DNA from: Ornithinimicrobium pekingense DSM 21552
GTDB lineage: Bacteria > Actinomycetota > Actinomycetes > Actinomycetales > Dermatophilaceae
Reading direction: 5' to 3'
DNA: 64,000 nucleotides
NCBI RefSeq assembly: GCF_000421185.1
Contig: NZ_ATWJ01000007.1
Location: forward strand, 310,001-374,000
Below the pieces are notes generated by a model. That model did not search any database, was not told the origin of the DNA, and saw nothing but the letters and a program-made list of their open reading frames with translations. Below, one piece after another: positions 1 to 64,000 of this stretch. Both the position numbers and the translations under genes were made by a program. Positions within the stretch are counted from its first letter, which is position 1; each line of letters starts with the position of its first letter.

Positions 1-278
1 TGTACGGGACCCCACCCCAGGCGTTCGACTGCTCGGCCTACACCTGGTGGGTCTTCAAGCAGGCCGGGATTGACATCCCCCGCACTGTCGCCGGGCAGAA
101 GGCCGCCGTGACCCCTGTCTCCGACCCGCAGCCCGGTGACCTGGTCATCTACAACGACTGGTACCACATCGGCATCTATGCCGGGAACGGCATGACCTAC
201 GAGGCGCTCAACCCCAGCACCGACGTACGGTACGGGCCGCTGCTGTCGGACAACGTCTGGTACGGCCGCATCGGCTGA
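1..278 (+). CDS. NlpC/P60-family peptidase, C-terminal part (5' truncated by window)
   Basis: The reading frame is open from base 3 to the TGA at 276-278, giving the last 91 residues. The piece carries the hallmark NlpC/P60 (C40) residues: the nucleophile Cys in FDCSAYTWW and, about 35 residues later, the GDLVIYNDWYHIGIYAG stretch containing the catalytic His. Enzymes of this family cut peptidoglycan stem peptides outside the membrane. The tail after the His is short, so the catalytic domain lies at the extreme C-terminus, as is usual for secreted actinobacterial P60 proteins. The N-terminus, signal peptide and any binding domains lie outside the window. It converges on the CDF pseudogene, with 12 bases between the two stops. 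Confidence 0.85.
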   Translation, partial: YGTPPQAFDCSAYTWWVFKQAGIDIPRTVAGQKAAVTPVSDPQPGDLVIYNDWYHIGIYAGNGMTYEALNPSTDVRYGPLLSDNVWYGRIG

Positions 279-290
279 CCCCCGGGGCCC

Positions 291-1220
291 TCAACCCTGT
301 GCCGGCGGGGTCCTGGTGATGTCGATGTCGCTGGCGGCCTGCTCGTCGAGGCACTCCTGCTCGACCTGCAGGGTGGAGAAGTAGACGTCGAAACGTGTGC
401 GCAGGGCGTCGGTCGCCTCCTGCAGCACCCGGGCGCTGTGGGCTGCATCGCTCACCCGCAGGTGCGCGGAGAACACACCGTGCGTCCCGACGTCAGGCTC
501 CACGCGTGCACGTGGTGCAGGTCCTTCACCGCGTCGATCTGGGAAAGCGCCCTGACGGCAGCTTGCATGTCGAACCCCTCCGGCGTCGCCTGGAGCAGGA
601 CCCGCAGGGCCGATCGCAGGATGCTCCAGGACGCCCAGAGCAGCACGAGTCCGAACGCCATCCCGAGCAGGGGGTCGATCGCCAGGAACCTGGTGAACCT
701 GATGACGAGCGCCGAGATGACGATGATTAGGCTGCCGACGAACGTCTGCAGGATGTGCCAGAAAGCGGCCCTTCATGTTCAGGCTCGTCTTCTGCCTCTG
801 GTACATCAGCAGGAACGCCACGACCTCGGTCGCGATACCGCCGGCAGCGACCCAGGGCATCACCGAGGTCGGCGGCTCGACCGGCTCGGACAGCCGCATG
901 GCGCCCATCCAGAAGACATAGCCGGCCATGAGCACCAGGAAGAGCCCGTTGAACAGCGCGCCGAGGATCTCCGCCCGGCTCCATCCGAACGTCTCCCTGA
1001 CCGTCGCCGGCCGCTGGCCGAGCGCCTGCGCGGCCAGCGCGATCAGGACCCCACCGACGGCCGAGAACGTGTGGAACGCGTCGGAGATCACTGCCACCGA
1101 CCCAGACCACAGCCCCACGACCAGCTCGACCACGAAGTAGCCACCGGTCAGCCAGCCCGAGATGACCAGAGACCGCCGGTCCCCCTCGGCCCCGACGTGA
1201 GCGCCGTGCGACACCGTCAC
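291..1220 (-). pseudogene. Cation diffusion facilitator (CzcD-like) with two frameshifts
   Basis: The minus strand encodes a CDF transporter broken into three frames. The first part (GTG about 1220, with a GGAGGG stretch upstream) covers TM1-TM4. Near 768 the frame must slip to continue as GRFWHILQTFVGS and the sixth TM. Near 490 it slips back to give THGVFSAHLRVSDAAH and the cytosolic C-terminal domain ending at 291. All three parts align consecutively with one CDF protein, so this is one gene with two compensating indels. The family's paired HxxxD metal sites (TM2 and TM5) read HTFSA and HILQT here, so both Asp residues are missing. Either the gene is dead or the sequence has errors plus a divergent metal site. 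Confidence 0.75.
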
Positions 1221-1358
1221 CTTGGTGACGTCCCTCCGTCGGCGTCCCACGCACCCGGTGGAAAGACCGACCTTGACGAGAACTTCATCATCCGCGTGCT
1301 GAAACGGCAACCCGTGCGCAGGAGCCTGGAAGGACCACCACGAGTTGAGGAGCCTCGG

Positions 1359-1646
1359 ATGAGTCACTTCCCCACGGGTCCCGCGAACGGACCACACGAC
1401 AACATCAGCGCGGTCCCGCCGTTGCCGACCGTGACGACACCACTCCACGAGCACCCTGCCCAGACCGCTCATGGGCACAGCGGGCACGGGTGGGCGATGT
1501 GGCTCATGTGCGTGCCCATGCTGCTGATCGTGGGCCTGCTGATGCTCAGCGGGTCAGCAGGGTTCGGTGCCGCTCTCTACGCGCTTGCCTGCCTGGGCAT
1601 GATGGCCGCCATGATGCTGTTCATGCAGCACGGCACCCGCCGATGA
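1359..1646 (+). CDS. Small His-rich membrane protein of the copper/thiol island
   Basis: This 95-residue protein has ATG at 1359 with GAGGAG about seven bases upstream. The N-terminal half is soluble and carries a His-rich stretch (HEHPAQTAHGHSGHGW) that could bind metal. The C-terminal half forms two closely spaced hydrophobic helices rich in Met and Leu, ending MLFMQHGTRR. It opens a run of four overlapping genes ending with the redoxin at 3545; its stop overlaps the next start as ATGA. I do not recognise a named family. Context and the His/Met content suggest a membrane metal-binding accessory factor, which is inference. Confidence 0.7.
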   Translation: MSHFPTGPANGPHDNISAVPPLPTVTTPLHEHPAQTAHGHSGHGWAMWLMCVPMLLIVGLLMLSGSAGFGAALYALACLGMMAAMMLFMQHGTRR

Positions 1647-1957
1647 ACCGCGTCACCGAGGCGCGGGCCACCACCGGGCAGCCGGTGGAGCGACAGCCCG
1701 TCCCGCGAGCCACCCTGCTGACCACCTCGGCCTGCCACCTGTGCGAGGACGCCCACGCCGAGCTGGCCAGACGCGCCGAGCGCGGCGAGCTGTCCCTGGA
1801 GGTGGTCTCGGTGGACTCTGACGAGGGGCGCAGACTGGTCGCGACCCACCGGCCGGCCATGTTCCCGCTGGTGCTCCTGGGCGGGCGCCCGCTAGGTCAT
1901 GGGCGCCTCTCCAGGCGCCGCCTGGACGCGGCGCTGCGCTCGGGCAGGGTGCGCTGA
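1643..1957 (+). CDS. Glutaredoxin/thioredoxin-like CxxC protein
   Basis: This 104-residue protein starts at an ATG overlapping the previous stop (ATGA). After about 25 variable residues comes a short thioredoxin fold with the redox motif SACHLCEDA (Cys31 and Cys34), then a beta strand (LEVVSVDSD) and the conserved proline region PAMFPLVLLGG, as in DUF836/glutaredoxin-like proteins. It has no signal peptide, so a cytoplasmic disulfide reductase or electron donor is likely. Its stop overlaps the start of ccdA (TGATG), so it may feed electrons to CcdA. That partnership is inferred from gene order. Confidence 0.75.
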   Translation: MNRVTEARATTGQPVERQPVPRATLLTTSACHLCEDAHAELARRAERGELSLEVVSVDSDEGRRLVATHRPAMFPLVLLGGRPLGHGRLSRRRLDAALRSGRVR

Positions 1958-2931
1958 TGGGCACCGAGCTGCTGGCCACCGGCAGCATCCTGGCGGCCTT
2001 CTTCGCCGGCGCCGTCGCGCTCTTCGCCCCGTGCTGCATCGTCTTCCTCGCCCCGGCCTACCTCGCCGCCGCCGTGAAGAACAACAGGTGGCGCCTTCTT
2101 CCGCTCACCTTCGTCTTCGCAGCCGGGCTCGCGCTCGTCCTGGTCCCGATCACCCTCGGTGTCAGCCTGGTCGCCGGAGCGATCGCCAAGTACCACGTCC
2201 AGCTGTACTGGGCGGGCGGGCTGCTGATGATCGCCCTCGGTCTGCTCGCCTTGTCCGGGCGCATGTGGTCGATGCCCTCGGTGCTGCGCGCCCCGGACAC
2301 CGCCCGCGGGGACTCGGCGACCTTCTTCAGCCTGGGCGTCTTCTCCGGGGTCGCCTCCAGCTGCTGCGCCCCTGTGCTGGCCGGCGTCATGACCCTCTCG
2401 GCGCTCTCCGGCAGCGCCGTCGGCGGCGCGCTGCTGGGTATGGCGTACGTCTTCGGCATGGTGCTCCCGCTGCTGGTCATGGCCCTCGCCTGGGACGCTG
2501 CCGGGCTGGGGGAGCACCGGTGGGGCAATGCCACAGCCCTGCGGTGGAGCATCGGAGGGCGGACGCTGCACACCAACACCGTCAACGTGGGCGTCGCCGT
2601 CGCCTTCGTGGCCATGGGGATCGCCGTGATATCCCTGGCCGGGTCGACGACCATGACCGGCAACGCCACCTGGTTCCAGCGCCTCGCCAGCGACGGGATC
2701 ACCCGCAGTGCGGAGCAGGTCCTCGACTGGGTCGCCCCCGTGCCCGAACCCCTGCTCGGTCTGGGGCTGCTCATCCTGGCTGCCTCGTTCGTGTGGTTCA
2801 CGCTGCGCGACCGGACACGCAGGACGACCACGGACGCCGACGGAACCGCCGACGGAACCGCCGACGATGCACCCACGCGCGCGTGCCACGAGCACACGGG
2901 CGCACCAGGACAAGGAGCGCAACAACCATGA
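1957..2931 (+). CDS. ccdA: CcdA/DsbD-type transmembrane thiol transporter
   Basis: This 324-residue membrane protein moves reducing equivalents from cytoplasmic thioredoxin to extracytoplasmic thiol proteins. Two motifs typical of the family are visible: FAPCCIVFLAPAYL in the first helix and SSCCAPVLAG in a central helix, supplying the membrane cysteine pair. At least six hydrophobic helices can be traced. An extra loop around residues 185-215 and a last helix (residues 270-285) make it longer than minimal CcdA (about 240 residues). The hydrophilic tail contains a CHEHTG metal-ligand-like sequence. Start and stop overlap the neighbouring genes, so it is translationally coupled to the CxxC proteins on both sides. 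Confidence 0.85.
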   Translation: MGTELLATGSILAAFFAGAVALFAPCCIVFLAPAYLAAAVKNNRWRLLPLTFVFAAGLALVLVPITLGVSLVAGAIAKYHVQLYWAGGLLMIALGLLALSGRMWSMPSVLRAPDTARGDSATFFSLGVFSGVASSCCAPVLAGVMTLSALSGSAVGGALLGMAYVFGMVLPLLVMALAWDAAGLGEHRWGNATALRWSIGGRTLHTNTVNVGVAVAFVAMGIAVISLAGSTTMTGNATWFQRLASDGITRSAEQVLDWVAPVPEPLLGLGLLILAASFVWFTLRDRTRRTTTDADGTADGTADDAPTRACHEHTGAPGQGAQQP

Positions 2932-3545
2932 GCACCAAGACCCAGCAGGCGCGCCGTCAGGCGCACGTTGCCCAGATCCGGCTCGAGCAGCAACGTCAGG
3001 AGCACACCGAGCGGCGCCGACGGCTCCTGGGGCTGGCCGGGCTGCTCGTCCTCGTCGCCCTGGTGACCTTCGGCCTGTGGCAGGCGCGGCCCTCCACCAG
3101 CGAGGCAGGTGGCGGCGCGGCGCCCGACTTCACGCTGCCGACGACCACCGGGCAGAGCGCGTCCCTGGCCGACTACCGGGGGAGCCCGGTCATCCTCTAC
3201 TTCAACGAGGGCGCCGGGTGCGGCTCCTGCACCCAGCAGATGGCCGAGATCGAGAAGCACCCCGGCTTCGCCGAGGCCGGCATCGTCGTCCTGCCGATCG
3301 TGATGAACACCGCCGCCCAGATCCAGGGCGACCTGGACACGTTCGGTGTCAGCACGCCATACCTGCTCGACGACGGCACCGTCTCCCAGGCCTATGGGAC
3401 ACTCGGCGAGGGCATGCACGCGGGGCTCCCAGGGCACGGGTTCGTCCTCGTCGACGAGGACGGCGTGCAACGCTGGCAGGGCGACTACCCCTCGATGTGG
3501 CTCGACCCCGACGACCTGCTGCGCGAGGCCACCTCGCGTCTGTGA
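2928..3545 (+). CDS. Membrane-anchored TlpA/AhpC-type redoxin
   Basis: This 205-residue protein has a basic, Gln-rich N-terminus, one transmembrane helix (about residues 35-54) and an extracytoplasmic redoxin domain starting at APDFTLPTTTGQ. The redox motif is GAGCGSC (Cys98 and Cys101), followed by ILYFNEG-type strands and the conserved GLPGHGFVLVDEDG segment containing the cis-proline loop. TlpA and ResA relatives keep extracytoplasmic cysteines reduced or act as peroxiredoxins. CcdA is encoded immediately upstream with an ATGA overlap and is the natural electron donor. In a copper island the likely role is protecting or metallating thiols outside the membrane (inference). Confidence 0.85.
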   Translation: MSTKTQQARRQAHVAQIRLEQQRQEHTERRRRLLGLAGLLVLVALVTFGLWQARPSTSEAGGGAAPDFTLPTTTGQSASLADYRGSPVILYFNEGAGCGSCTQQMAEIEKHPGFAEAGIVVLPIVMNTAAQIQGDLDTFGVSTPYLLDDGTVSQAYGTLGEGMHAGLPGHGFVLVDEDGVQRWQGDYPSMWLDPDDLLREATSRL

Positions 3546-3683
3546 GCGCCTGGCGCGCGTGGGACGAAGGTCCTACGTCGGTTCGATGACGGTTTCCTGA
3601 AGGACCCTGTCCTGGCTGGAACGACGCTGCGTGGTCACGTTTACTCATGGGGCACCGTCCCCGACCTCTTGGAGCTGGCCCCG

Positions 3684-4307
3684 ATGATGATCACCCCTCG
3701 CCTCCGCCTTGCGACCGGCGCCCTGGCGCTGACCGCGTTCCTCGCCGGCTGCGGCGACTCCACCGAGACCGCAGGCGGCGGCACCACCGCCGCCGCCACG
3801 ACGGACGGTGAGCAGGCCGCCCAGGAGCACAACGAGGCGGACACGATGTTCGCCCAGATGATGATCGTCCACCACGAGGGCGCGATCGAGATGGCCCAGC
3901 TGGCCCAGGAGCAGGCGGTCACGCCCGAGGTGCAGGAGCTGGCCGCGCAGATCGAGGCGGCCCAGGGCCCGGAGATTGAGCTCATGCAGTCCTGGCTGCA
4001 GCAGTGGGGCGAACCGGCCGCCTCCGAGGACGACATGGCCGGCATGGGCCACGGCGACTCAAGCGGGATGGAGATGGACCGGATGACCCAGGAGGAGGCG
4101 ATGGCCGAGCTCGAGGGCCTCTCCGGCGAGGCCTTCGACGCCAGGTTCCTGGAGCTGATGATCGAGCACCACCGCGGCGCCGTCACGATGGCACAGACCG
4201 CCCTGGACGAGGGGCAGCACGCCGACGTGCAGGAGCTCGCCGAGCAGGTCGTGACCGACCAGGAGGCCGAGATCGAGCACATGGAGCAGCTGCACAAGGC
4301 GTTGTGA
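3684..4307 (+). CDS. DUF305 lipoprotein (copper-associated)
   Basis: This 207-residue protein begins with a lipoprotein signal peptide ending at the lipobox FLAGC (Cys23), followed by a Thr/Ala/Gly-rich linker. Two tandem DUF305 halves follow, each with a His-His motif: MMIVHHEGAIEMA and LMIEHHRGAVTMA. A Met/Asp/Gly-rich linker (DMAGMGHGDSSGMEMD) lies between them and could bind Cu(I). ATG 3684 is preferred because GGAG lies nine bases upstream; TTG 3669 would add five residues. DUF305 proteins are ferritin-like helical proteins often found with copper genes. There is a 138-base gap after the redoxin gene, so it may have its own promoter. Confidence 0.85.
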   Translation: MMITPRLRLATGALALTAFLAGCGDSTETAGGGTTAAATTDGEQAAQEHNEADTMFAQMMIVHHEGAIEMAQLAQEQAVTPEVQELAAQIEAAQGPEIELMQSWLQQWGEPAASEDDMAGMGHGDSSGMEMDRMTQEEAMAELEGLSGEAFDARFLELMIEHHRGAVTMAQTALDEGQHADVQELAEQVVTDQEAEIEHMEQLHKAL

Positions 4308-4356
4308 ACCCCGAGACGGTATGCAGCCGTGCCGGTGGTGAGAGGAGGATGGAGCC

Positions 4357-4623
4357 GTGACCTGGGTATTCACAGCCCTGCTCATCGGTGGCATCGCGCT
4401 GCTGGCCTACACGCTGGTGCGGGTAGTCGCTGGCGGCCTGGTTCCCGGACCTGGCGGGGCCGTTCGGGGTCGTTCCGGCCGGGGAGAGACCCAGCCCAGC
4501 TCACCGGAGGAGTGGTCCAGGGCCCGACGGATCCTGGACGAGCGCTACGCGGCCGGGGAGCTGAGCACGCAGGAGTACGAGCACAGGCGCGCCGTCCTGA
4601 CCGGGCGCGAGGAGGAGTCGTGA
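4357..4623 (+). CDS. Small membrane protein with C-terminal SHOCT domain
   Basis: This 88-residue protein uses GTG at 4357 with an AGGAGGA ribosome site seven bases upstream. One N-terminal transmembrane helix (residues 4-28) is followed by a Gly/Arg-rich linker and a short C-terminal SHOCT motif (ARRILDERYAAGELSTQEYE). SHOCT modules are short oligomerisation segments at the ends of bacterial proteins. The gene overlaps the multicopper oxidase start (GTGA). A similar protein lies on the other side of the oxidase, which suggests a shared membrane role in this copper operon. Confidence 0.8.
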   Translation: MTWVFTALLIGGIALLAYTLVRVVAGGLVPGPGGAVRGRSGRGETQPSSPEEWSRARRILDERYAAGELSTQEYEHRRAVLTGREEES

Positions 4624-6122
4624 GACCGGTCACCCGGCGCACGGCCCTGACCATGGGTGGACTGGGTCTCGCCACCACCGTGATAGGTGGGACGGGCCTG
4701 TGGCGTGACCTGACCACCCCCGGGGCCCCCGGTCGACCCGGTAGCGAACTGGTGGAGCCGGAGGTGATGACCAGCAGCGGCGGACGCCTGGAGGTGAGCC
4801 TGCAGGCCCGGCTGGACACGCACGAGGTGGCCGGACGGCCGGCCCGCACGATGGGCTACAACGGCGGGGTGCCCGGCCCGACCCTGCGGCTGCGCCCCGG
4901 GGACCTGCTGCGGATCGACCTGGACAACCAGCTGGACCACGTGACCAACCTGCACGTGCACGGCCTCCACGTGAGCCCGGAGGGCAACGGCGACAACGTC
5001 TTCGTCGAGATCGGACCGGGGGAGAGCCAACAGTACGAGTACCAGCTGCCGAAGGACCACCCGCCGGGGGTGTACTGGTACCATCCCCACCACCACGGCA
5101 GCGTGGCCGACCAGCTGTTCGCCGGGCTCTACGGCGCCATCGTCGTTCAGGAGCACGACCCGCCGTCCGTCGACCGGGAGCGGGTGCTGGTGGTCTCCGA
5201 CATCACCCTGTCGCAGGACGGGGCGGTTCTCAGTCCCTCGATGCCCGAGCGGATGATGGGCCGCGAGGGCGAGCTGCTCCTGCTCGACGGCCAGCTCGAG
5301 CCGGTCCTGAAGGCACGCGGCGGCGATCGGGAGCGGTGGCGCGTCGTCAACGCCTGCTCCTCCCGGTTCTTCTCCTTGCGGCTGTCCGGCGAGGGTAGCT
5401 CCGCACGGGTGGTGGGCCGCGACGTCGGCCGCCTGCCCACCCCGGTGGCTCTGGAGGAGGTGGTCCTGGCGCCGGGCAACCGGATGGACCTGCTGGTCGA
5501 CCTGTCCGAGGGCACCGGTGAGCTGCTCGCCGTCCCGGTGGACCGCGGCCAGATGATGGGCGGGATGATGGGCGGCGCCGTCGGCCCGGAGGACTCCGAG
5601 CGGGCCCTCGCCCGCCTGGAGGTCGCCCAGGGTGCACAGTCCGGAACCGCTGTCGCGAAGGACGACGCCACCCGTGGGCCCGAGGGTTTGCTGCCCGACC
5701 TGAGGGACACGCAGGTCGACCGGCGTCGCGAGCTGACCATGGAGATGTCCATGGGCGGGATGATGGGCGGGAACCGCGGCCGCGGCCCCGGCGGGATGAT
5801 GGACCTGACCATCGACGGCCGGACCTTCGACCACGACCGCACCGACCAGCAGGTCCGGCTGGGCACCGTCGAGGAGTGGTCCATCGGCAACGTGGGCCCG
5901 ATGGACCACCCCTTCCACCTGCACGTCTGGCCGATGCAGGTCATTGACGTCGACGGGCAGCGGCCTGCGGACCCGCTCTGGCTGGACGTGGTCAACATCC
6001 CGGCCGGCGGCAGCGTCACCGTGCGCATCCGGTTCGCAGACTTCGGCGGTCGGACGGTCTACCACTGCCACATCCTCGACCACGAGGACCTCGGCATGAT
6101 GGGCACCGTCCTGGCCGAGTGA
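4620..6122 (+). CDS. Multicopper oxidase (CueO/SufI-like), Met-rich
   Basis: This 500-residue cupredoxin protein begins with a Tat-like signal (TRRTALTMGGLGL), so export in folded form is likely. The four copper-ligand motifs of multicopper oxidases are present in order: HVHGLH (about residue 111), WYHPHHHGS (153-161), HPFHLHVW (about 430) and HCHILDHEDLGMM (482-494), the last with the Cys, His and Met of the type 1 site. Two Met/Gly-rich inserts (QMMGGMMGG and MEMSMGGMMGG) resemble the Cu(I)-binding methionine segment of CueO. Expected role: oxidation of toxic Cu(I) outside the membrane using O2. It is flanked by SHOCT and DUF305 genes and coupled by GTGA to the upstream gene. Confidence 0.92.
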   Translation: MRPVTRRTALTMGGLGLATTVIGGTGLWRDLTTPGAPGRPGSELVEPEVMTSSGGRLEVSLQARLDTHEVAGRPARTMGYNGGVPGPTLRLRPGDLLRIDLDNQLDHVTNLHVHGLHVSPEGNGDNVFVEIGPGESQQYEYQLPKDHPPGVYWYHPHHHGSVADQLFAGLYGAIVVQEHDPPSVDRERVLVVSDITLSQDGAVLSPSMPERMMGREGELLLLDGQLEPVLKARGGDRERWRVVNACSSRFFSLRLSGEGSSARVVGRDVGRLPTPVALEEVVLAPGNRMDLLVDLSEGTGELLAVPVDRGQMMGGMMGGAVGPEDSERALARLEVAQGAQSGTAVAKDDATRGPEGLLPDLRDTQVDRRRELTMEMSMGGMMGGNRGRGPGGMMDLTIDGRTFDHDRTDQQVRLGTVEEWSIGNVGPMDHPFHLHVWPMQVIDVDGQRPADPLWLDVVNIPAGGSVTVRIRFADFGGRTVYHCHILDHEDLGMMGTVLAE

Positions 6123-6167
6123 CCCTGCGGCGTTCGTACCGATCGACCACGAAGGAAGGACAGAACG

Positions 6168-6476
6168 ATGATGCGTAACGGCTGGGGAGCAGGCATGGGT
6201 TGGATGCGGGTTCTCTGGCCCGTGGTCATCATCGCGACCGTCGCGGTGGTGGCGCTGGTGGTCCGCTCCGGCACCGACCGGACCCGCCCGCGCGGGCCGG
6301 TGGACCACCCGCGCGGGCCGGTGGACCACCCGCCGGCGCACGAGCCCGACGGACCGACCGCGGCCGCGGGCGGCTCGGCGGCGCGCCGGATCCTCGACGA
6401 GGACTACGCCCGCGGGGAGATCGACGAGGAGCAGTACCGCACCCGGCGTCGACGCCTCGAGGAGCCCGACGCCTGA
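6168..6476 (+). CDS. Second small membrane SHOCT-domain protein
   Basis: This 102-residue protein has ATG at 6168 with AAGGAAGGA upstream. It has an N-terminal Trp/Met-rich segment with one transmembrane helix (residues 15-33), a linker with two copies of RGPVDHP (encoded by a 21-base tandem repeat), and a C-terminal SHOCT motif (ARRILDEDYARGEIDEEQY). The architecture matches the gene at 4357, so the two probably arose by duplication around the multicopper oxidase. Molecular function is unknown; membrane scaffolding or oligomerisation is plausible. Confidence 0.78.
   Translation: MMRNGWGAGMGWMRVLWPVVIIATVAVVALVVRSGTDRTRPRGPVDHPRGPVDHPPAHEPDGPTAAAGGSAARRILDEDYARGEIDEEQYRTRRRRLEEPDA
6291..6332 (+). 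repeat. Two-copy 21-base in-frame tandem repeat
   Basis: Two identical, directly adjacent 21-base units (6291-6311 and 6312-6332) encode two RGPVDHP heptads in the linker of the SHOCT protein. The unit is a multiple of three, so copy-number change would keep the frame and only alter linker length. Confidence 0.9.
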
Positions 6477-6538
6477 GAAGCACCTAGCCTCACGACAGAC
6501 CCCTTGAGCTGTCCCTGAACCCCACAGGAAGGACCACG

Positions 6539-7120
6539 ATGTCCACCCCGCACGAGCAGCACAGCCAGTCCGACCAGGACCACAAGCAGCACCAGAAGCA
6601 CGAGCGGAGGATGTACCTGACCTTCGCCGCGATGATCACCACCTCGACGGTGACCATGTTCCTGCTGACCTACACCAACGCCTTCACCTGGTCGCACATG
6701 ACGTTCAGCGAGGAACGGCTCTACATGGCCCTGCTCATGGGCTCGGCGATGGCGATCATCATGCTCGGCTTCATGTGGGGGATGATGTACAAGAACGTCA
6801 AGGTCAACCTGGCGATCATCGCCGGCGCCCTCGTCCTGGGCCTGACCGCGCTGTGGCTGTCCCGCTCCCAGACGCTCGTGGACGACCAGGCCTACATGAA
6901 CGGGATGATCCCGCACCACTCGATCGCCATCCTCACCAGCGAGCGCGCCGACATCGACGACGTGCGCGTGCGCGAGCTGGCCGACGAGATCATCGAGGCC
7001 CAGCGCAAGGAGATCGCCGAGATGAAGTGGCTCGTCGACGACATCGAGAGCAACGGCGTGGTCACCACCACCGAGGAGGCCGAGCAGCGCCCCGTCCCCG
7101 AGTTCGAGGGCACTCCTTGA
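6539..7120 (+). CDS. Membrane DUF305 protein
   Basis: This 193-residue protein has ATG 6539 with AGGAAGGA upstream. The first 27 residues are very rich in His and Gln (HEQHSQSDQDHKQHQKHE), a possible metal-binding tail. Three hydrophobic helices follow (about residues 28-48, 60-81 and 86-104), then one DUF305 domain with QAYMNGMIPHHSIAILTSE and a long acidic helix. Compared with the lipoprotein at 3684 it has a single DUF305 half and its own membrane anchor. It follows the oxidase/SHOCT genes on the same strand and probably belongs to the same copper regulon. Confidence 0.82.
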   Translation: MSTPHEQHSQSDQDHKQHQKHERRMYLTFAAMITTSTVTMFLLTYTNAFTWSHMTFSEERLYMALLMGSAMAIIMLGFMWGMMYKNVKVNLAIIAGALVLGLTALWLSRSQTLVDDQAYMNGMIPHHSIAILTSERADIDDVRVRELADEIIEAQRKEIAEMKWLVDDIESNGVVTTTEEAEQRPVPEFEGTP

Positions 7121-7202
7121 GGCAGGCCCGGCCCCGGGGCGAGAGCGGTGCTCTCGCCCCCCGGTGGCCACGGTGTCTCGGATCGACCACCCGGGGAGGA
7201 AC

Positions 7203-8084
7203 ATGGTGAGCCAGGTGGTGATGACCGTCGCCGGAATCGTGGTGATCGGGCTGGGCCTGCACGACATGTTCCACACCCTGCTGCACCCCACGGGCCAGGG
7301 ACGGCTGAGCCGGATGGTGCTGGCCGGGATGTGGCGGGTGTCGAAGGCAACCGGGCATCGGCTGGGTTCGACCGTGGGGCCCTTGGCGATGGTCGTGGTG
7401 ATCCTGGTGTGGGTGCTGCTGCAGCTGCTGGGTTGGGCACTGATCTATCTGCCGCACGTCCCGGAGGGGTTTATGTACTCCTCGGGGGTGGACCCTTCGG
7501 ACTATCCCGATGTCGTGGAGGCGCTGTACCTGTCGGCGGTCACGTTGAGCACGTTGGGCTACGGGGACATGGTGGCGACCGACCTCTGGATCAGGACCGC
7601 TTCACCCCTGCAGGCCCTGGCCGGCTTCGCTCTGCTCACCGCGGCGCTGACGTGGTTCACCCAGATCTACCCGCCGCTGTCCCGCCGCCGCGCCCTGGCC
7701 CTCGAGCTCAAGGGCCTGGCCGACAGCGACTGGGCAGACAGCGCGGACGACGCTGACCCCGCCGTCCTCACCCGGGTCGTCGACACCCTTGCGGCCGAGG
7801 TGATCAAGGCGCGTATCGACTTCGCCCAGCACACCGAGGGCTTCTACTTCCAGGAACGTGACCCCGACCTCGCGCTGGTACGCCAGCTTCCCTACGCCCT
7901 GTGCCTGCGCGACGCGGCGCTGGCCTCCTCGGAGGCGGTGGTGCGACGCAGCGGGCGGCAGCTGGCACTGGCGATCGACCAGCTCACCTCCGAGCTCGAC
8001 GACAACTTCCTGCACACCGGCGGCGATGCCCAGGAGGTGCTTGTCGCCTACGCGGCTGACCACCACCACGAACCACGCTTCTGA
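7203..8084 (+). CDS. Ion channel with K+-type selectivity filter
   Basis: This 293-residue membrane protein starts at ATG 7203, chosen because GGGGAGGA lies four to eleven bases upstream; a start at 7164 would add 13 residues without a ribosome site. Hydrophobic helices occupy about residues 5-25, 58-80 and 135-155, with a pore loop TLSTLGYGDMV carrying the TxGYGD potassium filter. The last 130 residues form a soluble helical domain without an obvious RCK nucleotide-binding fold. The 2TM-type pore suggests a potassium channel acting as a tetramer. Its link to copper handling is unclear. Confidence 0.82.
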   Translation: MVSQVVMTVAGIVVIGLGLHDMFHTLLHPTGQGRLSRMVLAGMWRVSKATGHRLGSTVGPLAMVVVILVWVLLQLLGWALIYLPHVPEGFMYSSGVDPSDYPDVVEALYLSAVTLSTLGYGDMVATDLWIRTASPLQALAGFALLTAALTWFTQIYPPLSRRRALALELKGLADSDWADSADDADPAVLTRVVDTLAAEVIKARIDFAQHTEGFYFQERDPDLALVRQLPYALCLRDAALASSEAVVRRSGRQLALAIDQLTSELDDNFLHTGGDAQEVLVAYAADHHHEPRF

Positions 8085-8144
8085 AGCCAGCTGTCACGTG
8101 CGGGTGTCGTTCGCCCGTGGTTGCCCTCCGCAGACCCACCTGGG

Positions 8145-8178
8145 GCCGTGCCCGCCCAGCGACGTCGGCGGGCACGGC
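8145..8178. terminator. Bidirectional hairpin between convergent genes
   Basis: A 12-base perfect inverted repeat (GCCGTGCCCGCC and GGCGGGCACGGC) with a 10-base loop lies between the channel gene (+) and the DUF305 pseudogene (-). No T-run follows, as is common for GC-rich actinobacterial terminators. Confidence 0.65.
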
Positions 8179-8195
8179 GTGCGGGGAGGCCTGTC

Positions 8196-8758
8196 TCAGG
8201 CGGTGCTGGTCGGGCGGCCGCCGGGCAGGCCGTACCACTCCTGCAGCCAGTTCTGCATCATCTCGATCTCGTCGAGCTGCACGCTCTTGATCTCCGCGCA
8301 CATGGCCAGCAGGTCCTCGTGCTCGGCCCGGGCCAGGCACGTCTCCGCCTCCCGGATCGCGCCCCAGTGGTGTCGGATCATCGAACGCATGAACGCGATC
8401 TCGAACTCTTCCCCTTCCAGGTCGTGGAACCGCTGCATCGACTGCATCCCTGTCATGTCGGGCATGTGCTCGAGGCCGTACCAGTCCATGAGCCAGCTCT
8501 GCATGGTCTCGATCTCCGCCGTCTGGGTGGCGATGATGTCCTCGCAGGTGGCGATCAGCCCTCGTGGACGGCCTTCTCCAGGCACATCTGGCTCATCATC
8601 ACGGCCATGTGGTGATGGTCGATCATGCCCGTGAGGAAGTCGACCTCGAACCGTGCCGCCTGCTCCGAGCTCGCCGGGGCATCCGCGACCGCGACCGGCG
8701 CGGTCGCGACGCTCACTCCGGCTGCCGGGGCGATGGCCACTGCCAGGGCGGTCAGCAT
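8196..8758 (-). pseudogene. DUF305 protein with one frameshift
   Basis: Two overlapping minus-strand frames together make one secreted two-halved DUF305 protein. The first (from ATG 8758) encodes a signal-peptide-like segment and the first half with MIDHHHMAVMMSQMCLEKAVHEG before a stop. The second carries on directly with LIATCEDIIATQTAEIETMQ and the second half with MIRHHWGAIREAETCL. Adding one base near 8562 would restore a single protein of about 186 residues. Unlike the other DUF305 proteins here, it has Cys residues beside the His pairs. Real decay or a one-base sequencing error are equally possible. Confidence 0.75.
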
Positions 8759-8896
8759 GGACCTGGTGCGTCGGCGGTTGTGGATCGCGGTCTCGTCGTC
8801 GTTCTCCTTCTGTACGATGCCCGGTCCTTGTACCGGGCGGGATGACTGGACCTGGGACGAAGTCCGCAGGTCAGACTGGAATCGTCGTCTGGTTGT

Positions 8897-9307
8897 TCAG
8901 CTCAGGCCGGCGAGCAGCTCGGCGCACGCGGCCTCGCAGCGCCGGCACGCCTCGGCGCACACACGGCAGTGCTCGTGCATCTGCGCGTGCTGTTCGCACT
9001 CGTCAGCGCAAACCTTGCAGGCCGTCCGGCAGGCTTCCAACGCGGCCCGGGTCGTCTCGACGTTGTTCCCGGTCTGCCGGGACAGGACGTTGCCGGTGGC
9101 GGCGCAGACGTCGGCGCAGTCGAGGTTCTTGCGGATGCAGGTGACCAGGTCGGCCACCATGTCCTCGGCCAGACACGCATCCGCGCAGGCGGTGCAGGTC
9201 TGGGCGCACTCGAAGCACGCCTCGATGCACTCGGCGAGCTTGTGCTGGTCGATCGACCCCAGGTCCCTGGGGTAGGTCTGCAGCATCGTGGTCACGTGGT
9301 GGGTCAT
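8897..9307 (-). CDS. Four-helix-bundle copper-binding protein (DUF326, Csp-like)
   Basis: This 136-residue protein contains 18 cysteines spaced on one face of four predicted helices, for example CIEACFECAQTCTACADAC and CRVCAEACRRCEAAC. The pattern is that of DUF326 / copper storage proteins, which hold many Cu(I) ions inside a four-helix bundle. The start MTHHVTTM has a GGAGCAAC ribosome site upstream. No signal peptide is seen, so storage would be cytoplasmic, complementing the exported oxidase and DUF305 lipoprotein. It is transcribed toward the DUF305 pseudogene and probably cotranscribed with it. Confidence 0.88.
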   Translation of the reverse strand: MTHHVTTMLQTYPRDLGSIDQHKLAECIEACFECAQTCTACADACLAEDMVADLVTCIRKNLDCADVCAATGNVLSRQTGNNVETTRAALEACRTACKVCADECEQHAQMHEHCRVCAEACRRCEAACAELLAGLS

Positions 9308-9328
9308 CGTGTTGCTCCTTCTCTCATG

Positions 9329-9382
9329 GCCGGCATCGGTGCCGGCGTCTGGATCTGGTGCAGGGCCGGCCAGGAGCCGGCC
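9329..9382. terminator. Two successive hairpins downstream of nuoN
   Basis: Two GC-rich inverted repeats lie in the 141-base gap between the end of nuoN and the start of the DUF326 gene. One is at 9329-9346 (seven-base stem, TCGG loop) and one at 9364-9382 (GGCCGGC and GCCGGCC around CAGGA). They are placed to stop transcription of the long nuo operon before it enters the copper gene. Confidence 0.5.
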
Positions 9383-9448
9383 ACCTCCCGATGTCAGACC
9401 TGGGGGAGACGGGTCGCGAGCGGAACCGGCCCGTGCGAGGGCAGCGGG

Positions 9449-10846
9449 TCACAGGGAGACGGAGGCCCAGAGGGCTCCGGCTCCGATGCCGAGGAGGAGG
9501 CTCACGGCTGCGGTCCCGATGGCCGTGCTGCCTGACCAGCGACCTGGTGCATCCGCGTCCTGGCGGTGCCCCGCCGCCTCCTGGCGCGCGTAGAGGGGCG
9601 CGATCCAGCGCAGGTAGTAGAAGAGGCTGACGACGGTGTTGAGGAGGACGAGCACGGCCAGCCAGGCGTACCCGGCGTCCCAGGCCGCGGCGGTGGTGGT
9701 CAACTTTCCGACGAAGACCACGGTGGGTGGGGTACCGACGAGCCCGAGGAGGGCCACGACCAGGGCTGCGCCCAGCCACGGATGGGTTCGGCCCATGCCC
9801 CGGTAGGAGCGCAGCTCGCGCCGCTGGGGGAAGGCGGTGGTGACCGCGAACGCCGAGAGGTTGGTGACGGTGTAGCCGGCGAGGTAGAGCAGCAGCGAGG
9901 GCAAGGCGAGGTCGCTGCGTCCGGCGACCGCGACCGGCACGAGCAGGTAGCCCACCTGGCTGACGGTGGACCAGCCCAGCAGGCGTCGCGGGTCGGTCTG
10001 CCAGTAGGCGGCGAGGTTGCCCAGCGTCATGCTGGCCACGGCCAGCAGCGCGACCAGCAACGGCCAGGCCAGGGTGTCGGGAAGCAGCTCGACGAGCCGG
10101 TATGCCGCGATGACCGCCCCGATCTTGGGCACGGTGGTGAGGAACGCCGCGACGGTCCCGCCGGCACCCTGGGCAGCGTCAGGGACCCAGAAGTGGCCTG
10201 GGGCTCCTCCGGCCTTGAACAGCAGCCCGCCCAGCACCGCCACGACGCCGGCGGCGACCACGCCTGCCGGTGCGTCGGCGAGCCTGTCGGTCAGCTCGGC
10301 GTAGGACGTGGTGGCTGTCACGCCGTAGAGGAGCGTGACCCCGGTCAGCAGCAGGATGCCGAAGAGGGCACCCAGCAGGTAGGTCTTCATCGCGGCCTCG
10401 GCGCCCAGGGGTGTGCGGGCGATCCCGATCAGGCCGTAGAGGGGGACGCTGGCCAGCAGGAACCCGACGGTGACGACGAGCAGGTCGTCCGCACCGGCCA
10501 GGATCAGGGTGCCGGTGGTGGAGAACAGCAGCAGCGCGTAGGTCTCGCTCTCCCGCGGGGTGCCGGCGATCTCGTCGGAGGCCAGGGCCAGCACGACGAG
10601 GGTGCCGAGCGCGGCGACGATCCGGGCGACCCCCGTGGTGGTGTCGACGGTGAACGTGCCTTCCATCGCCACCTGCGCCGGGCCGGGCAGGTCCAGGGCG
10701 GCCAGGGCGGCCGCCAGGAGCAGGGCGGCCGCGGTGACGGCACGGGTGACCCACTGGCGGGTCCGCGCCAGGAACGATCCTCCCAGCAGGGCCGCGAGCC
10801 CACCGAGGAACAGCACGATCTCCGGTGCGAGCAGGGCCGGCCGCAT
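9449..10846 (-). CDS. nuoN: Complex I-like membrane subunit N
   Basis: This 465-residue antiporter-like subunit has about 13-14 hydrophobic helices. Family features are visible: the helix-7 Lys region (LLFKAGGAPGHFWVPDAA), the central SVPLYGLIGIART segment and LLGWSTVSQVGYLLVPV. ATG 10846 sits about nine bases after GGTGGAG; upstream in-frame starts at 10852 and 10861 are possible. It is the last gene of the nuo operon, 21 bases after nuoM. NuoN-type subunits carry one proton channel in the membrane arm; the conserved Lys and His suggest it is functional. Confidence 0.9.
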   Translation of the reverse strand: MRPALLAPEIVLFLGGLAALLGGSFLARTRQWVTRAVTAAALLLAAALAALDLPGPAQVAMEGTFTVDTTTGVARIVAALGTLVVLALASDEIAGTPRESETYALLLFSTTGTLILAGADDLLVVTVGFLLASVPLYGLIGIARTPLGAEAAMKTYLLGALFGILLLTGVTLLYGVTATTSYAELTDRLADAPAGVVAAGVVAVLGGLLFKAGGAPGHFWVPDAAQGAGGTVAAFLTTVPKIGAVIAAYRLVELLPDTLAWPLLVALLAVASMTLGNLAAYWQTDPRRLLGWSTVSQVGYLLVPVAVAGRSDLALPSLLLYLAGYTVTNLSAFAVTTAFPQRRELRSYRGMGRTHPWLGAALVVALLGLVGTPPTVVFVGKLTTTAAAWDAGYAWLAVLVLLNTVVSLFYYLRWIAPLYARQEAAGHRQDADAPGRWSGSTAIGTAAVSLLLGIGAGALWASVSL

Positions 10847-10867
10847 GGCCATGGACTCCACCGCGGT

Positions 10868-12364
10868 CTACCTCCCGACGAGCTGGACGAGGACCTGCGC
10901 CGCGGGCTCGATGACGTCGAGCAGCGGGCGGGGGAGGACCCCGATGAGCAGCGAGAGTGCCAGCAGCGGCCCGATGGCCCACAGCTCGGCGGGACGCAGG
11001 TCACCGAAACCGGCGGAGGCGCCCTGGGTGGCGCCGGTGAAGATGCGTTGCAGCGCCCGTAGGAACAGGGCGGCGGTGATGAGGATGCCCAGCAGCGCGA
11101 CCGCGGTGACCGGTGCCGCGGCGATGCTGCCGGTGAAGATCTGGAACTCGGCGATGAAGCCGGACAGGCCGGGCAGGCCGAGCGAGGCGAACGCCCCGAC
11201 GGCGAACAGCGCCGCGAGCCTGGGGGCAGGGTCGGCCAGACCGCCGTAAGCGCCCATGTCGTAGGTGCCGGCCCGATCCCACATCACCCCCGCGACGAGG
11301 AACAGGGCGGCGGTGACCAGGCCGTGGCTGACCATCTGGGTGACGGCACCGGTGACCGCCACGGACCGCGCCTGGGCGGTGTCGCCGGCGACGATCCCGG
11401 CGGCGCCGACGGCCAGCACGACGTAGCCCATGTGGTTGACCGAGGTGTAGGCGACCATGCGCTTGAAGTCGGTCTGGGCCAGCGCGACCAGGGCGCCGTA
11501 GACGACCGACACGATGCCGACCACGACGATCACCCAGGCCCAGGCCCGCCACGCCTCGGGCAGCATCGGCATCGCGATCCGGACGAACCCGTAGGTGCCC
11601 ATCTTCAGCAGGACGCCGGCCAGGACGGCCGAGCCGATGGCGGGTGCGTCGGTGTGAGCCGGCGGCAGCCAGGTGTGGAACGGCACCGTGGGCGTCTTGA
11701 CGGCCAGCCCGAGCAGGATCGCGGCCAGCACCAGCGCACCGGCGGTCGACGACCCCGTCAGCGGGGTCTGCTCGGCCAGGTCCACCATGTCGAAGGTGTG
11801 CGGGTCGGCGGCGACGTAGAGACCGATGAAACCGGCCAGCAGGGCCAGGGAGCCCAGGAAGGTGTAGAGGAAGAACTTCAGCGCCGACCGGCCGGCGTCC
11901 CCGTGGCCCCACCCGGCGATCACGAAGTACATGCCGACGATGGACAGGTCGAAGAAGAGGAAGAACAGGATCAGGTCGGCGGCGACGAACAGGCCCAGGC
12001 TCACGCTCTGCAGGAACAGGAACAGCGCCGCCTGGGTCCGAGGTCGGTCGTTGCTGCGCAGCGCGAAGACCGCGCAGGCCAGGAAGACCACCGCCGTCAT
12101 CGCCACCAGGGGCAGGGACAGCCCGTCCACCCCCACGTGGTAGCTGCTGTTCACCCCGGGGATCCACTGCGCGCGCTCCTCGAACGCCAGCCGACCCGCG
12201 ACCGGTGGCTCATAGGCCAGCCACAGCGCAGCGACGAGGGCCAGGTCGACGGCGGCCACGGCCACCCAGGCCCACCGTGCCGCCCCGTCGCCCAGCCGTG
12301 GCAAGGCCATGAGGGCCAGCGCGGCGGCCAGGGGCAGGAAGACGATCAGACTGAGCACGTTCAC
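10868..12364 (-). CDS. nuoM: Complex I-like membrane subunit M
   Basis: This 498-residue protein starts at a GTG that overlaps the nuoL stop (GTGA). It shows the NuoM signatures: YHVGVDGLSLPLVAMTA near residue 85, FFLFFDLSIVGMYFVIAGWG, the helix-7 Lys motif LAVKTPTVPFHTWLPPAHTD, and FKRMVAYTSVNHMGYVVLAV. These include the conserved Lys and His of the proton half-channels. It is similar in length to canonical NuoM (about 500 residues). It lies between nuoL and nuoN in the usual order. Confidence 0.92.
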   Translation of the reverse strand: MNVLSLIVFLPLAAALALMALPRLGDGAARWAWVAVAAVDLALVAALWLAYEPPVAGRLAFEERAQWIPGVNSSYHVGVDGLSLPLVAMTAVVFLACAVFALRSNDRPRTQAALFLFLQSVSLGLFVAADLILFFLFFDLSIVGMYFVIAGWGHGDAGRSALKFFLYTFLGSLALLAGFIGLYVAADPHTFDMVDLAEQTPLTGSSTAGALVLAAILLGLAVKTPTVPFHTWLPPAHTDAPAIGSAVLAGVLLKMGTYGFVRIAMPMLPEAWRAWAWVIVVVGIVSVVYGALVALAQTDFKRMVAYTSVNHMGYVVLAVGAAGIVAGDTAQARSVAVTGAVTQMVSHGLVTAALFLVAGVMWDRAGTYDMGAYGGLADPAPRLAALFAVGAFASLGLPGLSGFIAEFQIFTGSIAAAPVTAVALLGILITAALFLRALQRIFTGATQGASAGFGDLRPAELWAIGPLLALSLLIGVLPRPLLDVIEPAAQVLVQLVGR

Positions 12365-14298
12365 CTCACCGTGAGCAGGAGCAGGACGCCGACCGCGAGG
12401 ACCGCGACGGCCTGGACGTAGTAGTGGTGCAGCTGCCCGCTCTGCGGGCGTCGCGCCAGCCGGCCGGCCTGGCGCACCCGTGCCGCGAGCTGCTCCACGG
12501 CGCCGTCGAGCCACCGGTCGTCCGCACGCCTGGCACGCTGCGCCGCTTCCACGCTCACGCGGGAGCCGGACTCCACGGCGCCGTCGAGCACCTGGTCGTC
12601 GAACCTGGCCGCCCGACGCGCCAGAGCGAGGGTGCCCGCTGCGGACCCGGTCACGGCCCGGTCCAGGACGTGGTCGTCGAAGCGCCCCAGCACCTGTGCC
12701 AGCGCCAGGGTCGGCCGGACGAGCAGCTTCCGGGTCACCGGTTCCAGACCGAGCCAGTCACGCGCCCATACCGGCTGGGGTGCTGGACGCCACCAGACGA
12801 GCGCGAGCACGGCCAGCGCGATCCCCGCCGAGGCGAGCATCTCCACGGGGGTGGGGTGCAGCGGTTCCTCGCCGAGCGCGCGGGCGAGGGTGTCGCCCAC
12901 CGGCGGGAGCGCGAGCAGGCCCAGGACCAGCGCACCCACGGCGAGCACGACCATCGGCGCGTGCTCGAGCACTCCGACGCGGCCCGTGCCGGGCTCCTCC
13001 TCGTCGACGTGCCCCTCGACCAGGGCCCGCTCCGCGGCAGGCACGTGCCGCCACAGGACGACCAGGATCTTGCCGGCGTAGGCCGCCGACAGGGCGGCAG
13101 CGGCCAGTCCCACGGCATACAACCAGGGTGAGCGCGCCAGGGCCGCGGCCAGGACCGCGTCCTTGGTCGCCCACAGGGCCAGGGGCGCGACCCCGGCCAG
13201 CGAGAGCACCCCGAACGTGCTGGCCCACCCGACCAGCGGCCAGCGCCGACCCACCCCGCGCAGGCCGGTCAGGTGCTTGGTGCCCAGCGCGGTGAGCCAG
13301 GCACCGGCGGCCAGGAACAGCAGCGCCTTGGTCGAGGCGTGCGCCACCAGGTGTGCCGCGCCGCCGCTGACCGAACCCAGCCCGGCGCCCATCACCACGA
13401 AACCGAGCTGGGCCGAGGTGGAGGCCGCGAGCAGCTGCTTGAGGTCCCGCTGGGCCAGCGCCACGGCGCCGAGCAGCAACGCGGTCACCGCGCCGGCCCA
13501 GGCCGCGGCCGGCGCGGCCCAGCCCGTGGAGGCGAGCAACGGCTCGGTCCGCAGCAGCAGGTAGCCGCCCATAGCGACCATCGCGGCCGAGTGCAGCAGC
13601 GCACTGACCGGACTCGGGCCCTCCATCGCCCGGGACAGCCAGAACGAGAACGGCAGCTGGGCCGCCTTACCCAGCGCCGCGACCACGACACCGGCCGCCA
13701 CCACGTGCCGCCACCCCTCACTGCTCTCGGGCAGGTCGGCCAGCGCCAGCCCGGCTCCGCCGGCCAGGGCCGCGCCGGCTGCGAGGTAGAGACCGACGTC
13801 CGCCGCGCGGGTGGTCACGAACGCGGTGATCCCGGCGGAGACCCGGTGCTGCTCGCGCCACCAGAACCCGATCAGCGCGAACGACGTCGCGCCCATGACC
13901 TCCCAGGCGAGCAGCAGCGCTGGCAGCGTCTGCGCGGTGGCCGTCAGGAGCGCGCTGGAGGCGAAGATGAGCATGAGCCCGTGGAACCGTGCCTGCGACC
14001 GCCGGATCTCGCCGGCCGAGAAGAGCAGTACAAGCAGGGTGACGAACGTCACGGTCGGCACGACCAGTGCCGAGAGCGCGTCCACGCCGAGGGCCAGGTC
14101 GCTGCCGGCCATGAAGGGCACCGACACCTGCGGTCGGGCCAGGGCCACGAGCAGCGACAGGGCAGCGGTCAGGCCGGCTGTGGCCAGGGACATGGGCGCC
14201 GCGGCACGTTCGAGACGCGAGAGGGCCAGGGCGCCGCCGACGACCGCGGGCATCAGCACGAGCAGCCAGAGAGCGGCCTGGGCCATCGACGGGCTCAT
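12361..14298 (-). CDS. nuoL: Complex I-like membrane subunit L
   Basis: This 645-residue protein starts at ATG 14298, overlapping the nuoK stop by ATGA. Proton-pump motifs are present: LLLAWEVMGATSFALIGFWW with the key Glu, LGKAAQLPFSFWLSRAMEGP with Lys, and PVSALLHSAAMVAMGGYLLL with the conserved His. After the 14-helix core, residues 540-620 form a long amphipathic segment with three repeats of the type DDHVLDRAV, DDQVLDGAV and DDRWLDGAV, then a final helix, matching the lateral HL helix of NuoL. This long arm argues that the membrane arm still assembles in complex I style. Confidence 0.92.
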   Translation of the reverse strand: MSPSMAQAALWLLVLMPAVVGGALALSRLERAAAPMSLATAGLTAALSLLVALARPQVSVPFMAGSDLALGVDALSALVVPTVTFVTLLVLLFSAGEIRRSQARFHGLMLIFASSALLTATAQTLPALLLAWEVMGATSFALIGFWWREQHRVSAGITAFVTTRAADVGLYLAAGAALAGGAGLALADLPESSEGWRHVVAAGVVVAALGKAAQLPFSFWLSRAMEGPSPVSALLHSAAMVAMGGYLLLRTEPLLASTGWAAPAAAWAGAVTALLLGAVALAQRDLKQLLAASTSAQLGFVVMGAGLGSVSGGAAHLVAHASTKALLFLAAGAWLTALGTKHLTGLRGVGRRWPLVGWASTFGVLSLAGVAPLALWATKDAVLAAALARSPWLYAVGLAAAALSAAYAGKILVVLWRHVPAAERALVEGHVDEEEPGTGRVGVLEHAPMVVLAVGALVLGLLALPPVGDTLARALGEEPLHPTPVEMLASAGIALAVLALVWWRPAPQPVWARDWLGLEPVTRKLLVRPTLALAQVLGRFDDHVLDRAVTGSAAGTLALARRAARFDDQVLDGAVESGSRVSVEAAQRARRADDRWLDGAVEQLAARVRQAGRLARRPQSGQLHHYYVQAVAVLAVGVLLLLTVR

Positions 14299-14597
14299 CG
14301 GGTCAGGTCCGTGGCCATGTCGGTCATGTCGGCCTGCCGTTCCCGGTGCAGCAGGGTCGCGACCGCGAAGCCCATGGCCATCTCCAGGGTCATCGCCGCG
14401 ATCACCACCAGGAGCAGGACCTGCCCGGTGGGGGCGGGCGCCAGGAACCACCAGAACCCGGCAGCGGCCAGGATGACCGCGTTGATCATCAGCTCCAGGC
14501 CCATCATCACCATCACCACCACCTGCTGGGAGATCGCGCCGTACAGGCCGACGGAGAAGATGGCGGCGGCGATGAGGAGGGTCGCCTCCAGGGTCAT
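14295..14597 (-). CDS. nuoK: Complex I-like membrane subunit K
   Basis: This 100-residue protein has three helices. The two membrane glutamates essential for proton transfer in NuoK are both recognisable: VMMGLELMINAVILAAAG in the second helix and IAAMTLEMAMGFAVA in the third. ATG 14597 overlaps the nuoJ stop. Retention of these residues suggests that proton translocation is preserved although the electron-transfer subunits are missing from the operon. Confidence 0.92.
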   Translation of the reverse strand: MTLEATLLIAAAIFSVGLYGAISQQVVVMVMMGLELMINAVILAAAGFWWFLAPAPTGQVLLLVVIAAMTLEMAMGFAVATLLHRERQADMTDMATDLTR

Positions 14598-15157
14598 CGG
14601 CCCACACCTCCGCGCTGAGGGTCCTCGGGGGTGCGCTGCTTCAGGTCGTCGCCGAACCGGTCGTACCGGGTGCGGTGCGCCGCGAGCACGACGCCGGCCA
14701 CGATGGTGGCAACCATGACCGGGCTGATCACGGCCATCACGAGCATCTTCGGGCCCATGAGGGCCTCGCCGAGGGACACGGTGACCTCCGGTGGTGGGCT
14801 GCCGCGGCGGGTGGGCCAGTCCACCAGCAGGATGCCGGCCGCCAGCACCAGGAAGGTAAGGACCGCTGTCGCGACGGCGGTTCTGTTGCTGTGGACCATG
14901 CTCATCGGCGTCAAGGCGGGATTCATGCCCATGAACATGACCATGTAGACGGCCATGATGGCCATCTCCATGACCATCATCAGGATGGTCACCACGCCGA
15001 CGTAGTTCTGCTGCAGGAACAGCACCTGCAGGCCCACCGCGACGAAGGACAGGGCCAGGGCGTACGTGGCGCGGGCCATCGAGTCGACGTAGAAGACCGC
15101 GGCGCCGCTGATCACGGCGACCAGCCCGAGGCCCCAGAAGGCGATGTCTGCGACCAC
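14594..15157 (-). CDS. nuoJ: Complex I-like membrane subunit J
   Basis: This 187-residue protein starts at GTG 15157 and has five hydrophobic helices. It shows the NuoJ motif with the pi-bulge helix region (QQNYVGVVTILMMVMEMAIMAVYMVM), although this segment is unusually rich in Met and the usual GAIMVLFLFV-type run is changed to TILMMVMEMAIM. The C-terminal tail is hydrophilic. It is two bases from the nuoH stop and overlaps nuoK. Confidence 0.88.
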   Translation of the reverse strand: MVADIAFWGLGLVAVISGAAVFYVDSMARATYALALSFVAVGLQVLFLQQNYVGVVTILMMVMEMAIMAVYMVMFMGMNPALTPMSMVHSNRTAVATAVLTFLVLAAGILLVDWPTRRGSPPPEVTVSLGEALMGPKMLVMAVISPVMVATIVAGVVLAAHRTRYDRFGDDLKQRTPEDPQRGGVGR

Positions 15158-15159
15158 GG

Positions 15160-16140
15160 TCAGGCCCTCCAGACGGCGATGACGGCGACGAGCAGGTCCT
15201 GGACAAGCACGGCCGGGAGCAGCACCATCCAGCCCACCTCCATGAACGTGTCGGGCCGGAAGGCCGGCAACCGCCGCCGCAGCCAGACCAGCAAGGAGAG
15301 CACGGCCAGCATCTTGACCACCACCCAGGCCCAGTCAGGCAGCAGCGGACCAGCGCCCCCGCCGAGGAACATCGGCACCGAGAACGCCGCACCGGCCGCC
15401 AGCAGGGCGTAACGACCCGTCTCGAACACCAGCCCGTCCACCCCGGACAGCTCTGCCCGCACACCGCCGGCGATGTCGCTGCCCAGCGCCGGGGCGAACG
15501 GGCCCCACACCGAGAAGGCCGCGACCCCGAGCAGGTAGACGAGGAAGGCGACCGGCATCCACACCGCGAACCACAGCCCGTCCTGGACCGCGGCGACCGT
15601 GCCCACGTTCAGGCTCTCCGCGGCGATCGCCGGAGCGACCAGCGCAAACATCAGCGGCAGCTCATAGCCCAGCCCGTGCGCCAGGAACCGGTAGCCCCCC
15701 ACCAGCGAGTGCACCGAGTTGGCGCCCCACCCGGTCAGCCACACCAGGGCCCAGACCAGGACGTCCATGGCGTTGAACCACATGACGCCAACGCCCAGGT
15801 CGAAGATCGTCCACCGCCCCAGCGGGATCACCGCCACCATCAACGCGGCCGTGACGACCAGCCCTGCCCCGCCGACGCGCCACAGCAGGGTGTCGGCCTG
15901 CACGGTGGTGCGACGCCGTTGCCGCATCAGCCGCGCGGCCTCGCCAAAGGGGCGCGCCGCCCCGCTCGCGCCAACGCCCGGCCCGCCGCCGGAGCGTGCC
16001 GACAGGGCGCCGTCGAGCATCCCTGCGACGAGGACCAGGGCACCGAGGATGGCCACCGCACCCAGCGCCCAGCCGGGCGCCACTGTCACGACTGGGGAGT
16101 CCGGCACGCCTGGGCTCTGCACCAACGCCAGCTCACCCAT
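15160..16140 (-). CDS. nuoH: Complex I-like membrane subunit H with degenerate quinone loop
   Basis: This 326-residue protein has eight hydrophobic helices and overlaps the upstream gene by eight bases. General NuoH features are kept (FDLGVGVMWFNAMDVLVWAL, FETGRYALLAAGAAFSVPMF). However, the quinone-cavity loop, normally rich in acidic residues with an EAE...GYHxEYSG pattern, reads GSDIAGGVRAELSGVDGLVF here. The loss of most of these acidic residues suggests that the quinone chamber is altered or absent. This agrees with the missing nuoC, nuoD and nuoI genes. Confidence 0.85.
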   Translation of the reverse strand: MGELALVQSPGVPDSPVVTVAPGWALGAVAILGALVLVAGMLDGALSARSGGGPGVGASGAARPFGEAARLMRQRRRTTVQADTLLWRVGGAGLVVTAALMVAVIPLGRWTIFDLGVGVMWFNAMDVLVWALVWLTGWGANSVHSLVGGYRFLAHGLGYELPLMFALVAPAIAAESLNVGTVAAVQDGLWFAVWMPVAFLVYLLGVAAFSVWGPFAPALGSDIAGGVRAELSGVDGLVFETGRYALLAAGAAFSVPMFLGGGAGPLLPDWAWVVVKMLAVLSLLVWLRRRLPAFRPDTFMEVGWMVLLPAVLVQDLLVAVIAVWRA

Positions 16141-17482
16141 GGGCCGCCTCGTGCTGGGCGTGGTGGGCCCGCAGCTCGTGAAGGTCGAGGCTGGCCAGGA
16201 CCAGACGTGCAGCCGCGAGGTCCAGTCCGACGACCAGCGTCCCCAGGTGCCCGGCGAAGGCAGCCGGGCGGTCGCCGAGCCGGGAGGCCGTGGCCGCACG
16301 GTCCACCATGCGGACCAGCCTGTCGTAGGTATCGCCTGCGGAGTCCGCGGGCAGCCCCTGGTGGCGGACCTCCTCCTCGGTCAGCGGACCCAACCCCCGC
16401 AACGACCAGCGCAGCAGCCGCGAACGACGCACCCGGCGCTGGAGCCGCTCAAGGCCCCTCAGGTCCACCGGTCCGTCCCCGGCCCCCAGTGCCACCTCGC
16501 GGAGCCTCCGTGCCTGGGCCGCGGCATCCTCCCACCCCGCCAGCGCCAGGACGGAGACAAGGTTGTCCAGACTGCGGGCCCGGGCGTCGGCCTCGTCCCC
16601 GGCCTCCTCCTCGGCGCCGAGCACCTCAGCGCGTGCCTCGGTCACGACGTCCCCCTGCAGCGAGCAGTGCAGCACCAGTCCTGCCGGCCAGTAAGGCAGC
16701 ACCGGGCCCAGCCGGACCTTCAGGACGTCCATCTCCAGACCGTCCCGGTCCTCCCCGCCCCCCGCCAGAGGGATCCCGCCAGGGGACATGTCCATGCCGT
16801 CGTGGCCGCCGTGACCTCCGTGGTCGCCGTGGCCTTCGTGTCCACCGCCTCCACCGTGGCCTTCGTGCCCCTCTGCGTTCTCATGGGCGTCGGGCTCCTC
16901 GGGACTTGCAGGGTGCCCATGGTGTCCCTGGTGCGCGTCGTGATCCTCGGTCGGAGAAGTTGGCGCTGCCTCGGCGTGCTCCTCGTGACCGGCATGCTCC
17001 TCGTGACCGGCATGACCCTGGTGCTCGCTGTCAGCATGACCTGAGTCGTCCGCTACCGGCTCAACGTGGTGGTCGTGGCCACCGTGCGCGTGTTCGGTCT
17101 GACTGTCGTGAGAATGGCGTGCGAGCAGATCGTCTGATCTGGGTCGGTCCACCGCGTCGTGCCGGTGGCGGTCGGGGGCGAGGAGGAGTGCGTGTGCCTC
17201 GTCGAGGACGGCCGCGACGTCCTCGTGCCGAAGGGCCTGGACGAGCACCCGCGGCCCTGGCATCTGGTGCCACAACTGGTCGACGGCCTCGCTGAGCCGT
17301 GGCCCGGGAGTGCCGCACACAACGAGAACGTCAGCGTCTGCCGGGGAACGGGCCACTTGCCATCCACGCGCGAGCACCGCGCGCTCGGCCACCATGCGCG
17401 TCCGTCCCCATCCGGGCACCTCGACCAGCAGGGCGTGCGCGTACCGCGCGGCCACGCGCGAACTCGCCTCGCTCAGACCCAT
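16133..17482 (-). CDS. NuoB-like / His-rich linker / NuoD-like fusion without catalytic residues
   Basis: This 449-residue protein fills the nuoB-nuoD position between nuoA and nuoH. Residues 1-110 resemble NuoB: SPADADVLVVCGTPGPRLSE followed by VDQLWHQMPGPRVLVQALR matches the NuoB pattern of ADVLIVAGT, then KMAPALRRLYDQMPEP. The Cys ligands of iron-sulfur cluster N2 are absent. Residues 120-250 are extremely rich in His, Glu and Gly with HEEHAGHEEHAE-type repeats. Residues 255-300 (VLKVRLGPVLPYWPAGLVL, then LQGDVVTEA) recall the NuoD N-terminal beta sheet, with lower certainty. The rest is helical, Arg- and Leu-rich. ATG 17482 overlaps nuoA by ten bases. It may be a structural cap on the membrane arm, or a metal-binding peripheral subunit. 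Confidence 0.75.
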   Translation of the reverse strand: MGLSEASSRVAARYAHALLVEVPGWGRTRMVAERAVLARGWQVARSPADADVLVVCGTPGPRLSEAVDQLWHQMPGPRVLVQALRHEDVAAVLDEAHALLLAPDRHRHDAVDRPRSDDLLARHSHDSQTEHAHGGHDHHVEPVADDSGHADSEHQGHAGHEEHAGHEEHAEAAPTSPTEDHDAHQGHHGHPASPEEPDAHENAEGHEGHGGGGGHEGHGDHGGHGGHDGMDMSPGGIPLAGGGEDRDGLEMDVLKVRLGPVLPYWPAGLVLHCSLQGDVVTEARAEVLGAEEEAGDEADARARSLDNLVSVLALAGWEDAAAQARRLREVALGAGDGPVDLRGLERLQRRVRRSRLLRWSLRGLGPLTEEEVRHQGLPADSAGDTYDRLVRMVDRAATASRLGDRPAAFAGHLGTLVVGLDLAAARLVLASLDLHELRAHHAQHEAAHG

Positions 17483-17817
17483 CGCAGGGCACCTTCCCGC
17501 CACGCCCAGAGGACGGCGACGAACAACGCAGCAAGGAAGAGGAACATCTCGACGACCGCCGTGGTGCCGATCTCGGCGACGACGACGGCCCAGGGGTACA
17601 TGAACAACATCTCGACGTCGAAGGCGAGAAAGAGGAGGGTCGCCAGGTACCACCGCACGTGGTACCGGGACAGCGCGTGCTGCTCCGGGATCCAGCCCGA
17701 CTCGAACGGGAGCACTTCGAGGGGATCCGGCGTAACCGCCGTGCGCCGGTGCAGCCCGTACAGCAAGAACACGGGTACGACGGCTGCGACGGCCATCACG
17801 ACGACACCCAGGTACAT
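17473..17817 (-). CDS. nuoA: Complex I-like membrane subunit A
   Basis: This 114-residue protein has three helices and the NuoA signatures LPFESGWIP (normally YECGxxP, so the usual Cys is Ser here) and RYHVRWYLATLLFLAFDVEMLFMYPWA, including the conserved FDVE acidic pair. ATG 17817 follows a GGAGGG ribosome site. It is the first gene of the operon; transcription must start within 17818-18566. The Cys of NuoA normally lies at the mobile quinone-site loop, so its replacement fits loss of quinone chemistry. Confidence 0.9.
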   Translation of the reverse strand: MYLGVVVMAVAAVVPVFLLYGLHRRTAVTPDPLEVLPFESGWIPEQHALSRYHVRWYLATLLFLAFDVEMLFMYPWAVVVAEIGTTAVVEMFLFLAALFVAVLWAWREGALRWV

Positions 17818-18566
17818 GGACCTCCCTCCGGCGCCCTAGATCCTGCCCGGCAGTCACGGATCTGTCGACCGGAGGCCGGCCGAACGGTGCTTCCGACCGG
17901 GCACCGTTGCGGCTGCCACGCGCAGGAATCAGCACGAGGGCTCAGGAGGACTGTCACAGAACTGACACAGCGGGAGAAGACAGTCCATCGTCGCTGGTCA
18001 AAGCCCTGTAGGCGCGATTCCCGCCGCCTCCACGAATGTGTCTCACGCTGTGCAGGGCCTCTTCAATAGGGCTGCATCCGCGCAACCGCGCGGATTTTGT
18101 CCCTTGTATTATGTGCCTTGGCTGCCGCCAAATCGACCAGGATGTCCGGTTTCACCCGACGATCTGGCACACAGCTGTCACAGAAACTTGCGCTCGGCAC
18201 GGTGGGTAACTTGCGCGTCAAAGAACCCGACGGGGACGAATGGCGGCCCGTGCAGCTCGCAAACGGCAGGGCCCGCGCCGTCCCACGGCAGCAGTTCCAC
18301 TACTAGAGGGTTCGCCTCTGCGAAGCGTGGGAGGAGTGGGGGGCTGCGCGTCAAGGAACCCAATGGGCCATTTTCGCGTTGGCGGTGTGGCCCACAGTCA
18401 CCGCGAGGGTGCTACATCTCGTCTGTGACAGGGCCGCTGGCAGAAGTCGGCGGATCACTGGGTGGGAGTGGCCAGAGTTCCTTGGTCAGCCCCGCGTCTG
18501 CCTGCGGAACGGTGCAATCCACAGCGTGTCAGGGGGTCTCGGACGGCCGCCCTTGCCTTTGCGTAA
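17818..18566. other. Non-coding region between nuoA and the LacI gene, with decayed repeats
   Basis: No convincing gene is seen in these 749 bases. The part nearest 17818 must hold the nuo promoter. From 17951 it contains one copy of a 280-base repeat also found at 27663. A further partial copy of its end motif (GCGCGTCAAGGAACCC) lies near 18340. A short stretch near 18514-18530 (CAATCCACAGCGTG) matches the other copy in inverted orientation. Base composition is less GC-rich than the flanking operons. Confidence 0.7.
17951..18229 (+). repeat. Imperfect ~280-base direct repeat, copy A
   Basis: Five conserved blocks recur in the same order and spacing as in copy B (27663-27943). They are CTGTCACAGAACTG at the left end; TTCCCGCCGCCTCCAC, then GTGTCTCACGCTGTG about 70 bases in; TCCGCGCAACCGCGCGG; CTGGCACACAGCTGTCACA; and AACTTGCGCGTCAAAGAACCC at the right end. 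Sequence between the blocks has diverged. The CTGTCACA element occurs twice within each copy. No transposase is linked, so its nature is unknown. Confidence 0.75.
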
Positions 18567-19568
18567 TCAGGTGCCGCAGACCAGCTTCGGTTCGTAATGC
18601 AGCACCTGTTTGCCATGGGGCGATGATGCCCCTGGATCGAGATCGTTGGAGTCCGCACGGACTAGGTCAAGGATCGATGCGCACATGTCCTCGACGGGTT
18701 GACGGACGGTGGTGAGCGGGGGATGGGCGAAGGCGGCCGGCCCGATGCCGTCGAAGCCGATCACACGGAAGTCCTCAGGGACGCGGATGCCGTGGCTGCG
18801 CAGTCCCGAGATCAGACCTAGGGCGATGATGTCTGCCGCAGCTACGAGAGTCGCGTTGTGGGTCCCCTCCGCGATGAGTTGCTCAGCCGCAGTGATTCCC
18901 CAGGCCAGCGAGAAGGTCCCGAGCATGGTGCGGGCGCCGGGGAAGTGCTGCTCGAAGCCTTGCAGGCGCTCTCTTGCCGACGATGACTTTGCGCCGGCTC
19001 CAACGAAAATGACTTCCTTTGCTGGTGGAGCGGTCGTGAGGATGTGTTCGGCGATGAGGTCCATGCCGTATCGGTTGTCGCAGCCGACAAACGTCGCCGG
19101 GGCTCCTTCGACCCTGCGGTCGAACTGAATCGTCAGAGCCTTCGAAGATGCAAACTGGACGGTCTCCGCGCTTTGCGCTTCGTCACATGCGATGATCACG
19201 ACGGCGTGGACCTGTCGTCCGAGAAAGGCGCGAACGCCCTCAGCCTCGGCCTCCACCGACCCTCCGGCGCTGGAGACCAGTAGCTCGAAGCCTGCGGCTC
19301 GCATCGTACGGCTCATGTGTTCGGTGAGGGATGCGAAGAACGGGTTCTCCAGGTCGGGCACGCTCAGACCCACGACGGGGTGGCGCTGCTGGCGCAGTGC
19401 CCGCCCCAGGAGGTTTACCTGGTAGTTGAGCTCCGCGGCGCTGGCCATGACTCGGGATCGCAACTCCTCGGACATTGGGCGAGTACCGCTGAGGGCCCTG
19501 GACGCCGTCGCAAGAGAGACCCCTGCGTGGGCGGCGACGTCCTTGATGGTGACCCGCTTGTCAGGCAT
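18567..19568 (-). CDS. LacI-family transcriptional regulator
   Basis: This 333-residue protein has ATG 19568 after an AAGGAGGGG ribosome site. The N-terminal helix-turn-helix VTIKDVAAHAGVSLATASRA and hinge helix are typical of LacI. Residues 60-330 form a periplasmic-binding-protein-like sugar-sensing domain (VVGLSVPDLENPFFASLTEH and VIGFDGIGPAAFAHPPLTTV). It is divergently transcribed from the ABC transporter genes, with a near-palindromic operator beside their start. It probably represses the cluster until the imported sugar or nucleoside binds. Confidence 0.92.
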   Translation of the reverse strand: MPDKRVTIKDVAAHAGVSLATASRALSGTRPMSEELRSRVMASAAELNYQVNLLGRALRQQRHPVVGLSVPDLENPFFASLTEHMSRTMRAAGFELLVSSAGGSVEAEAEGVRAFLGRQVHAVVIIACDEAQSAETVQFASSKALTIQFDRRVEGAPATFVGCDNRYGMDLIAEHILTTAPPAKEVIFVGAGAKSSSARERLQGFEQHFPGARTMLGTFSLAWGITAAEQLIAEGTHNATLVAAADIIALGLISGLRSHGIRVPEDFRVIGFDGIGPAAFAHPPLTTVRQPVEDMCASILDLVRADSNDLDPGASSPHGKQVLHYEPKLVCGT

Positions 19569-19699
19569 CCACCCCTCCTTGCCTCGTTCTGTCGTCACCC
19601 CTTGCGCCTCTGTGTCTCGTGACCGGATCGTGACCGAATCTAGCGAGGAGACCTCTTGCCAAGGGGGGTGGTGGACAGGCTAACGTGTCCCCACCCGCT

Positions 19700-19715
19700 C
19701 GGTAAACGTTTTCCG
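19700..19715. promoter_or_regulatory. Probable LacI operator in front of the ABC transporter genes
   Basis: CGGTAAACGTTTTCCG is a 16-base near-palindrome with the central CG and flanking A/T triplets typical of LacI/PurR-family operators (one mismatch between the half sites). It lies 22 bases before the binding-protein start and in the gap shared with the divergent lacI-type gene, a position suited to block transcription. Confidence 0.75.
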
Positions 19716-19736
19716 AGGATCCCGCATGGAGGCATC

Positions 19737-20708
19737 ATGACAACGACCAGTCCCCGTCTCACCGCCCTCGCCGCCGCAGCACTGGCTACGACGCTCCTGG
19801 CTGCATGCAGCACCGGGAACGAGGAGCCGACCACCCCCGACGCCGCTGCAGGGAGTGAGAACGGCTCGTCCGACTCCTGCACGATCGGCATGACGCAGAT
19901 CAACCAGACCGCGATCTTCTTCACCCAGATGAACGAGGGCGCCCAGGAGGCCGCTGACGAGCTCGGCTGTGAGCTGACGATCGCCAACGCCAACAACGAC
20001 TCCGCACGGCAGAGCAGCGACATCGAGAACTTCGTCAGCCAAGGTGTCGACGGCATCATCGTCGTGGCCATCGACGTCAACGGCGTGGGGCCCGCGGTCG
20101 ACGCTGCCCGCGACCAGGACATCCCGGTCGTTGCCATCGACGCACAGCTCGACAACGTGGACACGTTCGTGGGTGTCGACAACGAGGCCGCCGGCAAGGA
20201 GGCGGCCGAGTGGTTGATCGAGAACGGCATGGCCGAGGGCAAGAGCTACGGCGTGGTGGACGCGAAGAACTCCTTCATCCAGAACCAGCGCGAGGACAGC
20301 TTCCGCGAGGTGATCGACGCCGCCGGTGCCGAGTACACCCAGAGCGTCAACGGCGACAACGTGCAGGAGAAGGCCGCGACCGCGGCCCAGAACCTGGTCA
20401 CCGCCCAGCCTGACCTCGACTTCGTCTACACCACGGGGGAGCCGGCCACGGTCGGTGCCGTCTCGGCGCTGAGCCCCGACAGCGACACCGTGATCGTCGG
20501 CTGGGACTTGACCAAGGAGGTCATCGCTGGCATCGACAGCGGACTGGTTCATGCCGTGATTCAGCAGAACCCCCGTCAGGAGGGTGTGGAGGCAGTCACC
20601 GAGCTCAAGGCGATCCTCGACGGAGCCGAGCCCAAGGGGTTCATCGACGTCCCGATCGACATCGTGACCCAGGAGAACGTCGAGGAGTACCGGGCGATCT
20701 TCAACTGA
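19737..20708 (+). CDS. Ribose-type ABC transporter substrate-binding lipoprotein
   Basis: This 323-residue protein has a signal peptide with lipobox LLAAC (Cys24), a Ser/Asp/Glu-rich linker, and a periplasmic-binding-protein type I domain of the RbsB group (TIANANNDSARQSSDIENF, GVDGIIVVAIDVNGVGPAVD, VAIDAQLDNVDTFVGVDNEA). It captures the sugar or nucleoside outside the cell for the permease and ATPase encoded next. It starts the LacI-controlled operon, with ATG 19737 after GGAGG. The exact ligand cannot be read from the sequence; downstream nucleoside hydrolase and ribokinase favour a ribonucleoside or ribose derivative. Confidence 0.9.
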   Translation: MTTTSPRLTALAAAALATTLLAACSTGNEEPTTPDAAAGSENGSSDSCTIGMTQINQTAIFFTQMNEGAQEAADELGCELTIANANNDSARQSSDIENFVSQGVDGIIVVAIDVNGVGPAVDAARDQDIPVVAIDAQLDNVDTFVGVDNEAAGKEAAEWLIENGMAEGKSYGVVDAKNSFIQNQREDSFREVIDAAGAEYTQSVNGDNVQEKAATAAQNLVTAQPDLDFVYTTGEPATVGAVSALSPDSDTVIVGWDLTKEVIAGIDSGLVHAVIQQNPRQEGVEAVTELKAILDGAEPKGFIDVPIDIVTQENVEEYRAIFN

Positions 20709-20746
20709 TCCCCATCCCGATGCGTAACGACCCGGAGGTTGAACCC

Positions 20747-21481
20747 ATGACACCCACTGCTCGCGTAGAGATGGTGGACATCCGCAAGAAGTTCGGTGCC
20801 CTGTCGGTGCTCAGGGGAGTCAACCTCCGGGTCGCCCCCGGTGAGGTCATCGGCCTCGTCGGTGACAACGGCGCCGGCAAGTCCACCCTGATGAAAATGC
20901 TGGCTGGGGCTGTCACGCCCGACTCAGGCCGCATCCTCGTCGACGGTGAGGAGATGACCGGTTCAGGTCCGCGGGCCGCTCGCTCCGCGGGCATCGAGAT
21001 GGTTTACCAGGACCTGGCCTTGTGCAACGACCTCGACGTCGCGGCCAACCTGTTCCTGGGCCGGGAGATCTACCAGCCGTGGAGCCGCCGCCTCGACCAC
21101 GGACGCATGCATGCGGAAGCTGCTGAGGACCTCAAGAAGCTGCACATCCGGATCTCGGACACCTCCCAGGAGGTGGGGAACATGTCCGGAGGGCAGCGGC
21201 AGGCGATCGCCATCGCCCGGGCGGTCACCTTCGACCCCAAGGTTCTGGTGCTCGACGAGCCGACCGCTGCACTGGCGGCCAAGGAGGTCGAGATGGTGCT
21301 GCAGCTGATCCGCGACGTCTCAGCGCGCGGCGTCAGCGTCGTGCTCATCACTCACCGCCTGCAGGACCTCTTCGAGGTGTGCGACCGCTTCGTGGTCCTG
21401 TACGAGGGCGTGCTGCACCGTGAGCTCGACCCCGCCGAGACCGATCTGACCGAACTGGTCACCGCCATGATGGGAAAGTGA
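20747..21481 (+). CDS. Sugar ABC transporter ATP-binding protein (single NBD)
   Basis: This 244-residue ATPase has Walker A GDNGAGKST, signature MSGGQRQAIAIARA, Walker B VLVLDEPTAAL and the switch His in LITHRLQD. Most ribose/xylose importers (RbsA, XylG) have two fused nucleotide-binding domains of about 500 residues; this one has a single domain like FrcA, so two copies would dimerise. ATG 20747 is chosen because GGAGG lies about eight bases upstream; ATG 20720 would add nine residues. It follows the binding protein and precedes the permease by seven bases. Confidence 0.9.
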   Translation: MTPTARVEMVDIRKKFGALSVLRGVNLRVAPGEVIGLVGDNGAGKSTLMKMLAGAVTPDSGRILVDGEEMTGSGPRAARSAGIEMVYQDLALCNDLDVAANLFLGREIYQPWSRRLDHGRMHAEAAEDLKKLHIRISDTSQEVGNMSGGQRQAIAIARAVTFDPKVLVLDEPTAALAAKEVEMVLQLIRDVSARGVSVVLITHRLQDLFEVCDRFVVLYEGVLHRELDPAETDLTELVTAMMGK

Positions 21482-21488
21482 GCGCCTC

Positions 21489-22490
21489 GTGACGACCACC
21501 ACCAGCACCGTGCCCACCGCAGGAAAGCGCGAGCGACACCTCTTGACCTTCGTCAGCCGCCACTTCGGCGTCCTGTCGATCACTGTCGTCTTCGTCCTGC
21601 TCTTCCTCTTCTTCTCCGTTCGTGCGGACGCCTTCCTCACCGCCGACAACCTCGTCAACGTCATGCGCCAGATCGCGCCCACCGTGATCGTCGCAATGGC
21701 CATGACCTTCGTCATCACCACCGGCCAGATCGATCTGTCGGTGGGCTCCGTGCTCGGCCTGTCCGCCGCGCTGCTCGGGATGTGGGCAGCCACCGGCAAA
21801 CCGCTGGTCGCCCTGCTGGGCACGCTCGTGCTCGGACTGGTCGTGGGGATGGTCAACGGTGCCCTTGCGGCCTACGGCCGCATGCAGTCCTTCATCGTCA
21901 CCCTTGCTGCACTGACGGCCTTCCGCGGTTTGGCACTTTTCGTCACCGAGGGATACAGCACGCCGATCGAGTCGACCTTCCTCCTGCCGATCGGGCAGGG
22001 AAAGCTGCTGGGGCTCTACACCCCGACCTGGATCGCCATCGCAGCCGTCGCCCTTGCCTGGTACGTCTTCAACCACACCCGGTTCGGCCGATACGTCATC
22101 GCGGTCGGTTCCAACGCCGAGTCCCTTCGTCGTGCCGGCGTTGACATCCGCAAGATCCAGATGGGCGTCCTGGCGCTCACCGGGTTCGCGGCCGCACTCG
22201 CGGGCGTCATCACCGCCGCCCGCCTGGCCAGTGGGTCACCGAACTCGGGCACCATGTTCGAGCTCGAGGTCATCACGGCCGTCGTGCTCGGTGGTACCAG
22301 TCTGATGGGAGGCCGGGGTTCAGTCATCGGCTCGGCCATCGGCGCCCTGACCCTGGGCATCATCAGCAACGGCCTGGTCCTGCTGCGCGTCGACGTGTAC
22401 TGGGTGCCGATCGTCCAGGGGCTCATCCTGGTCTTGGCCATCTTGATGAACACCAAGCTCTTTGGACGGTTCTCCGGGACACGGAAGTGA
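21489..22490 (+). CDS. RbsC-type sugar ABC transporter permease
   Basis: This 333-residue membrane protein starts at GTG 21489, seven bases after the ATPase stop. It has eight or more hydrophobic helices and the RbsC/FrcC motif TGQIDLSVGSVLGLSA, plus the EAA-like loop GSNAESLRRAGVDIRKIQMG and VLGGTSLMGGRGSVIGSAIG. It would form a homodimeric channel with the single-domain ATPase. Its stop overlaps the start of the phosphotriesterase-family gene, so transport and catabolism genes are coupled. Confidence 0.9.
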   Translation: MTTTTSTVPTAGKRERHLLTFVSRHFGVLSITVVFVLLFLFFSVRADAFLTADNLVNVMRQIAPTVIVAMAMTFVITTGQIDLSVGSVLGLSAALLGMWAATGKPLVALLGTLVLGLVVGMVNGALAAYGRMQSFIVTLAALTAFRGLALFVTEGYSTPIESTFLLPIGQGKLLGLYTPTWIAIAAVALAWYVFNHTRFGRYVIAVGSNAESLRRAGVDIRKIQMGVLALTGFAAALAGVITAARLASGSPNSGTMFELEVITAVVLGGTSLMGGRGSVIGSAIGALTLGIISNGLVLLRVDVYWVPIVQGLILVLAILMNTKLFGRFSGTRK

Positions 22491-23557
22491 CCACCGCCGA
22501 ACCTGCGTCCGCGTCGGCCAAGGCACAGGTCGTCACCGTCCGGGGGCCGATCCCCGTCCACGACATGGGCGTCACCCTCACGCACGAGCACGTCCTCAAC
22601 GACGTCACGTCCTGGGCACACACCACCAGCTCGCGCGGCTGGGACCCTCAGGCGTACGCCGGGCACCCCGTGTCCGAAGACATCCTGTGGGACCTCAGAC
22701 ACGACCCCTTCGGCAATCTGGACAACTGTCGCCTGGATGACATCGACGTGGCGATCGCTGAGGTCGAGCGTTACCGCGGCCTGGGCGGGTGCACCATCAT
22801 CGACACGACCAGCATGAATTCCGGGCGACGGCTGCGCGACCTGCGCACGGTGAGCGAGCGCAGCGGCGTGCACATTGTCGCCGGCACCGGCTACTACCTC
22901 GCGCCGAGTCACCCGCCTCAAATGCAACATCTTGACGCCCACGCCATCGCCGCGCAGATCCTGGACGACCTCCAAGAAGGTCACGGTGGCGCCCGGCCCG
23001 GGATCATCGGCGAGATCGGTGTCGGCGCCGAGTTCCCCGAACCTGAGCGACGCAGTCTTGCCGGGGCCTTCCTCGCCCAGCGAGAGGTTGGTCTACCGGT
23101 GCAGGTGCATCTGCCGGCCTGGTTCAGGCGGGGTCATGAGGTGCTCGACGTCGCCGAGGCGCACGGCGTGCCTCCCGAGCGGGTCGTGCTGTGTCACATG
23201 GGTCCTTCAGGCGCCGACCTGGCCTACCAGGAGGAGCTGCTACGCCGAGGTGCATGGGTCCAGTACGACATGATCGGCATGGAGGTCTTCTACGCCGACC
23301 AAGGCGTGCAATGTCCCTCCGATGAGGAGAACGCCGCTTGGCTGACGCGCCTGGTCGAGCGCGGGTGGATCGATCAGCTGCTCATCTCCCAGGACATCTT
23401 CCTCAAGTCGCTCCTGCGCGCCCATGGTGGCCCGGGTTACGGCCACATCCTTCAGTACTTCGTTCCGCGCCTGCACCGACACGGACTGACCCCTGAGGTC
23501 ACCGACCGGTTGCTCGTCCATAACCCCCAAGCCCTGTTCATGGGCAGATCCACCTAA
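22487..23557 (+). CDS. Phosphotriesterase-family metal-dependent hydrolase
   Basis: This 356-residue amidohydrolase-superfamily enzyme has the expected metal ligands: HxH in VTLTHEHVLND, a bridging acidic residue in GIIGEIGVG (Glu where classical phosphotriesterases have a carbamylated Lys), His in VQVHLPAWF, His in VVLCHMGPSG, and the catalytic Asp in LISQDIF. Relatives hydrolyse lactones, phosphoesters or amide rings. In this operon, ring opening of a base or lactone is the best guess. GTG 22487 overlaps the permease stop. Confidence 0.85.
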   Translation: MTTAEPASASAKAQVVTVRGPIPVHDMGVTLTHEHVLNDVTSWAHTTSSRGWDPQAYAGHPVSEDILWDLRHDPFGNLDNCRLDDIDVAIAEVERYRGLGGCTIIDTTSMNSGRRLRDLRTVSERSGVHIVAGTGYYLAPSHPPQMQHLDAHAIAAQILDDLQEGHGGARPGIIGEIGVGAEFPEPERRSLAGAFLAQREVGLPVQVHLPAWFRRGHEVLDVAEAHGVPPERVVLCHMGPSGADLAYQEELLRRGAWVQYDMIGMEVFYADQGVQCPSDEENAAWLTRLVERGWIDQLLISQDIFLKSLLRAHGGPGYGHILQYFVPRLHRHGLTPEVTDRLLVHNPQALFMGRST

Positions 23558-23572
23558 GACAAAGGAGAACTC

Positions 23573-24325
23573 ATGCCGCGCGTGCTCTTGGCTGGCGAAA
23601 GCTGGGTCGTCCACGAGACCCACCAAAAGGGCTTCGACACCTTCACCAGCACCACGTTCGACACCGGCGCCGACGCATTTATCAAGGCGGCCGCTTCGCA
23701 GGGCATCGAGGTCGAGCAGATGTACGGTCACGACGTCCCGGCCAGGTTCCCCCGCACCGTGGAGGCCCTGTCCGCCTACGACGTGGTGATCATCTCCGAC
23801 ATCGGGTACAACTCCTTCGTCCTGACTCCCGAGACGTGGAGCAAGGGCGAGCGCAGCGCCAACTCCCTCAAGGCCCTGGTCGAATGGACCAACGCCGGGG
23901 GCGGGCTCATGATGGCCGGCGGCTACCTCAGCTTCCAGGGCATCAACGCGGTGGCCAACTTCGCCCGCAGCCCGCTCGCGGACGTGCTGCCGGTCACGAT
24001 GCTGACCTGCGATGACCGCATCGAGGCGCCCGAGGGGGCCGAGGTCTCGGTCGCGCAGACCGACCACCCGCTGTCCAGTCTCCTGCAGGGGGCGCCGCAC
24101 CTGCTCGGCTACAACGAGGTCCACGCCAAGGATGATGCCGACGTCATCGCCACGGTGGGTCAGGACGTCCTCTTGGCCACCCAGAGCGTCGGGCGGGGAC
24201 GCAGCCTCGCGTGGTCCACCGACATCGGCCCGCATTGGTGCCCCCAGCCGTTCCTGGACTGGGACGGCTTCGCCCCCCTCGTGGGCGGAATGCTGCGCTG
24301 GCTCGCCGGCGAGGAGATCCGATGA
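23573..24325 (+). CDS. Glutamine amidotransferase-like protein lacking the nucleophile Cys
   Basis: This 250-residue protein has a class I glutamine-amidotransferase/ThuA-like flavodoxin fold: LLAGESWVVHETHQKGFD at the start, YDVVIISDIGYN, and VEWTNAGGGLMMAGGYLSF where the nucleophile elbow lies. The position of the catalytic Cys is Tyr, so amidase activity is unlikely. ThuA-like relatives occur in sugar utilisation clusters and act on or bind modified sugars. ATG follows AAAGGAG. It is the third enzyme of the cassette; its substrate is unknown. Confidence 0.7.
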   Translation: MPRVLLAGESWVVHETHQKGFDTFTSTTFDTGADAFIKAAASQGIEVEQMYGHDVPARFPRTVEALSAYDVVIISDIGYNSFVLTPETWSKGERSANSLKALVEWTNAGGGLMMAGGYLSFQGINAVANFARSPLADVLPVTMLTCDDRIEAPEGAEVSVAQTDHPLSSLLQGAPHLLGYNEVHAKDDADVIATVGQDVLLATQSVGRGRSLAWSTDIGPHWCPQPFLDWDGFAPLVGGMLRWLAGEEIR

Positions 24326-25266
24326 TGCGCCCCCTGATCATCGACTGCGACCCCGGGCACGACGACGCCCTCGCCCTGCTCCTAGCCGTGGCTTCCCCGA
24401 CGCTTGACTTAAGAGCGGTAACCACCTGCTTCGGCAACTGCTCGGTCCAGGACGCCACCCGCAACGCTCTACGGATCCTGACCCTGGCCGGCGCGACGCA
24501 CATACCCGTCGCGCAGGGTGCTTCTGGGCCGTTGACCGGCGAAGTGGCCCTCGGCAACTACGTCCACGGTGTCTCCGGTCTGGACGGGCCTGACCTGCCC
24601 GAGCCAGGCATGGAGGTAGTCGCCCAGGACGCCGTCAAGCTGCTCGCCGACGTCCTGCGCAACTCGGATGAGAAGGTCACCCTGGCCGTCACCGGGCCGA
24701 TGACCAACGTGGCCCGCCTGCTCCAGCAGCACCCCGAGCTCACCCCGCGCATTGACGAGATCATCTTCATGGGCGGTTCTACCGAACGCGGAAACCACAC
24801 TCCGACGGCGGAGTTCAACACCTACGCCGACCCCGAGGCCCTCGACGTCGTGCTCCAGACAGGCGTGCCGGTCCGCATGATCGGCCTGAACCTGACACAC
24901 CAGGCACTGGCCACCCCGGAGGTCGTCCGGCGCATGTCTGACATGCAACACAGCGTCGGCCAGATCTGCGCCGGCTGGATGGGCTTTTTCGGCGCCTCCT
25001 ACCGCAAGGTCTGGGAGTTCGACGCGCCGCCGGTCCACGACCCATGCACGATCGTGGCCCTCATCGACCCTGGGGCTGTCACCTGGCGTGAGGCGTTCCT
25101 CGCGGTCGAGCTCGAGGGCCGATGGACCCGCGGCACCACCGTGGTGGACCTGCACGAGCGTTACCCCGACCAGGCCCCCAACGCCCAGGTCGCCACCGTC
25201 CTCGATCGTGACCGATACTGGCGCATCGTGCTTGAGGCCCTCGACAAGCTCGGGACTGCCGCGTGA
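24322..25266 (+). CDS. Inosine-uridine-preferring nucleoside hydrolase family protein
   Basis: This 314-residue enzyme carries the family signatures DCDPGHDDALALLLA (Ca2+- and ribose-binding Asp cluster), VTGPMTNVARLL, EIIFMGGSTERGNHTPTAEF, and VHDPCTIVALI with the catalytic His and an Asp ligand. Nucleoside hydrolases cut the N-glycosidic bond of ribonucleosides to free base and ribose. The next gene is a ribokinase (GTGA overlap), so released ribose would enter the pentose phosphate pathway directly. This pair defines the substrate class of the cluster. Confidence 0.9.
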   Translation: MMRPLIIDCDPGHDDALALLLAVASPTLDLRAVTTCFGNCSVQDATRNALRILTLAGATHIPVAQGASGPLTGEVALGNYVHGVSGLDGPDLPEPGMEVVAQDAVKLLADVLRNSDEKVTLAVTGPMTNVARLLQQHPELTPRIDEIIFMGGSTERGNHTPTAEFNTYADPEALDVVLQTGVPVRMIGLNLTHQALATPEVVRRMSDMQHSVGQICAGWMGFFGASYRKVWEFDAPPVHDPCTIVALIDPGAVTWREAFLAVELEGRWTRGTTVVDLHERYPDQAPNAQVATVLDRDRYWRIVLEALDKLGTAA

Positions 25267-26159
25267 CCAAACAGGCCGATGTCATCGTCGTTGGGTCGGC
25301 GAACCTCGACACCACGCTTCGGGTGTGTCGTGTGCCCGCGCCGGGGGAGACGCTGCTTGCCAGCGGCAGCAGTGTCACACCCGGTGGCAAGGGAGCGAAC
25401 CAGGCGGTAGCCGCTGCGGCCGCCGGAGGGAAGGTGCACTTTATCGGTGCCCTCGGCCGGGACTCGGCCGGTGAGACGATGCGCGAGAGCCTGCGTAGCC
25501 ACGGGGTGGACATCTCCGGGACGCACCTCCTCCAGGCCCCCACGGGCACGGCCACCGTGATCGTTGACGACTCAGGCGAGAACCTGATCGTGGTCAACCC
25601 AGGCGCCAACGCGCTGCTCTCAATCGAGCACGTCGATGAGGTCCTGGCCGAGATCGAGGCACCTGTGGTGCTGTGCCAGCTCGAGGTGCCGCTTGAGACG
25701 GTTCGGGCCGCTGCCGAGCAGAACCCAGGGCGCACCTTTGTGCTCAATCCGGCGCCCATGATGTCGGCAGATCGGCTCGCCTCCGTCCTGCTGCTGACCG
25801 ACATCCTCGTCCCCAACCAGTCCGAGCTAGCGCAGCTCACCGGCCGAGAGGTGCCCACGACCCTCGATGAGGTAACGGACTGCGTCAACGGACTGGAGTA
25901 CCGCGGCGCCGTCGTCGTCACGCTCGGCGCCCTGGGCGCGGCCGTGTTCCAGACCGTTGACGGAGCAGCCACGCACGTCCCTGCCCCGATCGTCAATACC
26001 GTCGACACCAGCGGAGCTGGCGACGTGTTCTGCGGCGTACTGGCCTACGGACTCAGCCAAGGCAGCGACCTCGTGACCGCCACCCGTCGGGCCGTCGCGC
26101 TCGCGGCAGAGAGCACCACCTTCCACGGTGCCCAGATGTCGAGCCGGAACCCGGTATGA
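25263..26159 (+). CDS. rbsK: Ribokinase (PfkB family)
   Basis: This 298-residue kinase has the ribokinase signatures GGKGANQAVAAAAAGG near the N-terminus and NTVDTSGAGDVFCGVLAYGL with the catalytic Asp and anion hole near the C-terminus. It phosphorylates D-ribose at O5 using ATP. Its length is normal (about 300). GTG 25263 overlaps the nucleoside-hydrolase stop and its own stop overlaps the M20 gene start, a sign of one coupled operon. Confidence 0.9.
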   Translation: MTKQADVIVVGSANLDTTLRVCRVPAPGETLLASGSSVTPGGKGANQAVAAAAAGGKVHFIGALGRDSAGETMRESLRSHGVDISGTHLLQAPTGTATVIVDDSGENLIVVNPGANALLSIEHVDEVLAEIEAPVVLCQLEVPLETVRAAAEQNPGRTFVLNPAPMMSADRLASVLLLTDILVPNQSELAQLTGREVPTTLDEVTDCVNGLEYRGAVVVTLGALGAAVFQTVDGAATHVPAPIVNTVDTSGAGDVFCGVLAYGLSQGSDLVTATRRAVALAAESTTFHGAQMSSRNPV

Positions 26160-27397
26160 GCGCCCTCAACAGCGCGGACACCCAATGGGTCAGCGACGGC
26201 ATCGCCCACCTGTCAACGCTCGTGGACAGCGATCTGCCCGGCTGGTCCCGCACCGGCTTCAGCGAACAGGACGCGGCTGCGCGCGACTGGATCCACGGAC
26301 AGATGCGGGCTCTAGGGCTGTCGGTCTCCACCGACCCCGTAGGCAACGTGATCGGTCGCCTGGACGGTCAAGACCCGAATGCGCCGGACATCGTGATCGG
26401 CAGCCACAGCGACACGGTGCCTGGCGGTGGCCGTTTCGACGGCATCGTCGGGGTGGTGGGTGCACTCGAGGTGATCCGGATGCTGCAACGCTCAGACGTC
26501 CGGCTGCGGCACGGACTGAGAGTTGTCGACTTCTCCAACGAAGAAGGCAATCCTCAAGGGGTCAAACTGGTGGGATCGCGAGCCGTCGCAGGGACGCTCG
26601 GAGCACAGGCGCTAGGCGCCACGGACGACGAGGGCCGGACGTTGGCCGAGCTCATGGCCGCCGGTGGACGCTCACCGGAGCATGTCGCATCGGCCCGCTG
26701 GGACCGTCGAGACGTCGCCGCCTACCTCGAGCTCCACATCGAGCAAGGCCCCCACCTCGAGGAAGCGGGAGCAAGTGTCGGTGTCGTCACTCGCGTCTGC
26801 GGCATCAGCACCTTCGCGCTCGAAGTGCAGGGACGCCGCGACCACGCAGGCACCACACCCATGGCGACACGCGCAGACGCGCTCTGTTGCGCCGCTGACG
26901 CGGTCCTGGCGGTGCAACGCATAGGGGCCAGCGGCACCGACACCGTCGGCACGGTCGGTGCAGTCACCACATCCAGTCCGTTGACCAACACCATCTCCGA
27001 AGATGCTCGAGTCACAGGAGAGTTCCGAAGTCCCGACGAGAGGCAGCTCCACGAGCTGCAGCGAGCTCTCGCCCAGACAGTGCCCGAGCTGGACGCACGA
27101 CACCGCACCCGCTCCGAGTTGATGTGGAAGACGGATGTCCCCGTAGTGATGGATGAGGCCCTCTCGAACCTCGCCATCGCCGCAGCAACAAACGTCGGGC
27201 ACCAGGCACTTCGCGTGTATTCAGGTGCCACGCACGACAGCGTCGAGATGTCTGCGATGATGCCAAGCGCGATGATCTTCGTGCCCTCAAGGGCAGGACG
27301 AAGCCATTGTCCCGAGGAGTGGACCGACTTGGTGGACATAGGGCACGGCGTTGACGTCCTCGCCGAAGCCGTACGTCTGCGCGACCAAGCACCCTGA
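26156..27397 (+). CDS. M20-family Zn-dependent carbamoylase/ureidase
   Basis: This 413-residue metallopeptidase-like enzyme belongs to the hydantoinase/carbamoylase branch (N-carbamoyl-L-amino acid hydrolase, allantoate amidohydrolase, beta-ureidopropionase). Metal-ligand motifs: VIGSHSDTVPGGGRFDG, VVDFSNEEGNPQG, ELHIEQGPHLEEAG and SGATHDSVEMSAMMPSAMIF. Such enzymes remove carbamoyl or ureido groups after ring opening of hydantoins, purines or pyrimidines. Placed after the nucleoside hydrolase, it would finish base degradation. ATG overlaps the ribokinase stop. It is the last gene of the operon. Confidence 0.88.
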   Translation: MSALNSADTQWVSDGIAHLSTLVDSDLPGWSRTGFSEQDAAARDWIHGQMRALGLSVSTDPVGNVIGRLDGQDPNAPDIVIGSHSDTVPGGGRFDGIVGVVGALEVIRMLQRSDVRLRHGLRVVDFSNEEGNPQGVKLVGSRAVAGTLGAQALGATDDEGRTLAELMAAGGRSPEHVASARWDRRDVAAYLELHIEQGPHLEEAGASVGVVTRVCGISTFALEVQGRRDHAGTTPMATRADALCCAADAVLAVQRIGASGTDTVGTVGAVTTSSPLTNTISEDARVTGEFRSPDERQLHELQRALAQTVPELDARHRTRSELMWKTDVPVVMDEALSNLAIAAATNVGHQALRVYSGATHDSVEMSAMMPSAMIFVPSRAGRSHCPEEWTDLVDIGHGVDVLAEAVRLRDQAP

Positions 27398-27662
27398 ACC
27401 CAGGGGAGTGGTATGCCCGCCGTCGTCGCGCTTCGGGCCTCGTGGACGGACGAGTCTCCGTGACCTGGCAGAACTGCACGGCGACGTGCCGCTCGCACAG
27501 CGTCGCAGGCACTGCTGGACTGCTGCACAGAGGTGACACGTGTAACCCTACGTCGCCGGCGGACGGGGACGTGTCTGCTTAGCCGTCGCTGGTAGGGCAG
27601 TGGCAGTCGCGCCTCGGCTACAGCTGCCTCGGGGCAGAAGTGAGCAGATGCACCCTGCAGGC

Positions 27663-27943
27663 CTGTCACAGAACTGGCACACGCGACTCAAGGCCCGTAT
27701 CGCCGCAGGTCAGAGCGATCTAGGTACGTTTCCCGCCGCCTCCACTCACGTGTCTCACGCTGTGGATTGTCATCACAGCACTGCCCGAAATCCGCACAAC
27801 TGCGCGGTTTCGGGCGGTGCGCCGAGATCGCGGAGCCTGCCTCGTGGTGAACCAAACTGCCCGTTTCCGGAAAGTTTCTGGCGCACAGCTGTCACAAGAC
27901 TCGGCCGCTCCGGCGTCGGGCAACTTGCGCGTCAAGGTACCCA
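27663..27943 (+). repeat. Imperfect ~280-base direct repeat, copy B
   Basis: This is the partner of 17951-18229 with the same five blocks in the same order: CTGTCACAGAACTG, then TTCCCGCCGCCTCCAC with GTGTCTCACGCTGTG, TCCGCACAACTGCGCGG, CTGGCGCACAGCTGTCACA, and AACTTGCGCGTCAAGGTACCC. Length differs by only two bases. The two copies bracket the LacI-to-M20 cluster of about 9 kb. Confidence 0.75.
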
Positions 27944-28472
27944 TCTCGCCTCGCTTTGAGGCCCATGTCCCGAGGACAGCGCGGGGGGAGGGGATGGAGG
28001 TTGCGGGGGGGGTGCGAAACCCCTGGGCTCAGCGCAATGACAAGTGGTCATACTGCTGACGCAGCGAGGTCTGATGTCAGCATCGCCGCAGCCGGGGCCG
28101 CTCGGTGAGAGATTCCCGTCATCTACATCAATGCCGGCAGTAGGAGGTGCATTCCCCACCCGCACTTCCGTTAGATGCCGCGGTGACTTCTTAGAGAAAG
28201 CCTTGGTCGAGAGGTTAAACGTGCTCCACAACAGCGACTTGATCAGGCGCGCAGGCTTGGACTCCGGCGACGCGGACTAGTTGGCTACTGCCGAGGACGT
28301 CGACGCGATTCAGCCACCGCCGCCCTGTAAAAGCACGGGGCGACCTGTTCTGCCGACGGAGCTCCAGGCACTGAGGAAGCGGTCACCGCACACGACGACA
28401 CCCAGTGGCGTACGCCGGGCGCAACAAGGAGGAGGTGTCTGAAACCGCCTGCTACGTCGACCCCTCCCCCCG

Positions 28473-28497
28473 CCCCGGCAGCTCAGGCCTGCCGGGG
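28473..28497 (-). terminator. Hairpin downstream of lsr2
   Basis: A perfect nine-base inverted repeat (CCCCGGCAG and CTGCCGGGG) with a seven-base loop lies 16 bases past the lsr2 stop. It lacks a U-tract but is GC-rich and well placed to end lsr2 transcription. Confidence 0.65.
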
Positions 28498-28512
28498 GGC
28501 GTGTGGTCGAAC

Positions 28513-28851
28513 TCAGGTAGCCGCGTGGTACGCGTCCTGAATCTCCTGGGAGATGCGGCCACGGCTCGACACCTTGTAGCCGTTCTCGTTCGCCCACTCC
28601 CGCATCTTGCGAAGCTGCGCACGGTCGGTCGGGGCGCTGCCACGACTGCCACCGGACTGACGACGGCCACCAACGCGACGGGCGGCATCGGTGTACTTCT
28701 GAATGACGTTGGCGAACTCGTCCGCCTCCTGCTGGGAGAGGTCAATCTCGTAGTCAGCGCCGAGGAAGCCAAACTTCACGGTCTGGCCGTCCTCACCCAG
28801 CTCCTTGCCGGTTAGATCCGAGACAAGGATGGTGATGACCGTCTGCGCCAC
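28513..28851 (-). CDS. lsr2: Lsr2 nucleoid-associated xenogeneic silencer
   Basis: This 112-residue protein has the two Lsr2 parts. The N-terminal dimerisation domain spans about residues 1-60 (VTILVSDLTGKELGEDGQTV). The C-terminal DNA-binding domain has the AT-hook-like RGR core in NENGYKVSSRGRISQEI. Lsr2 coats AT-rich, often foreign DNA and silences it; the family is confined to Actinomycetota. The start is GTG 28851 with GTAGGAGCC upstream. A TAAGAT hexamer about 40 bases upstream is a possible -10 element. It lies at the junction between the nucleoside cassette and the injection-system operon. Confidence 0.92.
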   Translation of the reverse strand: MAQTVITILVSDLTGKELGEDGQTVKFGFLGADYEIDLSQQEADEFANVIQKYTDAARRVGGRRQSGGSRGSAPTDRAQLRKMREWANENGYKVSSRGRISQEIQDAYHAAT

Positions 28852-29527
28852 TATGGCTCCTACGTGGTGTGTGGAGATGACGTTTGATCTTACGCACTAT
28901 GAGCCCTCAGCCCCAAGAAGCACACCCGGCCGCCGACCACCGGAGCAGCCCAGCCCCGGTGGTGACGAGATGACGCTCCGCGGTACTGGCGAGTCCTGTG
29001 ACGGTCGGGCGCGGTTCTTGTCCTGGGGGTCCGCGTGAACGCGAGCTCGGTCTTGGTGGACAAGGGGCGAGCGTTGGCTCGTTCAGACTCGTGCCCTTGG
29101 GCAGCACGAGCTGGCTGCCGTTGGTGAAGCGGACCTCGATCCAGGTTGAGGATCTGATCCGTCGCCTCCTAGTCGCCCTTGACCACGGCCTTCACCTTGA
29201 AGACCGCCTTGATCTCGATGCGGTTTCCCCTTTTTACGATGACGATGTTGTCGAAGAACAGCTTGAGCGGCGACAGCTTCTTGCCCTGCATCAGCCGCAA
29301 TTTGACCCAGTTGAACGAGTCGCAGGTTCCGGGCGGAGTTGTCCGCGCCGAGGTCCAGAACGTCCTACAGCCCGGCCGGTGCACTGGTCACGGAGGTCAG
29401 GGACGTTGCACCGCCACCTGCGGCATGTACGGAGTAACGGCGCCGCCTCGAGCGTGGCTTCACCGACACGGCTGGCGCTCCCGCCCTCCACCGTTGCCGG
29501 AGCAGCAACCTGCCCCTCAAGGAATGA
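28852..29527. other. Region upstream of lsr2 and downstream of the eCIS operon, with decayed coding traces
   Basis: No complete gene can be supported. Minus-strand frames give coding-like stretches: about 29060-29160 reads WIEVRFTNGSQLVLPKGTSL without a usual start codon, and 29169-29384 gives the short frame listed separately. The rest, up to the last eCIS stop at 29530, is without recognisable content. This may be the decayed 3' end of the eCIS operon. Confidence 0.5.
29169..29384 (-). CDS. Short unknown ORF, possibly a gene remnant
   Basis: The frame would encode 71 residues from a start at 29384. The C-terminal 50 residues (LRLMQGKKLSPLKLFFDNIV, then RGNRIEIKAVFKVKAVVKGD) look like genuine protein with alternating beta-strand character and lower GC than the eCIS genes; the first 20 residues look random. 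No ribosome site is seen. I do not recognise a family. It lies directly downstream of the last eCIS gene on the same strand and could be a truncated tail of another eCIS accessory gene. Confidence 0.3.
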   Translation of the reverse strand: MHRPGCRTFWTSARTTPPGTCDSFNWVKLRLMQGKKLSPLKLFFDNIVIVKRGNRIEIKAVFKVKAVVKGD

Positions 29528-31351
29528 TCAGTTGATCGGTGCTTGGACGTTGAAGAGAAGGTGGAAGGTCCCACCTTCGGTGCCGTCGCCGGACGGAAGG
29601 GCGGCTGACGTCGAACTCCACGCATTCCAGTCGAACCATCCCTTGTCCTTTCGGTGTTCTGTGCCGGCGGGCATGGACCAGATCTCGTCTAGGACTCCGC
29701 CAGATAGCTTGGTTCCAGCAAAATCGCAGTCCAGAGCACGCGGTGGCCCCTTGTCGCCCAGGAGCGCTGATCCGAGGCGAATTTGCACCAGATAGAGAAA
29801 TCCTTGGAATGGCGACTCCTCGAGTGCGTACAGTGTCTTTGTTCCAGATGGCGAGCCCGTGAGGGTTAGGCTAAGCTTCTTGATGGTGGTGAATTTGATG
29901 CCCAGCACGTCGTGCTCGGGATGAATCTCCCAAACTCGGAACCACGGGTCTGGGATGGCAAGTTGGGCTTGGTTCATCTGTTCGTCGAAGGTCACTTCTA
30001 TCCGTCGTTTGGAGTTCCATTCCAGGGGAAGCATGGCCCCGCTGGCGGGTGTGAAGGCCGTGATGCGCGGCGGCGGGGGAGGCGGGGCCGGTTGACCCAC
30101 TTTGATTGTCACCGAGTCAGCGGCGACGTGGCCGTCGGAGTCGGTGGCCTCCACGAGGACGGTGTGCTGCGTGTGCTCGTACGGTTTGTCTTGGTCGTCC
30201 CAGCTTAGGGTCGTGGTCAACGACGTTCCTGCACCCAAGGGCTCGTGTTGGGCATCGTGGTGGGAATCGAACCACTGCACGGAACCACCGGACAGCTCTC
30301 CGTCTTCTGGGTCGCTTGCCTTTGCCTTCAGCTCCAACCCCGTCTCGTGTGCCGATGGGAAGGTGCCTCCACTCTCGGGTTGAGTGATGGTCACGGTCGG
30401 GAGGTGGTCCGAACGGGGCGTGCAGCTGAACCCATAGCTGCCGAAGGACGCGAGGAAGCGGCGGTGCGAAAGCGGGTCGAGCGTGACCGTGCCCCGGGTG
30501 TCGACCTTGAGGTCGGCCAGAACAACCCACGGGGAGCAACAGTCGGGGCAGGGCCGGGTTCCGAGCCTTCGGATCCGCTCGCTGCACCCTACGGCCTCCT
30601 GCAAAGTCTCCACGGCCGAAGTCTTGTTAGTGGTGGAGCTCGTGTTTCTTGGGGCGGCGTAGCTGACGTCCTGGTGTGGTTGCTCGCGCAGGTCCTCCTG
30701 GTAGCAGTCGGGCAGCGAGTCGAGGACCGCCAGGGTGTAGGTCTCACCCACCCGGCTGTACTCGCACGGGTTGTCGTCGCACCCACAGTCGCAGGCGGTA
30801 CGCACCGGACGACGTTGCTCCTCCGCGTACCGCACGGCGAGGTAATAGGTGCGCTCGGGATCGCGCCGCTGGCGCACCGGGGCGCACCAAGGGTCAACCG
30901 GCGGCGCGCATCCATCGACTCCGTCGGGGCGCGGCTGGCGGATGTCGATCCGCACCGGTCCTGGGACGCACACCTCGTCACCGCAGCCAGACAGCGCGTA
31001 GCCCTCCCCGACCGTCACCGACCACGGCTGCGCCGCACCCTGCTGGTCAAGCGTCTGCGTGACGGTCAGGCCGCACGCAACGCCCCACCCGTGGAGCATC
31101 CGGTTGTGCCGGCGGTTGCGCCCGATCACCCACTGCTGGAGCGCCTCGAGGTCGCTCGGGCCCACGAGCTGACCGGCGAACCACCGCGGGCGTTCGCTGG
31201 CGCCCCCGCAGGTGGCGCAGCGGTGCCCGCCGCAGTCGCAGTCCCTGCCGTGCGTGCCGCAACCGGCCGTGCCTCCGCCGCAGCCGCGGCATCCCTCCGT
31301 GAGCCCCGACTCACCGACGCCGAGTTCGACCGTCCTTACATGTGCACTCAT
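29528..31351 (-). CDS. eCIS accessory protein with Cys-rich N-terminus, LHGWG domain and Ig-like part
   Basis: This 607-residue protein is the last gene of the injection-system operon. After a Cys/Gly/His-rich start (GCGGGTAGCGTHGRDCDCGG) comes the domain RWFAGQLVGPSDLEALQQWV with HNRMLHGWGVACGLTVT, shared with three other proteins of this operon. Residues about 340-425 read like a Big/PKD-type beta domain (VTITQPESGGTFPSAHETGL and HTVLVEATDSDGH). The C-terminal 180 residues (ITAFTPASGAMLPLEWNSKR; LDCDFAGTKLS; DGTEGGTFHLLFNVQAPIN) match the C-terminus of the next protein. The last third has lower GC than its neighbours. Possibly an external appendage or fibre component; function unproven. Confidence 0.65.
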   Translation of the reverse strand: MSAHVRTVELGVGESGLTEGCRGCGGGTAGCGTHGRDCDCGGHRCATCGGASERPRWFAGQLVGPSDLEALQQWVIGRNRRHNRMLHGWGVACGLTVTQTLDQQGAAQPWSVTVGEGYALSGCGDEVCVPGPVRIDIRQPRPDGVDGCAPPVDPWCAPVRQRRDPERTYYLAVRYAEEQRRPVRTACDCGCDDNPCEYSRVGETYTLAVLDSLPDCYQEDLREQPHQDVSYAAPRNTSSTTNKTSAVETLQEAVGCSERIRRLGTRPCPDCCSPWVVLADLKVDTRGTVTLDPLSHRRFLASFGSYGFSCTPRSDHLPTVTITQPESGGTFPSAHETGLELKAKASDPEDGELSGGSVQWFDSHHDAQHEPLGAGTSLTTTLSWDDQDKPYEHTQHTVLVEATDSDGHVAADSVTIKVGQPAPPPPPPRITAFTPASGAMLPLEWNSKRRIEVTFDEQMNQAQLAIPDPWFRVWEIHPEHDVLGIKFTTIKKLSLTLTGSPSGTKTLYALEESPFQGFLYLVQIRLGSALLGDKGPPRALDCDFAGTKLSGGVLDEIWSMPAGTEHRKDKGWFDWNAWSSTSAALPSGDGTEGGTFHLLFNVQAPIN

Positions 31352-31372
31352 CGTCATCACCTTTCGTCGTCG

Positions 31373-33364
31373 TCAGGGCTGGTGGATGAACATGCCCCAA
31401 TGCACGAGGCCCCCGGGGGTGCCGTCGTGCAGGGTCTGCCCATCGGTGGCCAGTGGGAGGAAGGCCGGCAGCCCGTCGGGGAAGAGCTCCCTGGCCCACA
31501 GTCGGTAGAGGGTCTGGCTGTCGATCCCCGTCCCGGCGAAGTCCGCGTCGAGCAGGACGACGGGGTCGTCCCGTCCGACCGGGGACCTCTGGTGGACCGG
31601 GGGCGTGGAGCGCAGCTGGACGAGAAAGACCCGGGACATGAACTCCGGCCGGACCATCGGGAAGCGGTAGTGGGCTCCGCCGTCGTTCTCCGTGACGACC
31701 TCGCCGGCCTCGAGCTCGATCTCCCGGGCGGAGTAGAGCGTTTCCCCGTCCTGGTCGAAGTTCCACACGCGCAGCCAGTCCTTCGGGGCGGCGAGGGCAT
31801 CGTCGGACAGGGCGCGGGAGATGAACAGCTCCACCCGCGGTTGGTCGATAAAGCTGCGCCACTGGTGGAGCTCGTCCTCGTCCATGTTCTCGTACTCCCA
31901 CGCCGTGGCACCGGGGGGCCACACCGCCAGCAGCTGCGGTGGCAGCGCGACCTGCTCGCGCGCCCGCAGGACGACGTGCAGCTCGCCGCCGGCGAAGCCG
32001 TTGCCGGTTGGCAGGGTCAGCAGCGGGGCGTTGACGGCGTCCGCCGCGAAGGAGGCGGCGCCGCCGTCTGTCGTGAACGGCTCCACCTCCCACAGCCGCT
32101 GGCGCTGCTCCCGGCTGAGGCCGGTCGCGGCGAGGTCCGGGTCGAGGGCGAGGTGGTCCGTCGCCGCGGCCTGCACCGGCCCCGGCGACGTCGACCGCGC
32201 CATGACGACGACGCACGCGCCTGGCGGCAGCATCTCCTCCCGTAGCTCGACGGTGTAGGCGGCGCCGTCCCCGCCCGGCGGGAGGGCGACGTGGTCGAGC
32301 GCGCCGGCGGCGCGGGCGAGGGAGAGGCGGGTGGCGCCGTGCTCCGGGTCGAGCACCCACACGCCGAGCCACGCCATCGGGTCGTCCAGGCCCTGCTCGC
32401 CTAGGTCGCGGTCGAACGCGAGCTCGATGCGGTGAGACTCCGCAAACGCCTTCAGCGCCTCGTCCAGGTCGTCCGGCCGTGGCCAGAGGTCGGTGATGCG
32501 CGGCGGCTGGACGACCTGCGGCGGGTGGCAGCACTCCTCGACCCGCTCGGCGAGGCACAGGATGAGGTCGAGCAGCTGGCGGTTGGACCGGATGACCGAC
32601 CGCACGCTCGTGTCGACGACGATCCCGTCGTCGTCGTCCAGCTCCACGGTCGCCAGCGGCACGCACGCCTCGGCGCACGCGCACGACCGCGGGTCGAGGT
32701 CGTCGAGGAGCAGGCGCAGGTCCTCCCGTGCCGGGTGCTCGTCCTCGTCCTCCTCGTCGTACTCGCCGTCGTCATGCTCCGTGTAAGGCTCCTCCTCGTC
32801 GACATGCCCGATCAGCGCGTTGCACACCTTGTCGGGGATCCCGACCCGCTCGGTCGCGCCCTCCGTGACGGTGACGGCGAAGGACTCGCGCACCATGGAC
32901 GGCACGCAACGCGGATCCTCCGCGCAGCCCTCCGGCGGGAGGGCGACCGGGTCGGTGCCGCACTCGTGGAGGCACAGCGACACGGTAACGATGCCGGTCC
33001 TGAGATGCTCCTCGCCGGGGCGTCCGCACGCGTCGGTCAGCCGGGCAGGGTCGACCTCGACGTCCCGGGGGACGACGACGACGCGGCCGTGGCCATCGAC
33101 GGCGACCCCGTGGCCCACGATGAGCGTCCCGTCGTCGGTCAGCGTCACCTCCAGCCCGCACAGCACCCCGGAGCCTAGGCCGAGGCGGGTGACGATCTCC
33201 CGCGCCCGCCGGTGGTAGGCCTGCTCCGCGCGCCAGTGGCGGACCTCCATGAGCTTGCGCGGGAAGAACAAGTTGCGCTCCAGCGGCCGGGGCGGGTCGC
33301 AGGTGCAGTCGTGGTCGCACCGGCAGTCGGTGGCGGGTGTGCCGATCCCATGGGTCGCGCTCAT
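31373..33364 (-). CDS. eCIS accessory protein, LHGWG-like domain plus repeated C-terminal domain
   Basis: This 663-residue protein begins with a Cys-rich segment (DCRCDHDCTCDPP), then the shared N-terminal domain (LERNLFFPRKLMEVRHW; RLGLGSGVLCGLEVTL). A very acidic stretch (EEEPYTEHDDGEYDEEDEDE) and a second Cys cluster (CACAEACVP) follow. Two Ig-like copies come next: ITDLWPRPDDLDEALKAFAE, and VELFISRALSDDALAAPKDW ending LDADFAGTGID and DGTPGGLVHWGMFIHQP. The terminal domain is homologous to that of the downstream gene. ATG 33364 overlaps the previous stop. Location beside the tail-protein and baseplate genes suggests a baseplate-attached structure. Confidence 0.65.
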   Translation of the reverse strand: MSATHGIGTPATDCRCDHDCTCDPPRPLERNLFFPRKLMEVRHWRAEQAYHRRAREIVTRLGLGSGVLCGLEVTLTDDGTLIVGHGVAVDGHGRVVVVPRDVEVDPARLTDACGRPGEEHLRTGIVTVSLCLHECGTDPVALPPEGCAEDPRCVPSMVRESFAVTVTEGATERVGIPDKVCNALIGHVDEEEPYTEHDDGEYDEEDEDEHPAREDLRLLLDDLDPRSCACAEACVPLATVELDDDDGIVVDTSVRSVIRSNRQLLDLILCLAERVEECCHPPQVVQPPRITDLWPRPDDLDEALKAFAESHRIELAFDRDLGEQGLDDPMAWLGVWVLDPEHGATRLSLARAAGALDHVALPPGGDGAAYTVELREEMLPPGACVVVMARSTSPGPVQAAATDHLALDPDLAATGLSREQRQRLWEVEPFTTDGGAASFAADAVNAPLLTLPTGNGFAGGELHVVLRAREQVALPPQLLAVWPPGATAWEYENMDEDELHQWRSFIDQPRVELFISRALSDDALAAPKDWLRVWNFDQDGETLYSAREIELEAGEVVTENDGGAHYRFPMVRPEFMSRVFLVQLRSTPPVHQRSPVGRDDPVVLLDADFAGTGIDSQTLYRLWARELFPDGLPAFLPLATDGQTLHDGTPGGLVHWGMFIHQP

Positions 33365-34674
33365 CGTGGGTCTCCTGGTGCGGGTGACGGGTCGGTGGGG
33401 GCCAGCCGAGCGGTGCCGAGGCGGATGGCGGGGCCGTCGATGCGGGGGTCGTGCGCCTCGTCGATGGGCAGGCCCGGCGGGCCCGTCCCAGGCAGCGCGT
33501 CGGTGCCGACCTCCACCGGCAGACGGGTGGTGCGCGTCGTCGCGCAGGTGCGGGCGAGCACGTGCGCCGGCCGCTCGCGCTGGACGACGGCGTCCACGGC
33601 GGCGACGTCCGCGGCGGAGCCGTCGGGCACGTGGACGCAGATGCGGTGCGCCAGGGCGCCGTGCACCGGCAGCCCGGCGTCCACCGGGGCGGTGAGCATC
33701 GACCGGTCGAGGAGCGCGGTCGTGTCCAGCACGGGCGGCCCCGGGTCGGCCGGCAGCAGGCCGGTCGTCAGCCCGAGCGCGCTCGTGCCCAGGTCCGCCC
33801 CGAGGCGCCAGATGAGGGCGCGGGCCAGCGGCTCGACGACGTCGACGGTGAGGCCGGTCTCGCGCCGGACCTGGTCGCGCAGGCCGAGGGCGGTGCCGCG
33901 GCGGGCGTACCGCTCGACGGCGGAGCTCACGGTCTCGCGGCGGTCGTCCTCGCCTCTGGGCAGGCGGGCCGGGTCGAGCGCGACCCACGCCGCGAGTCGC
34001 CCCAGCCACGGCGCGTCCTCCCGGTCCGGAGCCACCGCGGGGCTGAGGAGCGTCGGCAGCTCGTCGAGGACCGACGTCGCCTGCTCCTGCGTCGCCCCTA
34101 GCAGTCCGAGGTAGCGCCCGAGTAGGCCGTCGCCGTCGTCGACGTCGCCGGCGGTCGTCTGCCGGTAGGCCGGTGGGAGCAACGTGACGAGGCCGTCGTC
34201 GCCGGTCTCGACGAGGACGTCGGCGACGCGCGGGGTGTCCCCGCCGGCGCCGCCGAGCTCGAGCCCCACCCACAGGTCGCCGACGCCGGTCGCTGCGGCC
34301 AGCACCCGGACGTCCAGCGCCCCGGTCGGGGCGGCGCGCCAGCGGTCGGCGGGGGTGACGGCCGGCCCGAGGGCGGGCAGGTCGGCCGCAGGGTCGGGTG
34401 GTGGCGGGGGCCCCGCCCCGACGACGACCGTCCACACCCTCAGCCACGCCGGTTCGGTGACGGGCTCGGCGAGCCGGACCACGACCCGGCGCCACCGGTC
34501 CGCCGTCGTCGTGTCGACCTGTGCCGGGTCGGGGCGGCCCGCCCGCAGCACCGCGACCCCGTGCCGCCCGTACCCGCCGTCGTGCTCCGCCAGGGCGAGC
34601 GCGCCCTCCTCCACGGCCGTGCCGTAGTGCTCGGCCCCTGCCCATTCGCGCGCGAGCCACCGGTAGGCGCTCAT
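33361..34674 (-). CDS. eCIS tail protein I-like baseplate component
   Basis: This 437-residue protein contains the phage tail protein (gpI/TIGR02242-like) core: LVTLLPPAYRQTT, then LLGRYLGLLGATQEQATSVLDE, the APWLGRLAAWVALDP stretch and VERYARRGTALGLRDQV. Such proteins sit in the baseplate next to gpJ in phage P2 and in injection systems. An extra N-terminal beta-rich domain (residues 1-150) precedes it and a disordered Pro-rich tail ends it. Start and stop both overlap neighbours through ATGA. Confidence 0.8.
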   Translation of the reverse strand: MSAYRWLAREWAGAEHYGTAVEEGALALAEHDGGYGRHGVAVLRAGRPDPAQVDTTTADRWRRVVVRLAEPVTEPAWLRVWTVVVGAGPPPPPDPAADLPALGPAVTPADRWRAAPTGALDVRVLAAATGVGDLWVGLELGGAGGDTPRVADVLVETGDDGLVTLLPPAYRQTTAGDVDDGDGLLGRYLGLLGATQEQATSVLDELPTLLSPAVAPDREDAPWLGRLAAWVALDPARLPRGEDDRRETVSSAVERYARRGTALGLRDQVRRETGLTVDVVEPLARALIWRLGADLGTSALGLTTGLLPADPGPPVLDTTALLDRSMLTAPVDAGLPVHGALAHRICVHVPDGSAADVAAVDAVVQRERPAHVLARTCATTRTTRLPVEVGTDALPGTGPPGLPIDEAHDPRIDGPAIRLGTARLAPTDPSPAPGDPR

Positions 34675-35606
34675 CGCTGGACCCCGATCCACTGGACCGA
34701 CCACGCCAGGGTGGTCGCGACGACGTCGAGCAGGTCGCCGTGGCCGACGACGGCCGGCGGGTTGACGTCGACGGCGGCCGTCCCCGCCACGGAGACACCG
34801 GCGGGCAGCGGCACCAGAACCCGGAACCGGCCCGCCTCCGGCGCCTCCACGTGGGGCACGCCGTCGAGGACGCAGGACGCGCCGGTCGGCGACGCGGCGG
34901 CGCTGAGCAGGCGATCACCGCCGAGGTTGACGAGGTAGACCGGGACGTCTCCGAAGCCGGCCTCGGCGGTGTCGACCTCCGTCTCGACGGCCCACACTCG
35001 GCCGGCGTCGTCCTGCCTGGCCTGCCACGGCGTGTAGCCGGGCCACGTCGCCCCGCTCGCCGCGTAGGGGGTCGGCGGCGGGTTGAGCAGGCGGCGCGCC
35101 GCGGGGTCCGGCGGCTGGCTGAGCCGGCAGCCGTGCACCGCGACCTCGGCGAGGACGACGTCGAGGCCCTCGCGGACGGGGCCGTCGAGCCACCCGACGG
35201 TCGGGACGTCGGACCGGCGCACGGCGCCGCGCGTGCCGCAGGCGCCCGCACGGTCGACGACGACGGCCTCCTCGTCCTCGGTCCAGCGCACGACGAGCGC
35301 GAAGGGCACCGGGTCCCCGGCGGGGCCGGAGGCGACCGGCGGGACGGGCACGGTGAGCGGGTCGTCGACGACGAGCTCACGGCCCTCGGCGTCGAGCGCG
35401 TACCCCGCGCCGAGGGCGACCTCGGTCCCACCGCGCCACCCGGTCACGGTGAGGCCGCTCGCGATGCCCCAGCCGTGGAGCATCCGGTGGTGCAGCCGCC
35501 GCAGGCCGGTGTCGACGTCCTGCCCGGCGGACAGGTCCTCGGCAGTGAGCAGCTGGCCGGGGAAGAACTGCGGGCGGTAGGCCGGGAACAGCGGGTCGAA
35601 CGTCAT
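34671..35606 (-). CDS. eCIS accessory protein, prototype of the LHGWG domain
   Basis: This 311-residue protein starts MTFDPLFPAYRPQFFPGQLL and continues HHRMLHGWGIASGLTVT. This is the clearest copy of the N-terminal domain shared by four proteins of this operon. The rest is beta-rich: a repeated GxGYALDAxGRELVVDDP strand pair and a C-terminal receptor-binding-like sandwich (residues 230-311). No enzymatic motif is visible. Its place between the two baseplate genes and the tail-protein gene suggests a structural baseplate accessory or adaptor. Confidence 0.65.
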   Translation of the reverse strand: MTFDPLFPAYRPQFFPGQLLTAEDLSAGQDVDTGLRRLHHRMLHGWGIASGLTVTGWRGGTEVALGAGYALDAEGRELVVDDPLTVPVPPVASGPAGDPVPFALVVRWTEDEEAVVVDRAGACGTRGAVRRSDVPTVGWLDGPVREGLDVVLAEVAVHGCRLSQPPDPAARRLLNPPPTPYAASGATWPGYTPWQARQDDAGRVWAVETEVDTAEAGFGDVPVYLVNLGGDRLLSAAASPTGASCVLDGVPHVEAPEAGRFRVLVPLPAGVSVAGTAAVDVNPPAVVGHGDLLDVVATTLAWSVQWIGVQR

Positions 35607-36385
35607 CGGAACCATTCCTCGGTGGGCAGGGTGGGACGGGGGGCCGGGACCAGCGCCAGCCACGACACGGCGTGCGGCGCGGTGTGGAGCGCGGCCGCCG
35701 CCGTCGTGCTCTGCGCGGGGTAGCGAGACCGGACGGCGAGGACGAACCCGGCCGCGTCCGCGTCCCGGACCTCGACCGTCGTGCCGAGCGTCCCGGCGGG
35801 CGCCGGCCCTGCGGGGGTGCCGACGACGACGGGGTCCGCCGGCAGGCGGTGCTCGCCGAGGTCGACCTCGACCTTCCACGCGGCCGCGCTGCCGGTGGCC
35901 GGCGCGCCCCGCGGGACGGTCCCGGCCAGCCGGCGGATCGGGCCGGGGCGGCGCAGCCACTGGCGGTGCCCGTCACCGTCCTCGACCTGCCACCAGTCGT
36001 CCTCGCTGTCGTCGTGCGGGGTGACGGTCGCCAGCGGGATGTCGAGGTGCGCGAGCCGGCCCGCCTCACGCACGGCGACGAGGCCCTGCGGTCCCTGCCC
36101 ACGAGCGTGCAGCACGACGGCCAGCGGCCCGGTCGCCCTCACCGGGACCGAGTGGGTGGCCGCGAGGACGACGACGCGACCGCAGCGGTCGATCCCGAAT
36201 CCCCGGGTGACAGTCACCCGCCCACCCCGCGCCACGACCTCGAGCCCGGCCGAGCAGCCCCAAGTCCGGTGGGCGGCGACCTGGTGCTGGGCCAGACGGG
36301 CCGCGGGCAGGTCGGGCGCGTCCCGCAGGTCCATGCTCAGCAGCCAGGCACCGGTCACGTGGCGCAGCCGGGTTGGGGCGGTCAT
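35603..36385 (-). CDS. eCIS accessory protein, short LHGWG-domain variant
   Basis: This 260-residue protein begins LRHVTGAWLLSMDLRDAPD and has HRTWGCSAGLEVVARGG followed by GFGIDRCGRVVVL, a degenerate version of the domain seen in the next three genes. The remainder is a beta-rich region without motifs. ATG 36385 overlaps the baseplate-J stop. It is probably a paralog that arose by duplication inside the operon and serves the same structure; its precise role is unknown. Confidence 0.6.
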   Translation of the reverse strand: MTAPTRLRHVTGAWLLSMDLRDAPDLPAARLAQHQVAAHRTWGCSAGLEVVARGGRVTVTRGFGIDRCGRVVVLAATHSVPVRATGPLAVVLHARGQGPQGLVAVREAGRLAHLDIPLATVTPHDDSEDDWWQVEDGDGHRQWLRRPGPIRRLAGTVPRGAPATGSAAAWKVEVDLGEHRLPADPVVVGTPAGPAPAGTLGTTVEVRDADAAGFVLAVRSRYPAQSTTAAAALHTAPHAVSWLALVPAPRPTLPTEEWFR

Positions 36386-38628
36386 CGTGGTCCTCCGGCG
36401 GTGAGGTCGAGCCGCCCGGCCACGACGAGGTGGGTGCCGCTCACGGGGATGTCCCCGCAGCCGTCCGGGCATCCCGGGGTACTGAGCGCGAGGTGCTCGA
36501 CCCGGTCGACGGCGGCCAGCGCGTCGAGCAGCTGGAGCACCTCGGTGCGCCGCACGGTGCGGCCGAAGGGCCACCCGAGCCCGGCGGGGCCGCCCGTCAC
36601 GGGGTCGAGGAAGGTCTCGAGCGCGCGGGTGGCCTCGGTGACCACCGCCGCGGCGCTCCTGCCGGGGCGGGTGACGAGGTGGGCACGCACCCCGACCTCC
36701 ACGTAGTCCGGCCCGACGACGAAGACGCGGGTGCCGAGCGTGCGCGCGGCGGCGAGTCGGCCGCGGACCCGGGCGAGCAGGCCGGCGGACGGGGTGGGCC
36801 GGCCGACCGGGAGCCCGGGGACGACGACGACGGTGACGCACCCGTCGGCGCGCACACCCGGCAGCCGGGGGTCCACCTCCGGCAGGGCCCGGGCCCGGCG
36901 CAGTGCGGTGCCGGCGGTGGCCAGGGCGATCCGTTCGAGGTCGAGGGCGGTGACGCCGCGCTCGGGGACCCCGAGCTGCCGCACCGCCGCGAGGGGCAGG
37001 TCGTCCAGGCTGCGTCCGCCGGTGAGCTCGACCGCCGCGCGGAGCCGGTCGTGGACCATGAGCGTGGCCTCGGCGCGGGCGGCGGCCTGGCGGGTGCCCT
37101 CCGCCGGTGCCCCGGACTCCCGCCCGGCGACGAGGGCGGCGTGGGTGGCGCCGACGTGGCCGCCGAGGAGCACGGCGGTCCGGTCGTCGTCCGTGAGCCG
37201 CACGCCCGTCGGCGGGGTGAGCCCGCCCAGGCCGGGGGCCGTCGTCCACCGTCCGGTCGCCAGCACCGTCGCGCCCGGCGTGAGCGTGGCGCCCTGGCGG
37301 CCGTCCCCGAAGCGCAGGCTCAGCCCGTCGGGATCCGGCGCGGCGGCGTACTCGGTGGCGTGCGCGACCGCGAGGTCGGGCAGGACGCGGACCGGGGACG
37401 TCGTCCCGTCCGGCTCGGTCACCCAGAGCGCCGGCGGCTGCCCGCACCACGGATGCGGCAGCCGGAACGTCTCCTCCGGCACGCCGGTGGCGACGCCGAG
37501 GACGGCGAGGTCGGCGACGAGTCGTCCCGAGGTGCCGGCCGTCGGGGCCACCCAGCGGACGACGTCGACCACCGGCAGCCCCTCCGTGCCGCCCGGCGGG
37601 TCGAGGCTCAGCGCGAGGACCCGGCCGTCGGCCGAGCAGACGAGCCCGACCACGGCCCGCGGGAACGGCTGGCCGGCGGAGGGCGCCCCCGAGACGGTGG
37701 CGTCCGAGGGCACGGTCACGCTCGTGCTGTACGGCGCGGTCGCGACCGCCTCGCCCACGTCGACGTGGAGCGCCGCGAGCGCGGGGGCGACGTCGTGCCG
37801 GCCGGCGTCGATCCGGCACCGTACCCACGCGCACGAGTGCCCGGCGAGGACGCCGGTGGCCTGGTCCCCGAGCACCGTCACGGGCACCATTGGCAGCTCG
37901 AGGCGGACCCGTCCGGGAGCGGTGAGCGCGGCGGTGTCGTCCTCGGCGTCGAGCGCCTCCCACGCGGTGCCGTCCCACGCCTCCCACCCGGTGCGCGCGT
38001 CGTGGTGGCCCGGGCCGGCGGCGGCGCGCTCGGGGCCGCAGAGCCCGGCCTCCGGGACGAGCCACAGGTCGAGCGTGCCGGACAGGGACCCGCCCGGGGG
38101 GAGCAGCCCGAGGACGACGGCGTCCCCGGGCCGGGGGTCGGTGCCGAACGGGTGCACGGTGCGGCCCGCCGTCAGCGCGCGCGTGAGGTCGGTGGCACCG
38201 CTGCGGTACTCCTCGTCCCCTGCGCCCGGGGCCGCGTGGGCGACGACCGCGAGCGTGGCCCCGGTGAGCGCCACGTCGTCGAGCAGGGTGAGCGGCGTCT
38301 CCTCCTCCTCGAGCAGGCCGGAGAGGCCCAGACCCGCCGGGATGCGCGCCGCGGTCGAGGAGAGCCCGAGCAGGCAGGTGGCCGGCCGCGGTGCCCGGGG
38401 TGGCATGCCGACGAGGGAGAGCAGCAGCCGCCGCTCGCGGTCGGTCACGGCGCTGGAGCGGTAGCTGTCGGCCTCGACCGACCACGCGAGGAGCTCGAGC
38501 GCGGCGATGCCGGGGTCGCTGACGTTCTGGTCGGTCCACGCCGGTGCGACGATCGGCAGCTGGGCACGTCCCTGCCGGACGAGGTCGCGCCAGCGCAGCG
38601 TGTCGGTGACGGGCGGGAAGAGCGGCAT
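36382..38628 (-). CDS. eCIS baseplate J-like protein (Afp12-like)
   Basis: This 748-residue protein starts MPLFPPVTDTLRWRDLVRQG and has the baseplate-J features WTDQNVSDPGIAALELLAWS near the N-terminus and LRFGDGRQGATLTPG in the middle. The C-terminal segment VEVGVRAHLVTRPGRSAAAV with FLDPVTGGPAGLGWPFGRTV resembles gpJ/Afp11-12 wedge proteins, which connect spike, sheath and fibres. It is encoded directly after the larger J-like gene. A Cys-containing tail (CPDGCGDIP) is unusual. Confidence 0.85.
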   Translation of the reverse strand: MPLFPPVTDTLRWRDLVRQGRAQLPIVAPAWTDQNVSDPGIAALELLAWSVEADSYRSSAVTDRERRLLLSLVGMPPRAPRPATCLLGLSSTAARIPAGLGLSGLLEEEETPLTLLDDVALTGATLAVVAHAAPGAGDEEYRSGATDLTRALTAGRTVHPFGTDPRPGDAVVLGLLPPGGSLSGTLDLWLVPEAGLCGPERAAAGPGHHDARTGWEAWDGTAWEALDAEDDTAALTAPGRVRLELPMVPVTVLGDQATGVLAGHSCAWVRCRIDAGRHDVAPALAALHVDVGEAVATAPYSTSVTVPSDATVSGAPSAGQPFPRAVVGLVCSADGRVLALSLDPPGGTEGLPVVDVVRWVAPTAGTSGRLVADLAVLGVATGVPEETFRLPHPWCGQPPALWVTEPDGTTSPVRVLPDLAVAHATEYAAAPDPDGLSLRFGDGRQGATLTPGATVLATGRWTTAPGLGGLTPPTGVRLTDDDRTAVLLGGHVGATHAALVAGRESGAPAEGTRQAAARAEATLMVHDRLRAAVELTGGRSLDDLPLAAVRQLGVPERGVTALDLERIALATAGTALRRARALPEVDPRLPGVRADGCVTVVVVPGLPVGRPTPSAGLLARVRGRLAAARTLGTRVFVVGPDYVEVGVRAHLVTRPGRSAAAVVTEATRALETFLDPVTGGPAGLGWPFGRTVRRTEVLQLLDALAAVDRVEHLALSTPGCPDGCGDIPVSGTHLVVAGRLDLTAGGPR

Positions 38629-38629
38629 G

Positions 38630-41600
38630 TCAGCGCTCTCTTCCGAGGCGCACGGTGAGCGGTCCGGCGCAGGCGACGTGGTCGGGCGGCACCGGGACGA
38701 CGTCGCCCGTCGGCGTGCCGTCGCGCGCGAGGACGAGGTCGGTGACGGCGTCGACGCCAGGCACCCCCTCGAGGACGCGCGCTAGGTCGGATACGTGGAC
38801 GTCGGTTCCGAAGTCCCACCCCGTCCCGGAGTCACCCCCGTGGAGCGGGTGGAGGAAGGTCTCGAGGGCGCGGACGACGCGCTCGCGCACCTCGCCCGCC
38901 TCCCGGGCCTCCCGCGGCAGGACGCTCACCGCGACCCCCACCGGCACGTAGACGGTCCCCTCGACCGTGACGCGGGCGGCGGCGACGGCCGGTGAGGCGC
39001 CCGCGACCGCGGCCCGGACGGTGGTGAGGAGCACCGGACCGGGCTGGGGCTGGGCCGCGGTGTCCCTGGGGACGACGACGACGCGGACCGCGCCGGGCAA
39101 CGGGCGCCCGTACCGGTCGACGGCCCCCAGGGCCCTGGCCCGGACGACGGCCGGGGAGGCCTCGAGTGCGATGGCCTCGACGTCCTGCTCGGTGAGGGCA
39201 AGGCGGCGGTGACGCAGCAGCCCCGGCCCCCGGGTGAGCGCGTCGGGGAAGGCCTCGACGTCGGCTCCGCCGGAGGCCGCCTCGGGGTTGGTCACCTCGC
39301 TCACGGCGACCGCGCTGAGCAGGGAGGTGATGGTGTGCGGGCCGACGTTCCCGGCGGAGCCGGCGCTCGTCCGGTAGGTCCGCAGCCGGACGTTGTCCCG
39401 GCCCTCGGGCAGCGGGCGGCCGTGGCCGCCGCCGCCGAAGATCACCCGCCCGCTGGCGTTGTCGAGCACGAACACGCGGTCGGTGGGGCCGGCCGAGCCG
39501 AGGGAGGTGACCGACCGCCACGGCACCCACACGGCGGTCACCTGCCCGGTCCGCGCGTCGCGCTCGACGCGGACCGCCTGCGGGTCCACGTCCTGCGTGC
39601 GCAGGGTGCGGGTGAGGACGTCGGCGTCGAGGTCGGCGCGCCGCCCCTCGAGCTCGCGGACCTCGAGCGAGACGTCCCCGGCGACGGGGAACCGGCGGGT
39701 CTGGAGCACCTGGTCCGGCGACCCGTCCCCGGAGCCGAGCACCTCGTCGTGCAGGGTCTCCACCTGCGCCACCTCGACGGCGTGCGCGGCGAGGCCGGTG
39801 ATGCCGACCCGGGGCAGGGGCTGCGTCGCGTCGAAGACCGCCCGCAGCCACGTCCGGGGCCGGCCGAAGCGGGCCGGGGGCGCCGCCGCGAGCCGCGCCC
39901 CCGAGTAGGCCCGGGTCAGGGGGGCGCGCACCGTGACGGTCTCGGCGGTGACGGCGTCGACGACGACCGGCTCCTGGCTCTGGACGTCGGTGAGCATGAG
40001 CAGCTCTCCAGGCCGGTACCGCAGGCCGGCGCCCCGGCCCTGGAGGGTGATCGTGCGGCCGAGAGCCCCGCGGACGGCGGCCCCGGCGTACTCCTCCGTG
40101 CCGGGCCACACCACGCCGACGACGCCGCTGCGGCGCAGCCCGTCCGTGCCGTCGTCGGTGGTGAGGTGCACCCACTCCCGCCCGGTGAAGCCCTCCCACA
40201 CCGGCCGGTGGGGCTCGGCCCAGGGCGAGGGGTCGGTGAGCTGCAGCCACAGCCCGACGCGGTCCGCCGGCAACGGGCCGTCGAGCCCGAGGTAGAGCGT
40301 CGGTGCCTGCTCGGTCATGGGGGTGAACGGTGTGCCGCCGGGACCTGGCCAGGTGACGGCCGCGGTGAGGTCGCGCCATGCGTGGTTGTCGTGCGCGACG
40401 ACGGCGCCGGCGTCCCGGGGCGTCGACTCGTGCCGGTAGAAGACCTCGATCCGGTCGACCATCGGCGCGCGCGGCTCGACGACGGGGAGGTAGTTGATCC
40501 CGCCCTTGGTGTCGGTCCAGCTGACGAAGCGCAGGTTGGAGAACGAGCCCTCGGCCAGCCGTGCGCGCAGCCACCGGCGCACGTCCCCGTCGACGTCGAC
40601 GTCGGCGATGTCGTCCGGCACGGTGAAGCGGATGGAGCCCGACGCCGACAGGGACAGCACCTGGGGGTCGCCCTCGGCGCCGAGAGCGCGCCACCGGTCG
40701 CCGTCGTGGTACTCCCAGGCGACGACCGGCTGGACCAGCCGCGTCGAGGCCTCGGGCACGATCGCCGCGACGAGGTTGGCCGCGTTGATGTCCTTGAGCG
40801 TGCCGACGGCGGTGGCCAGCCGGGTGCTCGCGGCGGCGACCGAGCCCTTCGCGGCGGTGAGCCGGCTCGTCACGGTCGCCACGTAGGAGGAGGGGTCGGT
40901 GTCGAAGATGGGCGGCAGCGAGCCCGCCGGCAGCCAGGGCTGGGCCGTGGCGAGCAGCGCCGTCAGGGCGGTGCGCAGCACGGTCTCCGCCGCGGCGACG
41001 GCGACCGGGTCGCCGCCCTGGACCGCCGCCGCGAGGCCGGCGCGGGGCCCGGCGAGGGAGGAGGGGTCCTGCGCGAGCTGGCCGACGGCGTCGGCGATGT
41101 CGACGAGCACGGAGGCGAGGGTGGGCCGCGCCTGGCGGAGGTGGGTGCCGGCCTGCGCGACGTTCGTCGCGTTCCCGCCGCTCTGGAAGGCGGCTATCTG
41201 GCCCCGGGCAGCGTCGACCTGGGCCGCCGTCGTGCCGTGGGACGCGACGGCTGTCCGCAGCTCCTGGAGGGTGGCGGAGATGCGCGACCGGACGCCGGGG
41301 TACCACCCGGCGGCGGCCGGGCTCAGCAGGGTGGGCAGGCTCTGCGCGAGCGTCGCGTCCGCCTGGGACAGTGCCGTCGAGACGCCTCCCGCGCCCTCGA
41401 GGGTCGTGAGGGCGGTGGCGAGGAGCTCGGCGGCCAGCTGGACGGCGCCCGCCTGCGACCCGCCGAGCTGGTCGGCCTCCTCGGCGGCGGTGACCGGGCG
41501 TTCGATGGTGAGTGTGACGCGGGTGCCCGGTCGCGCGGTCGCGGTTGCCGAGGCGAAGAGGAACGTCGTCCCGCGCACCGGCGAGGGGCCCAGCGGCGCG

Positions 41601-42886
41601 AACGCCTTGGACAGGTCCGCGGCTCGCTGGTCGGCGATCGCCTTGTCCAGGACCAGGCCCCGCTGGACGCTGACGTCGAGGTGGGTGCCGGTGTCGGCGA
41701 GGACCGGCGCGGTGAGGTTGTCCGGGTGGTCGTGTGCCACCGGCTGCGGGTGCCCCTTGGCGGGGGGCGTCGACCCCTCGGCGCGCGCGCCCTTCGGGCT
41801 GACCCCGATGCGGATGCTGTGGCCGGTGTAGGCCGTGAGCGACTGGGCCGCGGCGAGGGGGGCGGGCCCGGTGCCTGAGGTGCCGCTCGTCTCGTCGACG
41901 AGGTGGCGGTCCGCCTGCCCGCCCGGCGCCTCGGGCCACCACACCCGCAGCGTCGGGCCGCCGCTCGTCGTCGTGCGGCGCACGCGCAGCCGGCCGTGCT
42001 CGTTGACGACGACGAGCCGGAGCCGGTCGATGGTCGGCAGCGGCGCCGCCGGGGGAAGGTCGAGCGGCGCCGTCAGCCGCCCGCGGACCCAGTGGGTGCT
42101 CCGGCCGTCGAGCTCGAGGGGTGCGGAGGTCGCGCACGGGGCGACGAGGCGCACGGTGCCCGACCGGGTGAGGCCAGACGTCGCGTCGTAGGAGTCGTCG
42201 TCCCCGGCCGCGAGGGCCGAGTCGGCGAGGGGCGCGAAGGCCCGCCAGCCGGTGCCGTCCCACCACGACCACTCCAGGACGAGCGGCCACGGCGCCGGGA
42301 CACCGACGCCGAGCTCGAGCTGGACGACGGCCCGCCCGTCGAAGGCGAGCAGCTCGTCGTGGCCCACGTACAGCTCGCGGTCCGCCGCTCGCAGGTCGCC
42401 GAAGAGGGTGAGGGGCCGGGAGGCGAGCACGTCGGTGGAGTGGTCCTGCTCGCTGTCGGCCTCGGGGTGGACGCTGTGGACCTCGACGATCGCGGCCGGT
42501 GAGATGGCGACGGGGTCGACGGTCTCGAAGACGACCGGGTCGTCCCGCCCCGCGACGGTGGCGCCGATGCGGGTGCCGGCCGGGACGCGGCCGCCCGGTG
42601 ACCGGGGCACGGCGGTGAGCACGACGTGCGTGCGGGCGCCCTGGGCCGGACGCAGGGAGACCCCGAGCAGGTCGAGGAGGACTGCCAGGCGGTGCGCCGG
42701 CACCTGCGCGAGGCGGGCCTGGAGCAGCTCGAGGTGCCCGGCGACGATGTCCGCCAGGCCGTGCCCGGCGCCGCCCCGCGCGGGCAACCAGTCGGGCGCG
42801 TAGGCGGTCCGCGTCGCGAGGATCTCCGCGAGGATCGCGGCGCGGTCCCGGCCGAGGAGGCGGTCCGATGCCGGAGGCAGGGTCAT
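38630..42886 (-). CDS. Large eCIS baseplate J-like protein (Afp11-like) with helical insert
   Basis: This 1418-residue protein begins LPPASDRLLGRDRAAILAEI and ends with the gpJ-type wedge region (VTVEGTVYVPVGVAVSVLPR, FLHPLHGGDSGTGWDFGTDV). The middle carries VIFGGGGHGRPLPEGRDNVR, another baseplate-J hallmark. Residues about 470-700 form an Ala/Leu-rich, mainly helical insert not expected in gpJ. It is considerably longer than typical wedge proteins. It overlaps the gp25 gene upstream by four bases and sits one base before the second J gene, so wedge subunits would be made in fixed ratio. Confidence 0.85.
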   Translation of the reverse strand: MTLPPASDRLLGRDRAAILAEILATRTAYAPDWLPARGGAGHGLADIVAGHLELLQARLAQVPAHRLAVLLDLLGVSLRPAQGARTHVVLTAVPRSPGGRVPAGTRIGATVAGRDDPVVFETVDPVAISPAAIVEVHSVHPEADSEQDHSTDVLASRPLTLFGDLRAADRELYVGHDELLAFDGRAVVQLELGVGVPAPWPLVLEWSWWDGTGWRAFAPLADSALAAGDDDSYDATSGLTRSGTVRLVAPCATSAPLELDGRSTHWVRGRLTAPLDLPPAAPLPTIDRLRLVVVNEHGRLRVRRTTTSGGPTLRVWWPEAPGGQADRHLVDETSGTSGTGPAPLAAAQSLTAYTGHSIRIGVSPKGARAEGSTPPAKGHPQPVAHDHPDNLTAPVLADTGTHLDVSVQRGLVLDKAIADQRAADLSKAFAPLGPSPVRGTTFLFASATATARPGTRVTLTIERPVTAAEEADQLGGSQAGAVQLAAELLATALTTLEGAGGVSTALSQADATLAQSLPTLLSPAAAGWYPGVRSRISATLQELRTAVASHGTTAAQVDAARGQIAAFQSGGNATNVAQAGTHLRQARPTLASVLVDIADAVGQLAQDPSSLAGPRAGLAAAVQGGDPVAVAAAETVLRTALTALLATAQPWLPAGSLPPIFDTDPSSYVATVTSRLTAAKGSVAAASTRLATAVGTLKDINAANLVAAIVPEASTRLVQPVVAWEYHDGDRWRALGAEGDPQVLSLSASGSIRFTVPDDIADVDVDGDVRRWLRARLAEGSFSNLRFVSWTDTKGGINYLPVVEPRAPMVDRIEVFYRHESTPRDAGAVVAHDNHAWRDLTAAVTWPGPGGTPFTPMTEQAPTLYLGLDGPLPADRVGLWLQLTDPSPWAEPHRPVWEGFTGREWVHLTTDDGTDGLRRSGVVGVVWPGTEEYAGAAVRGALGRTITLQGRGAGLRYRPGELLMLTDVQSQEPVVVDAVTAETVTVRAPLTRAYSGARLAAAPPARFGRPRTWLRAVFDATQPLPRVGITGLAAHAVEVAQVETLHDEVLGSGDGSPDQVLQTRRFPVAGDVSLEVRELEGRRADLDADVLTRTLRTQDVDPQAVRVERDARTGQVTAVWVPWRSVTSLGSAGPTDRVFVLDNASGRVIFGGGGHGRPLPEGRDNVRLRTYRTSAGSAGNVGPHTITSLLSAVAVSEVTNPEAASGGADVEAFPDALTRGPGLLRHRRLALTEQDVEAIALEASPAVVRARALGAVDRYGRPLPGAVRVVVVPRDTAAQPQPGPVLLTTVRAAVAGASPAVAAARVTVEGTVYVPVGVAVSVLPREAREAGEVRERVVRALETFLHPLHGGDSGTGWDFGTDVHVSDLARVLEGVPGVDAVTDLVLARDGTPTGDVVPVPPDHVACAGPLTVRLGRER

Positions 42887-43293
42887 GTCGCTCGCCCCTC
42901 CTGGAGGAAGAACGGGTAGACGAGGTTGTAGAAGGTGTTGGTGGCGCGGACGCGGTAGGAGATGGTGATGTGCAGCCGGCCGCTGCGGCGGTCGGCGACG
43001 TCGACGGCGACCTCGTGGACGTCGATGCGCGGCTCCCACACGATGAGCGCGGTCTCCACGCGCTGACGGATGAGGGCCGACGTCGTCGTCCCGACCGGCT
43101 CGAAGAGGAAGTCCTCCAGCCCGGCGCCGAAGTCGGGTCGCATGACGCGCTCCCCCCGGCGCGTGTCGAGGATGAGCCGGATCGCCTGCCGCACCTTCTC
43201 CGCCCCGGCCTCCAGACGCACCTCGCCCTGCGCGTCCAGGGTCACCGGGGTGGCCCACCCCTGGCCCAGCACCTGCTCGCTCACCTCACCCAC
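42883..43293 (-). CDS. gp25/gpW-like baseplate wedge protein (Afp9-like)
   Basis: This 136-residue protein matches the gp25-like lysozyme-fold family: VRQAIRLILDTRRGERVMRP, DFGAGLEDFLFEPV, and VETALIVWEPRIDVHEVAVD. In contractile systems this protein locks the baseplate wedge to the first sheath ring. The start is GTG 43293 overlapping the PAAR-gene stop; GTG 43284 is an alternative. Confidence 0.9.
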   Translation of the reverse strand: MGEVSEQVLGQGWATPVTLDAQGEVRLEAGAEKVRQAIRLILDTRRGERVMRPDFGAGLEDFLFEPVGTTTSALIRQRVETALIVWEPRIDVHEVAVDVADRRSGRLHITISYRVRATNTFYNLVYPFFLQEGRAT

Positions 43294-43564
43294 CCACCAT
43301 CACGGTCATGCACCCGACGACGATCGGTGCCCCGCACCCGGCCATGTCACCCATCCGCACGGCCGGCCGGCCGCCGATGAGCACGGTGGCGCTGCCCTTG
43401 GTGAACGGCGTCGGGGGGTGGCTGGCCGGCGGTGGGAAGGCGCACGCGTGCATGTCGCCCATGACGACGGCGGGCATGCCGCCGATGAGGACGGTCGTGA
43501 CACCGGGGCCGGTGACCGTGCCGGGGTGACCGGTCGTGTCACCGACGCGGGCTGCGGGTGGCAT
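43286..43564 (-). CDS. PAAR-like spike tip protein (Afp10-like)
   Basis: This 92-residue protein has two repeats of the PAAR-type pattern, GVTTVLIGGMPAVVMGDMHA and SATVLIGGRPAVRMGDMAGC, with Cys and His residues suited to hold the metal at the tip of the spike cone. It begins MPPAARVGDTTGHPG. PAAR proteins sharpen the VgrG/gp5 spike and may carry effectors. It lies between the spike gene and gp25, the usual eCIS arrangement. Confidence 0.88.
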   Translation of the reverse strand: MPPAARVGDTTGHPGTVTGPGVTTVLIGGMPAVVMGDMHACAFPPPASHPPTPFTKGSATVLIGGRPAVRMGDMAGCGAPIVVGCMTVMVGG

Positions 43565-43598
43565 GGGCTTCCTCCTTCGGGTGCTGGCGGGTGGCGGG

Positions 43599-44246
43599 TC
43601 AGTTGATCGTCACGAGGCCGCCCGTGACCTTGCAGGTGGTGTCGCCGGTGAGGCTCGTCGTCGTGCCGGACAGGTCGAGGGTGGCGTCGCCCTTGACGCT
43701 CGTCCTGCCCGCCTTGACGTCCGCCGACACCTTCGCCGAGACCTCCGCCCGGCCGGGCAGCGACAGCGTGACCGAGCCGACCCCGCCCTTGAGCTCGATG
43801 CTCACCTCGTCGACCGACATCGTGATGGTGTGCCCGGCGACGTGCGTGATCGTCACCGTCGCCTCGAGGTCGTCGAGCACGAGCTCGTGCCCCATCGGCG
43901 TGCGCAGCACGCGCTTGGTCACCGCGTCGGTGGGCAGGTCGACCGGCGGCCGGTTGCTCGAGTCCCACACGCTGCCGACGACCAGCGGCCAGTTGAGGTC
44001 GCCGTTCTCGAAGGCGACGACGACGACGTCCCCGACCTGCGGCATGCACCACAGCCCGTAGCCGTCACCGGCGAACGGGGCGCAGACGCTGGCCCACGGC
44101 TCGATACCCGGGATGGTGGGGAACTTGACGCGCACGCGCCCCTGCATGGTGAGGTCGGTGTTCTCGGTGACCTCGCCACGGACGACGCCGAGGCGGCGGC
44201 TGTCGGTGGCGCGGTCGTCGTCGCCGAGCAGGTCCAGCAGTCCCAT
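43599..44246 (-). CDS. eCIS spike OB-fold/beta-helix protein (gpV-like)
   Basis: This 215-residue protein has a gp5/VgrG OB-fold (GEVTENTDLTMQGRVRVKFP; PFAGDGYGLWCMPQVGDVVV; ENGDLNWPLVVGSVWD) and a C-terminal repetitive beta-helix stretch. ATG 44246 follows GAGGAGG. Together with the hub encoded just upstream it makes the two halves of a VgrG-type spike that are fused as Afp8 in other systems. Expected to trimerise under the tube and be capped by the PAAR protein. Confidence 0.88.
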   Translation of the reverse strand: MGLLDLLGDDDRATDSRRLGVVRGEVTENTDLTMQGRVRVKFPTIPGIEPWASVCAPFAGDGYGLWCMPQVGDVVVVAFENGDLNWPLVVGSVWDSSNRPPVDLPTDAVTKRVLRTPMGHELVLDDLEATVTITHVAGHTITMSVDEVSIELKGGVGSVTLSLPGRAEVSAKVSADVKAGRTSVKGDATLDLSGTTTSLTGDTTCKVTGGLVTIN

Positions 44247-44256
44247 GACGTCCTCC

Positions 44257-45480
44257 TCATCCTCCGGCGGGCAGCGAGAGCAGCCCGCCCTGTACTCGCA
44301 CCGCGCCCTGGGAGGCGGGTGGGACTGACCCGAACCAGATCTCCTTGCGGAGCTCGACGTCGGTGCGCCAGCCACCGCTGTCGATGCGCTGGGTGACGGA
44401 GGTGACCCGCCACAGCCCGCCGTAGGTCTCCCCGACACCCTCGATGCGCAGGACGTGGCCCGCGCGGATCGCGGTGGTGCCGACGCAGGTGGCGCGGGCC
44501 GTCAGCCGCTTGTTGAGGACCGGCAGCAGCTTGCCGAGGACGACGCGGGCGGCGTTGGCGGGGGAGAGGGGCTCGTCGACCAGCGTGACGGCGGTCCCGC
44601 CGCCGACGGGGATGCCGAAGCCGGGCGTGACCTCGAGCTCGAGGGACTGGCGGTCCCAGTCGTAGCCGACGGTGATGGTGAGCTCGAGCCTGATGGACGG
44701 CTGCCACACGCGGGCGCTGACCTTGGCGACCTGGCCGACCGAGCTCACCCGCGGCTGGAACTCGATGAGCGAGTGTCCGTAGCGCAGGGTGACCTCCGGG
44801 GCGATGTGCGCCGCCGGGGACATGAGGCGCAGGACGAGCCCGCCGGGGCTGGCCTCGTGGTCGATGACGATCTCCCAGGCGTTCTCGGCCGCGATGCGCT
44901 TGAGGAGGTCGAGGGAGGTCTCGTCGGCCTGCTTGCGCACGATCCGCTGCCGCAGGGTGGGATCGTCGATGGACAGCACGGCCTCGACGGCGCCGAGGGC
45001 CGCCGAGAGGAGGCCGCCGAGCGGGTCGATGCTGGGCAGCAGCCCGTGCTCGAGGGCGAGCAGCGGCGCGACGGCGATGTCGGGCAGGGGCATGATGCCC
45101 AGCGTCGGCACCGGGATCCCGAACCACCGGGAGGGTTGCGCGGCCGCGAGCCGGGTGCGCCGGTCCTGGGCGACGACCGTGAGTGTCGGCATGCCGCTGC
45201 TCGGGAAGGTCGCCTCGCTGCCGACCACCTCGCCGGCGAAGATCCGCTCGGGCTGGTCGGGGGAGTATCCGAGCCACAGCTCGGCCGTGGTGTCCAGGCG
45301 CAGCAGGTCGTGGTCGAGCCAGCGCAGCGCCTCGTTGGCCAGCGCGACCTCCAGCCGGTCGGCGTCGCCGAAGCCGCACGTCGCGCTCACCGACGTGATG
45401 GACGCGCGCAGCGTCGCCGGCACCGGCCGGCCGTCGAGCAGCAGCCGGATCTCGGGGGCGTAGCTCGGGGTCGCACTCAC
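44257..45480 (-). CDS. eCIS spike hub protein (gpD/VgrG N-terminal-like)
   Basis: This 407-residue protein resembles the late-control gpD/VgrG N-terminal hub. Features include APEIRLLLDGRPVPATLRAS, WLGYSPDQPERIFAGEVVGS, LTVVAQDRRTRLAAAQPSRW, and DLLKRIAAENAWEIVIDHEA with LRLMSPAAHI. GTG 45480 overlaps the stop of the LysM gene (GTGA) with GGGAGGAG upstream. It would form the trimeric hub joining tube to spike. The hub/spike split into two genes is a difference from Afp8. Confidence 0.85.
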   Translation of the reverse strand: MSATPSYAPEIRLLLDGRPVPATLRASITSVSATCGFGDADRLEVALANEALRWLDHDLLRLDTTAELWLGYSPDQPERIFAGEVVGSEATFPSSGMPTLTVVAQDRRTRLAAAQPSRWFGIPVPTLGIMPLPDIAVAPLLALEHGLLPSIDPLGGLLSAALGAVEAVLSIDDPTLRQRIVRKQADETSLDLLKRIAAENAWEIVIDHEASPGGLVLRLMSPAAHIAPEVTLRYGHSLIEFQPRVSSVGQVAKVSARVWQPSIRLELTITVGYDWDRQSLELEVTPGFGIPVGGGTAVTLVDEPLSPANAARVVLGKLLPVLNKRLTARATCVGTTAIRAGHVLRIEGVGETYGGLWRVTSVTQRIDSGGWRTDVELRKEIWFGSVPPASQGAVRVQGGLLSLPAGG

Positions 45481-46172
45481 GACTCCTCCCGTCGCGCGTC
45501 GGCGGTGTGCACGACGCCGCTCGGGTCGGTGTAGGGCAGCCGGGGGACGGACAGGACGGCGGCGGTGGCCAGCCGCCGCGGGTCGGTGATCCCGTTGCGG
45601 ATGGCGATGGCGCGCCACGCCGTCGGGTCGGCGAGCTCGCGGTACGCGACGAGCGGCAGGGTCTCGCCCTCGGCGACGACGTGGACCTTGGTGTAGTCGA
45701 CCGTCTGCCGCTTGACCTGCTTGGCCTCGAGCTCGGCGTTGCGGTACTCGCTGAGCCCGACGGTGAGCCGGGCGCGGACGGGGGTCCCGTCGGCCCGGAA
45801 GAGGACGTACTTCTGGGCGACCCGGGTGACGACGCAGGTGAAGGTGAACTTGCCCCAGGCGAAGATCACCGGTGGCGGGGCGTGCAGGCCGGGGTCGATG
45901 TCCATGAGCGCGGTGACCTGGCCGACGAGCGCGCGCACGTCGGAGCCCGGCCCCCCGGCCGGGGAGTCCACGGTGGTGTCGACGAGCAGCTCGAGCTCGA
46001 CGGTCTGCGCGTTCCCCGCGACGAACTGCACGATCGGTGCGGACAGCCCGGGCACGGTGAGCTGGGCGAAGGAGGACTCCCGGTTGAGCGTGTACTCCTC
46101 GGGGTTGAACTGCACCGTGGTCCGCCTGCCGGTGACGGTGTTGGTCAGGGTGGCGCGCTCGAGCCCGGTCAT
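45477..46172 (-). CDS. LysM-domain spike/tube adaptor (Afp7-like)
   Basis: This 231-residue protein has an N-terminal domain common to CIS adaptor proteins (TTVQFNPEEYTLNRESSFAQ) and a C-terminal LysM module (VVAEGETLPLVAYRELADPT, then AIAIRNGITDPRRL). In Afp and T4 (gp53/gp54-like) such proteins join tube, spike and baseplate. ATG 46172 overlaps the upstream stop (ATGA); GTG 46181 is a possible earlier start. Confidence 0.88.
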   Translation of the reverse strand: MTGLERATLTNTVTGRRTTVQFNPEEYTLNRESSFAQLTVPGLSAPIVQFVAGNAQTVELELLVDTTVDSPAGGPGSDVRALVGQVTALMDIDPGLHAPPPVIFAWGKFTFTCVVTRVAQKYVLFRADGTPVRARLTVGLSEYRNAELEAKQVKRQTVDYTKVHVVAEGETLPLVAYRELADPTAWRAIAIRNGITDPRRLATAAVLSVPRLPYTDPSGVVHTADARREES

Positions 46173-46915
46173 GCCGTCCACCCCTTGCGCTCGCGGGCGG
46201 CGGCGACCCGCCGGTCGATCTCGGTGACGACCCGCTCGACGACCCCGGGCAGGTCGGCGAGCGTCATCGGGGTCGCGCCGGGCGCCGGCGGGGTGGGGGC
46301 CCTCGTGCCGGTCGGGTCGGCCCAGTGGACCGAGAGCCCGGGTGGCGCCGGCTCGACGCGTGGCGCGGGGGAGGCCGACGACGGCGTGGGGGCGCGGTGG
46401 ACCATCGCCACCGGCCGGGCGCCGGGGGCCGACGACGGGACGTGCCCGCGCGGTGGCTGACCGCTCACGGCAGTCACCCGAGCCCGCGTCCGCCGCACCG
46501 GGTCGCTCGGCCGGCTGTTCTGAGCGCGGGCGAGCGGCTGCCCGGCACCGGCGGGGGAGCCGCGCAGCGAGCGGAGCACGAGCCGCGTCGTCGGCACGGG
46601 CCGGGCGGGCGCCGGAACGGCGTGGCCCGCCTGGCCGGGGCGCGTGGTCCCACGGGCCCCACCCGCCGCCGGCGCGGTGGCCAGGGTGAGCGCGAGGCCG
46701 ACCCGCACGTCCCAGCGCCGCGCGGCAGCGGTGTGCCAGTGGTGACGTTCCCTCGTCCCCGGGTGGCGCCGGAGGACGAGGTCGGCCGAGGGGGGCGCGT
46801 CGGTCGCCCGGGCCGGGCCGGGCGCGCGGCGGTCCGGCCGGTGGCGCCGCCGGACCGCGGCCGCGAACCTCGCGGCACGCTCGACCGGCGACCTCCGGGG
46901 CCGGGACTGGCGCAT
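46169..46915 (-). CDS. Arg/Pro-rich unknown eCIS protein with conserved C-terminal helix
   Basis: The frame predicts 248 residues, mostly low-complexity and rich in Arg, Pro and Ala. The ordered part is the C-terminus, MTLADLPGVVERVVTEIDRR followed by VAAARERKGWTA, a helix at the end that could dock on a tube or baseplate partner. It sits between the small assembly genes and the LysM adaptor. ATG 46915 overlaps the stop before it (TGATG) with GGAGG upstream. No family is recognised; it may be a disordered linker or chaperone. Confidence 0.6.
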   Translation of the reverse strand: MRQSRPRRSPVERAARFAAAVRRRHRPDRRAPGPARATDAPPSADLVLRRHPGTRERHHWHTAAARRWDVRVGLALTLATAPAAGGARGTTRPGQAGHAVPAPARPVPTTRLVLRSLRGSPAGAGQPLARAQNSRPSDPVRRTRARVTAVSGQPPRGHVPSSAPGARPVAMVHRAPTPSSASPAPRVEPAPPGLSVHWADPTGTRAPTPPAPGATPMTLADLPGVVERVVTEIDRRVAAARERKGWTA

Positions 46916-47130
46916 CACGCCTCCTGGGCGTTGAGGGTGGTGTTGATCGCGGAGACCTCGTGGACCCAGGCGCGGCGCTCGCGGTGCGGCAGGTCGAGCA
47001 GCTCGGCCAGGGGCCAGTGCAGGTGGTAGGCGAGGAAGGCCATCTCGGCCCTCAGCTCGCCGACGGGGTAGGCACGCGTTCCCCCAGGCGTTCGAGGTCG
47101 TCGGCCAGCTCCTCCCCGCACGAGGGGCAC
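46915..47130 (-). CDS. Small eCIS protein of DUF6760 type; start uncertain
   Basis: The conserved core reads YPVGELRAEMAFLAYHLHWP and LAELLDLPHRERRAWVHEVS, the pattern of the short DUF6760 proteins found in phage-like operons. The core would need only about 50 residues, yet no ATG, GTG or TTG lies just before it. GTG 47130 overlaps the upstream gene by 79 bases and has no ribosome site; ATG 47043 lies within the core. A start in the overlap or a missed base is likely. Role: probably tail assembly, inferred from context. Confidence 0.55.
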   Translation of the reverse strand: MPLVRGGAGRRPRTPGGTRAYPVGELRAEMAFLAYHLHWPLAELLDLPHRERRAWVHEVSAINTTLNAQEA

Positions 47131-47438
47131 CGGCCGCGGGGGGCGGGGTCCTCGACGTCGTTGATCCGGTCGTAGAGGCGCTGCAGGTGGGTGAGGTCCG
47201 CGGCGAAGAGCGACTCGATGGTCGCCGGCGTCACGCGCTCGACGCCGTCGAGGGCGGTGACGACCCGGCTGAGCAGGATGACCGTGAGGTAGGCCGGGTT
47301 GCGCTGCACGCGGGGGTCCTGGAGCGGCAGGATCTCGTCGGCCGCCGTCGCAAGCCGCATGGTGCCCTGCCGGTGGAGCCCGCCGTCCTGTCCGAGGAGG
47401 CCGACGGGGAGCGTGAAGTCGTGCTCGATCTGGAGCAT
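47052..47438 (-). CDS. Small tail-assembly-like eCIS protein with CxxC tail
   Basis: This 128-residue protein begins LQIEHDFTLPVGLLGQDGG and resembles phage tail assembly chaperone-type proteins (LATAADEILPLQDPRVQRNP, VVTALDGVERVTPATIESLF). The C-terminus contains a half zinc-ribbon (RCPSCGEEL). It follows the tube gene by one base, the usual place for tail assembly chaperones. The following small gene overlaps it. Confidence 0.7.
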   Translation of the reverse strand: MLQIEHDFTLPVGLLGQDGGLHRQGTMRLATAADEILPLQDPRVQRNPAYLTVILLSRVVTALDGVERVTPATIESLFAADLTHLQRLYDRINDVEDPAPRGRCPSCGEELADDLERLGERVPTPSAS

Positions 47439-47439
47439 G

Positions 47440-47874
47440 TCAGCTCACCCTGTCCAGACCCTCGTGGACGAGCTCGACTGACTCGATCGCGACGTCGGAG
47501 CCCTCGGCCGAGAGCGTGGGAGCCGTGTACTTCGTCGGCCACGCACGCACGAAGTTCCAGCGGGCCACCTCGGTGCCCCGGCGGTCGAGCAGGACCACCG
47601 AGCCGTTGCGGCGGTCGATGGAGCCGTCGACGACGCTGCGGTGCCACTGGAAGAGCTGGTTGTCCAGCGTCATGCCCCAGCGAAGGACGATGTTGCTGTA
47701 CTTCGTCTGGCCGGCGAGCTTGTGCGGGGTCGCGTTGGCCCCGCCCTCACGGTGCTCGATGACGTCGATGGTCGAGTCCAGGCCGCTGACCTCCTGGAAG
47801 GCCCCGCGGGCGATGCCGTCGATCTCGACGAGGTAGTTGTAGTTGACGAACGGGTCTGGCGTGGCGGCGGTCAT
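47440..47874 (-). CDS. eCIS inner tube protein (Hcp/gp19-like)
   Basis: This 144-residue protein has the tube signature DPFVNYNYLVEIDGIARGAF, then VSGLDSTIDVIEHREGGANA, and the ring-contact segment RWGMTLDNQLFQWHRSVVDG. It stacks as hexameric rings inside the sheath and is propelled on contraction. The size matches Afp1/Afp5. Only one tube gene is present here, unlike Afp with two. It lies 18 bases after the sheath gene, with a ribosome site in between. Confidence 0.9.
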   Translation of the reverse strand: MTAATPDPFVNYNYLVEIDGIARGAFQEVSGLDSTIDVIEHREGGANATPHKLAGQTKYSNIVLRWGMTLDNQLFQWHRSVVDGSIDRRNGSVVLLDRRGTEVARWNFVRAWPTKYTAPTLSAEGSDVAIESVELVHEGLDRVS

Positions 47875-47892
47875 GGTGCTTCCTTCCTATGG

Positions 47893-49857
47893 TCAGGACT
47901 CGGCGGCCTCGGCGCCGCCGTCCCAGATCCCGATGCGGACGATGATGAACTCGGCCGGGTAGACCGGCTGGACGCCGATCTCGATGTAGAGCCGGCCGAG
48001 CTTGCGCGTCGCCGGCGGGTTGAGCACGTCGTCGATGCGGACGAAGAACGCGTCCTTGGCCGTCTCACCGAACAGCGCCCCGTCCCGCCACGTGCGGGTG
48101 AGGAACTCGGTGACCGTGCGCTTGACCCGCTCCCACAGCCCCGTGTCGTTGGGCTCGAAGACGCTGCCGCGCAGACCCTCCTGGATGGACTCCTCGAGGT
48201 AGAGGAAGAGTCTGCGGATGTTTACGTACTGCCAGTTGCGGTTGCCCGCCGTCGTCCGTGCGCCCCAGACGACCGGTTGCCCGCGCCCGGGAAGGACGCG
48301 GATCGCGTTGGTGCCGTCGAGGTTGATGACGCCCTGGTCGGTGTCGGTGAGGCGACGCTCGACCCCCGAGGCCCCGGCGACGCCGACGTTGGCCGGGGCC
48401 TTGTGGACGCCCCGGCGCGCGTCGGTCTGGGCGTAGATCCCGGCGATGTGACCCGACGGCGGCTGGAGCACCTGGTCCTTGCGGGAGGGGTCGAACACCG
48501 AGATCCACGGGTAGTACAGGGCCGCGAAGCCCTTGTCGAGGGTGCCGGTGAGGGCGGCTCGCTGGGTCTTGACGGTTATGAGGTCGCTGCCCTTGGCGGC
48601 GTCGAGGACGGCGACCCTGTCGAAGAGCAGCTCGCAGTGCTCGACGACCGCCTGCTGGGCAGGGATGTCGGTGAGGCCGGGGACGGTGACGATGCTGATC
48701 TCGTCGATCGGGGCGAGGAGGGCGAGGTGGGCGGTGATGTCGGTACGCACCTTGGTCCAGGACGCCGCGGGCTGGTCGAGGACCGCCCCGGTGACGGACG
48801 TCGTCCCCGCCGCGGGTCGCGGGTCTCCGGTGGGGAAGACGTCCGGGATGACTGTGAGCCGGGCGTAGGGGTTCTCGACGGCCGAGCCCCACCAGGCCTG
48901 GTGGAGACGCGACGTCGACAGGCCGGGGTAGCTGCGGGTGGTGCCGCCCGGGTCGGCGATGTCGAGGGTGAGCTCCGCCGTCGCCACGGTCGTCTGGGTG
49001 ATGTCGTAGGACTTGGTGAGCGGCTGCGCCAGGGTGATGCCGTCGGCGCGGACCTCGGTGACCGTTCCCCACTCGGTGTCCGTCCCGTCGGTGATCATGA
49101 CGACGGATCCACCGGGGACCTGGGCACGGAGGCTGACGGCCGGGGGGACGGTCAGTCGCACGACGGTGGTGCCGGGCTGGAGGTCCGCGGTCGTGAGCGA
49201 ACCGCCGTTGAAGTCGACGATCCCCGCGGCCGAGGAGGTGAACCGGACGATGCCGGGTGTCACGCTCGCGACCGTGAGTGACGCGGTCTTGGTGGGGTCG
49301 GCCGCGTCGGTGAGGACGACGGCGTCACCGGGCTGGAAGCCGCTGGAGTCGTTGACCTGGACCTGGCGACGGGTGGCGTCGATCTTGGCCTTGACCGTGG
49401 TGCTGGCACGGTGCGCCTTCGCGGCGGTGCCCGCGCCGGCCGCGGTGAACGCGTCCGCCAGGGCACTCGTGTGGGTGACCGTGACGGAGCCACCCTCACC
49501 GGCGGGGCCCTCCTCGACGGCGTGGAGCCTGGCGAGGAGCGTTCCGGGGGCCCCGGCGGTGGACAGCTCGGCCTTCGCGGGGCTGCCGGTGCCCACCCGC
49601 AGGACGAACGCCGTGGTGCCGCCGTTGCGGAAGAAGCCCTCGACGGCGAGCGGCATGAAGTAGGGCGTGGCTGCGGCGACCGGCCCGCCGAACAGCGCGG
49701 TGAAGGCGTCCAGACTGGTGACCAGCCGGGGTTCGCCGATGGGGCCGCGCTCGGCGATCCCGATGAAGGCGGCGATGCTGGTGGAGACGCCCTCGATCGG
49801 TGCTGCCGGTTCGTACTCGTCGATGTAGACGCCGGGATAAGAGACCTGGATCGCCAT
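47893..49857 (-). CDS. eCIS contractile sheath protein
   Basis: This 654-residue protein begins with the sheath N-terminus SYPGVYIDEYEPAAPIEGVS and TSIAAFIGIAERGP, and ends with the conserved C-terminal handshake region (WQYVNIRRLFLYLEESIQEG, then FVRIDDVLNPPATRKLGRLY). Residues about 130-270 are an extra Ser/Thr/Ala-rich beta insert, probably a surface-exposed domain. Only one sheath gene is found, while Afp has three. ATG 49857 follows AAAGGA. The sheath contracts to drive the tube. Confidence 0.93.
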   Translation of the reverse strand: MAIQVSYPGVYIDEYEPAAPIEGVSTSIAAFIGIAERGPIGEPRLVTSLDAFTALFGGPVAAATPYFMPLAVEGFFRNGGTTAFVLRVGTGSPAKAELSTAGAPGTLLARLHAVEEGPAGEGGSVTVTHTSALADAFTAAGAGTAAKAHRASTTVKAKIDATRRQVQVNDSSGFQPGDAVVLTDAADPTKTASLTVASVTPGIVRFTSSAAGIVDFNGGSLTTADLQPGTTVVRLTVPPAVSLRAQVPGGSVVMITDGTDTEWGTVTEVRADGITLAQPLTKSYDITQTTVATAELTLDIADPGGTTRSYPGLSTSRLHQAWWGSAVENPYARLTVIPDVFPTGDPRPAAGTTSVTGAVLDQPAASWTKVRTDITAHLALLAPIDEISIVTVPGLTDIPAQQAVVEHCELLFDRVAVLDAAKGSDLITVKTQRAALTGTLDKGFAALYYPWISVFDPSRKDQVLQPPSGHIAGIYAQTDARRGVHKAPANVGVAGASGVERRLTDTDQGVINLDGTNAIRVLPGRGQPVVWGARTTAGNRNWQYVNIRRLFLYLEESIQEGLRGSVFEPNDTGLWERVKRTVTEFLTRTWRDGALFGETAKDAFFVRIDDVLNPPATRKLGRLYIEIGVQPVYPAEFIIVRIGIWDGGAEAAES

Positions 49858-49886
49858 GGTGGACTGTCCTTTCGGGGCTGGGCCGG

Positions 49887-50795
49887 TCAGGTGAACGTGA
49901 GCGTGACCGGCCCGTCGAGCTGGGCCGGAACGGTGAGCGTGCTGCGGGAGAGCGCCGGCAGGCCGGCTGCCCGCGCCGTCAGGCGGACGGTGCCGGGCGG
50001 GACTCCGGCGAAGACGAAGCGGCCGTCCCGGCCCGTGGTGCTGTGTGCCAGGAGGTGGCCCGCGCCGTCGGAGAGCGTGACGGTGGCCTCGGGGACGGCC
50101 AGGGGTGAGGCGGCGTGCGTGCCCGTGGCGTCCAGGACGACGCCGCCGACGTCGAGGAGCGTCTCCGTCGGTGCGTGTGGTGGGCGGGTGCTGCCGAGGA
50201 AGGAGCCGACGATGCTCGTGACGACGCCGTCGACGGTGGTGGGGGCGGGGCTGACGGGGACGGTGACCGCCAGCCACGCGACCGGGCGCCAGGGTGACGT
50301 GCGGCCCATGGTTCCCCAGTACTCGGCGATCTTGGGGAACCCTTCGGGTGGCAGCAGCTCGGTGTCGAAGGAGGTCTCTCGCCACGCCACCGGCAGCGTG
50401 GCGAGGTCCCCGGGCAGGAGCACCTCGGCGGGCGTCAGGGGCGAGCGGTCGAGGAGGGCGGCGATGACGCGGCCCAGCAGCGCGTGCTCCTGCACGCTCG
50501 CCTCGACCGCGTCGGAGTCCTTGGCGCTGTTCCAGGCGCTGAGGAGGTAGTGGCACTGGAGGAGGAACGGTGGACGCACCCGGCGGACCGGGTCGCGTTC
50601 GACCCTGACCCCCGTGGTGCGCCGCTCCCTGTTCTCGCGGAGGTCGACGAGGGCGCAGTTGAGCCAGACCCCGGTGCCCGCGCCGACGCGTTGGCGCCAG
50701 GCGTCGTCGGGCGGCTGGAACCCGACCTTGCCGGACAGCTGCGGGAGCTCGGCGACGACGGTGGCGCGGATGACGGCGTCGAGGTGCTCGATCAC
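49887..50795 (-). CDS. DUF4255 tube-terminator-like protein with Ig-like C-terminus (Afp16-like)
   Basis: This 302-residue protein has a DUF4255 domain (residues 1-190: IEHLDAVIRATVVAELPQLS, RRVRPPFLLQCHYLLSAWNS, EHALLGRVIAALLDRSPLTP). DUF4255 proteins such as Afp16 cap the tube and sheath end. A carboxypeptidase-regulatory-like domain follows (PEATVTLSDGAGHLLAHSTT and RLTARAAGLPALSRSTLTVP). GTG 50795 overlaps the effector stop, so cap and cargo are coupled. Confidence 0.85.
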   Translation of the reverse strand: MIEHLDAVIRATVVAELPQLSGKVGFQPPDDAWRQRVGAGTGVWLNCALVDLRENRERRTTGVRVERDPVRRVRPPFLLQCHYLLSAWNSAKDSDAVEASVQEHALLGRVIAALLDRSPLTPAEVLLPGDLATLPVAWRETSFDTELLPPEGFPKIAEYWGTMGRTSPWRPVAWLAVTVPVSPAPTTVDGVVTSIVGSFLGSTRPPHAPTETLLDVGGVVLDATGTHAASPLAVPEATVTLSDGAGHLLAHSTTGRDGRFVFAGVPPGTVRLTARAAGLPALSRSTLTVPAQLDGPVTLTFT

Positions 50796-53700
50796 GGGGA
50801 CACCTGCTGGAGGTTCTCGATGTACTCCCGCAGAGCGTCCTGCTCGGCGTCGGTACGCGACATGTGCAGCTGGTGGAACTGGGTGACGTCCCGCGGGGTG
50901 AGGCTCGGGGCGTCCGCCTCGTTCAGCACCTGGAAGCGAAGCTCGGTCAGCCGCCGACGCTCGGCGGCGGCCGTGTCGAGGAGCCCGCCCGGGCCGTGGC
51001 ACTGCTCGCAGAACGGGTTGCGCCCCGCGTCGAGCGCCTGCTTGGTAAGAGCCGGGTTCTGCGGGAAGCCGCCGCGCGGGGCCGTGAGGTCCCACACGGT
51101 CGTGACGATCGCACCCGCCAGGGTGAGGCTGACGACGTCCTTGGCGACGGCCCCGGCGATCTCGAAGCCGTCGGCGCCGCGCAGGATGGCGTCCGCGGTG
51201 TTGGCGGCGGGGTTGAGCGTCTGGAGGGCGGCACCGACGTCGCCCGTCGCGGCGTAGGTCCCGCCGGCGATCAGCGCGGCCAGCTTGCCACCGCCCTTGC
51301 CCCGGCCGCCCTTCGTCGGGTGCGGACCGTGCGGCGAGGGCACGTCGAGGCGCGGGTGCGGCGTGTGCGAACCGGTCGGGACCGGGACGTCAGCCACTTT
51401 CGGGACCGCTGCGGTGGGGAGGTCCGGGGCGAGCGCACCGGTCTTCGTCGGGACGGACGCAGCGCCTGTCTTCGGGACGGCGGGCAGGTCGGTCGCGAGC
51501 GCACCGGTCTTCGTCGGGACGGACGCAGCGCCTGTCTTCGGGACGGCGGGGAGGTCCATGGCCGCGGGTGCGACGTGGCCGTGGCCGTGGGTCGGCGCGG
51601 GCGAGGGAGCCGCGCCCGACGGTGGTGCCGGCGTGGGGTCGGGGCCCTTCCAGCGGTCCTGGGCATCCTTCACCCACCCGCTCAGCTTCTTCCCCGCCTC
51701 GCTGTCGAGGTCGACACCGGGCTTCTTCAGGGCCGCCTCGATCGCCGCGAGCTCCTCCTTGGTGGCGCTGCCGAGCGGCAGGCGCTTGCGCTCGTCGAGG
51801 ACGTCGTAGGGCCCCTTCTTCTTCGCGTACTGGTCGACGACGGCGTGGAACTCGCGGTGGGTGGGCAGGAGGTTGCTCTTGTCGGTGAGCTTGCTCAGGC
51901 GGATGGCGTCCTGGACGGGGACGCCCGCCTTGACGAGCTCCTTGGCGACGCGTTGCGGGATGCGCGCGTGCTCGATCTGCGCCTCGAGCCGCTTGGGCAT
52001 CTTCCCGGTCTTGGCGACCTTCGCCAGCTCCTTGGGGCTGAGGTCCTTGATCGGGTCGACGAGGTCCTGGGGAAGCTTGGGCTTGCCGAAGTCCTGCCAC
52101 GGCTTGGGGTTGGTCTTGTCCCAGTCCTGCGGCCCGGGCACCCACCCCTCCGGCGGCTTGACGGTCTTCGGCTTCGGCGCGGGGGTCTTCTTCGCCGCCG
52201 CGCTTGGTTTGGGCGGTTGTGGCGTCTTCTGTCGCAGCGCCAGCTCCTCGAGGGCCTTCTGCTTCCAGATCGTGGCCCGCTCCTTCGCGAACGCGTACTC
52301 CAGCTGGCCCAGTGCCTTGGCCACCCCGGTGCGCTTCACCCGGGGCTTCTTCGGCGACGTCGACTTGGGCTTGCTGGGCGCCTTCGGCTTGCTCGCCGGC
52401 TTCGGCTTCGTCGTCGCCTTGGGCTTGGTCGCCGCCTTGGGCTTGCTGGATGCTGTCGATGTGCCCGGCGCCTTGGGTGCGGCCGTCGCCTTCGCCGCCG
52501 GAGCACCTGCCGTGGACGCCGCCTTGGACGCGGTCTTGGGCTTGCCGGCGGTCTTGGGCTTCGTCGCCGGCTTCGGGCTCGCCGCGGTCTTCGGCTTGGC
52601 CGCCGCCTTGGGCTTCGCGGGCGCCTTGGAGCCCACCGTCGCCTTCGGCTTGGTCGCGGCCTTGGGCTTGGCCGGCGTCTTGGGCTTGCCCGGGGCTGCG
52701 GGCTTGACCGCGGTCGTGGGCTTGGCGGGGCCCGCGGGCTTGGCGGCCGTGCTGGGTTTGGCGGCGATCGTGGGCGGGCTCGGCGTCTTGGGCTTGGAGG
52801 CCGGCTTCGGCTTGGTCGTCGTCGTGGGCTTGGCCGCGGGGGCTGTCGGCGTCGTGGGCCGGGCTGCGCCCTTCTTCGTGGTCGCGCCCGTCGCCGGCTC
52901 CGCGGCCGGCGCGGTGGACGTCCCCGGCTTCGCGGGTGCCCTCGTCTTGCCGGCCGGGCGCGCCGGAGCCGTGGGCTTGGTGACGGGAGTGCCCGCGGCC
53001 GTCGGCTTGGAACCGCCCTTCCCGGCATCACCCACCTTCGGCCGCGCCGGTGCTCCCGACTGCCGACGCGGCTCGGCCGGCTTGGTGCTGGTGCGTCGTC
53101 TCGTCTTCGCCCCACCCGGCTTCCGGGCGGCTGCCGCGGCAGGCTCCGGTATGGATGCGCTGGGCGGTGGGCCCTGCGGCAGGGCGGTGACCGGGGGCGT
53201 CGCCGTCGCAGGCGCCGGCTTCGCGGTGGACTTCGCCGGCGCGGCGGGCTCGACGAGCGCGGCTGCGGGCGTGGGCGTGGGCGTGGGCGTGGGCGTGGGC
53301 GTGGTCGTGGTGGACGCTGCGCGCTTGGCTGCCGGCTTGGCGGCGGCGGGCTCGGCGACAGCAACTGCGGGCGCGGCAGCCGGCTTCGGAGCCGCGGACT
53401 CCGCGACCGTGACTGCCGGCGCGGCGGCGGGCTTGGCTGCGGTGGGCTCAGCGGTGGTCGGCTTCCCGGGCGCGGGCTTCGCTGCGGCGGGCTCTACGAG
53501 TGCGGGTTTGAGCGTCACGGCCGGCGCCGGGGCAGCGATGGCTCCGGGAGGCGAGGATGCTGCGGTGTCTGTCGTCGGCGCGGGTGCCTTCGGGACCATC
53601 GCCTCCGGCGTGGTGCCCGGCACCTTGGGGGCGTTCGCGTCTGGCCCGGTGGCCGGCGTCTTCTGCGGCGTCCCCCCGCTCGGCGGCGTGTTGCCGCCCT

Positions 53701-55000
53701 TCTGGGCGTGGTGGCTGATGGCGTCCTGGACGGCGCTGGCGAGCGCCTTGACCAGCCCGGCCACCGCCTGCTTGACCGCCGCGTCGCGCGCCTCCCCGGC
53801 GGGCAGCGCCAGAGCCGTCCGCAGGTCGGCGATCTGCGACCCCGTCGACAGGACGTTGGTGCCGATGGTCACCGCGAGGGCGAGGAGCTTCTGCCCCGAC
53901 GTGGCGGCCTTGAGGCCGATGAGGTGGAGTGCGCCCTGACCGACAGCCACCCAGAAGTCCTTGCTGAGCGCGAAGCCCTCGGGGTTGCGTTCGTAGGCGT
54001 CGGTGATGGCCTTGACCGCACCCGCGCTGCCGAGCACCTTGAGGAGGGCCTTGACCTCGGTGACCCCCACGGTCGCGAGGGCGGCCTGGGTGCCGATCGA
54101 GCCCTCGATCTGACCGAGCTCTCGCTCGGTGAGGAACCCGGTCTCGGCCGGCGCGTCGGCGAACACCGATGCCTTCGCCTTCTTCTCCACGGCGGTGAAC
54201 GCGTCGGTCACGGCCGAGGAGACGGTGATCGCTCCCGTGTCGGGGTCGACCATGCCCTTCTCGGCCGCCGCCGCCCGGAGCCGCTTGTAGTCCGACCCCT
54301 GGAAGGACTTGACGGCCGCCGTCGTCGACTTGTCCAGGCCGACGACGTCACCCGCGTAGTCGATGCCCTTGTCGATTAGGTCGACCTTCTTGCCCTCCAG
54401 CCAGAGCAGCGTGTCGACGATCTGCCCGCCCTCCAGGGCGACTCCCTCGACCGTACCGAGGGCGCGCATGGTCTTGTCGCGGGCGACCGTCAGCGCCTGC
54501 TCCTTGACCCTCTGGTACCAGGACTTCTCCTCGGCCTTGTCCTGGCGTGCCACACCGACGGCCGCCACCCCCGACACCGGGGCCGCGTGCCCGAGAGCTG
54601 CCTTGCCCGCGCTGTCGTTCGCGTGCGTCTCTGCCGGCCATGTGTGCTGGGGAAGGGCGCCGGCCGGAAGACGCTCGCCCGCGTCGGGGTCGCCACCTCC
54701 CCGGCGCTGCTGGATGACGTGCGCGAGCTCGTGCGCGAGCAGGGTCCGCCCTCGCAGGGACGCGGGGTCATACCCGCCCGGCCCGAAGACGACGTGCCGG
54801 CCGACCGTGAAGGCCGCCGCTCCCAGCTGCCCGGCGGCGGCACCGCTCGCCGTCCCGGCATGGACGACGACGTCGCCGAAGGAGCCCCCGAGCGCCGCCT
54901 CCATCTCGGTGCGCACGTGCGGTTCGAGGTGGCGGCGCTCCTCCCGGAGCGGGTCGAGGAATGCGACGTCACCGCCGCTGCTGCGCTGCGAGCCGCTCAT
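50792..55000 (-). CDS. DUF4157 eCIS cargo/effector candidate with HNH-like segment
   Basis: This 1402-residue protein begins with a DUF4157 domain (LEPHVRTEMEAALGGSFGDV, RTLLAHELAHVIQQRRGG) containing HELAH at residues 90-94, a zinc-metallopeptidase-like motif. Residues 150-430 are helical with a hydrophobic stretch. Residues about 440-920 are an Ala/Lys/Pro/Thr low-complexity region. Residues about 1005-1055 read IEHARIPQR, then NLLPTHREFHAVVD, resembling an HNH/Endo VII nuclease core. Two 22-residue repeats follow, and the end has FCEQCHGPGG. DUF4157 is a known marker of eCIS-associated toxins; nuclease activity is inferred. It is the largest cargo-like gene of the operon, between the ATPase and the DUF4255 cap. 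Confidence 0.75.
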   Translation of the reverse strand: MSGSQRSSGGDVAFLDPLREERRHLEPHVRTEMEAALGGSFGDVVVHAGTASGAAAGQLGAAAFTVGRHVVFGPGGYDPASLRGRTLLAHELAHVIQQRRGGGDPDAGERLPAGALPQHTWPAETHANDSAGKAALGHAAPVSGVAAVGVARQDKAEEKSWYQRVKEQALTVARDKTMRALGTVEGVALEGGQIVDTLLWLEGKKVDLIDKGIDYAGDVVGLDKSTTAAVKSFQGSDYKRLRAAAAEKGMVDPDTGAITVSSAVTDAFTAVEKKAKASVFADAPAETGFLTERELGQIEGSIGTQAALATVGVTEVKALLKVLGSAGAVKAITDAYERNPEGFALSKDFWVAVGQGALHLIGLKAATSGQKLLALAVTIGTNVLSTGSQIADLRTALALPAGEARDAAVKQAVAGLVKALASAVQDAISHHAQKGGNTPPSGGTPQKTPATGPDANAPKVPGTTPEAMVPKAPAPTTDTAASSPPGAIAAPAPAVTLKPALVEPAAAKPAPGKPTTAEPTAAKPAAAPAVTVAESAAPKPAAAPAVAVAEPAAAKPAAKRAASTTTTPTPTPTPTPTPAAALVEPAAPAKSTAKPAPATATPPVTALPQGPPPSASIPEPAAAAARKPGGAKTRRRTSTKPAEPRRQSGAPARPKVGDAGKGGSKPTAAGTPVTKPTAPARPAGKTRAPAKPGTSTAPAAEPATGATTKKGAARPTTPTAPAAKPTTTTKPKPASKPKTPSPPTIAAKPSTAAKPAGPAKPTTAVKPAAPGKPKTPAKPKAATKPKATVGSKAPAKPKAAAKPKTAASPKPATKPKTAGKPKTASKAASTAGAPAAKATAAPKAPGTSTASSKPKAATKPKATTKPKPASKPKAPSKPKSTSPKKPRVKRTGVAKALGQLEYAFAKERATIWKQKALEELALRQKTPQPPKPSAAAKKTPAPKPKTVKPPEGWVPGPQDWDKTNPKPWQDFGKPKLPQDLVDPIKDLSPKELAKVAKTGKMPKRLEAQIEHARIPQRVAKELVKAGVPVQDAIRLSKLTDKSNLLPTHREFHAVVDQYAKKKGPYDVLDERKRLPLGSATKEELAAIEAALKKPGVDLDSEAGKKLSGWVKDAQDRWKGPDPTPAPPSGAAPSPAPTHGHGHVAPAAMDLPAVPKTGAASVPTKTGALATDLPAVPKTGAASVPTKTGALAPDLPTAAVPKVADVPVPTGSHTPHPRLDVPSPHGPHPTKGGRGKGGGKLAALIAGGTYAATGDVGAALQTLNPAANTADAILRGADGFEIAGAVAKDVVSLTLAGAIVTTVWDLTAPRGGFPQNPALTKQALDAGRNPFCEQCHGPGGLLDTAAAERRRLTELRFQVLNEADAPSLTPRDVTQFHQLHMSRTDAEQDALREYIENLQQVSP
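51429..51560 (-). repeat. Two 66-base in-frame tandem repeats in the effector gene
   Basis: Two near-identical adjacent 66-base units (51429-51494 and 51495-51560) encode 22-residue repeats such as DLPAVPKTGAASVPTKTGAL. They form a Pro/Thr/Lys linker between the HNH-like segment and the C-terminal domain, as in polymorphic toxins. They are not a CRISPR array: there are no spacers and the frame is kept. Confidence 0.9.
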
Positions 55001-56997
55001 GGGACCGGCTCCGGGACCACGTCGGGGAGCTGGCCGAGCTTGGCGTACTCGCGGTCGATGGCCTCGAGCAGGCAGGTGGTGTCGACGACTCCCAGGCGAC
55101 CGTGGGCCAGATGCGTCGAGGCGAGCGCGACGTTGCGGATGTGCCCGCCCGAGAACGGGTGCCGGGCGGCGATCTCGTCGAAGTCGATGGCGTCGTCGAG
55201 CTCCACCTGCGGTGGCCAGACGGCCCGCCAGATCCGTGCCCGCTGCGCCTCGTCGGGGTAGGGGAAGTGGAGGCAGAAGGACAGCCGGCGCGCGAAGGCG
55301 TCGTCGAAATGCCCTAGGAGGTTGGTCGCGAGGATCGCCACGCCCTCGTACCGCTCCATGCGCTGGAGCAGGAAGGATATCTCGAGGTTGGCGTACCGGT
55401 CCCGGGCGTCCTGCACCTCGCTCCGCTTGCCGAACAGGGACTCCGCCTCGTCGAAGAGCAGCACCGCGTCGGTCTTCTCCGCGGCAGCGAACAGGGCGTC
55501 GAGGTTTCGTTCGGTCTCCCCGATGTACTTCGACACGGTGGCCGCGAGGTCGACGGCGTAGAGCGGGAGACCGAGGTCGCCGGCCACCAGCCGCGACGCG
55601 AGGGTCTTGCCCGAGCCGCTCGGCCCGGCGAAGACGGCCGTGACGCCACGCGGTTGCCCGGGCAGGTCACCGAAACCGCACTCGTCCAGGACCGCGGCGC
55701 GGCTCGCCGCCTGCTCCACGAGCGCGGTGAGCTCGCGTCGCAACGGCGCAGGCAGGACCAGCTGGCTCCAGTCGCGCGAGGTCTCCAGCGGCGTGGCGAG
55801 GCGCGCGAGGTCGTTGCCCACGACGCGGACCGCGACGTCGCTGAGGTCGTCGGCGGTCACGGCCAGGGCGTCGTCCGTCGGCCCCCGCCCGGCGGCGCGG
55901 GCGCTGAGCGTGGCCACGAGGTGGCCGATGTCCTCGTGGCGCAGGTGCCGCCAGCCGCCGATGCGGCGCGCCTCCGGCGCGGAAACACTCAATCCGTGGT
56001 CCCGGAGCACGTCGACGAGATGGCCGCCGAGCGAGGTGGACGCGGGACGCTCCAGCGTCAGGGAGCTCACGAGTCGCGAGGTGTGGTCCCCCAGGACGGG
56101 GTGGGACCCGACGACCACCACCGTCGCCAGGGTCTCCCACCGCGAGGGTGGCACTGTAGTGGTGTCGCCGGTGACGACGACGACGGCGTCGCGCAGGAGG
56201 GATTCCGTCGCTACACGGGCCGCGAGGCTGGCGTCGACGAGCGCGTCGGCGGTGGTGGATAGCACTACCCGGCCGGACCGTGCGGCCGCGTACAGGGCGG
56301 TGGCCTGAGCGTCGCCCGGCCGGCCACCGACGAGCGATATGAGGCTGGGGACAGGGTCGGACAACACACTCGTGAGCGCCTCGGCGACGCGGGCGTCTGG
56401 CGGGTGCTGCGGGGCTAGGAGGTCGTCCCGTACCCGGGGGAACAGCGCGGGGTCGAGCCGGGTGACCCCGAAGGTCCACCGCAGCAAGCCCGCGCTGGGG
56501 GCGCAGGTGGCGACCAGAGATGGTCCTCTTGGGACACCGCCGGGGCAGAGCGGTGACATGACGTGGAGCAGGCCGAGGCGCGCCAATGGCCCCGCGTCGC
56601 ACAGGCGCACCGCTAACTCCACCCGCTGCGTGCCGTGCGCCCCGACGAGGTCTCCGATGAGGGCGGCCGTCGGGTAGGGGGTCCCGAGTCCGACGGTCAG
56701 GGCGGTAAGGGCCTGCGCGAGGACTGGGTCGAGCTCGGGCGCGAGCGCGAGCGCGATGATCGTCTCGTCCAGAGCATCGAAGCCGCCGCGCCGCAGGGGT
56801 GTGCGCAGGTGCTGGGGCATCGGTGGTCCGGCGGCCACGGCGCCCTCACGGTTTCCGTGGACCGCTCGGTGCAGGGCTTCTCCGCACCAGACGGCGAGGG
56901 GGTCCAGGTTCAGGCTGTCGGGCGACCACCGGTGACCCGAGGCGCGACCCGGTTCGGCCGCCGACGAGTCGGCACTGCAGCGCTCTGCGCCCTCCAC
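54997..56997 (-). CDS. eCIS AAA+ ATPase (Afp15-like)
   Basis: This 666-residue protein has an N-terminal helical domain (residues 1-400) and a C-terminal AAA+ domain with Walker A AGPSGSGKT (about residue 455), Walker B AVLLFDEAESLFGKR, sensor FLLQRMERYEGVAILATNLL and the second-region arginine LHFPYPDEAQRARIWRA. Afp15-type ATPases are needed for assembly of eCIS particles. GTG 56997 lacks a clear ribosome site, so the exact start is open. It is the first structural-operon gene after the LuxR regulator and overlaps the effector by four bases. Confidence 0.88.
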   Translation of the reverse strand: MEGAERCSADSSAAEPGRASGHRWSPDSLNLDPLAVWCGEALHRAVHGNREGAVAAGPPMPQHLRTPLRRGGFDALDETIIALALAPELDPVLAQALTALTVGLGTPYPTAALIGDLVGAHGTQRVELAVRLCDAGPLARLGLLHVMSPLCPGGVPRGPSLVATCAPSAGLLRWTFGVTRLDPALFPRVRDDLLAPQHPPDARVAEALTSVLSDPVPSLISLVGGRPGDAQATALYAAARSGRVVLSTTADALVDASLAARVATESLLRDAVVVVTGDTTTVPPSRWETLATVVVVGSHPVLGDHTSRLVSSLTLERPASTSLGGHLVDVLRDHGLSVSAPEARRIGGWRHLRHEDIGHLVATLSARAAGRGPTDDALAVTADDLSDVAVRVVGNDLARLATPLETSRDWSQLVLPAPLRRELTALVEQAASRAAVLDECGFGDLPGQPRGVTAVFAGPSGSGKTLASRLVAGDLGLPLYAVDLAATVSKYIGETERNLDALFAAAEKTDAVLLFDEAESLFGKRSEVQDARDRYANLEISFLLQRMERYEGVAILATNLLGHFDDAFARRLSFCLHFPYPDEAQRARIWRAVWPPQVELDDAIDFDEIAARHPFSGGHIRNVALASTHLAHGRLGVVDTTCLLEAIDREYAKLGQLPDVVPEPVP

Positions 56998-57080
56998 CTC
57001 TCCACGATCTCGACCAGGGTGGGAGAGGCGCCTCCACCGTGGCGAGTGACGCGGGATGGAGGTAGGGGGCGGAGCAGTGT

Positions 57081-57767
57081 CTACATCTCCACTCCACCGG
57101 GTGAGGTCGTCCCGCCAAGTAGGAGGGCACCGCTGAGGACGATCTCGTCTCGGCTCCGCAGCCCAAGCTTCGCGAGGATGGAATGGACGTGGGTCTTTAC
57201 TGTCGACTCACCAAGAACGAGGCGGGCTGCGATCTGACGGTTCGTCAGGCCGCAGGCTGCCAGCTCTGCCACGACTTGCTCGCGTGGGGTTAGGGCGGGT
57301 GTCTTGTTCGCCATTGCTAGCGGCCACGCTGGGGGCGCCGGCCGACGCTGAAGTGCTTGGAGCAGCAACGCAGCGATGCGTGGGCTGCACGACGACTGTC
57401 CTCGCACGACGAGCCTCACGGAGGTGACCACGTCGCTCAGTGGCTGGTCGGCATCGACGAATCCGCAGACGCCCGCCTCGGCCACCCGCACGACGGCCTC
57501 CGCCTGCGTGGCTTCGAACCCTATGCCGAAGCACACTAGCCGCATCGTGGGCGCTGTGCGGCGCAACGCGGGCACCAGACGAACGAGGTCGTCGACTCCG
57601 AAGTCGAGCAAGGCTACAGCGGGTTGGCATGGCGTGACGCAAGCCAAGGCCTCTGCGCCCGAGCCTGCATGAGCCACAACCGAGACTTCTTGGTCTGCGC
57701 TCATTGCCGTGGCGAGAGCATCGCGGTAGGCGCGCACCGGCGCGACAAGCACAACGTCGATCCCCAA
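57081..57767 (-). CDS. LuxR-family response regulator with atypical receiver
   Basis: This 228-residue protein starts best at TTG 57767 after GGGGAGG; a longer ATG frame from 57944 would add an unrelated sequence. The receiver domain (IDVVLVAPVRAYRDALATAM, VALLDFGVDDLVRLV) keeps one Asp in LLDFG but lacks the N-terminal acidic pair that binds Mg2+, so phosphorylation is doubtful. The LuxR helix-turn-helix is complete: LTPREQVVAELAACGLTNRQ and STVKTHVHSILAKLGL. Encoded 83 bases before the eCIS ATPase on the same strand, it is a good candidate regulator of the injection system (inference). Confidence 0.85.
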   Translation of the reverse strand: MGIDVVLVAPVRAYRDALATAMSADQEVSVVAHAGSGAEALACVTPCQPAVALLDFGVDDLVRLVPALRRTAPTMRLVCFGIGFEATQAEAVVRVAEAGVCGFVDADQPLSDVVTSVRLVVRGQSSCSPRIAALLLQALQRRPAPPAWPLAMANKTPALTPREQVVAELAACGLTNRQIAARLVLGESTVKTHVHSILAKLGLRSRDEIVLSGALLLGGTTSPGGVEM

Positions 57768-58426
57768 GGCGACCTCCCCTCCACCAGCCTGGGTGAGGTG
57801 GACGAAGTCGGTGTGTGGTGAGCCTGATCTTGACTTATCCCGATGCCCGACCCCCAGGATTGCCGACTTGGGGTCCGGTGTCCAGGGCGAAGCCAGTGGA
57901 GTGGTGGGCGAACGCGAGCGGCCGGCGAGCGCTTGGAAGGCCATCTTGGCGCGTCTCTGCGCCGTTTCGCACGTCTATCGCAAAGAAGAGGGTCTGGGAC
58001 CTGTCGACGGCGGTTGAGATTGGACAGTGACGGCGCGGCGGAGCTGTTGAGTTTCCGAGCGCCAGCGACGGGCCCGACGCGTCAGGGCCGCAACCCGGGT
58101 ATGAGTGCCTCGCGTCAAGATGCCGGCAAGGGCCGGGCCACGCTTTGCGATGGGTAGGAACAGTTCCGATGCGGCCCGGTCCGCGACTCAATCTGGACAG
58201 CGAGGAGCCCACGGCGTTCTTGCGCCTGCCGCCTACCACCAGCTGGTACGTCAGGGTCCGCAGTGGCCTGACGGAGGAACGCTGGTGGCGAAGACGCGGT
58301 GATGCACTCGTCTCGGTTAGTGGACGACCCGACGAAGAGGGACCTGCGCGTCTGGTTGGGTCGCCGGGGGTGCGCAACCGCAAGTTCCTCTCAACAATTC
58401 GCCTGCGTCCGAGCACGGCGGGGCAG
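57768..58426. other. Intergenic region upstream of the LuxR gene
   Basis: I find no supported gene in about 660 bases; frames there have no motif or ribosome site. The region must hold the LuxR/eCIS promoter on the minus strand and the end of the unknown gene at 58427. Confidence 0.6.
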
Positions 58427-59233
58427 CTACGGGATCCCATACCTTCTGCGGACCACATCGGCCAGGGCGGACGAAGTGTGGTTCAGGTGGTTCTGGGGAA
58501 CCGACTGCACCGCCTCCTGTGGTGCATCCGGGGTGTGGCCCTCGGCGAGGCGATGCTGCAGGAGCTCATGACGCAAACCGACTGCGTCGATGACCACTTG
58601 GTAATCAGCGCCGAAGTGGTCCCGTAAGCGCGCCATGACCCCCCCGGTGGGGCTGCTCGGTACTGCGGTTGGCAGATCCTCCCTCCTCAGGTCGTGCTCG
58701 AGCAGAGCCAGGCAGGTGAGCAGAAGGTCGGCATACTTGTCCTGCTCGGTCAGGCACCGCAAGTGTTCTCCCACCTCGTGCGAACTCGGCCGGAGGGACA
58801 GTGCACTGATCCGGGAGATCAACGGCTCGACGAAGCCTTCGGGCCATAGCGACATGTCCGCGGGACGGATCACAGACTGCATGCCGTTTCCCAGTGGTCT
58901 GTCGAGCTGTGCCCGTGCTGGAGGAGCTTCGACGATGACAACGGGACCGACGCCTCGGATGGTGAGGACATAGTCTAGGGGGAGGCGGCTGCCGAAGCTG
59001 CGGTCGTAGACCACGACTGCAGCCTTTCGGAGGGTGATGTCGTTGGCCATGGGGGAGCTTTGTGACAGTCCAGCCCTGATGTCGTCCAAACCACTGGGCA
59101 GCAGTCCCGTGCGAGCCGGCACGGACGGGAAAACGAACTCACGGTACAGCGCCAGCTCGGCTCGCCCTGCGACGAAGAGAGCTAGTTGGGGGGCGAAATT
59201 TTCAGCCACGGCGCAGTTCCGCCGTCGAAGCAT
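58427..59233 (-). CDS. Unknown protein paired with the SIR2 gene
   Basis: The frame predicts 268 residues from ATG 59233; GTG 59209 (260 residues) is an alternative and overlaps the SIR2 stop by only eight bases. Residues 15-130 look like an alpha/beta Rossmann-type domain (LALFVAGRAELALYREFVFP, then ITLRKAAVVVYDRSFGSRLP and TIRGVGPVVIVEAPPARAQL), with the general layout of TIR/DUF4062/SLOG-type nucleotide-sensing domains. This resemblance is weak. The rest is helical. The tight overlap with the SIR2 gene suggests a two-gene system, perhaps sensor and effector. Confidence 0.6.
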   Translation of the reverse strand: MLRRRNCAVAENFAPQLALFVAGRAELALYREFVFPSVPARTGLLPSGLDDIRAGLSQSSPMANDITLRKAAVVVYDRSFGSRLPLDYVLTIRGVGPVVIVEAPPARAQLDRPLGNGMQSVIRPADMSLWPEGFVEPLISRISALSLRPSSHEVGEHLRCLTEQDKYADLLLTCLALLEHDLRREDLPTAVPSSPTGGVMARLRDHFGADYQVVIDAVGLRHELLQHRLAEGHTPDAPQEAVQSVPQNHLNHTSSALADVVRRRYGIP

Positions 59234-60098
59234 CGGTCCTGAGGCTGACGTGCCGGGCCGCTCGCCGCTCCCACTCGGTGAGGAGCTCCGTGAAGAAGAC
59301 TTCCAAGACCTCGCCCCGGTCTGCGTCGGGATTGTCGTCCAGAACTATGGCCCGCAGGCCACGGCGAGCGAACTTCGCACTGGTGCGGCCATCGGCGTCG
59401 ACGGGCAGGATGGCCCAGCCAGCCCGTGTCATGCGGCCGAGCCGGTCACGTAGGACAGCGAGTACCTCACGCAGGTCCACGTCGTCGAGGCTATAGCCGA
59501 ACAGCACCGGTTCGCGGGTAAGAAGCCACCATGAGATGTAGGTTGTGAGCAGTGGCTTTCGACGCAAGAAACCGTCATAGTCCTCCTCAGTCATGATGAG
59601 GTCGCCGGGGTGGCGAAGGTCCCCGTGGAACTTGAGCAGCTGTGTGGCCTCCGGGCGACGGGCGAGCGATAGCTGGGACTCACCCAACAGCGGGACATAC
59701 GGACGGCGCTGACGCTCATATGCTCGTTCCAGGAGGAAGTCGGCGTTCGTCGTCAGCACAATGTCGAAGGGCATTCGGGTGAAAGCCAAATGTGCCTGGC
59801 TGGGCTCCAGTGCATCGATGAGCAGGAGCTCACTGAGTCGCTCGACCAGGGCCGAACGGCCATATACGTCCGCGAAGGCGGAGATCGCATCGATGGGGGA
59901 GGTCGCGTCTGCCGCAGGCGTATCGACCGCGAGGAGTCGCCCCAGCTCACCCCACAAAGGAGCCCGACGTCCATCGTCTGTGACGGCGTTCCGGCTGAAG
60001 CCCGCACCAATGACGGGCAGCCACCGGCCAGCGAAAAGCGAGCGAAGTAGCCCGCCAGGCAGGCGGTCGACGTACCTACGCCCAGAGGGCTGCACCAC
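59202..60098 (-). CDS. SIR2-domain protein (putative NADase, defence-like)
   Basis: This 298-residue protein has SIR2 fold motifs: LPVIGAGFSRNA (NAD-binding glycines), VLTTNADFLLERAY, LLKFHGDLRHPGDLIMTEED with the catalytic His, and PVLFGYSLDD. No zinc-binding Cys cluster is seen, as in SIR2-like NADases of phage defence systems rather than deacetylases. GTG 60098 has GGAGG six bases upstream and is preferred over TTG 60122. Its product probably destroys or binds NAD+ when triggered. It forms a pair with the overlapping downstream gene. Confidence 0.85.
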   Translation of the reverse strand: MVQPSGRRYVDRLPGGLLRSLFAGRWLPVIGAGFSRNAVTDDGRRAPLWGELGRLLAVDTPAADATSPIDAISAFADVYGRSALVERLSELLLIDALEPSQAHLAFTRMPFDIVLTTNADFLLERAYERQRRPYVPLLGESQLSLARRPEATQLLKFHGDLRHPGDLIMTEEDYDGFLRRKPLLTTYISWWLLTREPVLFGYSLDDVDLREVLAVLRDRLGRMTRAGWAILPVDADGRTSAKFARRGLRAIVLDDNPDADRGEVLEVFFTELLTEWERRAARHVSLRTDASTAELRRG

Positions 60099-60209
60099 GA
60101 GTGTCCTCCGCCCGGCGGCCAATGGCTGGCTAGGTCAAGGATGCACCCGCCAAGGCGGAGAGACAAGAGCTGTCAGCGCATCTCACGTCGGGTGTGTGCG
60201 GAGACGTAG

Positions 60210-60405
60210 TGAATCGCCCCGGGTTTCGTGGAGGCTCGGTTAGTTGGTTCCGGCCCCCGCCGGAGCCGGAGTTGTCAGGGTAGTGCTCTGGCGTGGTGGT
60301 TGCCCAGTGGTGGTCCTCGTACTCAGCGGGTGGGACTTGGCCGATCCCGCCGTGAAGCCGTCGGTGGTTCAACCAGGCGACGTACTCGGACTTGCACGAG
60401 CCTCT
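60210..60405 (-). mobile_element. IS3-family transposase 3' remnant with terminal inverted repeat
   Basis: The minus strand encodes the C-terminus of an IS3-type integrase-fold transposase (YVAWLNHRRLHGGIGQVPPA, then EYEDHHWATTTPEHY), with an end that seems frameshifted just before the usual TAA. At 60210-60235 the TGAATCGCCCCGGGTTTCGT motif matches an IS3-type terminal inverted repeat. Nothing of the transposase remains upstream of about 60405, and no second inverted repeat is found. The element is truncated and inactive. Confidence 0.8.
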
Positions 60406-60518
60406 GCTGCAGTTGGAGTTGCGACCTGGAGCGATGACACCACTCGGAGCGTTGTAATAAGGGCCGCGGCCGGCCGCCTGAATAGCACTGCCTCTGACTA
60501 GCGGCCGATCGCTGCGCG

Positions 60519-60784
60519 CCGATCCTGCGCCGCCGGCGACCCTGTCGCTGGAGCACGGGGGAGACGCCCGCGCCGCGGCCGACGACCTTGCTGCCACCGT
60601 CGCGACGGCGGCGGAGCAGGGCGCCGTCGTCTAGCGGCTACGGGCAGCCGTCGCCATGGCCGACCTGCCCGCCGAGCACCGACCCGCCGCGTGGCTGGAC
60701 GGGTTGCGGGAGGCCCGGCTGGCCGTGCCCCCGTCCCTCGCCGCACACGAGACGGCGGCCGTCGACCGGCTCCTGCGCGGATGA
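60519..60784 (+). pseudogene. Decayed small coding sequence next to the IS remnant
   Basis: One plus-strand frame reads as a plausible Ala-rich helical protein (DARAAADDLAATVATAAEQG, then LPAEHRPAAWLDGLREARLA) but has a TAG stop in the middle at about 60632. The part after the stop begins with an ATG at 60657 and ends in TGA at 60784 (42 residues). It looks like the tail of a gene cut by the IS event. No family is recognised. Confidence 0.35.
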
Positions 60785-60995
60785 GCGGCCGGGACCGCGT
60801 CGTAGTCCTCGCGTACGAGTCTCATCGCGGCACCGCGCTGGGCTCGATCGGCCCCGTAGTTACATACTCGGTACAGGGATATGAACCGCGAGCGTCGGGT
60901 TCTGGCTCGTCCCGCCACGTGTTCTCCGGTGGGGTGGCGCGACCGACGGAGCTGCAATAGCCTACGGTCTCAGATGCGGTGAGGTGGCCGACACG

Positions 60996-63557
60996 ATGAC
61001 AAAGCGCGCTCTGCTGATCGGAAGTCAGACCTTCGGTCTGACCGGGGTGAACGCCGACGTGGAGCTGATGGCGGAGAGCCTTTCCGGGCGTGGATTCCAG
61101 GTGACGGTGAAGCTCGACGGCGGGGCGACGCGAGCGGGGATCCTCGACGCCTACGAACAGCTGATCACGGACACGCGGCGGGGCTCGACCGACCCCGTCG
61201 TCGTCTACTACTCCGGTCATGGTGGCCGCGACCCGTTCGACGACTGGGCGGACCGGCAGCGTCGCGGGGAGCAGTCCCACCTCCACTACATCGTTCCGTT
61301 CGACATGGCGGCGACTACCGAGTCCGACTACCGAGGCCTTCTCGCCCAAGAGCTGAGCGCGCTGCAAGCCCGCCTCACCGAGCGGACGCACAACGTCACG
61401 ACAATCCTCGACTGCTGCCACTCAGCCACGATGTCGCGCGGCGCGACCCTGACGCCCAAGGCTGCGCCCCGCGGCTTCCCGACGGCAGGTGCCCTGTCGG
61501 TACTCGAGCGCCTCGCTCCCTCGCACGACGGCTGGGACACGTCCAACCGCCTCGCCGTCCGGATCGTCGCTTGCGACCCGACTCAGTCCGCCTACGAGCG
61601 CGACAGCGTGCTCGGCGGCCGGCACGGCGCGCTGACGGAGCAGCTCGTCATCGCCCTGCGCGACCTCGGCGATCGTCCAGTGAGCTGGCATTGGATTGGC
61701 GACCGCGTGCGCACGAGGGTGAGCGCCGAGCTTCCGATGCAGCGCCCCGAGGTCGAAGGGCCGAGCGACCGTGTGGCCTTCTCCCTCGACAGCCGTCCGC
61801 GCGCCGGTGCCGTGCCGGTATCAAGACAGGGCGCGGCCCTCACGATCGAGCCCGCGGGCCTCTTCGGGGCGTCGCAGGGCGACACCTACCATCTCGTCGA
61901 GGCCGGCGGCGCCACGGTGGCAGGGGCCACGGTTACTGAGGTCGCGGACGACCGTGCGAAGCTGACAACGAAGCCACCGCTCCCCGATGGCGTCTCCGCA
62001 GAACTGATTGCGATCCCGGTTCGCACGTCGTCGCCGCGCCCCGTGCGTCTGGCTGTTGCCGAGAATGTCGCCGAACCGCTGGCAGAGAAGATTGCCGCAT
62101 CGCCCCTGCTCCGTGTGCTTGACGACGGCGACCAGGGCGACGGCAAAGACGAGGGCGAACCGCCGGCTGTCGCGATAGTCGGCGAGGCGAAGCTCGTCAT
62201 TCACGACGGAAGCGGATTGTCGATCAACCGTGACGCACTGCCGACCGACGAGGCGGGCCAGAAGACGGCCATCGCGCTCGCCGAGCGCGTCGTGAAGGCC
62301 GAACGCCTTCGTCGTCTGCGTTCAGCCAGCGCAGACGGCCAGCGGGACAGGCTCATCTCCATCGAGTTCTTTCAGCACGACGACACCGGGCGGTCCCCGA
62401 GGGATCTCGCGGGAGTTCGACTTTATCCCGGAGACAAGATAAGCGTCGCGATCACCAACACCACGGACACGCCCGTCTACGTCGGACTCTTCGACATCGA
62501 GCTCGCCTCAAAGATTGTGCTGCTGAGCCGGGATCAGCCGTCCGGATGGCGGCTGGAACCCGGCGAAACAAAGGTGGCCGGCGGCACCGACGGCGTCGCC
62601 CTGTCCTGGGACGACACGGTTCCCGATAACGAGGAGCGCCTCGAAACGCTGGTCGTCATCGCCGCGACGGAGCCGCAGGAGTTCTTGCTGCTCGAAACGG
62701 CGAGGGACGTGGTCACGCGACGCGGCGTGCCCTCATCCGAGCTCGAGTCGCTCCTCACCGAGGCAGTCACGGGAACCCGCAACTGGAACGCGGGCTCATC
62801 CACGACCGGCGCGCCGCCTCGCTACTCGGTCGACACCATCGATTTTTTCCTCTCGCAGGGCTCGAAGATCGATCTGCATGAGCCCGCGTTCGCGATCACA
62901 GAGCTGCCGCCGCTATCCGTGCGCACCGCGCAGCCGCGAGGGTCGATCGACGCACCCTCACGCGCGGCTGTCCGGCTGGTCGCGCTCAAGGTGCAAAACA
63001 ACAAGGCGCTGTTCCGGGCGACGGTGCGCGTCGATGCGCTCGTCATGACCCTGCAGAGCGACGGCCAGGTCGTCGCCCAGCCGTTCACCTTCCGATTCCC
63101 CGGCATCCAGGACGGCGACCTGCTGCCCATGGACAAGCTGCAGCTGTACCTCGGCGACGTCAACGAGTTCGTCGACATCGCAATCTGGGTGAACCGCGAT
63201 GACACGAACGGCGTGGACCTCGCGAAGCTGTTTGAAGAGGCTGTAAATGACAACGTGACGCAGGGCGCCCTCACCGTGATCGGCGGACTGGTGCTCGCGG
63301 CACCACAGGTCGCCGTCGCCATAGGCACAGTCGCAGCCGCGGCGACCGTGATCCGGGTCGGCAACCAGCTCGTGCAGGCGGCCGTCGGCAAAGAGATCGG
63401 GCTGTACCGTACTAGCTTCCTCGCGTTCGAGGACTTCGGCGTGGGGCGCCAGCCCGCGGAGGGGCTGCGCCAGGCGCAGGGGATCGAGTTCGCGTACGAG
63501 ATCGTCGATATCTCGGGCGACGGCAGGGAAAGGCAGAGGTCGGGCGGCAAGCTATGA
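60996..63557 (+). CDS. Caspase-like (C14) peptidase with large C-terminal region
   Basis: This 853-residue protein starts MTKRALLIGSQTFGLTGVNA at ATG 60996 (GAGGTGG eight bases upstream; GTG 60984 is an alternative). The caspase domain (residues 1-240) has both catalytic residues, His in VVVYYSGHGGRDP and Cys in TTILDCCHSATMSRG. Residues about 470-570 resemble DUF4384 (VRLYPGDKISVAITNTTDTP, LFDIELASKIVLLSRDQPSG), often fused to caspases. The end has a beta sandwich and a hydrophobic hairpin (TVIGGLVLAAPQVAVAIGTV) that could insert in a membrane. It overlaps a second caspase gene. A death or defence effector is likely by analogy. Confidence 0.85.
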   Translation: MTKRALLIGSQTFGLTGVNADVELMAESLSGRGFQVTVKLDGGATRAGILDAYEQLITDTRRGSTDPVVVYYSGHGGRDPFDDWADRQRRGEQSHLHYIVPFDMAATTESDYRGLLAQELSALQARLTERTHNVTTILDCCHSATMSRGATLTPKAAPRGFPTAGALSVLERLAPSHDGWDTSNRLAVRIVACDPTQSAYERDSVLGGRHGALTEQLVIALRDLGDRPVSWHWIGDRVRTRVSAELPMQRPEVEGPSDRVAFSLDSRPRAGAVPVSRQGAALTIEPAGLFGASQGDTYHLVEAGGATVAGATVTEVADDRAKLTTKPPLPDGVSAELIAIPVRTSSPRPVRLAVAENVAEPLAEKIAASPLLRVLDDGDQGDGKDEGEPPAVAIVGEAKLVIHDGSGLSINRDALPTDEAGQKTAIALAERVVKAERLRRLRSASADGQRDRLISIEFFQHDDTGRSPRDLAGVRLYPGDKISVAITNTTDTPVYVGLFDIELASKIVLLSRDQPSGWRLEPGETKVAGGTDGVALSWDDTVPDNEERLETLVVIAATEPQEFLLLETARDVVTRRGVPSSELESLLTEAVTGTRNWNAGSSTTGAPPRYSVDTIDFFLSQGSKIDLHEPAFAITELPPLSVRTAQPRGSIDAPSRAAVRLVALKVQNNKALFRATVRVDALVMTLQSDGQVVAQPFTFRFPGIQDGDLLPMDKLQLYLGDVNEFVDIAIWVNRDDTNGVDLAKLFEEAVNDNVTQGALTVIGGLVLAAPQVAVAIGTVAAAATVIRVGNQLVQAAVGKEIGLYRTSFLAFEDFGVGRQPAEGLRQAQGIEFAYEIVDISGDGRERQRSGGKL

Positions 63558-64000
63558 CGAGGGCTCCGGGTCGCAAGGCACCGGATCGGGAGCGCAACGT
63601 CGGCCCGCTGCCGGTCGGCAAGCAATACGGGGCTCACGCGAACCGGTGGGCGATCCTGGTCGGCATCTCGAACTACGCGGATCCCCGCTTGAACCTGAGG
63701 TGGGCGAACCGTGACGCGCAGGAGCTGTACGAACTCATCCAAACGCCTGCGGGTGGCGGCTTCGAGTCCGAGCGCATCCAGCTGCTCATCGATGGCGAGG
63801 CGACGACCGCCGCGGTCACCAAGGCGCTGCGCAGCTTCTTGAAAAAACCCGCCCGTGAGGACGTGGTGCTGCTCTACTTCGCCTGTCACGGCACGCCCGA
63901 CGTCGACCGACCCAGCATCACGTACCTGCTGACACACGACACGGATCCCGACGACGTGTCGGGCACCGCCCTCCCGATGCGCGAGATCGACCTGTCGCTG
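63554..64000 (+). CDS. Second caspase-like protein, 3' end outside window
   Basis: The gene starts at ATG 63554, overlapping the first caspase stop (ATGA), and 149 codons are visible. After a basic linker comes a caspase fold: HANRWAILVGISNYADPRLN, NRDAQELYELIQ and VVLLYFACHGTPD with the catalytic His. The Cys region lies beyond the window edge. Coupling of two caspase-fold genes suggests that they act together, for example as a protease and its activating partner. Confidence 0.82.
   Translation, partial: MTRAPGRKAPDRERNVGPLPVGKQYGAHANRWAILVGISNYADPRLNLRWANRDAQELYELIQTPAGGGFESERIQLLIDGEATTAAVTKALRSFLKKPAREDVVLLYFACHGTPDVDRPSITYLLTHDTDPDDVSGTALPMREIDLSL

Follow-up and report, generated by a model that had tools for sequence, protein, structure and literature searches.

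A NuoB-NuoD fusion in a partial complex I operon with a methionine-rich membrane core: a candidate proton/copper antiporter

The window, the whole stretch of 64,000 nucleotides of Ornithinimicrobium pekingense DNA analysed here, carries an operon that consists of nuoA, a gene here called X and nuoHJKLMN alone, with no NuoC, E, F, G or I. What X encodes, and what such an assembly could do, is the question raised by this locus. The operon is in print as partial NDH-1 or 'marine adaptation' genes of Salinispora, Kocuria flava S43 and Streptomyces SM17/SM18 (PMC3314556, PMC6002675, PMC6676996). In the excerpts consulted, PMC6676996 gives the order nuoA-hypothetical-nuoHJKLMN, by its text the same as here, PMC3314556 and PMC6002675 describe a partial operon of seven nuo genes, and the role proposed is osmotic or concerned with Na+/H+. 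X is hypothetical there, and a figure legend in these excerpts reserves white for genes with no homologs in UniProt or PDB.

Gene X

X occupies positions 16133-17482 of the minus strand (449 codons and a stop, for 449 aa), exactly as given by the first-pass annotation, which had left the strand unstated. Its ATG lies at 17482; its start overlaps nuoA and its end overlaps nuoH (ATG at 16140). The product comprises a NuoB-like domain devoid of the cluster N2 cysteines, a linker of 130 residues and a degenerate NuoD-like domain (Table 1).

Table 1. Coordinates of the operon, the domains of X and the neighbouring genes in the window
Feature	Positions	Strand	Evidence
DUF305 protein of copper island	3669..4307	+	PF03713 3.8e-48
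Multicopper oxidase of copper island, true start uncertain	4329..6122	+	PF07732 4.6e-26, PF07731 1.1e-24
Membrane-type DUF305 protein	6539..7120	+	PF03713 3e-9
Ion-channel protein (Ion_trans_2)	7164..8084	+	PF07885 1.8e-9
nuoN; E133 lost, K247 and K395 kept	9449..10861	-	PF00361 4.8e-47
nuoM, start codon assumed; K234, K265, H322, H348, E407 kept	10868..12364	-	PF00361 2.6e-65
nuoL, start codon assumed; E144, K229, H254, H338, K342, K399 kept	12361..14298	-	PF00361 1.1e-46
nuoK; E35, E72 kept; M29, M31, M69, M73 typical of group	14295..14597	-	Residue alignment
nuoJ; methionine ladder M60, M61, E64, M65, M68, M72, M76, then M85, M87, H89	14594..15157	-	PF00499 9.8e-9
nuoH; acidic loop on the quinone side lost in part, Arg in place of E241	15160..16140	-	PF00146 7.7e-44
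X, degenerate NuoD-like domain, residues 243-449	16136..16756	-	Transitive hhalign; PF00346 in relatives
X, linker of metal-binding type with 27 His among 130 residues, ends near GMDMSPGGIPLA	16757..17146	-	Composition
X, NuoB-like domain lacking N2 cysteines, residues 1-112	17147..17482	-	TIGR01957, hhalign, PDB profile search
nuoA; H53, M70, M73 in 41/41 X operons against 0/23 other nuo operons	17473..17817	-	PF00507 2.3e-26

Residues 43-81 of X matched the NCBIfam NuoB model TIGR01957 weakly (E=1.8e-4, 21.4 bits against a curated cut-off of 142.7). PF01058 stayed below its gathering score of 27 bits both in the window's X (E=0.11, 12.6 bits) and in its best relative (22.8 bits). A family profile of residues 1-112 retrieved PDB NuoB chains at 1.6e-6, and in hhalign the N-terminal domain of the X family matched NuoB at 95.7-97.7% and NuoD at <1%, rows without the anchor (L027, L054 and L043) being left out of the sets. 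On these profile comparisons the homology to NuoB is direct. Cluster N2 is ligated by four cysteines of NuoB. In the alignment, X has no cysteine at the ligand positions, including that of the CC..E motif; the single cysteine of the region, C56, aligns to a non-ligand position, and no segment corresponding to the remaining two ligands can be recognised. A NuoB-type core without N2 cysteines, as read in the first pass, is thus borne out, albeit by model matches below cut-off and by the family profile.

For the C-terminal domain, Pfam gave no match to NuoD (PF00346) in the window's X. Of 10 distant relatives scanned, 7 passed the cut-off of this model, as did two of the three X proteins of a separate scan (Sulfitobacter, Halomonas, M. 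avium). Long forms of X aligned with NuoD over 315 columns, as far as its C-terminus (hhalign probability 99.6), and short and long forms matched each other in this domain at 99.1%. Compared directly, the window's short form reached 7.6% with NuoD, and the best PDB matches of the short-form domain were XPA at 0.06 and NuoD at E=0.21. The putative descent of the short form from NuoD is transitive, relying on the chain from short form to long form to NuoD through relatives that pass PF00346. The resemblance noted earlier was to the N-terminus of NuoD; the likeness to NuoD holds, and the domain would correspond to a whole degenerate NuoD. In NuoD, the His and Tyr of the quinone site lie in the motifs GPQHP and R.DY. 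GPQHP is replaced by GPLFP in long-form X and by GPVLP in the window, and RMDYLTP by R.DPLSP in the long form, this motif being not alignable in the short form. On this evidence X is NuoB and NuoD fused in one protein devoid of FeS ligands and quinone motifs, an identity that is new for a gene termed hypothetical in published descriptions of the operon. AlphaFold models built on three near-identical rows were too poor for fold searches (pLDDT 40.0 for X and 47.6 for NuoJ).

The His/Glu/Gly-rich linker, estimated in the first pass at about 130 residues, counts exactly 130, with 27 His, 27 Gly, 16 Glu and 14 Asp. The heavy-metal-binding domain PF19335 was not matched by Pfam in the window's X. 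It was above cut-off in 5 of 10 relatives, which are long forms with one or two such domains, and in one of three further X proteins (present in Sulfitobacter, absent from Halomonas and M. avium); the linkers of Rubrobacter and Sulfitobacter carry it together with His and Met. Metal binding by X is likely, judging from the His/Met linker here and PF19335 in relatives. The His-rich linker as such was rejected as a core feature of the family: among 16 short-form sequences it measures 15-220 aa with 0-44 His, and it is absent from a whole subgroup, Halomonas included (L043-L053).

The operon and its membrane subunits

The order nuoA-X-nuoH recurs. Twenty of 24 matched relatives were inspected; X follows nuoA in all 20, and H-J-K-L-M-N follows X in 19, the contig ending in the remaining one. 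The operon was found in Actinomycetota and on plasmids of Alpha- and Gammaproteobacteria. True NuoB and NuoD are encoded elsewhere in the same genome, on other contigs rather than linked to X; another contig holds a longer nuo set of A, B, D, E, H, I, J, K and the start of L, some by frame reading. The first-pass proposal of a hydrophilic arm reduced to one catalytically dead cap agrees with the loss of N2 cysteines and quinone motifs beside complete A, H, J, K, L, M and N. It does not describe a recent loss in this genome, since the operon is common to many genera and has crossed phyla.

Methionine was counted on aligned tblastn stretches, after removal of L004 (a near copy of L003), L024 and L035 (broken frames) and L036 (contig end). 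NuoJ of the X operons contains 9.8% Met (8.2-11.5, n=41) against 2.5% (0-4.2, n=20) in other nuo operons, a comparison set that includes a few operons not of the 14-subunit type, such as L017, and in which related rows were treated as independent. NuoK has 8.8 against 4.4% and NuoA 4.9 against 2.7%. Base composition was ruled out as the cause because NuoH, L, M and N of the same operons are poorer in Met than those of the comparison operons. Eleven NuoJ residues are found in 41/41 X operons and 0/20 comparison rows. One of the eleven is at the gating Tyr59 of NuoJ TM3, which is Tyr in 20/20 comparison rows and Met in 41/41 X operons. On helix 3 of NuoJ, M61, M65, M68, M72 and M76 share one face, with E64 beside them. 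According to the excerpt of PMC10212512, there is communication between the TM3-4 loop of NuoJ and the NuoA loop that seals the quinone cavity; in sister operons devoid of X, about 100 residues rich in His and Met are inserted into this NuoJ loop.

The proton-path residues of NuoL, M, K and A are kept. Each of 13 Lys, Glu and His positions tested in NuoL and NuoM is retained in 38-41 of 41 operons, E144 of NuoM being Asp in 34 and Glu in 7 (n=41), and NuoK retains the equivalents of E36 and E72. NuoN has lost E133 in 41/41 and has Glu for K217 in 11/41. Of the quinone-side loop of NuoH, E220 (as Asp or Glu) and E228 remain. The enrichment of NuoJ in Met, its invariant residues, and the retention of proton residues alongside the loss of FeS, quinone and NuoJ-gate residues are new observations.

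A suggestion that copper borne on X stands in for the FeS clusters, trading electrons with quinone, so that a redox pump is retained, draws on the old quinone-chamber architecture, the cap rich in metal ligands and nearby oxidases, and is barely credible given the lost His/Tyr motifs of NuoD in the aligned forms, the partly eroded NuoH loop and the missing Tyr59.

Copper genes and proposed function

The first-pass annotation had placed the operon beside a copper island. Across the family, 40 of 53 matched genomes were tested (11 of the 40 are one genus), and in 30 of them a gene for a multicopper oxidase, a DUF305 protein or a CsoR-family protein lay no more than 25 kb away. Each marker family was present in 17-22 of the 40 against 1.4-1.6 expected (0/20000 simulations), under a null model of random gene placement with genomes treated as independent and with positions and gene counts transcribed by hand; outside that genus the families were found in 11, 14 and 15 of 29 genomes against about 1 expected. 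DUF305 and CsoR-family proteins are not strictly copper-specific. Ordinary nuo loci had none of the three markers within 25 kb in a control limited to four genomes (G000, G106, G112, G121). Copper-type neighbours were found in 8 of 10 named plasmid records read. The association is real across the family, with such genes near the operon in most genomes tested, a new observation, and it is not universal: 10 of 40 genomes, two in the window's own genus, lack all three markers near the operon, the Rhodococcus and Gordonia plasmid copies have no annotated copper gene within 12 kb (in an incomplete gene table), and in Kocuria flava the copD genes are in a different region from the nuo genes, according to the excerpt of PMC6002675. 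Within the window, the membrane-type DUF305 protein resembles by eye one encoded directly upstream of a Rhodopseudomonas operon without X. The Ion_trans_2 protein occurs also in loci L003, L004, L019 and L020.

A membrane core rebuilt with methionines and frequent proximity to copper genes suggest a proton-coupled copper transporter. The preferred reading, to which a probability of about one half is given, is that X together with NuoAHJKLMN makes up a relative of complex I that is redox-dead and acts as an antiporter of protons and a soft metal, probably Cu(I), by a logic resembling that of Mrp. Its full version, a complex I turned into a proton-driven Cu(I)/Ag(I) pump with X as metal-receiving cap, a methionine ladder in NuoJ, K and A, and proton-powered metal export, is put forward more tentatively. 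The His/Met-rich or PF19335 segment of X would deliver the metal to the former quinone cavity beneath X, which would take up a soft ion, most likely Cu(I). The ion would enter by the cytosolic loops of NuoA and NuoJ (NuoA H53; NuoJ M27, M85, M87, H89) and descend the methionine face of NuoJ helix 3 (M76, M72, M68, M65, E64, M61), the region in which a portion of the Na+ path of Mrp lies. Protons entering through L, M and N would pay for metal export and so relieve copper stress. Membrane orientation was taken from the charge rule and from a review of ordinary complex I, and the direction of transport is the least certain step.

The main rival, although not the best reading, is the idea raised in the first pass, that the linker of X binds copper and gates the L/M/N proton channel as a valve while no metal crosses. 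The metal-type linker or PF19335 on the cap, the retained proton residues and the copper neighbourhood would all suit it. A regulator of this kind has no need of invariant Met, Glu and His inside NuoJ, NuoK and NuoA, and the NuoJ methionines persist in 41/41 though a whole subgroup lacks the His-rich linker; a metal path is favoured because the replacements sit in these three subunits, and the valve is considered unlikely.

It is quite improbable that the partial operon pumps H+ or Na+ and so aids life in salt water, as proposed for Salinispora, Kocuria and Streptomyces by genome comparison in the excerpts of PMC3314556, PMC6002675 and PMC6676996. Several hosts here are marine, but soil and clinical hosts also carry the operon, no redox input is left for a primary pump, and Met occupies the NuoJ position at which Mrp has its cation-binding Glu. 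The marine-adaptation papers name strains with the operon from copper-rich sites, and one of these papers, in its excerpt, extends the idea beyond the sea with a strain from copper-rich mine fluids. These excerpts neither identify X with NuoB/NuoD nor describe a methionine path or a role in copper for the operon, and the literature terms searched returned neither a copper role for it nor a name for X.

Copper might instead be brought in, or passed to neighbouring multicopper oxidases and oxidase assembly, and oxidase, Sco and CcdA-type genes are indeed close by in several loci. This too is very unlikely, as the neighbours include several genes for efflux or resistance (CusA, P-type ATPase, CopB) and the metal-binding segment of X would lie in the cytosol.

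Relation to known systems

The coupling of the quinone site of complex I to distant proton channels has long been argued over. A relative that has lost the electron chemistry, has invariant Met in place of the NuoJ gate and keeps the proton channels would make coupling testable with a titratable, visible metal ion. The reading would also name the hypothetical gene of a published 'marine adaptation' operon and point its function to copper. If true, the complex I superfamily would gain a third kind of coupling, next to redox and to Na+/K+ exchange, in a possible new class of metal transporter that is plasmid-borne across phyla together with copper islands.

The likeness to the partial NDH-1 operon lies in the printed gene order; the role in the excerpts of those papers is osmotic or Na+/H+, whereas copper is proposed here. 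PF19335 proteins, such as heavy-metal P-type ATPases, share that domain with long-form X, where it is embedded in a NuoB-NuoD fusion; the X of the window has the His-rich linker only. With complex I the operon shares homologous NuoA, H, J, K, L, M and N, X being apparently derived from NuoB and NuoD; it differs by the absence of NuoC/E/F/G/I, N2 cysteines, quinone motifs, NuoJ Tyr59 and NuoN Glu133. Mrp, as described in the excerpt of PMC7419157, is likewise a non-redox relative, in which a cation at the NuoJ/NuoK-like core is exchanged for protons via NuoL/M-like subunits, the Na+ path running past the counterpart of NuoJ Tyr59 and past the NuoK-like subunit. At the Tyr59 position Mrp carries Glu, and there are two His in the NuoK-like subunit of Mrp, whereas the X operon has Met and its NuoK keeps Glu; Mrp lacks NuoH, which the X operon has, and there is no space in the gene row of the X operon for MrpE/F/G as genes of their own. 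The Glu of MrpD at the coupling site, here equated with NuoN E133, is lost in 41/41 X operons, so that the analogy with Mrp is not exact.

Identity and distribution of X

The operon to which X belongs is listed with the other features of the window in the table below. X was proposed in the first-pass annotation to join a NuoB-type core, a His-rich linker of about 130 residues and a NuoD-like segment, with loss of the cluster N2 cysteines. The middle part of X contains 27 His in 130 residues, and no N2 cysteine pattern was left in the alignment, as had been claimed.

Features of the window and their positions
Feature	Position	Strand	Remarks
X	16133-17482	minus	449 aa; between nuoA and nuoH
nuoA	17473-17817	minus	precedes X
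nuoH	15160-16140	minus	after X
nuoJ, K, L, M, N	after nuoH, down to 9449	minus	in that order
Cation-efflux gene	291-1487		partial family match; rest apparently in another frame
DUF305 gene	8181-8760	minus	apparently split across two reading frames
LacI-type regulator and further genes	18567-27400		upstream of nuoA; sugar ABC transporter, phosphotriesterase-like, nucleoside hydrolase-like and kinase genes by frame reading; probably a catabolic operon unrelated to the nuo genes
Injection-system-like cluster	29500-57000		long; resembles a phage-tail-like contractile injection system; baseplate-like and sheath-like proteins, AAA ATPase (labels by reading)
Large Ala/Pro/Lys-rich protein	50792-55000		6-66 base tandem repeats; within the injection-system-like cluster
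Caspase-like protein	60984-63557		857 aa (by reading); near the injection-system-like cluster

X was found in three forms (short, middle and long), the window's gene being short. The short-form linker is His- or Met-rich and spans 15-220 residues (n = 16 sequences). The middle form (e.g. Halomonas) carries a short Gly/Met stretch, GQGGEGMMGG, without a His linker; a GQGGEGMMGGxPYGRPMA-like stretch is conserved there (loci L043-L053 and L127), its place being occupied by MDMSPGGIPLA in the short form. In the long form, the NuoD-like part is nearly full-length, and most sequences add one or two PF19335 heavy-metal-binding domains with His/Met repeats.

Single-sequence matches of X to NuoB were weak and below the curated cut-offs (TIGR01957 at residues 43-81, 1.8e-4; PF01058, 0.11), and a Pfam search with the remainder of the window's X alone gave no match. 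The NuoB-type core was nevertheless recovered by profile comparison, in which the N domains matched NuoB at 95.7% (short), 96.4% (middle) and 97.7% (long), and NuoD at <1%. The long C domain matched NuoD at 99.6% over 315 columns (NuoB, 0.05%). The NuoD-like segment of the window's gene was reached through this form: short and middle C domains matched the long one at 99.1% and 99.3%, but NuoD directly at 7.6% and 2.4%. PDB profile searches agreed with these assignments; the long C domain retrieved MbhL at 4e-24 plus NdhH/NuoD chains, the N domains retrieved NuoB/MbhJ-type chains (best 9.5e-12, mixed; 1.6e-6, short), and the short C domain gave nothing significant. The quinone-site motif GPQHP is replaced by GPLFP or GPVLP in X, and RMDYLTP by R.DPLSP in the long form.

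A protein search with X in 97 genomes, including its own, gave 25 matching genomes, which fall in 10 of 57 genera; G018 and G039 among them were weak and possibly chance matches. Gene order was inspected in 20 of the 24 matched relatives (G004, G018, G019 and G039 were left out). The survey of the nuoA-X-nuoH order suggested earlier found nuoA before X in all 20, and the order A-X-H-J-K-L-M-N complete in 19, the remaining contig stopping after X. When a profile built on the C-terminal part was run against 396 genomes across the phylum, 30 gave a match, some of them over short stretches only. A plasmid search with X matched 16 records, all actinobacterial; long-form X, annotated as 'heavy metal-binding domain-containing protein', also lies beside nuoA on Rubrobacter, Sulfitobacter, Paracoccus and Roseovarius plasmids.

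Another nuo operon of the same genome, also partial (locus L017, G000:C1:68001-88000), gave matches for nuoA, B, H, L, M and N and no NuoD match. Its nuoC, which we take to be present from reading of the frames, is separated from nuoH, where nuoD is expected, by a glyoxalase-like frame (by reading) and apparently non-coding sequence.

Membrane arm residues and the NuoM tree

The membrane arms of 41 X-type operons were compared, subunit by subunit, with those of 17-23 other nuo operons, among which were two of the own genome and that of E. coli. Met content was 9.8% (8.2-11.5) against 2.5% (0-4.2) in NuoJ, with disjoint ranges (p = 3.1e-10), 8.8% against 4.4% in NuoK and 4.9% against 2.7% in NuoA; it was lower than in the comparison operons in NuoH, L, M and N. 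NuoJ M27, M60, M61, E64, M65, M68, M72, M85, M87, H89 and M138 were found in 41/41 X-type and 0/20 comparison rows, and M76 in 41/41 and 1/20. M61 occupies the position of E. coli Tyr59, where 20/20 comparison rows have Tyr. On a helical wheel M61, M65, M68, M72 and M76 share one face within about 80 degrees, with E64 adjacent. NuoA H53, M70 and M73 (41/41 against 0/23) and NuoK M69 (41/41 against 0/19) behaved likewise.

Proton-path residues were retained in NuoL (E144, K229, H254, H338, K342, K399) and NuoM (K234, K265, H322, H348, E407), as were NuoK E36/E72 (40-41/41) and NuoA E81. NuoN E133 was absent in 41/41 X-type rows, two of these being gaps, and K217 was Glu in 11/41. Among the acidic residues on the quinone side of NuoH, most rows have lost D213, E216 and E218; E220 was retained as Asp or Glu, E228 was also retained, and E241 was Arg in 38/41.

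Operons of the order nuoA-H-J-K-L-M-N without X were found on plasmids of Methylobacterium fujisawaense and Rhodopseudomonas BAL398; the latter has DUF305 immediately upstream and CusA about 8 kb off. In their NuoJ, the loop following helix 3 is extended by an insert of about 100 residues rich in His and Met. By eye, this NuoJ retains the gate Tyr and lacks the Glu, so that the methionine ladder differs there. In a NuoM tree, rooted at the midpoint only and with five of the 18 other rows long-branched (two of those meeting), the 41 X-type rows formed one group (98/87) apart from the 18, and the X-less pair was placed next to this group (100/97). The long forms (Sulfitobacter among them), the middle forms (Halomonas among them) and the short forms were successive groups, so the operon has passed between phyla.

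Copper genes near X

Beyond nuoN, the window contains a cation-efflux gene, CcdA- and thioredoxin-like genes, two DUF305 proteins, a multicopper oxidase and an ion channel. Markers were counted within 25 kb of X in 40 X-bearing genomes of 53 matched, with 20000 simulations. Multicopper oxidase was found in 17/40, DUF305 in 22/40 and CsoR-family genes in 19/40 (1.4, 1.6 and 1.4 expected by chance; 0/20000 simulations as high). Outside the own genus the counts were 11/29, 14/29 and 15/29, with about 1 expected for each. The ordinary nuo loci of four genomes (G000, the own genome, and G106, G112 and G121), a small control, had none of the three markers within 25 kb.

Ten named plasmid records were read for neighbours: CusA, CopB and copper oxidase (Sulfitobacter); copper-resistance oxidase, CopB and an azurin-like protein (Halomonas); DUF305 and oxidase (Arthrobacter FB24); a heavy-metal ATPase (M. 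avium pMAH135); a metal ATPase, metal-sensitive regulator and copper-binding protein immediately before nuoA (Rubrobacter tropicus); DUF305 about 5.5 kb away (Methylobacterium); and DUF305 and CusA (Rhodopseudomonas). The Xanthobacter copy stops within X and adjoins a bilirubin oxidase. The copper island noted earlier beside X is present in the window, and at least one marker lies within 25 kb in 30/40 genomes, but ten of the 40 have none at that distance, and the Rhodococcus and Gordonia plasmid copies have mobile or unrelated neighbours, the annotation within 12 kb listing no copper gene.

A putative metal path

In earlier papers, the operon is described as a partial NDH-1 operon, in a proposed marine/osmotic adaptation set, and X as hypothetical, no homologs being present in the databases used there; some of the strains named as carriers of the operon come from copper-rich mine fluids or a copper mineral, and are interpreted as osmotic cases (PMC3314556, PMC6002675, PMC6676996). 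In Kocuria flava the copD genes are placed in a different region from the nuo genes (PMC6002675). Incomplete complex I sets were counted in general by a 2025 survey (PMC12361115). Nothing assigning the operon a copper role or tracing X to NuoB/NuoD was found in the portions of the literature searched. The operon is therefore known, and the identity and function of X are newly read here.

As described for the Mrp structure, the cation path passes the residue equivalent to NuoJ Tyr59 and then the NuoK-like subunit, and protons run the opposite way via the NuoL/M-like subunits (PMC7419157). For complex I, a review describes communication between the quinone-cavity loop of NuoA and two elements of NuoJ, the gate in helix 3 and the loop behind that gate (PMC10212512). 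X-type operons have Met, Glu and His at these gate and loop elements of NuoJ and NuoA. The metal-type linker, whether part of X or of NuoJ, would be placed at this cytosolic entrance too. The homology, the residue replacements, their conservation and the gene neighbourhood are what the comparisons show directly. From these residues, the linker and the copper-handling neighbours we infer a soft-metal path, and with it the metal, its direction and its coupling: metal would pass from the old quinone cavity via NuoJ into the periplasm, and protons coming in via L/M/N would pay for its passage. The orientation of the chains was assigned from the positive-inside rule and from that review (PMC10212512). 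The analogy with Mrp is inexact, since X-type operons have lost the NuoN Glu that we equate with the coupling site of Mrp. The X operon belongs with complex I and Mrp as a variant of their kind, and may encode a new kind of metal transporter.
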